Of a stretch of 35,579 nucleotides of DNA, positions 1 to 35,579 are shown piece by piece. The stretch spans positions 1 through 35,579 of the forward strand of contig DUCT01000053.1 in the NCBI GenBank assembly GCA_012959665.1, written 5' to 3'. The translations under genes were made by a program, and so were the position numbers. The notes under the pieces were generated by a model. The model saw only the letters and a list, made by a program, of their open reading frames with translations, ran no database searches and was not told the origin of the DNA. The stretch's first letter is position 1. The number at the start of each line of letters is the position of its first letter. The stretch comes from Myxococcales bacterium. Lineage in GTDB: Bacteria; Myxococcota_A; UBA9160; UBA4427.

Positions 1-995
1 TCAGCGAGCAACTCGCCGATCACGACGTCGCCGAAGCCAAAGCCCACCGCGGGAATGGCTTTGCCTCCGAGCTTTTCGCTGAGCCCGTCGTAGCGCCCGC
101 CGCCACAGATGGACCGGAGGGTGGCGCCGGTGTCGAAGGCTTCAAAAACGATCCCCGTGTAATAGGCGAGACCCCGAACCACCGAGGCGTCGAAGACCAC
201 CTGATCCCGGACCCCGTAGGCCTCGAGCAAATCGAAGAAGCGGCGCAGATCGGCCAGGGCCGGGCTGTCGGCGGAAACGTGCTCGGCCGCTTCGTCGAGG
301 CTCTGGGCCGAGAGCAGGGCGATGACTTCCCGGGCCGAGGCCTCGTCGAGACCGACGTTGCCCTTGGGATCGGTGAGTTGTTCCACCACGGTGTCGGCGC
401 CCACCTTGGCGATTTTGTCGATGACGATGCACAGGGGCTCGAAGACCTCGGGTCGCTGGGCGAGCACCCCCTCGCGCAGGCTCTCCTCCAGCAGGGCCCG
501 GCTGTTGACCCGGACCTGGACGTCGCCCCGGGCCAGACCGATGGCGTCCAGCAGGCTGAAGATCGCCCCCACGAGTTCGGCCTCGGCGGTGACCTCGGAC
601 TCGCCCCAGACATCCATGTTCCACTGAAAGTGTTCGCGCTTGCGCCCCCGGGTCATGCGCTCGTAACGCCAGTTCTGGGTAATTGTGAACCAGCGCGTGG
701 GCATTCGCAGACCGCCCGCCCGGGCGATGATCATGCGGGCTACCGACGGGGTCATCTCCGGGCGCAGGGCCAGGTGCCGGTCGTGGATTTCGAAGTGGTA
801 GAGCTGGTCGACGATCTCTTCCCCGGCTTTGCGGGTGAAGAGTTCGGCGTGCTCCACCATGGGGGCATCGACCTCTTCGAACGCGTAGCGGTGGGCCACG
901 GCGCGAAAATGGTCGAAGAGCCACTCGCGCCGGCGGTAGTCCTCGGGGTAGAAATCCCGGGTGCCGCGGGGAGGCTGAAGGGCTTTTTTGCTCAA
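1..995 (-). CDS. hisS: Histidyl-tRNA synthetase, C-terminus truncated by window edge
   Basis: Charges tRNA-His with histidine in the cytoplasm. Translating the minus strand from a TTG at 995 gives an uninterrupted frame of 331 codons that runs off the left edge. It opens with the class II HisRS signature start (ALQPPRGTRDFYPED) and continues with the motif 2 region (RPEMTPSVARMI, then TQNWRYERMTRGRKREHFQ). It includes the histidine-specific segment VVRGLAYYTGIVFEAFD and ends in AVGFGFGDVVIGELLA. The TTG start is chosen because a GGAGA Shine-Dalgarno lies seven to eight bases upstream and the RGTRDF motif sits right after it. Only the C-terminal anticodon-binding domain is missing. The gene diverges from the lipoprotein gene at 1137. 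Overlapping frames in this stretch are shadows. Confidence 0.93.
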   Translation of the reverse strand, partial: MSKKALQPPRGTRDFYPEDYRRREWLFDHFRAVAHRYAFEEVDAPMVEHAELFTRKAGEEIVDQLYHFEIHDRHLALRPEMTPSVARMIIARAGGLRMPTRWFTITQNWRYERMTRGRKREHFQWNMDVWGESEVTAEAELVGAIFSLLDAIGLARGDVQVRVNSRALLEESLREGVLAQRPEVFEPLCIVIDKIAKVGADTVVEQLTDPKGNVGLDEASAREVIALLSAQSLDEAAEHVSADSPALADLRRFFDLLEAYGVRDQVVFDASVVRGLAYYTGIVFEAFDTGATLRSICGGGRYDGLSEKLGGKAIPAVGFGFGDVVIGELLA

Positions 996-1136
996 GGGTT
1001 TGCTTCTCCGGCCCCCTATTTACCACGCCTTTGGGGCTTGCGCGCCTCCCCGGGGCGGAATTCCCGGCTTCCGGGGAGGCCGATTGCTGATCCTATTGCT
1101 AAACCCCTTGGATTCAAGATGTGGAGGAGTTTCAGA

Positions 1137-2459
1137 ATGCGTAGGCACTTTTTTGGGCTTCGGGGCCCATTGGCGACCGTCCTCTGTGCTGCCCTGTTTT
1201 TTTCCGGGTGCGGTGGAGAAGAAGCTCCCGCCGCCAAGTCCGTCCCCGGGGCGAAGCCAGCCCCGAAAGCAGCCCCGAAAGCAGCCCGCTCCACGACTCC
1301 AGACAACCTCCCCGAGGCGCTGGTTTTGGGGCTCGCCCAGTTTCCGCCCAAGGGCGAGGGTCCGCCCAAGCCCCTCCCGGCCACGATGACCTTTTTGGTT
1401 CGTCAAAATGGCGAGTGGGTGGTCAGCCAGATCGACGACACGGACAGCGACGTCTTCCACAAGGTCCTTCATTACACCACGCCCCAGGGCGAGGAAGTTC
1501 TTCTGAGCGGCGGCGGCTCCAAGGCCATGTTGAAGCTCTGGCGGAAGACCGACGCAGGACACGTGGCCGAGACGATCTGGGAGAAGGATTTTGGCGGCCG
1601 ATTCAGCCGTATGCGCGATATCGAGGTCGGGGATCTCTACGGAGACGGGACTTCGGTTATCGCGGTGGCGACCCACGATCAGGGGGTCGTGGCCCTGATC
1701 AAGCCCGAAGGCGAAGGCTACGCGGTGGAGGAAATCGACCTCGAGCCGAACACCTTCGTGCACGAAGTCGAGATTGGCGATCTGGATGGGGATGGGGTGC
1801 TCGAGGTTTATGCCACGCCGAGTGAGCCCAACAAGCTCGATGGAAGCACCCAATCCGGGCGGGTGACCCGCTACGTGCCGGCGAAGGGCGAGGGCCGGGT
1901 GGTGGTGGCCGATCTGGGCGACCGGCACGCCAAAGAGATCCTCGTCGAGGATCTTGACGGGGATGGGAGCGATGAGCTCTACGTCATTGTCGAGGGCAAT
2001 TACGACAAGAAGACCAAAGCGCTGTCCCGGAAACTGGAGATTCGCCGCTACCAGGCGGGCACGGATCCTACCAAGGGGGTAGTGATCGGTGAATTCGACG
2101 ATTACCTGGGTCGCTTCCTGACCGCCGGGGATCTGGATGGCGATGGACAGATGGAATTGGTGGCGGCGCTCAAGAGCGCCGGGGTCTGGATGCTGACGCC
2201 CGGGGAAAATCCCGATTCACCCTGGAAAAAGAAGCTCATCGATCGCAAATCCGGTGGTTTCGAGCATGCCTCGATCATCGCCGACCTCGACCGGGACGGG
2301 CGTTCGGAACTCTACGTGGTCAGCGATAAGGACGGCGAGGTTCGGCGCTACACCTGGGAGGACGGCAAGTCGGTACGCGAGGTGATCCACAAGAGGACCG
2401 GGGGAAACACGGTTTTTACGTGGAATATCATGCCGATACCCGCTGAGCTGGCCCCTTAG
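1137..2459 (+). CDS. FG-GAP/VCBS repeat lipoprotein (beta-propeller)
   Basis: Predicted 440-residue exported lipoprotein of unknown partner. The N-terminus has Arg residues, a hydrophobic stretch and a lipobox-like FFSGC, followed by an Ala/Pro/Lys linker. The body carries five calcium-loop repeats of the FG-GAP/VCBS type: DLYGDG, then DLDGDG three times, then DLDRDG. Each is followed by a short hydrophobic beta strand such as VLEVYAT or SDELYVI. A degenerate repeat (DLGDRHAKEILV) suggests a six- or seven-bladed propeller. The ATG at 1137 is preferred over the in-frame ATG at 1119 because GGAGGAG (1123-1129) is correctly spaced from it. The open frame extends far upstream into hisS, but that part is antisense shadow. 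Family members are often surface binding or scaffold proteins; no specific function can be assigned. Confidence 0.85.
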   Translation: MRRHFFGLRGPLATVLCAALFFSGCGGEEAPAAKSVPGAKPAPKAAPKAARSTTPDNLPEALVLGLAQFPPKGEGPPKPLPATMTFLVRQNGEWVVSQIDDTDSDVFHKVLHYTTPQGEEVLLSGGGSKAMLKLWRKTDAGHVAETIWEKDFGGRFSRMRDIEVGDLYGDGTSVIAVATHDQGVVALIKPEGEGYAVEEIDLEPNTFVHEVEIGDLDGDGVLEVYATPSEPNKLDGSTQSGRVTRYVPAKGEGRVVVADLGDRHAKEILVEDLDGDGSDELYVIVEGNYDKKTKALSRKLEIRRYQAGTDPTKGVVIGEFDDYLGRFLTAGDLDGDGQMELVAALKSAGVWMLTPGENPDSPWKKKLIDRKSGGFEHASIIADLDRDGRSELYVVSDKDGEVRRYTWEDGKSVREVIHKRTGGNTVFTWNIMPIPAELAP

Positions 2460-2510
2460 GCCGAGGCGCGTGCCCCCGGTCGCCGGTTTACGGGGAGCCC
2501 GGGGCAAGAT

Positions 2511-2535
2511 CTCCCTGTCGGGAGTGGTGCTTTTT
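2511..2535 (+). terminator. Weak terminator-like hairpin after the VCBS lipoprotein gene
   Basis: CTCCC (2511-2515), a four-base loop and GGGAG (2520-2524) form a five-pair stem, followed six bases later by a run of five T. It sits about 50 bases after the lipoprotein stop and before the DUF1302 gene. The stem is short and the T-run is displaced, so this is only a candidate. The rest of the 274-base gap (2460-2733) holds no gene. Confidence 0.3.
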
Positions 2536-2733
2536 CAACACGTTAGGACGATCGGCTCGAGCGAGTTCCGGGATCGCTCCGGGGCAGCCTCAGGGCGCGG
2601 TTTTTCCTCGCGCTGGGGTCCGCCGTGGCGCATTGTATACCCGCGGCTGGTCCGCATTCCTAAAATATGAATCGCGTTTGTGTGGACGGGCAACGTTCCC
2701 GACGAACGTGTTTTTGAAAGGGCTAAGCGAAAG

Positions 2734-5700
2734 ATGAAGAAGGCCGTTTCATCGCACTTCGTCCGCATCGGGCGCCTTCCCGGGATGCACCGGGCCATTG
2801 TTTTTCTGCTCGCCTTGACCGGATTAGCGGCTGGGCTTGCACCGACCCGGGCAGAGGCCTTCGAAGCCATCGACGGTCGCTTCGAAGCCCATGGTTATTA
2901 CGAAATGCAGTTGCGGACGATCAATCGCAACTTCGGTGGCCAGTGGGATCTCACCCAGTGGTACAACGTGTTCAACCTGGAACTTGAACTCGATCTTGTT
3001 CAGGACACCCACGGCATCCTCGACCTGCTGGAAGTCTATGTCCGCATCGAGGCCCGCTACGACTGCATCTATTCTCATGGCTGTGGGATGTTTCCGGGTG
3101 TCGATGTCTACGGCAATGACGCCGAGAACCTGCCCCCGCGCCTGCTCAGCAACAATGAGTACGCCTATGCCGGGTCGATTTTAATTGCCGACAACGGTCC
3201 CCGGGGCAGGAACAGTGAGGCGCTGGAATTTGCTGACGCAGTCACGTTGGACGAACGCGCCGAGAGGGGGCTCAGCGGTCCATTGCAAGACCCCTATACG
3301 ATCAAGACCGTTCCCGGCTTTGGGGGCATCTACCAGGGCGCGCCCGAGGGGCTCGGGGATGTCGACTATGCCGGGCTGATGCGTTGCGGCGTAGGGAGTG
3401 TGGTAGGCAGTGGGGGCAATGCCTACTGCCCCGACGATGGGCAAAAGTTCTTGCCGGGTCGGATCGCCGCGCGGTTCTGGGACGCGGACCGAAATCGTCG
3501 CAAGGAAGGGACCGGGGGAGCCCCCGGTGAGCAACCCGCCGTGGACGACGGGACCGAGGGCGCTCCGTACCTGATCGCCATGGAGCCCTTTCTGGACTTC
3601 AAGTTCTCTTCGATCCCTGTCATTGGTGGCTCGGGCAACGGGCACCCCATGCTCATCATGGGTCCCTGGTTGCCGGAGAATTTCGTCTCGACCAACGCCA
3701 CCCTGGCCGGGCTGCCGAATACCCTGGACCAGAGTCGAGTTTCCCCCCAGAGCCTGAGCGCGGGCCTCGGCGCCAATGCCATGCGCCCGATTCCGATCTT
3801 TCGCGAGGACAATCCAGGCCAGCGCCAGATCTACATCATTCAGCAGACCGAGCTTAACCTCCCTCCCGTCGTAGATAACGACGGAAACCTCGTCCCAGCG
3901 GACGTCGGTCCGGGTCGCTGGGAAACCATCAATCCGGTGAGCGGCCAATTCGGGGATGAGCGCGATTGGAACAACAGAGCGGCCCGGCCCGACGAGGCCC
4001 GTGGCCTGTTCGTCCCCAGCAAGCCCCTGCGCACGGCGCTGGCCAATGGCGGTTTCGGGGAATATCCGTTCAATATTTCCGAGATCGACCGCGCCTTCAA
4101 TCGCGGCGCGAGCCAGCAGGATGAGGGGGAACTCAAAGAGGCCTACATCGATGTCGAGATGTTTGACAGCCGGCTTTGGCTGCGGATCGGCAAGCAGAGC
4201 ATCGTGTGGGGAAAGACCGAACTCTTCCGAACCACGGATCAATTCAACCCCCAGGATTTTGCTCTGGCGACATTGCCGAGCTTGGAGGAATCGCGGATCG
4301 CCCTCTGGAGCATGCGCGGGGTCTGGTCCTTCTACGAGGTGGGCCCGTTCTCGGATGTGCGTCTGGAACTGGCGCTCAATTTCGATGATTTCGAATCGGC
4401 AGATCTTGGGGCCTGCGGAGAGCCCTACGCGGTCAATCTGATCTGCGCGTTGACCTTCGGGAGTTGGGCCCACGGTATCACGGGGCTTGGCGTTGCAGGA
4501 CTCGTGCAACCGCCGGATCCCTGGGACGACGCCGATGGAATGGAATTCGGGGCCCGGCTCGAGTGGCGCTGGGATCGCTTCAGCTTCGCGATTACCGATT
4601 TTTACGGCTACGACGACTTTCCCTACACGGTTCGGCTCAGCACCTACAATCGCAATGTGGATTGGCGGTCCGGACGGCCGCGAATATACCTCCAGACCCC
4701 GGACCAGCTGGCCGACATAGAGGCCTATGGCTGCGCCTCGCCGGTTGGGACAGGCGTCGTGCACCCCCTGGCGGATGGTCAGGCAAACTACGCCCTGGAT
4801 CCCACCGGCCCGGGCACGAGGATTTCGTACTCGGGGCCGGAGAACGCCGGTTGTCTGACGCGAGGAGCGACGAATCGCAACATACGAAATCTTTCGCCGC
4901 TGGATGTAGATGGAAATGTGCTGTTGGATGGCGATGGAAATCCCCCCGAATCGTGGAGCGTGCCCTACCGGGCGAGCCCGGACGCATCGAAGTTTGGCGC
5001 CCCGACGAGAGACAACGCGCTCAAGTATGTGGCAGGCGTTTGGCTGAACGACACCGCGTTGAGCGACCCGAGTCCCGACGAGCCTCGCCGGCGTTACTCC
5101 CAAGCGACGGTTGCGGATCCGACTCAACTGGCCCAACCCTTTCACGCCTGGGAAAAAGGTCCCCAGGCGGATGCCTGCGACCCGGGTTCAGCCTACAGGG
5201 CGCGTCTGGTGGCTGAGGGGTACTGCAACGACGCGACGCCCGGTTCCTTGGGGCGCCGGACTTTCGATCCGCAGAAATTTATTGATGTCGGAGTATCAGG
5301 AACTCCCGACCTGGTTCCCAATCCTCGCTACAACCCCAACTACGACCCGCGTTTCGATCGTCATTTCAAGGTGAGTGACTACGACGAAGCGAGCCTGGCC
5401 GCTGGCAATCCGAACGCCCAGTTCGCGCTTCAGGCCAACCCGGGCAACACGATTGCATCGACGCCGGTGCTCTTCGATCCATTCCAGGCTCTTACCGCGC
5501 CGTTGAAAAGCGACGGCCCGGGATTCGTCAATTTTGTCGAGGATTACGGCGCTGCTTGGTGGGGCAACGCCTATGACCCCGACCTTGCAGAATTCGACCC
5601 GCGCAACTCGCTGGACAGCAATCCGATCAACATGAGCCTGTTCAATTTCATCTGCGCTGTCACGGTAGGCTTCAGTTCGCTGGACCCGTCCTCGTGTGCC

Positions 5701-8700
5701 CTGACCGTATTCACTAGCACGAACCAACCCAGCGGCGGAGATCCCGGGGGCCCGCGAATCTCGGCCATAATCGGAAACTTTCTTAGCGGAAGCGCGTCAT
5801 TTAGCGGATTCCTGGGCACCGCGACTGACGCGGTCCTCAGCAAGGGCCCCCGTATCCCCAACGGAATGGCGATGCCCCTGGTGCAGCTCCATACAGACTT
5901 GGGGGCCAAGGATCTGGGAAAGGAAAGCAACACCACACTCTGCTCCTCGGTCTTCGGATGTGGACGAGACGCCTTTCGGACGACCGATTCCCGCCGGCAC
6001 TGGGCCGATCGGCTTGTGGGCAACCCTGCCCTAAACGATCCCGAGACCAGCATCTATCCCTGGATCTACTCCCGGGAATCCGAAAGCTACAACTGTCTTG
6101 GCGCGAACCCGGACCTGAACGCATTCGGCGGCCTTACCCTGTGCGGTGGCCTCGCGATCGGCGATCGCAATGTGGTACAGAACAACAGCGGTACGAGAGG
6201 TCAGTTCAACGTGGATTACGCCCTGGACCGGGGCCTCAGTCCCGAGCAGGAAGCGCTTTTGGGCTGCGGTCCCTATTTCAGGGGATCGTGCGGCGCAAAC
6301 GGCGCCGACTTGATGTGGGCTGAAGGCAGCGCGATTCTCCAGTCTTTCGTGGGGAGTGACTCGATCGGTATTTCGTTTTCGGATCTTGGAATCGGCGCTC
6401 TTGTTCAGTCAGATTTTGGCGATCGCCTGACGGATAACGGAAGCCTGGCCCTCGAATACCGAACCGACAGCCGGGTGACCGGGAGCAACGGTCGCCTGAT
6501 CCGGATCACTCCGGGGGAACTGGTCGAGGTCGCGACGGCTTTCGCCCCATGGTCGGACAACCCTGTCTCCCGAGTCCCTGCACTGGGCTCCAACGGCTAC
6601 CTCGTCGCTGGAAACCCCAATCTGTTTAGTCCCATGTCTCCGGGGCAAGGATCGAACCCCTGCGACCTGAGCGCCGATCGATTGCTGCAAACGAATGGGT
6701 TTTTCAACCCTACCCAGGCCCGCGCTTCTTCGCGTTGCTGGGACTTGCGTGACTACTACCGGGCCTATGGGATTCAGCCCGGAACTTTGGCTTTCGAAGT
6801 CCTTGAGCTGGGGGCGCCCCGGTGCACCACGGCCGATATCGGAGGCCCCCTGGGCGCGGCGGGCGTGCTGCCCGGCTGCCGAAGCAAGTGGAATTCGATT
6901 GCCTACCAGCCCCTGGATAGCTGGGACGGCGTGAGTGCACTCACCCCGAACAACCCCGATGCGGGTTATCTGGGCAACAACTGGTTTGGCCAAGTGCTGA
7001 GCTATAAGGCGGCGGCTTTTGATCCGAACAACGACAGCCTTCAGAATCCTCGGACCGACTATCGCCAGTGGAGTTCGAACCCGAGCGCTTACGATCCCGA
7101 CACCAACTCATTGGCCTCGCCCTTTCCCTTGGCCTCGGCCACTGATGAGGGGGGCGTTGGTTGCGGCACAGGCGACCCCGACAATGTGGCCAACTACGAT
7201 TGTTACGTTTTCAGCCCGGATGCCGAGGCCCCGGGGCTAGCGGCCCTGCCCAGCGGTGTCAGTGTCCGGCTGAATTCTGCGTGGGAACTCGCGGCCGACC
7301 CGCGTCGCGACGCCGCCCGCGCTTCGCTTCGCTCGGGGCTGAACTGGGGCGTTTTTGCGGCGGGGGGTGCGAGTAGTCCCTGCGACCCGTCCCTTTACAC
7401 CAGTGAGAGCCAGATGCGCAACGACCCGAATTGTTACTTGGGGGGTTGGCGCCAGGGCGTGGACGGCGATCCGGATCGGGTGGGCCTGAACGTCAATGTG
7501 AAGTTCCTCTATCCGGAATATGCCCAGGCTCTGGGAGCCGAAGCGAGCAACCCTTTCGCCCCGATCCTGCTCTACGGACAGAGGGTCGAAAACGGCTGCA
7601 CGCCGGGCAGTTCATGGATTTATATCCAACGAACCGACGACAACCAGTTGCTGCCCCCGGCCGAGTGCGCCGAGGTTTTTAGTAACCCGACGGAAACGTT
7701 GGCCGGGCTGCCCTGGGAGACTGACCTCAGCGGCGGTGCGGGCCATCCATTTACCGGGGAGAGCTTTGATAACGAAATGGCAGGCCTCTCTTTCAACCTG
7801 CTGATGATGTTGGTCACTTTTTCGCCGGAGTTCACCGATGGTCTGGCCAGCGTGCGCGGTTTCGTGAACCCTGAGATCTACGAGCACCGTTACATCTACG
7901 ATGAGGAGTGGATGTGGAACCCCGAGTGCGACGGCGTGCAGAAGACCGATGAAGAGTGCGGCGGACGCCGATTCGTGGCGGTCGCCTTCCCCCAGCAAGG
8001 ATTTCAACTTCCCTATTCCGCGTATGGGGCGACTGACAGGGACGTGGACACCCTGATCCCCAACGGCCGGGTGCGTATGGTTTCGGGGTGGCGTTCTCTG
8101 GGCATCACCAATATGCCCAGGGTGTCTGACCGGGCGGGTCATATCCCTAACCCATTGCTCCCCGGCGTCGAGAACAAGCTCCAGCGCGATCCGAGCTTGC
8201 CCAATATCTTGACCGTGTTTCCCGACTTGCTGATGCGCGAGTGCACGTCGGCCCGCCTGAATACGGATGACAAGTCCGCCGCGGAGCTCTACGCCAACTG
8301 CGGCACCGCAGCCAATGGGGGTAAGGACGATTGGACGATCAACCCGGCGACCAATAAGCCCTGGCAGGAGCTGCGACTGGGAACCTTCGGAGTTGCCGAC
8401 ACGCCCGACGGCGGATTGCTTGAGTCGCTCCAGTGGGACTACGCGTTCACCGGCAGCGAGAACGAATTCATGGCGATGATCCCCTACTGCGAGGATCTCG
8501 AATACACCCAGCGTCACATCTACAATATCCAGGGCGATGCCCTCGGCGGAGCCAATGATCGTGGAAAATACGGATTTAACCGCATGGATTGCTCCCGGGG
8601 TCTGAATGGAGAGACTCTCGGCTCCGAGCGCTGCACATTTATCACGCCGCAATACTGCTCCATCGTTCAGGCTCTCTCGGGGATCGCCGGGCAGAAGCGC

Positions 8701-9384
8701 AACATTGTCCGCGCGGGTGGGAACGAGAACTTTGGTCGGCGCACCATGCAGTGGCAGTCGGGCAGTGAGATCTATCTCGCCTACAACCGGCGCAACGTGC
8801 TCGGCTTCTCGATGGATTTCGCTGAAGATGTGACGAAATCGAATTGGAGCATGGAGTTTACCTGGATCGAGGGCATTCCGTTCACGGACTCGGACTCCTA
8901 CAACCTTGTGACCGAGGCCGACGATTTCAACCTGACGGTCTCGGTGGACAGGCCAACGTTCATCAACTTTTTGAACGCGAACAGGACCTTCTTCTTCAAC
9001 AGCCAGTGGTTCTTCCAGTACCGAAAGGGCTATCGCGACAGCTTTACCTCGATCGGCCCCTGGAATGTGCTGGCGACCTTTGCGGTCTTTACCGGGTATT
9101 TCCAGGACCGGCTGAATCCCACCTTGGTATTCGTCTGGGACTTCCGTTCGAGTTCGGGAGGAATCCTGCCCCAGATCAACTATCGCTTCTCGGATAAGTT
9201 CTCGATGACGGTGGGTGCTTCGGTCTTCATGGGTGATCGGGGACTGGCGAATATGGGGGTGAATACCATTGGCCCCGCATCGCCTCGTGCTGGCCCCAAT
9301 GCCTACATGGACGGCACGACTCCGGGTCTGTCGATTGTGCGCGATCGCGACGAAGTGTTCATGACCCTGCGCTACACGTTCTGA
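2734..9384 (+). CDS. Giant DUF1302-family outer-membrane protein
   Basis: Secreted 2,216-residue protein, predicted to sit in the outer membrane. It has a signal peptide (basic start, hydrophobic core around residues 18-32, cleavage near TRAEA). DUF1302-like sequence follows, with the core block AYIDVEMFDSRLWLRIGKQ near residue 469 and WGKTELFRTTDQFNPQDF just after it. The C-terminal 200 residues (from about 2010) are alternating barrel strands ending in RYTF, typical of a beta-barrel C-terminus. Between about residues 640 and 2000 lies a very long Asn/Asp/Pro/Gly-rich insertion with many Cys residues (for example CGPYFRGSC). Ordinary DUF1302 proteins are roughly 500-700 residues. The ATG at 2734 is chosen because it directly precedes the signal peptide; a GTG at 2680 is a longer alternative. 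The DUF1329 partner converges from the other side. Function unknown; transport or surface binding of a hydrophobic compound is inference. Confidence 0.82.
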   Translation: MKKAVSSHFVRIGRLPGMHRAIVFLLALTGLAAGLAPTRAEAFEAIDGRFEAHGYYEMQLRTINRNFGGQWDLTQWYNVFNLELELDLVQDTHGILDLLEVYVRIEARYDCIYSHGCGMFPGVDVYGNDAENLPPRLLSNNEYAYAGSILIADNGPRGRNSEALEFADAVTLDERAERGLSGPLQDPYTIKTVPGFGGIYQGAPEGLGDVDYAGLMRCGVGSVVGSGGNAYCPDDGQKFLPGRIAARFWDADRNRRKEGTGGAPGEQPAVDDGTEGAPYLIAMEPFLDFKFSSIPVIGGSGNGHPMLIMGPWLPENFVSTNATLAGLPNTLDQSRVSPQSLSAGLGANAMRPIPIFREDNPGQRQIYIIQQTELNLPPVVDNDGNLVPADVGPGRWETINPVSGQFGDERDWNNRAARPDEARGLFVPSKPLRTALANGGFGEYPFNISEIDRAFNRGASQQDEGELKEAYIDVEMFDSRLWLRIGKQSIVWGKTELFRTTDQFNPQDFALATLPSLEESRIALWSMRGVWSFYEVGPFSDVRLELALNFDDFESADLGACGEPYAVNLICALTFGSWAHGITGLGVAGLVQPPDPWDDADGMEFGARLEWRWDRFSFAITDFYGYDDFPYTVRLSTYNRNVDWRSGRPRIYLQTPDQLADIEAYGCASPVGTGVVHPLADGQANYALDPTGPGTRISYSGPENAGCLTRGATNRNIRNLSPLDVDGNVLLDGDGNPPESWSVPYRASPDASKFGAPTRDNALKYVAGVWLNDTALSDPSPDEPRRRYSQATVADPTQLAQPFHAWEKGPQADACDPGSAYRARLVAEGYCNDATPGSLGRRTFDPQKFIDVGVSGTPDLVPNPRYNPNYDPRFDRHFKVSDYDEASLAAGNPNAQFALQANPGNTIASTPVLFDPFQALTAPLKSDGPGFVNFVEDYGAAWWGNAYDPDLAEFDPRNSLDSNPINMSLFNFICAVTVGFSSLDPSSCALTVFTSTNQPSGGDPGGPRISAIIGNFLSGSASFSGFLGTATDAVLSKGPRIPNGMAMPLVQLHTDLGAKDLGKESNTTLCSSVFGCGRDAFRTTDSRRHWADRLVGNPALNDPETSIYPWIYSRESESYNCLGANPDLNAFGGLTLCGGLAIGDRNVVQNNSGTRGQFNVDYALDRGLSPEQEALLGCGPYFRGSCGANGADLMWAEGSAILQSFVGSDSIGISFSDLGIGALVQSDFGDRLTDNGSLALEYRTDSRVTGSNGRLIRITPGELVEVATAFAPWSDNPVSRVPALGSNGYLVAGNPNLFSPMSPGQGSNPCDLSADRLLQTNGFFNPTQARASSRCWDLRDYYRAYGIQPGTLAFEVLELGAPRCTTADIGGPLGAAGVLPGCRSKWNSIAYQPLDSWDGVSALTPNNPDAGYLGNNWFGQVLSYKAAAFDPNNDSLQNPRTDYRQWSSNPSAYDPDTNSLASPFPLASATDEGGVGCGTGDPDNVANYDCYVFSPDAEAPGLAALPSGVSVRLNSAWELAADPRRDAARASLRSGLNWGVFAAGGASSPCDPSLYTSESQMRNDPNCYLGGWRQGVDGDPDRVGLNVNVKFLYPEYAQALGAEASNPFAPILLYGQRVENGCTPGSSWIYIQRTDDNQLLPPAECAEVFSNPTETLAGLPWETDLSGGAGHPFTGESFDNEMAGLSFNLLMMLVTFSPEFTDGLASVRGFVNPEIYEHRYIYDEEWMWNPECDGVQKTDEECGGRRFVAVAFPQQGFQLPYSAYGATDRDVDTLIPNGRVRMVSGWRSLGITNMPRVSDRAGHIPNPLLPGVENKLQRDPSLPNILTVFPDLLMRECTSARLNTDDKSAAELYANCGTAANGGKDDWTINPATNKPWQELRLGTFGVADTPDGGLLESLQWDYAFTGSENEFMAMIPYCEDLEYTQRHIYNIQGDALGGANDRGKYGFNRMDCSRGLNGETLGSERCTFITPQYCSIVQALSGIAGQKRNIVRAGGNENFGRRTMQWQSGSEIYLAYNRRNVLGFSMDFAEDVTKSNWSMEFTWIEGIPFTDSDSYNLVTEADDFNLTVSVDRPTFINFLNANRTFFFNSQWFFQYRKGYRDSFTSIGPWNVLATFAVFTGYFQDRLNPTLVFVWDFRSSSGGILPQINYRFSDKFSMTVGASVFMGDRGLANMGVNTIGPASPRAGPNAYMDGTTPGLSIVRDRDEVFMTLRYTF

Positions 9385-9432
9385 CCGGGCGTATCCGAGT
9401 GGTGCCGGGGGATGGGAACGCGGGTCGGGTGC

Positions 9433-10893
9433 TCAGTGGCCGCGATCCAAGGCGCTGGTGGTGGTCATCCGCTTCACCGCCGAAGGCGTAAACGGCAGTG
9501 ACTCCAGGCTATGGGATTCACGGAGCCAGCCGCCTCGGCCTGCCAGGGCGTTGACGAAGCTGGCGGCAACGGGTTCGAAAACCCGGTTGGGTGAATCGTC
9601 GGGCCAGCGCTGTTCCTCGGGGCGGTCCCCGCTGAAGCGGTGCACCAGAATCCCCACTTCGACTAGACGCTTTTTCCCCGTGTGGCTGATCCAGTAGAGG
9701 GGTTGAAGGGTCTGGTAGTCGATGTAGATCGTGATGGTACGGATCGTCTCGGATCGCTGGAGGCTGATTCCTTCGATCACCACTGCTTGGCGGACATCCC
9801 AGCGGTCGGCGGCCACGGAGAGACCGCTGGTTCCATAGTTGCGCCCCTGGGTGACGGGCCAGCCCTGTCGCTGGCCATTGAGCGGAGCGATGACGGTCTG
9901 CTCACCGCGGATACGCCAACGGTAGGCGTTGGGTCTGAGGTAGAGGCCCGTAAGCCCGGCACGCGCGTTTTCGCTGACGGCCAGGGACGGGCCCGCACCG
10001 GGCTGGATCGAAACGCCCCCGCTCAGGGCCATCCCGCCACCGCCCTGGCTCTGGTCGGCCACGCTGTAGCGCGGCATGAATGCGCCATCCACCCAGGGCG
10101 TTCCCGAGCGCCGGGTTTTGCGAAGGCTGGGTATATAGACGAACACGTCGTCGGGTTTACCCCAGCGCGTTTCGCTCCCGGGAGACCGGAATTGTCGCCA
10201 TGCGAGTTCCCGCGCGCCAAAGGGCGCGGTGAACTGCCCGCCTGTAGCCCACAGGAGATTCTTGGTGTCTGGGGAGCGGTAGTCGGTCTCGGCCAGGTCG
10301 GCACGTCCGGCGGCCTGGAAGGCGAAGAACTTGCCTTCGTAGCGCATCACGGCACCCATGCGAGTGGGGAAGTCGGTGATTCGAAAGCGTCCGCGATAGC
10401 CCGCGCCTCGAAAACGTTTTTCGAGATTCCAGGCCCAGCGGGTGGCGGCCATGGGATCGTCGGGGTCGATGGATGCCTGGGGGAAGGGAACTCCCGCCAC
10501 GTAGTTCGAAAGGTTCCCTTCGTCATCGAGGACAACGCCGGCCGCGTGTTTGTCGGTGGCCTCGAGGAAAAAGCGCGGCAGGGGATAGCGGCGGTGGCAC
10601 GGGCCGATCTCCATCAGCATGCCTTCAAAGAAGAAACTTTCGCGGTGCCGCCAAACCTCTCGGGGGAGCAGGGTTTGGAGCGCGAGAAGGCCTTCGGCGC
10701 TGACCTTCATTCCTTCCTTGACGATCATCGGCGTGGCGTCGGTGTCGGGTCGGCCATCGGGACCGCGCGGCGATATGGATGGACATTCGCCTTCGTCGGG
10801 AGGTGCCGCGAAGGAGGGGAGGGCGAGCAGCAGGCTGGTCAAACCAACGGCGAGAATTCCCAGTGGGACCCCCGATGCCGCGAGGCCTCGCAA
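9433..10893 (-). CDS. DUF1329 family protein (LolA-like fold, periplasmic)
   Basis: Exported 486-residue protein of the DUF1329 family, which is linked to outer-membrane lipoprotein sorting folds and usually travels with DUF1302 proteins. The signal peptide is VPLGILAVGLTSLLLALPSFAA. Recognisable stretches are MIVKEGMKVSAEGLLALQTLLP near the start, DDVFVYIPSLRKTRR in the middle and a late TITIYIDYQTLQPLYWISHT. The start is a TTG at 10893, immediately after the Trm112-like stop (TAG at 10897-10895). No Shine-Dalgarno is visible, so translation probably depends on coupling. No other start would leave an intact signal peptide. It is the last gene of the run starting with the thiolase and converges on the giant DUF1302 gene, with only 48 bases between the stops. 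Confidence 0.85.
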   Translation of the reverse strand: MRGLAASGVPLGILAVGLTSLLLALPSFAAPPDEGECPSISPRGPDGRPDTDATPMIVKEGMKVSAEGLLALQTLLPREVWRHRESFFFEGMLMEIGPCHRRYPLPRFFLEATDKHAAGVVLDDEGNLSNYVAGVPFPQASIDPDDPMAATRWAWNLEKRFRGAGYRGRFRITDFPTRMGAVMRYEGKFFAFQAAGRADLAETDYRSPDTKNLLWATGGQFTAPFGARELAWRQFRSPGSETRWGKPDDVFVYIPSLRKTRRSGTPWVDGAFMPRYSVADQSQGGGGMALSGGVSIQPGAGPSLAVSENARAGLTGLYLRPNAYRWRIRGEQTVIAPLNGQRQGWPVTQGRNYGTSGLSVAADRWDVRQAVVIEGISLQRSETIRTITIYIDYQTLQPLYWISHTGKKRLVEVGILVHRFSGDRPEEQRWPDDSPNRVFEPVAASFVNALAGRGGWLRESHSLESLPFTPSAVKRMTTTSALDRGH

Positions 10894-10894
10894 A

Positions 10895-11143
10895 CTAGAG
10901 TTCGATCGATTCTTCGATGAGCATGACCGGGATGCCGTCCTCGACGGGGTAGAGAATCTTGCCGTCTTCCCGGATCAGGCCCTCTTGAATCGCGGCAGCG
11001 ATGGCCTCGCCCCCGCGGTTGCGCAACTGGCCGGACTCAAATTCGCCATTCAATCGCGCGATCAACTCGGCTCCCGCGACGGCCACGGGCTGTCGGGTTT
11101 CCGGGCAAACAAGAATTTTAAGGAGTTCTTCACTGATCGGCAT
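10895..11143 (-). CDS. Trm112-like family protein (UPF0434/YcaR type)
   Basis: Small 82-residue protein with the Trm112-like pattern: LLKILVCPETRQPV at the start and KILYPVEDGIPVMLIEE at the end. Zinc-binding members carry two CxxC-like pairs. Here only one Cys (in LVCPET) remains and the position before the LYPVEDGIP block has no Cys, so zinc binding is probably lost. Bacterial members are poorly understood; the archaeal and eukaryotic relatives activate methyltransferases. The ATG at 11143 follows an AGGGGG about eight bases upstream. It lies 22 bases after the acyl-CoA dehydrogenase gene, and its stop abuts the DUF1329 start. The insertion between the conserved ends (RNRGGEAIAAAIQEGLIRED) is characteristic of metal-free versions, by my recollection of the family. 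Confidence 0.8.
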   Translation of the reverse strand: MPISEELLKILVCPETRQPVAVAGAELIARLNGEFESGQLRNRGGEAIAAAIQEGLIREDGKILYPVEDGIPVMLIEESIEL

Positions 11144-11165
11144 TGCGTGTCCCCCTGGACGAAAG

Positions 11166-12395
11166 CTAGCGCAGCATGGCCGACGGATAGTCGAGAATTC
11201 GGCGGGCCACGATGAGTTGATTGATTTGCTGGGTGCCTTCAAAGATGTCGTTGATCTTGGCGTCACGAAACCATTTCTCTACCAATATCTTGCGCGAGTA
11301 GCCCACGGGACCCAGGAGTTCGACGGTTTTCTGGCAGATTCGCGTGACCGCAAGCCCCGCCTTGGCCTTGGCGATGGACGCTTCGAGATTGTTGGGCTTC
11401 CCCTTGTTCATCATCCATGCAGCCTTCCAGGTCAGGAGACGCGCGGCCTGGAGATCCGCTTCCATCTCGATGACGTCGCGCTCGATGGCGGTGAGTTCCC
11501 GGGGTGGGGCGTCGTAGCGAATGGCGACGCCCTGGCGCTCGAGTTCCTCCTTGAGGAAATCCAGGGAGGCTCGCCCGACTCCGACCGCCATGGCGGCGAC
11601 GATGGGCCGGCTGGCATCGAAGGTGGCCATGGCTCCCTTGAAGCCCTTGTCTCCGGTTTTCTTTGAGGATTTCTTCTGGACGTCGGGGTTGCCCAGTAGA
11701 TGATCCTTCGGAACTCGGCAGTTCTCAAAGCGGAGGGAGGCGGTATCCGACGCGCGAATGCCCATTTTCTTTTCGCATCCGATGAGTTCCATGCCCGGAG
11801 TGTTGGCGGGGACGACGAATGACTTGATGCCCCCTCGGCCCGCGCTCTTGTCCACTGTGGCCCAGACAACGGTAATGCCGCCTTCCACGGTGGCGGACTG
11901 TTGCCCTGCGGTGCAGAAGATTTTGTGGCCGTTCAGGATCCATTCTTCTGTTTCCGGGTCAAAGTCTGCGGTGGTTTCGATTGCCGAGGCATCCGAACCG
12001 GCCGACGGTTCGGTGATCGCCATGGCGCCCCAAATGGGGTGGCCGTCCTCCTGGAAGCGGGAGAGGAAGAGTTCTCGCTGCTCGGGTGTACCCGCAGCGC
12101 CCACCGCCGAGCCGCCCAGGGCGGGAGTGGGCATTCTCAGGTAGAGGCCGCAATCTCCCCAGCAGATCTCCTCGGCCTGCACGCAGACGGTGACGAAACC
12201 ATCCGTGGGTTGGGAGATATCGACCGGGGCACCTTGGCGGCCGACCTTCCACCAGTAGTCAATCCACTCGACGGGGAGTGTGTGTTCCTCTTCGTCGTAC
12301 TTGCGCGAGATGGGGCGCATCTCTTTCCTTGCCATGGCGTTGTAGTGGGTGACTGAGATTTGGCTGTTCTCGGTCAGATCAAACGAAATGGCCAT
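11166..12395 (-). CDS. Acyl-CoA dehydrogenase
   Basis: FAD enzyme introducing the alpha-beta double bond in acyl-CoA substrates and passing electrons to ETF. The 409-residue protein has the usual order: a helical N-terminal domain, the FAD/substrate loop AMAITEPSAGSDASAIETTA, the middle beta domain, and the C-terminal helical domain ending in INDIFEGTQQINQLIVARRIL. The Glu in FEGT (about residue 386) aligns with the catalytic base of medium-chain acyl-CoA dehydrogenases. The ATG at 12395 has GAGGAG at a suitable distance. It follows a second, shorter acyl-CoA dehydrogenase gene after 56 bases. Actinobacterial steroid degraders often use two adjacent dehydrogenases as heterotetramers, which is possible here but not shown. 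Chain length and substrate cannot be read from the sequence. Confidence 0.92.
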   Translation of the reverse strand: MAISFDLTENSQISVTHYNAMARKEMRPISRKYDEEEHTLPVEWIDYWWKVGRQGAPVDISQPTDGFVTVCVQAEEICWGDCGLYLRMPTPALGGSAVGAAGTPEQRELFLSRFQEDGHPIWGAMAITEPSAGSDASAIETTADFDPETEEWILNGHKIFCTAGQQSATVEGGITVVWATVDKSAGRGGIKSFVVPANTPGMELIGCEKKMGIRASDTASLRFENCRVPKDHLLGNPDVQKKSSKKTGDKGFKGAMATFDASRPIVAAMAVGVGRASLDFLKEELERQGVAIRYDAPPRELTAIERDVIEMEADLQAARLLTWKAAWMMNKGKPNNLEASIAKAKAGLAVTRICQKTVELLGPVGYSRKILVEKWFRDAKINDIFEGTQQINQLIVARRILDYPSAMLR

Positions 12396-12451
12396 TTTAT
12401 CAACTCCTCGGGTTCGGCCGCGGGGCCTTACCGGCTCTTTACCAATCGACT

Positions 12452-13543
12452 CTAAACCAGGGTGAGTGCTTCGAAACTGCTGATGAATCCCCCGGCGTTG
12501 CGGAGGTACATCTCGGGCAGGTACTCGCGAATGAAGCCATGCCCACCGAAGATCTGGACAGCGTCATCGGAGACCTTCAGGGCAACGCGTCGGGCTTGGC
12601 TGTAGGCCAGTGAGGCGAGCCGCGCCGAAGGCTTTCCGGTGTCCAAGGCACACGCCGCCTCCCAGGTGAGCATACGCGCTCCATCGATCTCGATGGCCAT
12701 GTCGGCGATCTTGAAAGCGATGGCCTGGCGAGTCGCGATGGGAGAGCCAAAAGTTTTGCGTTCCTTCGCGTAGTCCCGGGACACCTCCAGAGCTGCGCGG
12801 CTCATGCCCACCGCGCATGCGGCCAGTCCGACGCGCCCCCGGTCGATGAGTTCACTCACCCCCGGTGGATTGTCGCCACCGAGGCGTGCACTGGCGGGTA
12901 CTTGAACGCCCGAAAATCTGACCTCGGCCATGGGCAGGCCGTGGGTGCCCAAGTTCTTCTCCAACTCAGCGGTCAGGCCGTCGGCGTCACGAGGGACGAG
13001 AAAGCCCTGGGTAGAGCCCTCGCTTTCGGCAAATACGAGCACTTCATTTCCGCCCTCGAGCCAGGGGACCTGGCATTTGATGCCTTCGATACGGAACCCA
13101 TTGCCCTCGGATTTTGCGGTGGTCTGGGGTCTGTGAACGTCGGAATCGAAGCGGGGTTCCACCGCGGCGAGAGCCCCGGGGACGAACTGGGGGCCGGTGA
13201 GGGTAGGCAGGATACGTTCGCGTTGTTCCTCGGTTCCGAAGCGCGCGACGGGCGTGGCCAGTAGGGATGGGGACAGAATGCCAAGAGCGGAGGAGAGATC
13301 TCCCCAGGCCAACTCCTCGGCGATCAAGCAGCCGAGCATTGCGCCGGGTTCTCCGCCCCCCCCGTATTCTTCGGGGATTCCGTTGGCGACGAGGCCAAGT
13401 TCGTGTGCACCGTTCAAGGCCGGCTGGGAGAGCGAGCCGCGCTCGTCCGACTCCCGGGCAATGGGCCTTATTTCGTTCTCAGCGAACTGGTGCACGGTTT
13501 CGACAATGAGGGCCTGTTCTTCAGTCGGCTCGAAATCGATCAT
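12452..13543 (-). CDS. Acyl-CoA dehydrogenase, short type
   Basis: The 363-residue acyl-CoA dehydrogenase-family protein starts MIDFEPTEEQALIVETVHQF, the usual helical N-terminus. Its FAD-binding region contains YAKERKTFGSPIATRQAIAF and the C-terminal signature QIFGGHGFIREYLPEMYLRNA. The canonical catalytic YEGT segment is changed to SSFEALTLV at the very end, so the Glu (about residue 358) may or may not act as base. The N-terminal TEPxxGSD loop of typical members is also modified (AAVEPRFDSDVHRP). The ATG at 13543 is one base after the thiolase stop (TAA at 13547-13545), so the two are translationally coupled. A longer upstream frame exists but lies inside the thiolase gene. It may be a non-catalytic partner of the next dehydrogenase. 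Confidence 0.88.
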   Translation of the reverse strand: MIDFEPTEEQALIVETVHQFAENEIRPIARESDERGSLSQPALNGAHELGLVANGIPEEYGGGGEPGAMLGCLIAEELAWGDLSSALGILSPSLLATPVARFGTEEQRERILPTLTGPQFVPGALAAVEPRFDSDVHRPQTTAKSEGNGFRIEGIKCQVPWLEGGNEVLVFAESEGSTQGFLVPRDADGLTAELEKNLGTHGLPMAEVRFSGVQVPASARLGGDNPPGVSELIDRGRVGLAACAVGMSRAALEVSRDYAKERKTFGSPIATRQAIAFKIADMAIEIDGARMLTWEAACALDTGKPSARLASLAYSQARRVALKVSDDAVQIFGGHGFIREYLPEMYLRNAGGFISSFEALTLV

Positions 13544-13544
13544 G

Positions 13545-14780
13545 TTAGATACGCTCCAAAATGGTGGCAGTTCCCATGCCGCCACCAATGCACATGGTGA
13601 CCAGTCCCGTCGTCTTGCCGCGTCGTTCAAGTTCGTCGAGGACCGTCCCGATTAGCATGGCGCCCGTGGCGCCCAGGGGATGGCCCAGAGCGATGGCGCC
13701 GCCGTTGACGTTGACTGTGTCGTGGTCCATGCCGATGTCCCGCATGGTCTTGAGGGGCACGGTGGCAAAGGCTTCGTTGATCTCGATCAGGTCGATGTCG
13801 CCGATCTCCATTCCCGCCTTGGCGAGGCACCGGGCGGTCGCCGGCGTCGGTGCGGTGAGCATAATGATGGGCTCGGCGGCTGCGGTGGCAGTCTGCAGAA
13901 TTCTGGCGCGGGGCTTGAGGCCGTGTGCCTTGGCGTATTCCGGGGAGGCGATCAGGATGGCGCTGGCTCCGTCCACGATGCCCGAAGAATTGGCCGCTGT
14001 GTGAAGGTGGTTGATCGAGTCAACTTCCGAGTAACGGGAGAGCGCCTTGGCGTCCATGGAAAGCGAGGCGCCCTTGTTTACGTAGCTCCCCATGGCCTCG
14101 AACGAGGACGGAAGTTTGCCCAGGCTCTCGACGGTTCCGCCGGGCCGGGGGTGCTCATCCACAGCCAGGGTTTGCTGGCCGTCGTTGTCCTTGATGGGAA
14201 CGAGGCTGGAGTCGAAGCGTCCTTCCTTCTGGGCGACGGCACAGCGCCGCTGGCTTTCCGCCGCGTAGGCGTCGAGTTCTTCGCGACTAAAGCCTTCGAG
14301 GGTGGCGATCAGGTCTGCCGAGATGCCTTGGGGCACCATGGGGTGAAGCGCATTGAGGTGGCCGTTGTGGCCGTACATGCCCGACTTGTCCGCGCCCATG
14401 GGAACCCGGGACATGGATTCCACGCCGCCCCCGACGACCAGGTCCTGCTGGCCCGCCATGACCCCCATGGCGGCAAAGTTGACGGCCTGCTGCCCCGAGC
14501 CACAGAAACGGTTGAGGGTGACCCCGGTGGCACCCGCTTCGGGCCAGCCCGCGTCCAGCACCGACATACGCGCAATGCAGGCGCCTTGTTCGCCCACGCT
14601 TGACACGCAACCCGCGACGACGTCCTCGACGTCGCCCGGGTCGAAGCTCGTTCGCGACTCAAGGGCGTTGAGGCACTGGGCGAGCAGGCGTTGGGGGTGG
14701 ATTCCGGAGAGGCTACCTGTGTCCTTTTTCCCCCTTCCTCGGGGGGTCCGAACGGCGTCGATGATCCAGGCTTCTGCCAT
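13545..14780 (-). CDS. Acetyl-CoA C-acyltransferase (thiolase)
   Basis: Catalyses thiolytic cleavage of 3-ketoacyl-CoA, the last step of beta-oxidation, or the reverse condensation. The 411-residue protein has all three thiolase signatures. The nucleophile is Cys93 in [26 protein letters not shown] carries the active-site His (about 367). CIGGGMGTA near the end carries the second Cys (about 397). [11 protein letters not shown] is also typical. The ATG at 14780 starts [15 protein letters not shown], the standard N-terminus, with GGAAG upstream; the longer open frame to 15038 reads through a minisatellite and is not coding. This is the first gene of the minus-strand run that includes both dehydrogenases. 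Confidence 0.94.
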
Positions 14781-14795
14781 TGAGGTCTTCCTTTT

Positions 14796-14950
14796 GGTTC
14801 GCGTGGTGGTTCGCGTGGTGGTTGGCAAGAGTGGTTGGCAAGAGTGCTTGGCAAGGGTGGTTGGCAAGAGTGCTCGGCAAGAGTGCTTGGCAAGAGTGCT
14901 CGGCGAAGGGTGCGAGGCAAAGAGTGCTTGGCAAAGGGGGTTGGTAAGGG
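14796..14950. repeat. 13-bp minisatellite with 12-bp prefix, upstream of the thiolase
   Basis: Two perfect copies of a 12-base unit (GGTTCGCGTGGT, 14796-14819) are followed by tandem copies of a 13-base unit, consensus TTGGCAAGAGTGS. Full copies start at 14822, 14835, 14848, 14861, 14874 and 14887; 14-base variants start at 14900 and 14914, and a decayed copy at 14928. The array begins only 16 bases from the thiolase start codon, in its leader. Thirteen is not a multiple of three and there are no spacers, so it is neither coding nor CRISPR. Confidence 0.9.
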
Positions 14951-15254
14951 GGGGCGTGTTGGTTGGGCCGAGGGGGCATCGGAATTCGACCGAATGCTTG
15001 GTCGTGGGGGCTGGGTGTTCTCCTTGCGAGCCCGGCAAGGGCCCCTTCTCGACTCTGGGTCGGGCCGCATTCTACCAAGATGGTCCCGGCGCCGCATTTC
15101 CTGTCTGGCCGGACGCCCGGAACAGCGCGGATTCCTCGGCGTTCCTGGAACCGCAGGGGTTCGGGGAGGGGAGTCGGGAACCGTGGGGAGTCATGCAACC
15201 ATTGGATGCGTTGGAGGTGGGCTACACGCGTCCCAAAATGCGCCCTGCGTATGC

Positions 15255-15281
15255 TTGACGCGGCCAGCCGGTCGGTGTAAT
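15255..15281 (+). promoter_or_regulatory. Candidate sigma70-type promoter upstream of actA
   Basis: TTGACG (15255-15260) and TGTAAT (15276-15281) each match the consensus at five of six positions, but the spacer is 15 bases, shorter than optimal. It points to the act operon, whose first start codon is about 240 bases downstream. A hairpin follows directly, so the transcript would begin within it. Confidence 0.35.
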
Positions 15282-15282
15282 C

Positions 15283-15307
15283 AAGCCTGCGCCGTCGCAG
15301 GGCTTTT
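15283..15307 (+). terminator. Terminator-like hairpin in the act upstream region
   Basis: AGCCTGCG (15284-15291), loop CCGT and CGCAGGGCT (15296-15304) form an eight-pair stem with one bulged G, followed by four T. No plus-strand gene lies upstream, so it could end a small RNA, attenuate act transcription, or be a chance structure. Confidence 0.35.
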
Positions 15308-15520
15308 CGGACTTTTTCGAGTTGCGTCGGATTCGATTCAATAGCGCGATCAACGACTTCGAAGGCGCAGGACCCGGGGCCAAGCCCACCGGGTCAGAAT
15401 TCCGCGCCGAATCTCCTTCTCAGTCGGGTGGTCGCGAGTGAGCGTCTGCCAACGGACGAATTGCCAGCCTAGAGCGGGGCAACCGGACGGGGCCGACTTG
15501 CAGGGACAACCCATCCGCGC

Positions 15521-16414
15521 ATGAGCCCGATTCGAAAAAGTACCCTCCGTGTACGGCCGCCTTCCGGTCTTTTCTCCCCTGTATTCGCGCGGTTGAATGC
15601 GCTGGCATTCGCCCGGACCGCCCCATTGGGTTGGCTTCTGAGGGTTGCCGGGGTGATGGCGCTCGGCTTGGGGCTCGGCATGGCGCTCGGAATAGCGCTC
15701 CCTTTGATGGCGGCCCCGGCATGGGCATCCGATGACGGGCATTCCGACGGCGGGCACGCCGAAGAACCCCATGCGCCGACACCCACGGGTGATGTGTTTG
15801 TGGCGGGCAGTGTGTGCGAGGCCCACGAGCTGCGCGCGCTGGCGGCGGAAAAGCCCTCTATGACAATCGAGATTCCCCCGGAGTTCGCCGGTCAGTGGCC
15901 CTCCCGGAGCGCTTGCGAGAGCGCGCGTCTGGCGTGGGACCCCGAGGCACCGGGACCGATCCAGCCGATTCCCTTCAGCCACAAACACCACGCCGGCGAG
16001 TTCGGGATTGACTGCCAGTACTGCCACTCGGGGACCGATCGATCCCCGGCGGCGGGCGTTCCCTCTGTGGAGTTGTGCATGGGCTGCCATGCCCAGTTTC
16101 CTGCGTCGTATGACGAAATTGAGGGAATTCGGATTCTGAAGGAGCACTGGGAAGAGCGGAAGCCCATCGAGTGGATTCAAATCCACCGCCTGCCCGAGCA
16201 TGTTCAGTTTCGCCACAATCGGCATATCCAGGCGGGAGTGGAGTGTCAGACGTGTCATGGCCCGGTGGAGAAACTCGACAAACTCTATCTCGTGCCCGAC
16301 GAACACTGGAAATATGGCGTGCCGGTCCAGAAAATGGAAATGGGCTGGTGCCTCAATTGCCACCGGGACAACGACAACCAAGCGTCCATCGATTGTACGC
16401 GGTGCCACTATTGA
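15521..16414 (+). CDS. actA: Alternative complex III pentaheme cytochrome c subunit ActA
   Basis: Periplasmic multiheme cytochrome c of ACIII, which takes electrons from the iron-sulfur subunit ActB and hands them on. Five CxxCH heme motifs are visible: CQYCH (165), CMGCH (186), CQTCH (242), CLNCH (277) and CTRCH (292), the count expected for ActA. Additional His residues suited to distal ligation (HKHH, HRLPEHVQFRHNRH) are present. A hydrophobic segment (MALGLGLGMALGIALPLMAAPAWA) near residues 46-69 is the signal or anchor. The ATG at 15521 gives 297 residues and a long basic leader; internal starts (a TTG near 15593 or the ATG before MALGLG) are also possible because the Shine-Dalgarno is poor. 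First gene of the operon. Confidence 0.9.
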   Translation: MSPIRKSTLRVRPPSGLFSPVFARLNALAFARTAPLGWLLRVAGVMALGLGLGMALGIALPLMAAPAWASDDGHSDGGHAEEPHAPTPTGDVFVAGSVCEAHELRALAAEKPSMTIEIPPEFAGQWPSRSACESARLAWDPEAPGPIQPIPFSHKHHAGEFGIDCQYCHSGTDRSPAAGVPSVELCMGCHAQFPASYDEIEGIRILKEHWEERKPIEWIQIHRLPEHVQFRHNRHIQAGVECQTCHGPVEKLDKLYLVPDEHWKYGVPVQKMEMGWCLNCHRDNDNQASIDCTRCHY

Positions 16415-16602
16415 ATTGAAGTTTCTGAGGGTCCAACGCCCCTTATTGTTTCTTTAACGACGCGAGTTGCTTGCTGAGAGTCTTCAGGGCATAGGCATTC
16501 GCGAATCCACAGCGGTTCAACGATTCACAGTCTGCTTCGATGAGATCTTAAACGGGTCCGACTGCCGAACGGAAGACAAGAAATGGAAACCAGGCAATAG
16601 AA
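16415..16602 (+). other. Untranslated spacer between actA and actB
   Basis: A 188-base gap in an operon whose other junctions overlap. It has no gene. A 10-base palindrome ATTCGCGAAT lies at 16497-16506. It could hold a processing site or internal promoter, but no good promoter was read. Confidence 0.4.
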
Positions 16603-19600
16603 ATGTCCGAACTCGATCGTCGTGATTTCCTGAAGTTGGTGGGTGTTGGCGCGGGCGCGGCTGCGACCGCCTGCGCCGAACCGGTGGAAAAACTGGTCCC
16701 CTACGTGGAGCAGCCCGAGTCCATTACGCCGGGCATCGCGGTCTGGTACGCCTCGACGTGCACCGAGTGTCCCGCCGCCTGCGGTCTTCATGTGCGGACC
16801 CGGGAGGGACGTCCCGTCAAGCTTGAAGGGAATCCCGATCACCCGATCAACCAGGGCAAGCTCTGTGGTCGGGGCCAAACCAGCCTGGGACGAACCTATC
16901 TTCCTGACCGATATCCCCAGCCCATGGTGCGCGGTGCCGGGGGCTCCCTCGAGCCTTCGACCTGGGACGATGCGATGGCCCAGTTGGCGGCGAAGCTGGC
17001 TTCGGCCCGGGGCCGAACGTGGATTTTGGGCGGAACCGTCGGGCCCAGCCTCGGAGGTGTAATCGATCAATTCGCCGTCGCGGCAGGTGCGAACCGGATC
17101 GTATACGAACCGTTTGCCCACGAAGCGCTGCGCAAGGGGACCGAGGCCGTATTTGGTGTTGCGTCCCTCCCGATCTTTGATCCCAGCCAGGCCGACCTGA
17201 TCATCGATCTCGGTTCGGACTTTCTCTCCACCGGGCTATCGCCCACTGAGAACGCCCGGCAGTACGCCGATGCGCGCAATGTGAATACCGATAAAACCGG
17301 TGGTACCCGAATGATCTCGTTCGGGCCCCGGCTGAACTTTACGACCACCAGCGCGGATCAATGGATTCCCGCCAAGGCGGGCAGCGAAGCGGCGATCGCC
17401 TTTGCCCTGGCCAAGGCCGTCGTGGCCGCCAAGGGAACTCCCGAGGGCGTGGATGCGGCTGGAGTCCAGCGCTTTCTCTCGGGGGCCAATATGGCCCAGG
17501 CCGCCACCGCAGCCGGCCTCGAGCCGGGTGAGCTCTCAGCGGTGGCCGAAGCCCTACTCCACGCGAAGAACCCGGTGATTCTACCGCCGGGTGTCGCCTA
17601 TACCGGTTCCCAGGCCACCTCGACCGTGGCGGCGGTGATGCTGGCCAACGCCCTTCTCGGCGCAGTCGGAAAATCGCTGGTTGTGCCTCCTGCAACGGGA
17701 ACAAATGACGCGGCAAGCCTTGCCGACCTGAAGGTCCTGGTTGCTGCCATGAAGGCGGGACGGGTCGACGTGCTGCTCATCCATGACAGCAACCCCGTGT
17801 ACTCGCTTCCTCCCGAACTCGGTTTTACCGAAGCGTTGGGCAAGGTGGGGACCGTTGTCTCCTTCGCATCGCTCCAGGATGAAACCGCCGAATCGGCGGG
17901 GCTGGTGCTGCCCGATCACACGCCCATGGAATCCTGGGGAGACAGTGCACCCCGGCCGGGCATCCGGTCGATCGTCCAGCCGACGGTACGGCCCCTGCTC
18001 GACACCCGGGCCCTGGGAGATAGCCTGCTCGAACTGGGGCGGGGTCTCGGCGGCGCCATGGCCGAGGGCTCCTTCCACAACGTCGTGGAAAACAACTGGT
18101 CCGACGTGAATTGGCGCCAAGCCCTGGCTCAAGGGGGTATTTTCAGCGAAGTCGTCATTGAGCCGGTTGGAATTTCGGGCGATTTCGCGGGTCTGGGCTA
18201 CTCGGCTTCGAGCGCCTCGGGCAAGGGCGAATTTGCCTTGGTTGCGTTCCCCCACCATTTTCTCAGCGACGGTCGTGGCGCGGCGCTGCCCTGGCTTCAG
18301 GAGATCCCCGATCCCGTTACGAAACTCCAGTGGAACTCGTGGGTCGAGATGAGTTTTGAGTCGGCCAAGAGGCTCGACGTTGGTTTTGGTGACGTGGTGG
18401 AAGTGGAGACGCCGTCGGGCAAGATCGAAGCGTCGGTCTTCCCCCGCGGCGGTATTCGAGACGACACCATCGCGGTGCCCATCGGGCAGGGCCATAGCGT
18501 CGGCCTGTATGCGTCCATGGAGGGCGAAGGCGAGCACGGCGGCTGGATCCACGGACCCATCGGCGCCGAGGGCCAACCCGGCGTTGCTCGGGGTGCCAAT
18601 GTGATCGCGCTGTTGCCGGCCACCCAGGACGAAATGGGCGGGCGAGTTTGGGGTGGTGCCCAGGCCAGCGTGACAAAGACCGGCCGCTTCCGGCGATTGG
18701 CGCTCAGCCAGTGGACGGACAACCAACGTGGCCGTGAACTGGCCCAGTCGACTTCTCTGGCGGAACTCGCGGGCCATGGTTCCGATCATGGGAGCGGGCA
18801 CGGGGCCCATCATGACGAGCCGCCGCATACCTTCACGGCGGCCTACGATGCCGATCCCGACCAGCCCTATCGCTGGGGAATGGTGATCGACAACGACCGC
18901 TGCAACGGCTGTAGCGCCTGTGTGGCAGCCTGTTACGTCGAAAACAATATCCCCGTCGTGGGCGAGACTCAGGCGATCCAGCATCGCGATATGGCCTGGA
19001 TCCGGATCGAGCGATACGTCGGTGATGGAGATCTTGAGGGCGGCGCGGCCCGGCGCCCGGTGCCGAATCGGGAGAAGTTGGGCGAACTCGATGTTCGCTA
19101 CATCCCCATGCCGTGCCAGCAGTGTGGTGCGGCGCCTTGTGAAGCGGTCTGCCCGACTCTGGCGACTTATCACAACAAGGAAGGGCTCAACGGCATGGTG
19201 TACAACCGCTGTGCCGGTACCCGTTACTGCGCGAATAACTGTGTCTACAAGGTTCGTCGATTCAATTACTTTGATTACGGAAACGAGAATTTCCCCGGTC
19301 TTCTGGGTTTGATGCTCAACCCGGATGTGACGGTTCGCCAGCAGGGGGTGATGGAGAAGTGCAGCTTCTGTGTCCAGCGGATCGAAGGGGCCCGGCAGCC
19401 GGCCAAAGACGAGGGTCGGGAAATTCGGGATGGCGAGGTGAAGACGGCTTGCCAGCAGGCATGTCCCACCCATGCAATCACCTTCGGTAACCTGCGGGAC
19501 GACGCGAGCAAGGTTGTTGAGGCAGGGAACCACCCCGAACGCTCCTACCACCTCCTACAAGAACTCAATACTCGGCCAGCAATTACCTACTTGGCGCAAG

Positions 19601-19632
19601 TGACGCGCGATGAGAATGAGGGCAATCACTGA
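16603..19632 (+). CDS. actB: Alternative complex III iron-sulfur subunit ActB (molybdopterin-oxidoreductase-like plus FeS domain)
   Basis: Large periplasmic subunit (1,009 residues) relaying electrons from quinol to the cytochromes. It begins with a Tat-type signal (DRRDFLKLVGVGAG) and a conserved Cys at 24 that could be lipidated. The N-terminal region resembles molybdopterin oxidoreductases and carries Cys53, 56, 60 and 88 in the arrangement of an N-terminal 4Fe-4S cluster. The C-terminal ferredoxin-like domain has four Cys groups: CNGCSACVAAC (767), CQQCGAAPCEAVC (838), CAGTRYCANNC (870) and CSFCVQRI with CQQACP (920 onward). Solved ACIII structures have Fe-S clusters but no molybdenum in this subunit. 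A His/Gly-rich linker (about 724-745) joins the domains. Its stop overlaps the actC start (TGATG). Confidence 0.95.
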   Translation: MSELDRRDFLKLVGVGAGAAATACAEPVEKLVPYVEQPESITPGIAVWYASTCTECPAACGLHVRTREGRPVKLEGNPDHPINQGKLCGRGQTSLGRTYLPDRYPQPMVRGAGGSLEPSTWDDAMAQLAAKLASARGRTWILGGTVGPSLGGVIDQFAVAAGANRIVYEPFAHEALRKGTEAVFGVASLPIFDPSQADLIIDLGSDFLSTGLSPTENARQYADARNVNTDKTGGTRMISFGPRLNFTTTSADQWIPAKAGSEAAIAFALAKAVVAAKGTPEGVDAAGVQRFLSGANMAQAATAAGLEPGELSAVAEALLHAKNPVILPPGVAYTGSQATSTVAAVMLANALLGAVGKSLVVPPATGTNDAASLADLKVLVAAMKAGRVDVLLIHDSNPVYSLPPELGFTEALGKVGTVVSFASLQDETAESAGLVLPDHTPMESWGDSAPRPGIRSIVQPTVRPLLDTRALGDSLLELGRGLGGAMAEGSFHNVVENNWSDVNWRQALAQGGIFSEVVIEPVGISGDFAGLGYSASSASGKGEFALVAFPHHFLSDGRGAALPWLQEIPDPVTKLQWNSWVEMSFESAKRLDVGFGDVVEVETPSGKIEASVFPRGGIRDDTIAVPIGQGHSVGLYASMEGEGEHGGWIHGPIGAEGQPGVARGANVIALLPATQDEMGGRVWGGAQASVTKTGRFRRLALSQWTDNQRGRELAQSTSLAELAGHGSDHGSGHGAHHDEPPHTFTAAYDADPDQPYRWGMVIDNDRCNGCSACVAACYVENNIPVVGETQAIQHRDMAWIRIERYVGDGDLEGGAARRPVPNREKLGELDVRYIPMPCQQCGAAPCEAVCPTLATYHNKEGLNGMVYNRCAGTRYCANNCVYKVRRFNYFDYGNENFPGLLGLMLNPDVTVRQQGVMEKCSFCVQRIEGARQPAKDEGREIRDGEVKTACQQACPTHAITFGNLRDDASKVVEAGNHPERSYHLLQELNTRPAITYLAQVTRDENEGNH

Positions 19633-20996
19633 TGGCGCCTCCCGCTACCGCAGTGGCAGACAGCCTGGCATCGCCGGAACGACCACGCGATTCGAGGGCG
19701 AATATCGACATCATGGCACCGACCCACGGTGTCCAGTGGCCCTATTTTCTGGCCCTGGGCGCTGCGGTTTTGGGTGTTCTGCAAGCCTTGACTGTGCTGC
19801 TCTACCAGACCTATGTGGGTCTTGGCGTTGCGGGCTATCAGCAGCCGGTCTTTTGGGGCGTCTATATCGTCACCTTTGTTTTCTGGATCGGGATCGGCCA
19901 CGCCGGCACCCTGATCTCGGCAATTCTATTCCTCTTCAGAGCCAAATGGCGCAATGCGGTTAATCGCGGCGCGGAAGCTCTGACGGTCTTCGCGGTGATT
20001 ACCGCGGCTCTCTTTCCCATTCTGCATCTGGGTCGAATTTGGAAGCTCTACTTTCTGATTCCCTACCCCAACCAGCGCGCTCTCTGGGTGAATTTCAAGA
20101 GTCCACTGCTGTGGGACGTGTTCGCTATCAGCACATACGCGTCAATTTCGATTGTGTTCTTCTATATCGGACTCATCCCGGACATCGCCATCGCTCGGGA
20201 TCGTGCAACCGGGGTCAAGAAGGCGATTTATACCGTTCTGGCCCTGGGTTGGCAGGGAACCGGGCCCCAGTGGAAGGCCCATAGTCGATCCATTCTGCAC
20301 CTGTCCGGTCTGGCGACGCCCCTGGTTCTCTCGGTCCACTCAGTGGTTTCCTGGGACTTTGCCATGTCCATCGTGCCCGGATGGCACGCGACAATTTTTG
20401 CTCCCTACTTCGTGGCGGGCGCGGTGTTCGGCGGTTTCGCCATGGTGATCAACATCCTGATTCCCGTCCGCCGCATCTTCCGCCTTGAGCGCTATCTCAC
20501 GGAATATCACTTTGAAAATATGTCGCGTTTCATCCTCTTCACGTCGACGATTTGCGGCTACGCGTATGCGGCGGAATATTTCATCGCCTGGTACAGCGGG
20601 GTGGAGTACGAACAGACCACGTTCTGGCTGCGTGCGTTTGGTCCCTACTGGATCTCGACCTGGTGCATGATCACCTTCAACGTGATCTTCCCCCAGCTTT
20701 TATGGATAAAGAAGTTACGGACCAACCTGCCATTTCTCTTTGTGCTGTGCCTTTTCATCAACCTGGGGATGTGGTTCGAGCGTTACGTGATCATTATCGG
20801 TTCGCTCTCTCGGGATTACATCTCTGGCTCCTGGGGCATCTACGTGATCAGCCCCGTGGAGTTGTCGGTATTGGCCGGTAGCTTCTGTTGGTTCAGCATG
20901 TGGTTCCTACTGTTCCTGAAGGTTTTTCCGGTCATCGCCATTACCGAGGTCAAGGAACTCGAGATTCATGCGCGGGATCATGGAGGCGCGCACTGA
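19632..20996 (+). CDS. actC: Alternative complex III NrfD-like membrane subunit ActC
   Basis: Integral membrane quinol-binding subunit of 454 residues in the NrfD/PsrC family. About ten hydrophobic segments run through it, beginning with VQWPYFLALGAAVLGVLQALTV and ending with FCWFSMWFLLFLKVFPVIA. Conserved-looking polar positions inside membrane segments include GIGHAGTLISAILFLF and LSVHSVVSWDFAMSIVPGWH, both typical of ActC/NrfD proteins. The ATG at 19632 overlaps the actB stop by one base and has GAGGG ten bases upstream. The C-terminal tail EVKELEIHARDHGGAH leads into actD by another one-base overlap. Confidence 0.94.
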   Translation: MAPPATAVADSLASPERPRDSRANIDIMAPTHGVQWPYFLALGAAVLGVLQALTVLLYQTYVGLGVAGYQQPVFWGVYIVTFVFWIGIGHAGTLISAILFLFRAKWRNAVNRGAEALTVFAVITAALFPILHLGRIWKLYFLIPYPNQRALWVNFKSPLLWDVFAISTYASISIVFFYIGLIPDIAIARDRATGVKKAIYTVLALGWQGTGPQWKAHSRSILHLSGLATPLVLSVHSVVSWDFAMSIVPGWHATIFAPYFVAGAVFGGFAMVINILIPVRRIFRLERYLTEYHFENMSRFILFTSTICGYAYAAEYFIAWYSGVEYEQTTFWLRAFGPYWISTWCMITFNVIFPQLLWIKKLRTNLPFLFVLCLFINLGMWFERYVIIIGSLSRDYISGSWGIYVISPVELSVLAGSFCWFSMWFLLFLKVFPVIAITEVKELEIHARDHGGAH

Positions 20997-21499
20997 TGCC
21001 TACTCTAGTCAGCGTATTCGATCTTCCCAGCAATACCGCGTCGGCGGTCCGCAAACTCAAGGATCGCGGATTCGACGATCTGAAGACCTATTCCCCCGCG
21101 CCCTTTATCGAACTGGAGCTGGCTGAAGATCCGAAGCCCAGTAAGGTCAGGCGGTTCACATTGATAGGCGGGCTGTCCGGCGTGACATTGGGCTTCCTGA
21201 TGCAGATCTGGATGTCCCTGGAGTGGCCGATCAAAATAGCTGGCAAGAACTTCGCATCGATTCCACCTTTTTGGATCGTGGGCTTCGAGTTGACGATTCT
21301 ACTGGGCGGTTTCTTTACGTTCTTTGGCCTTCTCATCGTGGGCGGTCTCTACCCGAAGAGGCTGGACAAGCACTACGACTTGCGATTTTCCGCCGAGGAG
21401 TTCGGTGTTGTGGTGACGTGCGACGAACGCGACGTGGCCGAAGTGGAAGCGCTGCTTCGAGCCGAGTCGGCCAAGGAGGTGACCCTTGCCGATTCGTAA
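20996..21499 (+). CDS. actD: Alternative complex III subunit ActD (DUF3341)
   Basis: Membrane subunit of 167 residues. It starts with a soluble domain (LVSVFDLPSNTASAVRKLKDRGF, the typical DUF3341 opening), then two hydrophobic segments (FTLIGGLSGVTLGFLMQIWM and FWIVGFELTILLGGFFTFFGLL) and a soluble C-terminal part ending in EVEALLRAESAKEVTLADS. The ATG at 20996 shares its A with the actC stop TGA, and GGAGG (20982-20986) lies nine bases upstream. The open frame extends upstream inside actC but that extension is shadow. DUF3341 proteins are ACIII structural subunits without cofactors. Confidence 0.93.
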   Translation: MPTLVSVFDLPSNTASAVRKLKDRGFDDLKTYSPAPFIELELAEDPKPSKVRRFTLIGGLSGVTLGFLMQIWMSLEWPIKIAGKNFASIPPFWIVGFELTILLGGFFTFFGLLIVGGLYPKRLDKHYDLRFSAEEFGVVVTCDERDVAEVEALLRAESAKEVTLADS

Positions 21500-22070
21500 G
21501 TCGAGCAGACGCCAAATGCACCTGCCCTTTCTCGGGATTCTTTGTGCCGTGGCGATCTTGGGCCTGGGGTGCTGGGAGCAGGTTTCGCCCAACTGGTTTC
21601 CCCAGATGAAGCGCCAAGCGGCGGTTCAAGCCTACGAGCTCAATACCTTCTTCGGCAGCGGCGAGGGACTGAAACCGCCCGAGGGAACTGTTCCTCTGGG
21701 CGATCCCTATCCCGATATTGCGGCCATGGGGATCGTGGAGCAGGAGCAGCTCACGAACCCCGTTCGGGCAAATCTCGCTTCGCTCAAGAACGGTGAGAAA
21801 CTCTTCCAGCGCTATTGCTCGACCTGTCATGGGCCCGAAGGCGAAGGCGATGGCCCGGTGGCGGGCCCGCCTTTTGGCACAGGCCCCTTTGGCTTCGTGC
21901 TACCCGTGGGCGGCCCGGCGAGCGTGGCCAAAATTTTCAGCGATGGTCATATCTACACGACCATGACCCTCGGGCGGGGTCGAATGCCCAGCTATAGGCG
22001 GATCCTGCCGGAGCACCGGTGGGACATCGTCAACTATATCCGCGACCTGAATGGTCAGGGAGGTCGCTAG
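21486..22070 (+). CDS. actE: Alternative complex III monoheme cytochrome c lipoprotein ActE
   Basis: Membrane-attached monoheme cytochrome c of 194 residues. It has a basic N-terminus, a hydrophobic stretch and lipobox LGLGC (signal peptidase II site). A single heme motif CSTCH lies at residue 111, followed by GPEGEGDGPVAG. The downstream GRGRMPSY supplies the likely axial Met. The TTG at 21486 is chosen over the ATG at 21516 because an exceptionally strong Shine-Dalgarno, AAGGAGGT (21473-21480), lies five bases upstream within actD; the TTG start also gives a basic signal peptide. The reading frames of actD and actE therefore overlap by 14 bases. Confidence 0.93.
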   Translation: MPIRKSSRRQMHLPFLGILCAVAILGLGCWEQVSPNWFPQMKRQAAVQAYELNTFFGSGEGLKPPEGTVPLGDPYPDIAAMGIVEQEQLTNPVRANLASLKNGEKLFQRYCSTCHGPEGEGDGPVAGPPFGTGPFGFVLPVGGPASVAKIFSDGHIYTTMTLGRGRMPSYRRILPEHRWDIVNYIRDLNGQGGR

Positions 22071-23386
22071 TGAGTTCCGAAGTTCCCGCAGCTGAGAAGG
22101 CCAATTCCCTGGGGCTCCCCCAGCCCCTGGCAGGCCTCAGCGTTGCATTGCTGGTTCTTGGCATCCTCGCCTTCGCGGCGGGTCTGATGCGAGACCCCCA
22201 ATCGACCTGGCTTGCCTTTCAGAGCAACTTTATTTTCACCACCATGCTCGCCTGCGCGGGCCTGACGTTGGCGGCGATCTACACCATCGTGGGTGCGAAA
22301 TGGTGTGGCCCCTACCGGCGCTTTGCCGAAGGCCTCGCTGCCTGGGTTCCGTTCGCGTTCCTGATGGGAGTCGTCGGCGTGTTCGGCGGACCCCATCTCT
22401 TCGAGTGGTATGACGCGCCCATGCACGGCAAAGAGGCATGGCTCAACCCGACTCGGGTCTACACCACGGACCTGATTCTCCTGGGTGCCATGTCCCTCTT
22501 GGCCATCGGTTTTCTGAAGGCATCGGCTCGGCCGACCCTGCACGGCTTGGCCGAAAATGGCGAGGGCTTTGCCCAGCGTATGGCCCAGAAGTGGACCGCG
22601 GGATGGCGGGGCGATGAAGAGGAGCGGAAAGTCTCCAAAAAGAAGACCGAACGCTTGGCACCGATGATCTGCCTGCTTTACGGAGTCGGTTTCTCGGTCT
22701 TCGTCTTCGATCAGGTTATGTCGATGGAGCAGGCTTGGTATTCCAACCTGTTTGGCGCGTACGTGTGCTGGGGGGGGATCCTTTCGGCCATCGCCGCATC
22801 GGCGCTCCTGGGTGTCCTGCATCGGGAGACACCCGGCTATGAGGGCCAGATCACCGAGTCGAGAATGCATGATATCGGCAAGCTGCTCTTTGGCTTTTCG
22901 ATCTTCTGGATGTACCTGCTCTGGTCGCAATACCTCGTAATTTATTTCGGGAACCTGCCCGAAGAAACCTTCTACTTGCGCGATCGTCTGGGCCCGCAGT
23001 TTATGGTCGACAAGGGCTATACCGAGCAGGCCTTTGCGCTCTCTTGGGGTTCATGGGATTTTCAGTGGTCGCGCCTGCAGGAGGGCTATGGCTGGGTTTC
23101 GATGGTTGTCTGGGCATGCTGTTGGCTGGTTCCCTTCTGGGTTCTGATGGGGCAACGGCCGAAGACAACGTCTTGGATCGTGGGCCCCGTGGCCGCGATC
23201 GTGCTGGCCGGCTTCTGGGTCGAGCGGAATCTGCTGGTCTGGCCGTCCGTGGTGAAGGGCGACATGACCGCGTTCATCGGCCTGATCCCCATTTGCATCG
23301 GACTTGGCTTCCTGGGCGCATTCATCCTCGTTTTTCTCTTCTATTCGCGAGTGTTCCCATCTTTGTCCACTGCCCGGCAGTCCTGA
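22070..23386 (+). CDS. actF: Alternative complex III NrfD-like membrane subunit ActF
   Basis: Second large quinol-oxidoreductase membrane subunit, 438 residues, paralogous to ActC. Around ten transmembrane segments are visible, from LAGLSVALLVLGILAFAAGLM to FLGAFILVFLFYSRVFPS. It contains a typical ActF charged cytoplasmic loop (KWTAGWRGDEEERKVSKKKTERLAP) and the segment LLFGFSIFWMYLLWSQYLVIYFGNLPEE, characteristic of the family. The start is a GTG at 22070 whose first base is the last base of the actE stop (TAGTG); GGGAGG lies just upstream. Last act gene here: no actG, and no terminal oxidase follows. Confidence 0.94.
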   Translation: MSSEVPAAEKANSLGLPQPLAGLSVALLVLGILAFAAGLMRDPQSTWLAFQSNFIFTTMLACAGLTLAAIYTIVGAKWCGPYRRFAEGLAAWVPFAFLMGVVGVFGGPHLFEWYDAPMHGKEAWLNPTRVYTTDLILLGAMSLLAIGFLKASARPTLHGLAENGEGFAQRMAQKWTAGWRGDEEERKVSKKKTERLAPMICLLYGVGFSVFVFDQVMSMEQAWYSNLFGAYVCWGGILSAIAASALLGVLHRETPGYEGQITESRMHDIGKLLFGFSIFWMYLLWSQYLVIYFGNLPEETFYLRDRLGPQFMVDKGYTEQAFALSWGSWDFQWSRLQEGYGWVSMVVWACCWLVPFWVLMGQRPKTTSWIVGPVAAIVLAGFWVERNLLVWPSVVKGDMTAFIGLIPICIGLGFLGAFILVFLFYSRVFPSLSTARQS

Positions 23387-23432
23387 AGGGGCAAGGAATG
23401 CGCTCTTCGGGTAACTCCGGGGACCTTCTTTG

Positions 23433-24872
23433 ATGGGGCCAGAGCCTGTAGACGGCTCGAATGACGATGGGGTGGACGGAGTCGACTTCTCGGCTGGCCC
23501 CGTTCGATTCGAAGCGCATGCTTTTTCGCTGACGAGGAAGGGCCGGGCCGGGCCCTTGATTCCCTACGCCGAGGTGACGCATTGCGCTCGTTCGCGCTGG
23601 GGGTACGCGATCGCCACCACGCGGAACGTTTTTTTTCTGCGCGGTTCACGCTTTGCGAGCGAAGAACAAGTCGCTGGCGTGGATCTCGAACTTCGGGCGC
23701 GGATAGGCTGTCTCCCAGAAGGTGAGATTCAACTCAAGCGGATAGCAGAGCTTGACGCGCGGCCGAATCGCCGGGGCCAGAACCTGGTCGTGTATGGCTT
23801 TATCGTTCTGTGCCTGGCCGCTCAGTTCTTGCAATTTCAGGAACCTGCCGTGGTGCACGCGGGGAGCTTTATGCCGGCGCTTGTCGCTCAGGGTGAATTC
23901 TGGCGCGTGCTGATTGCCAACTTCCTCCACGATACGCTGATCTTTCCTTTTCACATCCTGCTCAACATGATGTGCATCTTCGCCTTTGGCGTTTTGGTCG
24001 AACGTTCCATGGGCAGAGGTCGAACCGCGCTCATTATGGGGGTATCTGCCCTGGGCGCCATGTGGGCGGCCTCTGTGGCGGGCTACCCGGAAGTGATCGG
24101 GGCTTCCGGGGTGGCTTCAGGTCTTGTCGGTTCGACGTTGTGCCTGGAACTGAACGCCAGTCGTTGTCTGCCGGTGTGGTCGCGAATTCCTCGAAGGGTG
24201 TTCGTTCTGGCAGTGCTCGCCCAGGCGCTGGTGGATCTCGCGGTCCCCTTTGTGGCAGGAGCCGCCCATTTGGGTGGTTTTCTTCTGGGCTACATGGCCA
24301 CTCGCTGCCTGATCGACGAGGGGCGGATTCGGGCGTCCGGTGGGATGGCTCGAGGGTTGACGGCCTTGATGACGCTGGCGCTGGTGGCTTCCCTGGTCGC
24401 CATGCTTCCCCTGTTGCGCAGGGATCCGGTGGCGCTTGAAAAGCACGGGATACGGGTACTCCAGATGCCCGAGCCTTTGGTGCGTTTCGACAACGAGGCC
24501 GCTTGGCGAATGCTCACCGAATCCAAGCCCACGGAGGCCGGCCTGGAGGTCGCGGTTCTGCTAGGCCTGCGCGCCGCACGCTATAGCGATTGGCAGGATC
24601 CGAACGTGCTCGACACCCTCGCGGAGGGGCTCTTTGCCTCGGGCGACTTTCAAGGTGCCCTGGAGATCATCGACCAGGCAATTTTCCTGAGCCATGGCCA
24701 CCGATATTTCATCGAGCAGCGTCAACGTTTCACGGGTGAGCGCGATCCGGAAGACCGGCCTGAACCACCGGAACAGGGTTGGTTTCTTCGTCAGCCGGGT
24801 TCCTCCGAAGGTTTCCCCCCTCCAGAGCCCGCCATCGAACCTGCCGAACCCGGCGAGTCCGCCTGGATCTAA
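23433..24872 (+). CDS. Rhomboid-family intramembrane serine protease with PH-like N-terminal region
   Basis: Membrane protease of 479 residues, predicted to cleave transmembrane substrates. The rhomboid core runs from about residue 118 to 290. FHILLNM supplies the conserved His174 and Asn178, GASG the nucleophile Ser225, and AAHLGGF the catalytic His279. The first 90 residues (FEAHAFSLTRKGRAGPLIPYAEV and IATTRNVFFLRG) resemble a bacterial PH-like domain. The C-terminal part has a further hydrophobic segment (GLTALMTLALVASLVAMLPLL), a short helical-repeat-like region and a Pro/Glu-rich tail. The ATG at 23433 is used; a TTG sits directly before it. It follows actF after 46 bases, but function in ACIII is unknown. 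Confidence 0.88.
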   Translation: MGPEPVDGSNDDGVDGVDFSAGPVRFEAHAFSLTRKGRAGPLIPYAEVTHCARSRWGYAIATTRNVFFLRGSRFASEEQVAGVDLELRARIGCLPEGEIQLKRIAELDARPNRRGQNLVVYGFIVLCLAAQFLQFQEPAVVHAGSFMPALVAQGEFWRVLIANFLHDTLIFPFHILLNMMCIFAFGVLVERSMGRGRTALIMGVSALGAMWAASVAGYPEVIGASGVASGLVGSTLCLELNASRCLPVWSRIPRRVFVLAVLAQALVDLAVPFVAGAAHLGGFLLGYMATRCLIDEGRIRASGGMARGLTALMTLALVASLVAMLPLLRRDPVALEKHGIRVLQMPEPLVRFDNEAAWRMLTESKPTEAGLEVAVLLGLRAARYSDWQDPNVLDTLAEGLFASGDFQGALEIIDQAIFLSHGHRYFIEQRQRFTGERDPEDRPEPPEQGWFLRQPGSSEGFPPPEPAIEPAEPGESAWI

Positions 24873-24896
24873 CCCGAGGATCTCAACACCTCGGGT
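24872..24896. terminator. Bidirectional terminator hairpin between rhomboid and MBL genes
   Basis: A perfect eight-pair stem, ACCCGAGG (24872-24879) with CCTCGGGT (24889-24896), encloses a nine-base loop and fills the gap between two convergent stops (24872 and 24901). T-tracts are short on both sides, so efficiency is uncertain. Confidence 0.55.
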
Positions 24897-24900
24897 GTGT

Positions 24901-25866
24901 TTAGGGGGTGAGTTCCTCGCCATCCTCGGGCAGGAGAATCGTTCCGTCGTAGGTCTGGCCCACGATGGCCTTGATCTGGAAGGCGTAGAAGGGGGGCGGG
25001 CGCATGCGGACCAGGGCGAGTTGTTTTGCCCGTGCCCGGGTAGCCAGCGCGCCAATCTTCTCGATGGAGGTATGGAGCGCCGCTTCGGCGATGAGGCGTT
25101 GGGGATCGGCGATGATGCCCGCGGCTTCGATGTCCTCGGGCGGCGGGACAAATACGGCTTCGTGGACGAGGAGGTCGGTATCCCGGGCAAATTCCACCAG
25201 AGCATCCGGGGCCCATCCGGTCCCCGAGATGACCACGGACCGCTTTCCCCGTTCGAAACGCCAGGCCAGGGCGGGAAGCTCCCCCCCGGATAGTTCCCCG
25301 GCCAGAATGGTGACGCCTTCGATCTCTTCGGTATAACCGTCGCCCACTTCCTGGACCTCGATTGCCGATCCACGACTGGAGAGCGGCAGCGCTCGGCCCA
25401 GGGCTTCCCCGCCCTGGGAGTACGCGGCGAGCAGTCCCTCCACCAGGGCGGCCGTGCCCGGAGGCCCGATAACGCGGAGTGGCTCGTCCCGGTCGTGGAG
25501 CCAGCCGGTATAGAGAAGGTCATCCAGGCCCAGGGTATTCAGGGGCAACAGGTTGGTCAGCAGGATCATCTCGGGCTGATTGACCGGAATCAGGGCGTTT
25601 CGCAGGGCCTCGGTCACCCCGCGCCCCACATCGACCAGGATGATGTGGTTCCCCCAGGCTACTGCGGTGGCCGGTCCGAGTCGTTCGGGATTTTCGTAAC
25701 CGCTCCCGGTCCCCACGGCCACGACCGAGAGGGAGGGGTAGTGGCGTTCCTCAAGGGGGCCGACCAACTCGCCTAGTTCGGCGGCGCGCCAGATCACGAA
25801 GGCAGCGGACCAAGCCATGGCGATCACCGCCACCAGGCCAAAAATGAGTACGAGTCGAAGATTCAT
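24901..25866 (-). CDS. Membrane-anchored MBL-fold protein without metal ligands (tRNase Z-like pseudoenzyme)
   Basis: Protein of 321 residues with one N-terminal transmembrane helix (LVLIFGLVAVIAMAWSAAFVIW) and an MBL-fold body closest to ribonuclease Z-like proteins: VVAVGTGSGYENPERLGPATAV, then NHIILVDVGRGV. The metal-binding motif HxHxDH, normally in THLHxDHxxGLxxLL, reads LLTNLLPLNTLGLDDLL, so all four ligands are substituted. The later SGDT motif reads SGTG, and the last ligand His before the RPP segment is also missing. The protein is thus predicted not to be a metallohydrolase. Its ATG (25866-25864) overlaps the purU stop, so it is translationally coupled to purU. Function unknown; a binding or regulatory role is speculation. 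Confidence 0.8.
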   Translation of the reverse strand: MNLRLVLIFGLVAVIAMAWSAAFVIWRAAELGELVGPLEERHYPSLSVVAVGTGSGYENPERLGPATAVAWGNHIILVDVGRGVTEALRNALIPVNQPEMILLTNLLPLNTLGLDDLLYTGWLHDRDEPLRVIGPPGTAALVEGLLAAYSQGGEALGRALPLSSRGSAIEVQEVGDGYTEEIEGVTILAGELSGGELPALAWRFERGKRSVVISGTGWAPDALVEFARDTDLLVHEAVFVPPPEDIEAAGIIADPQRLIAEAALHTSIEKIGALATRARAKQLALVRMRPPPFYAFQIKAIVGQTYDGTILLPEDGEELTP

Positions 25867-26753
25867 CCGGCAAACACCACCGTTCGGTTGTCGTGCACTA
25901 AAATTCGGCTTTCCAAGTGGAGTCGGACCGCCCGGGACAGCACAGTTCTTTCGACGTCCCGCCCGAGTCGCACGAGGTCAGCCACGGATTCCCGATGGCT
26001 GACATGGATCACGTCCTGCTCGATGATCGGGCCCTCGTCGAGATCGCTCGTCGCATAGTGGGCCGTGGCACCGATGAGCTTTACGCCCCGTTCGTGGGCC
26101 TGATGGTAGGGGCGGCCCCCGGCGAAAGCCGGCAGGAAGGAGTGATGAATGTTGATAATGCGCTCCTCGAAGCAGCGAGTGAAATCCTCGCTGAGAATTT
26201 GCATATAGCGAGCCATGACCACCAGGTCGATCTTCTCTTCCTGAAGCAAGGCAATCTCCTGCTTTTCTACGGTGGCTTTGTTTTCCGCGTCCACGGGAAA
26301 AACCCGAAAGGGCACGCCGAATTGCTCGGCGACAGGCCTTAGGCTTTCGTGGTTGCTCACGATCAAGGGGATCTGGCAGCGAAGCTCTCCCGAACGGTGT
26401 CGCAGAAGAAGGTCGTAGAGGCAGTGGTCGGTCTTCGAGACGAAGATCGCGACGCGCCGGGGCTGCTTTTCAAAGTGGAGCCACCATTTCATGGCGTAGC
26501 GCGCCCCGACCGTGCGAACCGTTGCCTCGAGGCGGTTGGCCGCAGCGACGCGATTGGCCCCTGCCAGTTCGGGGTCGTCGAACTGGATTCGCTGGAAAAA
26601 TTTCCCCGCCACCGTATCCGTATGCTGGTCGGCGTGGAGGATGTTGGCGCCCTGGTTGAACAGGGCCTGGGCGAGGGCTGCCACGAGACCCGGGCAGTCA
26701 TCGCAACTGACCAGCAAGGTGGCGGTGGTTTCTGGAAAATCGTGTGCAGACAC
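25863..26753 (-). CDS. purU: Formyltetrahydrofolate deformylase PurU
   Basis: Hydrolyses 10-formyltetrahydrofolate to formate and tetrahydrofolate, balancing one-carbon pools. The 296-residue protein has an N-terminal ACT domain (TATLLVSCDDCPGLVAALAQALF) and a formyltransferase-fold catalytic domain. The catalytic Asn201, His203 and Asp239 lie in IINIHHSFLPAF and SDLDEGPI. MKWWLHF and VAIFVSKTDHCLYDLL are typical PurU sequences. The GTG at 26753 is preferred over a TTG two codons earlier because AGGAG sits eight bases before the GTG but only two before the TTG. A coupled MBL-fold gene follows. Confidence 0.94.
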   Translation of the reverse strand: MSAHDFPETTATLLVSCDDCPGLVAALAQALFNQGANILHADQHTDTVAGKFFQRIQFDDPELAGANRVAAANRLEATVRTVGARYAMKWWLHFEKQPRRVAIFVSKTDHCLYDLLLRHRSGELRCQIPLIVSNHESLRPVAEQFGVPFRVFPVDAENKATVEKQEIALLQEEKIDLVVMARYMQILSEDFTRCFEERIINIHHSFLPAFAGGRPYHQAHERGVKLIGATAHYATSDLDEGPIIEQDVIHVSHRESVADLVRLGRDVERTVLSRAVRLHLESRILVHDNRTVVFAG

Positions 26754-27049
26754 GGACAAGGCTCCTGGAGTGCGGCCCCATATTCATGCAGCTGGGAGAT
26801 TCTGGCTAGCCCCGGGGAAAAGGGAACGGAAAATCGCTGGGCTCAGAGAATGCTGGCTGGAAGGAAAACCTTCCGATAAGGTGGTGATAAGGGGATCTCA
26901 CTCATTCCCGAGTCCGATCTGCGCGTTCGTGGGGAACGCGTTGGTACGGGCGGCCCGGAGGGGCGGACACGGCGCCCACCTCGGCCCGGGACCACGGCGA
27001 GCCAATATGGGGACTCGCCTTTCGACACTATGCCGGCATGGAGGTGACA

Positions 27050-27094
27050 ATGGATCAATGTAGCACTACGACGAGTGAGGTGGCGGCGACTTAG
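27050..27094 (+). CDS. Possible 14-residue leader peptide upstream of the LLM gene
   Basis: A short frame, MDQCSTTTSEVAAT, ends at TAG. It starts with ATG five bases after a strong Shine-Dalgarno GGAGG within GGAGGTGA (27040-27047). It precedes a terminator-like stem at 27155 and the oxidoreductase start at 27278, the arrangement of transcription attenuators. GGTGGCG within it (27079-27085) could pair with CGCCACC (27147-27153), immediately before the terminator stem. No homolog is known to me and chance occurrence is possible. Confidence 0.35.
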   Translation: MDQCSTTTSEVAAT

Positions 27095-27154
27095 CGCGCC
27101 AAGCATCACCCGAAAATTCCGGTGCTGCAGGGACGTAAGTTCCCAGCGCCACCG

Positions 27155-27216
27155 TTCCCGGGATCGCGGACGTCGTAGCCGCTTTGGGGCCAAGGCCCGA
27201 TCCCGGGAATTTTTTT
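27155..27216 (+). terminator. Strong terminator-like hairpin in the LLM gene leader
   Basis: TTCCCGGGATCG (27155-27166) and CGATCCCGGGAA (27198-27209) are perfect 12-base inverted repeats, followed by seven T (27210-27216). The loop of 31 bases can fold further. This is the best intrinsic-terminator shape in the window, yet no recognised plus-strand gene lies upstream of it. It may be an attenuator or the end of a small RNA. Confidence 0.6.
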
Positions 27217-27277
27217 GCCCGCTGTTCGGTTCTACTATTATGAGTCGCGTGGAATTTTCCCGGGGAGGTTCTGATCC

Positions 27278-28360
27278 GTGAAGATCGGAGTATGCGTGGC
27301 CAGCCACGTAGGCGATATCGACTACGTGGTCGCCGCAGAGGCGCTGGGTTACAGCCACGCATGGCTGGCCGACAGCCAGATGATCTGGTCCGACTGCTAC
27401 GCGACTCTCGCCCTTGCCGCCGATCGAACTGAGCGCATTCACCTGGGAACGGGGATCGCCGTGACCGGAACCCGCCCGGCGCCGGTCACAGCGGCTGCCA
27501 TCGGGACCATCAACGCCCTGGCGCCGGGGCGCACCTTCCTGGGTGTGGGCGCGGGCAACACCGCCCTGCGGATCATGGGCGCCCCGCCCCAACGAATCGC
27601 CGAATTCCAACGCTATCTCGAGAGCCTGGTGCCCCTGATTCGGGGCGAGGAGGCCTTTGTCGAGCTTTCTGGCGTGCCGCGTCCCATCCGGCACATCATG
27701 CCCGATCGAGGTTTCGTGAACTTCAAGGATCCGATTCCCCTTTACGTTTCGGGCTTTGGCCCGCGATCACTGGGCCTTGCTGGGCAGTACGGGGATGGGG
27801 CGGTGCTGGCTCAGCCTCCCCACGCCGGGGCGATGGAATTCGCCTGGCAGGCAATAGAGGCCGGGGCAAAGGCCGCGGGTCGTCGGCTTGAGCGCGACCG
27901 CTTTCCCACTACGTCGCTCACGACGATTTCGGTGCTGGACCCAGGAGAGTCCGCTGATTCTCCCCGAATCCGCCACGAGTGCGGGGCGTTTGCCATGGCG
28001 ACGCTCCACTATGCGTACGACCAGTGGCGCCAATTCGGTCAGTCGCCGCCCGGTTTCTTGGCCGATATCTGGGAGACCTATTGCGCGCAGCTGGACGCGG
28101 TGCCGAGTGAGCGTCTTCATCAACGAATTCATGCGGGGCACAATTGCTGGGTCCTGCCCGAGGAGGAGCGGTTTGTTTCCCAAGAGCTGATCGAAGCCAC
28201 ATGCCTCGTCGGGACTCGGGACCAGTTGCTCGAGCGTCTTCACGGGTTGGCCGAAGCGGGGCTCGATCAGGTCATGATTCTCCCGGCACTGGAACCCCGC
28301 TACGCCGTGCTCGAGCGGGTGGCCAAGGATCTCATCGGCCCCCTGGCTGATCTGGCTTGA
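27278..28360 (+). CDS. LLM-class F420-dependent-type oxidoreductase
   Basis: Luciferase-like monooxygenase-fold oxidoreductase, 360 residues. The opening KIGVCVASHVGDIDYVVAAEALGYSHAWLADSQM is the typical TIM-barrel start of F420-dependent LLM enzymes. IHLGTGIAVTGTRPAPVTAAAIGTINALAPGRTFLGVGAGNT contains the flavin/F420-phosphate region, and PLYVSGFGPRSLGLAGQYGDGAV is another common barrel block. Members reduce or oxidise diverse substrates with F420 or FMN; the substrate here cannot be assigned. The GTG at 27278 has GGGGAGG (27262-27268) nine bases upstream. It stands alone, preceded by an attenuator-like leader. Confidence 0.88.
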   Translation: MKIGVCVASHVGDIDYVVAAEALGYSHAWLADSQMIWSDCYATLALAADRTERIHLGTGIAVTGTRPAPVTAAAIGTINALAPGRTFLGVGAGNTALRIMGAPPQRIAEFQRYLESLVPLIRGEEAFVELSGVPRPIRHIMPDRGFVNFKDPIPLYVSGFGPRSLGLAGQYGDGAVLAQPPHAGAMEFAWQAIEAGAKAAGRRLERDRFPTTSLTTISVLDPGESADSPRIRHECGAFAMATLHYAYDQWRQFGQSPPGFLADIWETYCAQLDAVPSERLHQRIHAGHNCWVLPEEERFVSQELIEATCLVGTRDQLLERLHGLAEAGLDQVMILPALEPRYAVLERVAKDLIGPLADLA

Positions 28361-28393
28361 CCCCCGGTGCGAGGGCTGCGAGGGAACGGGGGT
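28360..28393 (+). terminator. Possible terminator hairpin after the LLM gene
   Basis: ACCCCCG (28360-28366) and CGGGGGT (28387-28393) form seven pairs around a 20-base loop, starting at the last base of the stop codon. There is no T-run, so a Rho-independent role is weakly supported. Confidence 0.3.
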
Positions 28394-28472
28394 AGGGAGC
28401 GGCATGTTCCCCTCGGGTGCCGGTGCATAGTGCAGGAAATCGGTCAGGGGTACCGAAGCAGAGAGAAATGGC

Positions 28473-28501
28473 TTTCCATCGACCCCCAAAAGTGGTAAAA
28501 T
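28473..28501 (+). promoter_or_regulatory. Candidate promoter of the DUF6502 gene
   Basis: TTTCCA (28473-28478) and TAAAAT (28496-28501) are separated by 17 bases, 31 bases upstream of the ATG. The -10 is a good match; the -35 matches only loosely. Confidence 0.35.
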
Positions 28502-28531
28502 TTCCCATTACTGTTGAAGAATGGGGGCCAC

Positions 28532-29401
28532 ATGTCGGATGGCGACTTTCAGACCGATCAGCCGCCCGGGACGTCTCAAGCGCTTTGGAAAGCCCTGAGA
28601 ACTCTCCTGCGACCGCTGGTGCGGCTATTGCTCGGCCTCCAGGTCACCTATCCCCAGTTGGCCGGTCTTCTGAAGGAAGTCTTCGTGGAGGTGGGAGATC
28701 GCGATTTCCAGCTCAAGGCCAAACGCCAGACCGATAGCCGGGTGAGCCTGCTGACAGGGATTCACCGCAAGGATGTCAAACGGTTGCGACGTACGGCCGG
28801 GATTCCCAGCGTGGCGCCCGTGGCGCTTTCCCTGGGTGAGCAAATTCATTCGCGCTGGATCAGTCGGTCCGAATGGCTGGATGAGTCGGGAGGGCCCCGG
28901 GCACTCCCGCGACAGGCGAGTCCCGGGCTTCCGAGCTTCGAGGCATTGGTGGAGTCGGTGAGTCGCGATATTCGTCCAAGGTCAGTGCTCGACGAGTGGA
29001 TGCGTCTGGGCGTGGCAAAGTTGGACGCGGACGGAAACGTCGCGCTCGCGGCCTCGGCCTTTGTTCCGAGCAAGGGCTTCGACGAGAAATCCTTCTATCT
29101 CGGCCGCAACGTGGCCAGTCACATCGCTGCGGCGGCCCACAACCTGACCCACGAGTCGGAAACCTTCGTCGAGCGCAGCGTGTACTACAACCGCTTGAGC
29201 GCGGCCTCGGGGCGTGAGTTGCAGCGTCTTTCCGAAGAGAAGGGGATGGACGCGCTGCGGGCTTTGAACCGGCGGGCGGCGGAACTCCAGGCGCTCGATC
29301 GGGAGAAGGTGGGCAACGACCAGCACTTCAACTTCGGCATCTATGTCTACCAGGAAGCGGTTCTCCCGAACTCGGAAGTAGGAGACGCCGATGCCGAGTG
29401 A
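28532..29401 (+). CDS. DUF6502 family protein (putative HTH-containing)
   Basis: Cytoplasmic-looking 289-residue protein matching my recollection of DUF6502. The N-terminal 100 residues are helical and resemble a winged-helix or HTH layout: LLLGLQVTYPQLAGLLKEVFVEVG, then SRVSLLTGIHRKDVKRLR. A distinctive segment FYLGRNVASHIAAAAHNL follows, and the C-terminal part is charged and helical. No signal peptide or catalytic motif is seen. The ATG at 28532 has GGGGG close upstream; an in-frame TTG at 28514 is the alternative. Its end overlaps the next gene (DUF5666) by 11 bases, so the two are co-translated. DUF6502 and DUF5666 genes are, from memory, often neighbours. A regulatory role for the pair is inference. 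Confidence 0.72.
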   Translation: MSDGDFQTDQPPGTSQALWKALRTLLRPLVRLLLGLQVTYPQLAGLLKEVFVEVGDRDFQLKAKRQTDSRVSLLTGIHRKDVKRLRRTAGIPSVAPVALSLGEQIHSRWISRSEWLDESGGPRALPRQASPGLPSFEALVESVSRDIRPRSVLDEWMRLGVAKLDADGNVALAASAFVPSKGFDEKSFYLGRNVASHIAAAAHNLTHESETFVERSVYYNRLSAASGRELQRLSEEKGMDALRALNRRAAELQALDREKVGNDQHFNFGIYVYQEAVLPNSEVGDADAE

Positions 29402-30776
29402 ACGGCGGCGGGCACGCTTCGAAACCGGCCTGGCTCTGCTACTGGCCGCGACCTTGGGAGGGGTGCCCTCGGTTGCGGCAGGGGATCCTTGTATTGCCTC
29501 CTTGCGGGCCCCGGCGACGGGCGGCTTGGGCGGAACCGGGCTGAGTGAAAGCGAGGGAGGCATCGGTGGCACCGGCTTCACCCGGCCCGGGGGCGCGGAT
29601 ATGGTTGGGGCCGGTGACGATGAGGCGGGGGGCATCGGGGGAACAGGCCTTGGCGACGAGGAGCCCACGGGCGGCATCGGGGGCACGGCGTGGTTCGATA
29701 CCGATTCGGGGATCGGGGGTACCGGTGTGGTGGGCACAATCACGGCATTCGGAAGTATCTGCGTCAATGGCTATCACCTGGACTTCGAACCCGACACGCC
29801 GGTCCAGATCGACGGTGTTCGCGCTTCGGTTAAGGATCTCGCAATTGGTCAGTGGGTGGATGCTCAGGTGGAAAAGAGCGAATCGAATCGGCTCCGGCTC
29901 ACGCGCCTTGAAGTTCGTTCCGCGGTCATTGGTCCGGTTGAGACGATCGACGTTGAGCAGGGGACCCTGCGGGTTGCGGGCCAGTTCATCGCCCTTCCTT
30001 CGCGTTTTGCGGCAGAGAGTGCCGAGGCTTTGGAGCGCGCCGAGCCGGGCGACTTCGTGGCGGTCAGTGGCTTGAGGCGCGATGACGGGTTGGTGGTGGC
30101 TTCCCGGGTCGAACTCAGGGGCGATGGGACAGTCGTGAGCATCGAGGGCCGATTGAGGCGCGGCACCGACGACGCGCTCTATGTGGGCGATCTGCGCGTT
30201 GATATCGAGGGGTCGGCCCATGCCCCGGAGAGCACCGAGGTGGTGCGAGTGCACGGGCGCATCAATTCGGACACGGGCGTGCTCGAGCGTGCCCGCATCG
30301 AACCCGTGAAGGCGTTTGCCCCGGGGATCGAGCGGATCTCCCTGGAAGGCTACGTTGCCGAGCGTTCGGGCAAACGGGTCCGAGTGGGCAATCGGTGGGT
30401 CGATCTGTCCGGACTGGATGGGTCGCGTGCCCAGGTGGAATCGGGGGACCGGGTTTTCGTGCGCGGCCGATTGACGGGGGAGGGCGTTCTCCGAGCCCAG
30501 GGAATATCACTGGATCAGCGCGCACTCGAGGTGCCGAGCCGATGGCGCGGTGAGAACCAGAGAGGGAACCGGGGCTCGGGCAAGTCCTCAGACCTTTCAG
30601 AAGACAGAAGCGATCGTTCGGACCGTTCGGACCGTTCGGACCGTTCGGACCGTTCGGACCGATCGGACCGCCCGGACCGTTCGGACCGTCCAGATCGCCC
30701 GGACCGCCCGGATCGCCCGGACCGCCCGGACCGCCCGGACCGCCCGGAACGCTCGGGCGGGAGGGGTCCCGGTTAG
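29391..30776 (+). CDS. DUF5666-domain secreted protein with GGIGGTG repeats and Arg/Asp/Pro triplet tail
   Basis: Exported 461-residue protein. A signal peptide ([23 protein letters not shown]) is followed by five or so GGIGGTG-type repeats between residues 43 and 115. DUF5666 beta-rich modules follow, beginning [16 protein letters not shown] and continuing with repeats like VGPVE-type and [11 protein letters not shown]-type strands. The C-terminal 50 residues are DRS and DRP triplets ending RSGGRGPG. The ATG at 29391 has GTAGGAGA five bases upstream and lies inside the DUF6502 3' end. The stop (TAG 30774-30776) interlocks with the stop of the convergent SGNH/TPR gene (TAA 30775-30773). Role unknown; the modules suggest an OB-like or beta-sandwich envelope protein. 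Confidence 0.78.
30607..30750. repeat. 9-bp tandem repeats encoding the DR(S/P) tail
   Basis: Head-to-tail copies of a 9-base unit close to GACCGTTCG, drifting to GACCGCCCG towards the 3' end, encode the Asp-Arg-Ser/Pro triplets. The unit keeps the reading frame, so copy-number change would lengthen or shorten the tail without frameshift. Confidence 0.85.
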
Positions 30777-32704
30777 TTGGGGCCGGTCAGCTTTTCCAGC
30801 GCCCGGCGGGCATCGGTGTCCTCGGGTGCCGCCTCGAGCACCCGGCGAAACTCGTCGACGGCTTGGTCGGGTTGGCCCGCCCGCTGGAGGGTCCGGGCGA
30901 GGTTGTAGCGGGCATCGATGTCGTCGGGGTCGTCCAGCAGCACGTGCTGGTATTCGCGGATTGCCCCAGCGAGTTCCCCCAGGCGAAGCAGTGCATTGGC
31001 CAGGTTGAACCGCGCGGCGGAGTGTTCGGGCGCTTCCCACAAGACTTCGCGGTAGGCCGTCACCGCTTCCCGGTCACGGCCCAGGCCCGCGAGGGTTGTT
31101 CCGAGATTGTTGCGCGCTTTGACGTAGCCAGGATCCCGGGACAGGGCGCGCGCGTAGTGGCTCAGGGCCTCCTCAAGATTGCCTGCCTCGGCTGCATGGG
31201 TGCCGAGGATGAAGTCCAGGTTGGCGTCGTCCTCCAAGTAATCCCTCGCCTTCCGAGCCACCCGCCCGGCGTCCTGGGTTTTTCCCGCCCAGCTGAGAAC
31301 CTTGGCCAGGTTGCGCAGAGCGATCCCGTGGGTTCGTCGGTCCACCCCGGATAAAACTCGGCGAGTAATTTCTTCTTCCCGGTCCGGGGTGAGGGGCGTT
31401 TGTCCGTCGATCCATCCGGCTTCGGTCATGGCCCCGATAATCTCCAGGGCGAGGAAACGGTGCCCTTCGAGGGTGGGGTGAACGTGATCCAGAAACCAGT
31501 CGTCGCCGGGAGCGCCGTGTCCTTTCTGGGCAACTACCCGGGCTCTGAGCAACGCCTCGAAATCAACCCGAACGACATCATGCTGCCGGGCGACTTCGCG
31601 AACAATCGAGGCCATGGGCGAGAGTGCGCGGAGGGGACAGATGTCCTCGTCCAGAGCCCTTCTCAGGCTCGCTTCGGCGGCCTCGGGCTGGTTTAACGCG
31701 AGTAGGCTCTGGCCAAGCCCATAGTGGCCTTCGGCGTGGCGCGGATCGAGGCGGGTCGCTTCGGCGAATGCCTGGCGCGCGCGGGTAGGATCCTCGGTAT
31801 CAAGTGCGGCCTGTCCCTCGTCCATGGTGCGCCGCCATCGCTCGCGTTCGGGCGGCTGGACTCCCTCGAAGTGCGTGCTGCGAAAGGGCGAGCAGGCGCT
31901 CAGATTCGAGGCGGGAACGACGAGCAGCGGATCGGCCCCGGCATCGCGCGCCAGGCGAATGATGCGCTCAAGGTTGAATCGATAGTGGCGGAGGACCGAG
32001 TCTCGAAGAGCGTCATCGCGCTCATAGGCGGACGGGCCGACACTGCCATCCAGCACGGCGGATACCTCCCCCTGGAGCACCGGGCGGTCGGGATCGCGGG
32101 GAGTGTCGAGCAGGCTGCGAAAGGCGGCGTCGATTCGAGTACTTCGGAGTAGAGCATCCGCGCGTTTCAGGATTGGGCTGCGGTCGCGGAGTTCGCCGTA
32201 GGTGCGCTCCTCGAGAAATTCGTTGTGGCCGGTATAGACGATGAAGTAGTCCGGGGCCATTTCGGCGAGTTCGCGGGTGAGGGCAGCCACTCGATAGCTC
32301 GCGTAGCTGATTCCACCGGCGTTCACGACCTCCCAGTTCGAGCCGGGCGCGACTGCGGGAAGAAACTCCCGGAGCCAGCCGCAGAACGAAGTGGCGTCCG
32401 AGTAGGGTCGGCCGTAGGTGGTTGAGCCGCCGAGGCAGAAGACTCGGCGCGTGCCGGCGGGTTTTTCGGCGGCGAAGGTCTGGGCGTTGAAGAAGCGACG
32501 CTTGTTGGCGGCGGTTCTCCAGATGGGTCGACCGCTTGCGTCGGAGTCCGGAGCAAAGAGCGGAATATGCGCGGCGAACCCCACGAAGGGGTCCTCGGTC
32601 TCCAAGCGGGACTGTACGCCCAGGACGGCAAGGCCGCCTTCGAGCAAAACGAAGAATGCGATCCAGACCGTGCAAGCGAAGATCAACTTTCGGGAATTGC
32701 TCAT
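30773..32704 (-). CDS. Membrane-anchored SGNH-hydrolase-like protein with TPR repeats
   Basis: Protein of 643 residues with an N-terminal hydrophobic anchor ([25 protein letters not shown]). An SGNH/GDSL-type hydrolase core has block I LGGSTTYG (Ser94), block [14 protein letters not shown], block [12 protein letters not shown] (Asn161) and block [11 protein letters not shown] (Asp406, His409). Two TPR-like repeats (residues about 290-352) are inserted inside the hydrolase between blocks III and V. Five or so further TPR units fill the C-terminus (for example [23 protein letters not shown]). The catalytic residues are intact, so an esterase or acetyl-transfer activity outside the cytoplasmic membrane is plausible; the substrate is unknown. 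The ATG at 32704 is chosen because it starts the anchor; longer upstream frames overlap the next gene. The Shine-Dalgarno is weak. Confidence 0.82.
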
Positions 32705-32850
32705 GGGTACCGGGCGGAGCCGCTCTTCGAAGGGGTGCGAAGCATTGTTCTTGATTAGCCCAGCCAATGACGGCTTCCGAGCCCGCGGATGGATTGAGGG
32801 CTCCGGCGCTCCCGGGGAGGACAGGTCCAGCGAGCGTCGGGGCTCTCGGT

Positions 32851-33711
32851 CTAGAATCGGTCGTAGATAAAGCGCAACTGGAGACCGAATCCCCAATCCG
32901 GCGAGTTCTCGGACAGGCCGATCACCCCGTAGGGGCTGATGGCGAAGCGGCGTCCCATCTTGAAGTTCGCGAAGGGCGACAATTCGTGGGAGTCCGGGAA
33001 GTTGGGCGAAGCCGATTGGCTCCAATCGTAGGAGATGCCCAGGCTGATGCGCTGGCTAACACTCGCGGAAACTCCCGCGTAGGCGAGCCACTTGTTTTGG
33101 AGATCGGCTCCCGGCGGTTCGCCGACGAAGCGATAGCCGACCCCCGCAAACGGGACCAGGGGTCCAAAGGACTTGGAGAAGTCCACCTGCAGCGTGTAGT
33201 CGGTCTCACCGGTGCCCAGTCCCTTGTCGCGATCGGCGGTACCGATCTTGATCTTGGTTGAGAGTTCCACCGCGGGAAGCGGGGAGGACGCTTCAGGGTA
33301 ATAGACGTACGCAAATCCCAGAACAACGTCTCCCACCCCGGACTGCTCGGGCTGGGCGCCGCCCTGACAGGCATCGTCGAACAGATTGCACGTCGACCGG
33401 ACCCAAGGGATGCTGGCCCGAAAGATGAAGGGATCCAGTTCCAGCTTGACGGAGGTGGGAACGTAAAGCGTTTGGCTATCGGCCCCGGAGCCGTAATCGC
33501 CCTCGCTGTAGTCCACCCCCGTACTGGCGGTGAGGCGAAAGGGGACGCCCGAGTATTCGAGTAGATCCTCTTCTTCCGCAGGAGCCCGGCTCTGGCCGTG
33601 AGCCACAGGCGCGAGCAGAAGCGCCAATGCCATCGCGAAATAGATCCAGCGAGATTTCGTGGCAGTGGCCATAACGGTGGGAGGGTAGGAGGTTTCGAGG
33701 GGGTGATTCAT
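32851..33711 (-). CDS. Outer-membrane beta-barrel protein (transporter-like)
   Basis: Exported 286-residue protein. It has a long n-region and hydrophobic segment (WIYFAMALALLLAPVAHG), then strands rich in alternating aromatic and polar residues: VELSTKIKIGTADRDKGLGTGETDYTLQVDFSKSF and VPFAGVGYRFVGE. It ends in LQLRFIYDRF, a C-terminal Phe typical of barrel assembly. It resembles the small transporter-like or MetA-pathway barrel families but no family is certain. The ATG at 33711 has AAGGA nine bases upstream; the GTG two codons before is too close to that site. Downstream is the SGNH/TPR gene after 146 bases. Confidence 0.78.
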   Translation of the reverse strand: MNHPLETSYPPTVMATATKSRWIYFAMALALLLAPVAHGQSRAPAEEEDLLEYSGVPFRLTASTGVDYSEGDYGSGADSQTLYVPTSVKLELDPFIFRASIPWVRSTCNLFDDACQGGAQPEQSGVGDVVLGFAYVYYPEASSPLPAVELSTKIKIGTADRDKGLGTGETDYTLQVDFSKSFGPLVPFAGVGYRFVGEPPGADLQNKWLAYAGVSASVSQRISLGISYDWSQSASPNFPDSHELSPFANFKMGRRFAISPYGVIGLSENSPDWGFGLQLRFIYDRF

Positions 33712-33764
33712 AATCACTCATCCTTATTCCGGTGAAAAGAACTGTGCCAAGGTTTGTGCATTTT

Positions 33765-34328
33765 CTAGCCCCGTTCCGCGCGCTCGGGTCTTTCCGCGCG
33801 GTCGGGTCGCTCCACCCGCTCGGGCCTTTCTGCGCGGTCGGGTCTCTCCGCCCTTTCGGGCCTCTCGGCACGGTCGGGTCGGTCTTCACGATCGGCACGA
33901 TCCGCTCGTGCGGGCCGGTTGCGGACCTCGTTTCGCTCAGAAATCACGGTTCCGTCCTCGGCGATCCGCCGCACGATCCGCGTGCGAGTTTCGCTGCCGT
34001 CGGCGTTTCGTTCGCGGGTTCGTTCGCGCTCGGTGGTGACGCCGGTGACGGTGTTGAGGGTGGTTCGGCTCTTGTTGAGTGTTCGCGATCCGTCGGCATT
34101 CCGGGTCCGTGTCCGGTCGCGGTCGATGAGGACCTCGGTGTCCGGTGCATCGGGAGCATCGGTTAGATCGGGCCTACTGTCTTCGGGCGATCCATCGCCA
34201 CGGAGGTCCACGCCATCCCCAGGTAAGCTGTCGGAAGTGGATAGGGCGGTGGCTGCTGCGGCCATTGTGAGGCCGGCCAGAAGTGAAAGCGTCCATATCC
34301 CCCAGGCCTTGCCAGTGTGAATTCTCAT
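33765..34328 (-). CDS. Secreted Arg-rich protein with R(N)ADGS repeats and acidic/Arg/Pro triplet tail
   Basis: Unrecognised 187-residue protein. A signal peptide (AWGIWTLSLLAGLTMAAAATA) is followed by an acidic linker. Degenerate repeats of TRNADGSRTLNKSRT type come next (copies include RERNADGSETRTR and RRIAEDGTVISER), then a tail of DRAERPERAERPDR-like triplets to the end. The tail resembles that of the DUF5666 protein 3 kb away. The ATG at 34328 is chosen over the one at 34346 because AAAGGAGA lies five bases upstream. It has the clearest promoter in the window. The likely product is a highly charged, partly disordered envelope protein. Confidence 0.7.
   Translation of the reverse strand: MRIHTGKAWGIWTLSLLAGLTMAAAATALSTSDSLPGDGVDLRGDGSPEDSRPDLTDAPDAPDTEVLIDRDRTRTRNADGSRTLNKSRTTLNTVTGVTTERERTRERNADGSETRTRIVRRIAEDGTVISERNEVRNRPARADRADREDRPDRAERPERAERPDRAERPERVERPDRAERPERAERG
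33768..33900. repeat. In-frame 9/18-bp degenerate repeats encoding the acidic/Arg/Pro tail
   Basis: Repeated blocks close to GCGCGGTCGGGT and CTCGGGTCT-type 9-base units, read on the minus strand, encode alternating Arg with Asp/Glu and Pro/Ala. The copies are more diverged than in the 30607-30750 array. Confidence 0.7.
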
Positions 34329-34363
34329 AGAGTCTCCTTTGCGCATGATTTGTTTATGTGACT

Positions 34364-34395
34364 TATTCCCACTTCAAATACTATACGTGGGAATA
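34364..34395. promoter_or_regulatory. Palindromic operator-like element around the -10 of the Arg-rich protein gene
   Basis: TATTCCCAC (34364-34372) and GTGGGAATA (34387-34395) are perfect nine-base inverted repeats separated by 14 bases. The -10 hexamer (34380-34385) lies between the two halves, the geometry of a repressor or dimer-binding site. No regulator is identified. Confidence 0.5.
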
Positions 34396-34408
34396 TTTTC
34401 CATTTCAA
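34380..34408 (-). promoter_or_regulatory. Sigma70-type promoter of the Arg-rich protein gene
   Basis: On the minus strand TTGAAA (34408-34403) and TATAGT (34385-34380) are separated by exactly 17 bases, and each matches five of six consensus positions. The region is AT-rich against a GC-rich background. A start near 34373 would leave a leader of about 45 bases before the ATG at 34328, with a good Shine-Dalgarno. Confidence 0.65.
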
Positions 34409-34424
34409 GAGAAAGCTGGAAAAT
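34395..34424. promoter_or_regulatory. Hairpin/dyad overlapping the -35 region
   Basis: ATTTTCCA (34395-34402) pairs with TGGAAAAT (34417-34424), with a further TTTC/GAAA pairing inside. It overlaps the -35 hexamer of the minus-strand promoter, so it could be a second protein-binding dyad. Confidence 0.4.
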
Positions 34425-34733
34425 TCTTAAATCCCCTGTGGATAAATTTTAGTTTCGGACTGGGGCATCAGAAACTTGAGACCTCGAGGACTTGGCAGCC
34501 TCCCGTTTCGATGCATCTGTCGCGCCTCGTGCCCCTCTACCCCGCGCCCCGCCCTCTCGTGCCCCTCTACCCCACCGCCTTCCTTCTTGCGCCCACCCCT
34601 CCTTGCGCCCCTTTCTTCTTGCGCCCCTTTCTTCTTGCGCCCCTCGGGGATCGATGATTTCTGTTGAGCGTGGGTCGGCTCGCCGGACGAAATGGGGTCC
34701 AAGGGCCCCTCCCCAGAGTCCAAGCAGCGGAGT
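34425..34733. other. Intergenic region with pyrimidine-rich direct repeats
   Basis: No gene is visible. CTCGTGCCCCTCTACCCC occurs twice (34525-34542 and 34554-34571). A 16-base unit TTGCGCCCCTTTCTTC is repeated exactly at 34603 and 34619, with partial copies on each side. The strand is strongly pyrimidine-biased from about 34525 to 34650. Confidence 0.75.
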
Positions 34734-35579
34734 TCAGGGAGAGCCGGGCTGGGTGGTGGCCGGGGGATCCAAGATTTCAAGGCTAGCGAGGGCGCGTTGC
34801 AACTCGCTCAACAGGGTGTCTCGCTGGCGCGGAGTCTTAGCGTCCACCAAGGCGTGGATGCGCACCATTTGGCGCCCATGCAGGGCCACGGCCACAAGGG
34901 CGCACGCTTTGCGGGCGCTGCCCTGACGCAGCCGCCCGCAATAGAGCGCCGATCCCCGGTAGTTCTCCAGGGAGATCTCGGTCTCGACGTTTTCCGGATC
35001 GTAGTTCACGAGATATTTGACATGGACGGCCTCGTCGATGAGTGCCCCCTCGATGCCTCGATTCGAGCGCCGGGCGAGTCGACCCTTCAGCCAGGCGCCC
35101 CCCTCGCGATGGAAGACGGCGAGGTCCAAGCCGGCGAACCGGGCTTCGCTCTGGGAATCCACGGCGAACCAGCCCTTTCCGGGAAAGGTCAGTGCGAAGC
35201 GGGCCGAGTCCGCGACGACGCGCAGGGAAGGAGGGAGGGCATCGCCCATCCGTTCGTGGGCCCGGGTGGGGGGCGGAGTTCGGGGAAGGGGCGGGGCCGA
35301 GGGAGAGAGAGAGGGAAAAGGAGAGAGAGAAGGAGAGAGAGAAGGAGAAGGAAGAGGAGAAGGAGATGCCGAAGGGGAGGAAAGGGGAGGGGCCGGAGCA
35401 AGGGCCGGAGCAAGGACCGGGGAAGGTTCGGGGAACTCCGCTCCCTGGGCGGACAGCGGGCCGATGACGGCCAAGGAAATTCCGATCCACAGGTGCCATG
35501 CCGGGGGCCGGGGTCTTGAGTCGAACTCAGGCCCTCGGGCGGTCTTGGGTGATGGGGCGGGATCGGTCAGGGGCCGAGA
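34734..35579 (-). CDS. Secreted protein with Pro/Ser-rich linker, start beyond the right edge
   Basis: The minus frame is open from the stop at 34734 to the window edge. Just upstream of the first usable TTG (35474) it encodes a hydrophobic signal-like segment WHLWIGISLAVIGPLSAQGA, so the true start is probably beyond the window; no ATG, GTG or TTG in this frame exists between 35475 and 35579. After the signal comes a low-complexity Pro/Ser/Leu/Ala linker of about 60 residues. A soluble domain of about 160 residues follows (LRVVADSARFALTFPGKGWFAVDSQSEARFAGLDLAVFHREGG onward) with a late helix RQRDTLLSELQRALASLEIL. It is not a family I recognise. Confidence 0.65.
   Translation of the reverse strand, partial: SRPLTDPAPSPKTARGPEFDSRPRPPAWHLWIGISLAVIGPLSAQGAEFPEPSPVLAPALAPAPPLSSPSASPSPLPSPSLSPSLSPFPSLSPSAPPLPRTPPPTRAHERMGDALPPSLRVVADSARFALTFPGKGWFAVDSQSEARFAGLDLAVFHREGGAWLKGRLARRSNRGIEGALIDEAVHVKYLVNYDPENVETEISLENYRGSALYCGRLRQGSARKACALVAVALHGRQMVRIHALVDAKTPRQRDTLLSELQRALASLEILDPPATTQPGSP
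35297..35435. repeat. Polypurine tract encoding the Pro/Ser linker
   Basis: The plus strand is almost all purine here: GAGAGA runs, then AGAAGGAGA-type units, then GGAGCAAGG repeats. Read on the minus strand it encodes the Ser/Pro/Leu linker of the last gene. Confidence 0.8.

Follow-up and report, generated by a model that had tools for sequence, protein, structure and literature searches.

A giant DUF1302 protein from Myxococcota with two enlarged, cysteine-paired loops: a candidate for surface capture and uptake of hydrophobic compounds

The DUF1302 gene found in the 35,579-nucleotide stretch of Myxococcales DNA analysed here (hereafter, the window) encodes a protein of 2,216 aa, predicted to be an outer-membrane β-barrel in which two loops, L2 and L5, have probably grown into a surface cap for the capture and uptake of hydrophobic compounds. 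DUF1302 (PF06980) proteins, such as PP_0765 from P. putida and AmeA from Castellaniella (605 aa), typically comprise about 500-700 aa and share with the giant protein the profile match, the outer-membrane barrel and a DUF1329 neighbor. L5 corresponds to the region between the profile positions ~319 and 389, to which the Pfam model assigns about 70 positions, compared to about 1,385 aa in the giant protein; in outer-membrane barrels a loop usually comprises some tens of residues. More tentatively, with a chance that we put somewhat short of even, we propose that a subfamily of Myxococcota proteins enlarges two surface loops jointly by disulfide-stapled units, and that one of its clades has arrived at a cap well in excess of 1,500 residues, the barrel itself being unchanged; this would place the cap among the largest surface structures formed by the loops of a single barrel.

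The giant gene and its barrel

The ATG at position 2734 opens an unbroken frame that extends to position 9384 of the forward strand, and the start codon together with the N-terminal MK(K/R)AVS is kept in two homologs. The profile analysis identified residues 461-637 as a match to DUF1302 (55.5 bits, cut-off 23.2), while the C-terminal strands match the following part of the profile below the cut-off, in the correct order and at the very end of the protein (Table 1). The Pfam match and the intact frame bear out the suggestion of an earlier note, made from the sequence alone, of a DUF1302 barrel interrupted by a very long region. The reading of the frame as an artefact (a fusion of two genes, which that note itself had considered, a frameshift or a mis-assembly) is hardly credible: full-length orthologs of similar size are present in two further genomes of the genus (72% identity) and in four further genera of the family (53-58% identity). 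Since these independent assemblies share the architecture and the length class, and coding selection extends over the full length, a chance or assembly fusion is excluded. Nucleotide composition gave no signal of foreign origin (GC content of 0.613 in the insert vs 0.571-0.618 in the rest of the gene), and a promoter and terminator scan was uninformative.

Table 1. Features of the giant DUF1302 gene and its neighbors (positions in the window; residues of the giant protein in brackets)
Feature	Positions	Strand	Basis or remark
FG-GAP/VCBS-repeat lipoprotein, 446 residues, lipobox Cys at residue 31	1119..2459	+	Pfam FG-GAP_3; conserved upstream neighbor
Predicted signal peptide (1-42)	2734..2859	+	hydrophobic stretch, then TRAEA-FEAIDG; predicted cut after AEA
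Long loop L2 (111-466), 356 aa; Cys pairs 111/117, 218/232	3064..4131	+	180-530 aa in family
Block A, conserved barrel signature (419-653), incl. GKQSIVWGKTELFRTTDQFNPQD	3988..4692	+	best Pfam DUF1302 match; about 60-89% identity across order
Giant loop L5 (627-2011), 1,385 aa; 30 Cys in 15 sequence-adjacent pairs	4612..8766	+	contains the insertion proposed in the earlier note
Expansion (712-957)	4867..5604	+	mostly missing from short members; 181-247 aa in giants
L5 core segment (958-1057), Cys pair 974/988	5605..5904	+	in short members; pLDDT > 70 in part
Expansion (1087-1156), Cys pair 1121/1137	5992..6201	+	short-member and giant alignments
L5 core segment (1157-1210), LSPEQEALLGCGPYFRGSC..GADL, Cys pair 1178/1186	6202..6363	+	short-member alignment; Cys pair in 62/63 members
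Expansion (1211-1341), Cys pair 1310/1335	6364..6756	+	short-member and giant alignments
L5 core segment (1342-1385), Cys pair 1364/1382	6757..6888	+	short-member alignment; Cys pairing analysis
Expansion (1386-1571), Cys pairs 1477/1490, 1550/1567	6889..7446	+	
Expansion (1581-1667), Cys pair 1622/1645	7474..7734	+	short-member and giant alignments
L5 core segment (1668-1702)	7735..7839	+	short-member alignment; pLDDT 74-88 in part
Expansion (1703-1817), Cys pair 1732/1742	7840..8184	+	short-member and giant alignments
Expansion (1825-1962), Cys pairs 1837/1856, 1919/1953	8206..8619	+	short-member and giant alignments
C-terminal barrel strands (2012-2216), RYTF end	8767..9381	+	DUF1302 profile 389-541, 20.4 bits; strands in homologous AF2 model
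DUF1329 protein with signal peptide, convergent with giant gene	9433..10893	-	PF07044, 65.3 bits vs 23.1; conserved neighbor
Acyl-CoA dehydrogenase, FEGT motif (catalytic Glu)	11166..12395	-	
Acyl-CoA dehydrogenase paralog without catalytic-Glu motif	12452..13630	-	
Thiolase; listed ORF has N-terminal extension beyond thiolase match	13545..15038	-	Pfam Thiolase_N, Thiolase_C

The AF2 model of a short homolog, L102, is a barrel (pLDDT 87.7, pTM 0.88), and on the basis of this homolog model the giant protein is classified as an outer-membrane β-barrel of the DUF1302 family. The closest folds in the PDB are porins, FadL, AlgE and TonB-dependent receptors; a comparison of the barrel profile with the PDB gave no sequence match. 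FadL/TodX-type channels resemble the giant protein as outer-membrane barrels suited to greasy substrates; however, FadL lacks large loops and the TM-score is low (0.09-0.12 on query length). In the L102 model the insertion point follows the ninth transmembrane strand, and the turns on the other side are short; therefore, given a periplasmic N-terminus, the long loop starts outside the cell, and by strand parity both L2 and L5 are predicted to be extracellular. Of the two locations considered in the earlier note for the insert, outside the cell or in the periplasm, this model favors the former. The barrel is probably 18-stranded, a provisional total, since the strands were counted from DSSP of the homolog model without coordinates and the strand 827-844 is bulged.

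Growth of the loops L2 and L5

L5 is common to all 63 members of the Myxococcota DUF1302 subfamily (303-1506 aa), while the barrel block 467-626 retains a length of 160-162 aa; the lengths of L2 and L5 rise together (rho 0.88). Members of this subfamily, with sizes of 1,000-1,900 aa, have the barrel, the L5 core and the paired Cys in common with the giant protein. The earlier idea of a single ~1,350-residue insertion is thus not borne out: the loop is subfamily-wide, and the 1,000-1,150-aa members align to it in about eight core segments (703-711, 958-1057, 1077-1086, 1157-1210, 1342-1385, 1572-1580, 1668-1702 and 1818-1824). About 270 residues of L5 constitute this conserved core, and the other ~1,000 fall between its segments as seven or more expansions of the giant clade. 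Short homologs therefore align inside the supposed insert, as core blocks, but not across the whole length, which goes halfway towards what the earlier note had named as a refutation. The insertion point was placed by means of the Pfam positions, since hhalign comparison of the subfamily with the genome's own short DUF1302 protein aligned the signature block alone (72 columns, probability 36%). Among 379 Myxococcota genomes, the stretch 6889-7734 was detected in 10, which belong to a single family.

Searches with the insert alone returned no match in Pfam and a meaningless one among PDB sequences (E 0.4), and no internal repeats were found in the giant protein at E-values up to 1. The structure prediction advocated in the earlier note, carried out with AF2 for residues 640-1839 (40 sequences), gave no confident fold (pLDDT 45.8, pTM 0.48), with only the shared core segments exceeding a pLDDT of 70. 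The Asn/Asp/Gly/Pro-rich, Cys-containing character ascribed to the insert is present, if mild (Gly 10.5%, Pro 8.0%, Asp 7.8%, Asn 6.6%, Cys 2.1%). According to the topology of the homolog model, L2 and L5 (about 1,740 of the 2,216 residues) would form a surface cap over the pore, perhaps a compact one.

The strongest feature of the protein, overlooked in the earlier note, is the pairing of its Cys residues. All 36 are arranged in 18 sequence-adjacent pairs, compared to no Cys at all in the 532-aa DUF1302 protein that is also encoded in this genome. In the subfamily 62 of 63 proteins have an even number of Cys, the spacing is 10 within pairs vs 81 between pairs, and discordant gain or loss was counted 30 times within pairs vs 531 times between pairs (63 proteins). 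The number of Cys scales with loop length (r2 0.92), at a density in L5 of about one pair per 90 residues; the Cys positions are kept in all or nearly all giants, among which 30 columns are strictly conserved. Since the Cys residues are paired, with even totals, coupled gain and loss and scaling with length, the loops probably grow in segments stapled by disulfides, the bonds themselves being predicted from the sequence pattern. This suggests a simple and directly testable rule of growth.

The giant clade is monophyletic (support 100/99), with L5, as measured from blocks, of 1,160-1,430 aa, vs about 230-790 aa in the short and intermediate forms. Size nevertheless forms a continuum, and the intermediate sizes do not group into one clade. 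The expansions are under purifying selection, with dN/dS values (calculated against the window protein) of 0.16-0.20, vs 0.045-0.08 in the barrel. A separate idea, that larger size offsets a smaller number of paralogs, was unsupported (rho -0.23; p 0.14 by genome, p 0.62 by family) in a comparison that took in truncated frames and three entries with hand-adjusted or estimated values.

Genomic neighborhood and proposed function

Analysis of the genomic neighborhood revealed a conserved locus that comprises an FG-GAP lipoprotein, DUF1302, DUF1329, two acyl-CoA dehydrogenases (ACADs), a thiolase and Alternative Complex III, and the FG-GAP/DUF1329/ACAD neighborhood recurs in many subfamily members. 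No RND (COG1033) transporter is encoded beside the giant gene, the 25 MMPL matches of this genome being located on other contigs; no COG4447 (YCF48-type) propeller was seen among the neighbors scanned, where the FG-GAP-repeat lipoprotein is found instead. In P. putida the DUF1302/DUF1329 pair is required for growth on Tween20 and has been modelled as a transport complex (PMC10866462), and AmeA and AmeB from Castellaniella are part of monoterpene metabolism (PMC6394551). The gene content suggests that the locus serves to capture and take up hydrophobic compounds that can be degraded via acyl-CoA, although proximity is no proof of joint function; this would point to such a system in uncultured Myxococcota.

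Most likely, the loops were lengthened by added segments, mostly each with its own local disulfide between neighboring Cys, and the resulting cap would serve to capture a substrate that is bulky and hydrophobic (our guess would be a lipid, a sterol-like molecule or a hydrocarbon), perhaps in concert with the FG-GAP propeller lipoprotein. After passage through the barrel, the substrate would be taken over by the LolA-like DUF1329 carrier in the periplasm, be handed on to an inner-membrane transporter encoded elsewhere, and finally be degraded as acyl-CoA by the dehydrogenase pair and the thiolase of this locus; transport would thus be directed inward. The combination of a barrel with an extensive cap and a lipoprotein partner, both at the cell surface, is reminiscent of SusC/SusD from Bacteroidota. 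This analogy concerns only the way of working: in the giant protein, barrel and cap belong to one polypeptide, unlike in SusC/SusD, and the Pfam scan gave no match to SusD or TonB-dependent-receptor families.

The location of the bulk of the protein mass in the loops, and their faster evolution compared to the barrel, could also be expected of a surface adhesin or a protective layer that binds cells, particles or matrix, or shields against phages or predators, with transport being secondary or lost. A DUF1302 protein is reportedly named in a study of laminin-binding proteins from P. aeruginosa. We regard this reading as unlikely, as the barrel signature is near-invariant, which is expected of a working pore, the lipid-degradation and DUF1329 neighbors are kept whatever the size of the loops, and profile and PDB sequence searches revealed no known adhesion domains. 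Export is possible by analogy with DUF1302 clusters elsewhere, which have been described in terms of efflux or solvent stress: the related ame cluster, which carries both DUF1302 and DUF1329, has been characterised as a monoterpene efflux system (PMC6394551), and for several betaproteobacterial clusters a role in dealing with toxic aromatics has been proposed (PMC6449761). An outward movement of hydrophobic compounds or envelope lipids, with the loops as a surface release device, is however quite improbable for this locus, which lacks an RND gene and adjoins catabolic genes (the ACAD pair and the thiolase), and the dependence of P. putida on the pair for growth on Tween20 fits uptake (PMC10866462).

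The continuum of sizes without a single clade of intermediates, the different lengths of expansions even among the giants and the lack of a confidently predicted fold would agree with near-neutral drift of loops where surface loops are cheap, the extra residues having no role beyond local folding. We assign a low probability to such slack growth, since the low dN/dS of the expansions and the conserved Cys positions (30 strict columns) imply selection to keep a structure. Within one family, and often at the same locus, the size of a single loop varies between about 300 and about 1,500 residues on a barrel of almost invariant length, which provides a natural series for studying the growth, folding and continued function of surface loops.

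A giant member of the DUF1302 family and its expanded loop

The open frame at 2734-9384 (+) of the window encodes a protein of 2,216 residues with an N-terminal signal peptide, of which residues 461-637 match DUF1302 in Pfam (55.5 bits, cut-off 23.2). In a six-frame genome search the DUF1302 profile also matched window 8767-9381 through its C-terminal half, with a score of 20.4 bits, which is below the cut-off. The possibility that the frame is an assembly fusion of two genes can be ruled out, since two other genomes of the genus contain orthologs of nearly equal length (72% identity) and four other genera of its family carry further orthologs (53-58% identity); partial copies occur in two more genomes of the genus. 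The ortholog records are named as Myxococcota or "Deltaproteobacteria" assemblies from metagenomes, and isolate names of a marine type (e.g. TMED88, MED660) are frequent among them.

The earlier note proposed a single long insertion within the barrel. Comparison of 63 complete relatives, taken from public genome contigs, indicates that it is an expanded loop. Measured from block to block, the stretch between two conserved barrel blocks ranges continuously from 225 to 1,422 aa; the short members align within it in about eight segments (703-711, 958-1057, 1077-1086, 1157-1210, 1342-1385, 1572-1580, 1668-1702 and 1818-1824 in giant-protein numbering), and the expansions are the other ~1,000 residues between them. 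One expansion piece (window 6889-7734) turned up in 10 of the 379 Myxococcota genomes sampled, every one of them from one of five genera in a single family. The barrel segment 467-626 measures 160-162 aa in all 63 proteins; the loops L2 (residues 111-466; 180-530 aa) and L5 (residues 627-2011; 303-1506 aa, 1,385 in the giant protein) increase in length in step (rho 0.88). A tree built from the barrel blocks groups the giants in a single clade (support 100/99) with a 1,826-aa protein as the nearest relative (90/90), and does not unite the intermediate-size members in one. Searches for internal repeats in the giant protein and for a compositional break in its gene found none.

The AlphaFold2 model of L102, a short homolog of 1,030 residues, built with 63 sequences (mean pLDDT 87.7, pTM 0.88), matched outer-membrane barrels in the PDB, namely porins, FadL, AlgE and TonB-dependent receptors. 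Its long loops (72-304, 327-361, 388-441 and 465-826) are separated by turns of 2-4 residues (315-318, 375-376, 452-453), and the two big ones are the counterparts of L2 and L5 in the giant protein. According to the predicted secondary structure the insertion comes after strand 9, hence with the N-terminus counted as periplasmic it would begin outside the cell, the first of the two locations suggested earlier. The model of giant-protein residues 640-1839 with 40 sequences was poor overall (pLDDT 45.8, pTM 0.48), with values above 70 in core segments only.

Paired cysteines and selection

The giant protein contains 36 Cys residues; among the giants, 30 alignment columns hold Cys in every protein that has a residue at that position. 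With the signal region left out, Cys totals range from 10 to 44, and 62 of the 63 proteins have an even one; the exception, L104:8153-13717, has 33, and its unpaired Cys falls within the C-terminal barrel region. Within L5 all 63 counts are even, rising by 2.18 Cys for every 100 aa (r2 0.92). Median spacing is 10 within pairs vs 81 between pairs, and gain or loss of one partner only, scored for the 18 pairs of the giant protein, affects 30 sequence-by-pair cells vs 531 with the pairing shifted by one. Because the proteins are related by descent, the binomial p-value for these counts is not to be read as a true probability, but so many different even counts are hard to explain without pairing, and the simplest reading is that of predicted local disulfides between neighbours, formed in an oxidising compartment and gained as the loops grew.

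Compared with its same-genus orthologs, at high dS, the giant protein shows dN/dS of 0.16-0.20 for the expansions, 0.08-0.10 for the L5 core and 0.045-0.08 for the conserved barrel blocks A and C; for the closer pair of relatives (L078/L079) the values are 0.16, 0.07 and 0.01-0.04. By these ratios the expansions are kept by selection, yet are faster-evolving than the barrel.

Genomic neighborhood and putative function

Genes in the neighborhood of the giant gene
Feature	Position	Strand	Remarks
FG-GAP repeat protein			446 residues, lipobox; upstream of giant gene
DUF1329			signal peptide; downstream, convergent with giant gene
Two adjacent acyl-CoA dehydrogenases	11166-13630	-	beyond DUF1329
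Thiolase		-	beyond dehydrogenase pair
Alternative Complex III genes	15521-23386	+	beyond dehydrogenases and thiolase
Multihaem cytochrome (Alternative Complex III)	15521-16414	+	
ActB	16603-19632	+	E 5e-138 to 6f0k_B
NrfD/ActC-like protein	19632-20996	+	
ActF	22019-23386	+	E 2e-18 to 6f0k_F
Rhomboid-family protease	23430-24872	+	after Alternative Complex III genes; best NCBIfam GlpG, rhombosortase, all below cut-off

One of the two dehydrogenases exhibits the catalytic-Glu motif FEGT; the other, which has a short C-terminus, lacks such a motif. This resembles the division known in the heteromeric acyl-CoA dehydrogenases that act in steroid side-chain degradation. The Alternative Complex III genes also match Qrc and Dsr names in NCBIfam, under the respective cut-offs. 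Loci with this gene order recur throughout the taxonomic order, where the DUF1302 version may be short, intermediate or giant, and several loci contain tandem DUF1302 copies.

In other bacteria, DUF1302/DUF1329 pairs are linked with hydrophobic compounds: in P. putida, PP_0765/PP_0766 is required for growth on Tween20 and was modelled as a transport complex (PMC10866462), AmeA/AmeB of Castellaniella takes part in monoterpene metabolism together with an RND efflux transporter (PMC6394551), and clusters in betaproteobacteria share their regulation with aromatic degradation (PMC6449761). By analogy with these pairs, and given the catabolic neighbours, the best reading is that the system probably captures and takes up a lipid-like substrate, an assignment we make with some reserve against the rival explanations of adhesion, export and drift. 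Unlike the four-gene cluster (DUF1302/DUF1329/RND/COG4447-propeller), the giant-gene locus has no RND partner, and therefore we did not class the system within it. The DUF1302 family is already known; the series of giant Cys-paired loops appears undescribed in the literature searched, where no paper mentioning DUF1302 couples DUF1329 with Myxococcota.

Other families of the order carry two to four short DUF1302 paralogs in tandem at the same locus type (L092:8885-19251, L114, L115). The genome of the giant gene encodes one other DUF1302 protein (L055:3124-4722, -), an ordinary member of 532 aa with no Cys, adjoined by its own DUF1329-like protein (L055:4729-5571, -).
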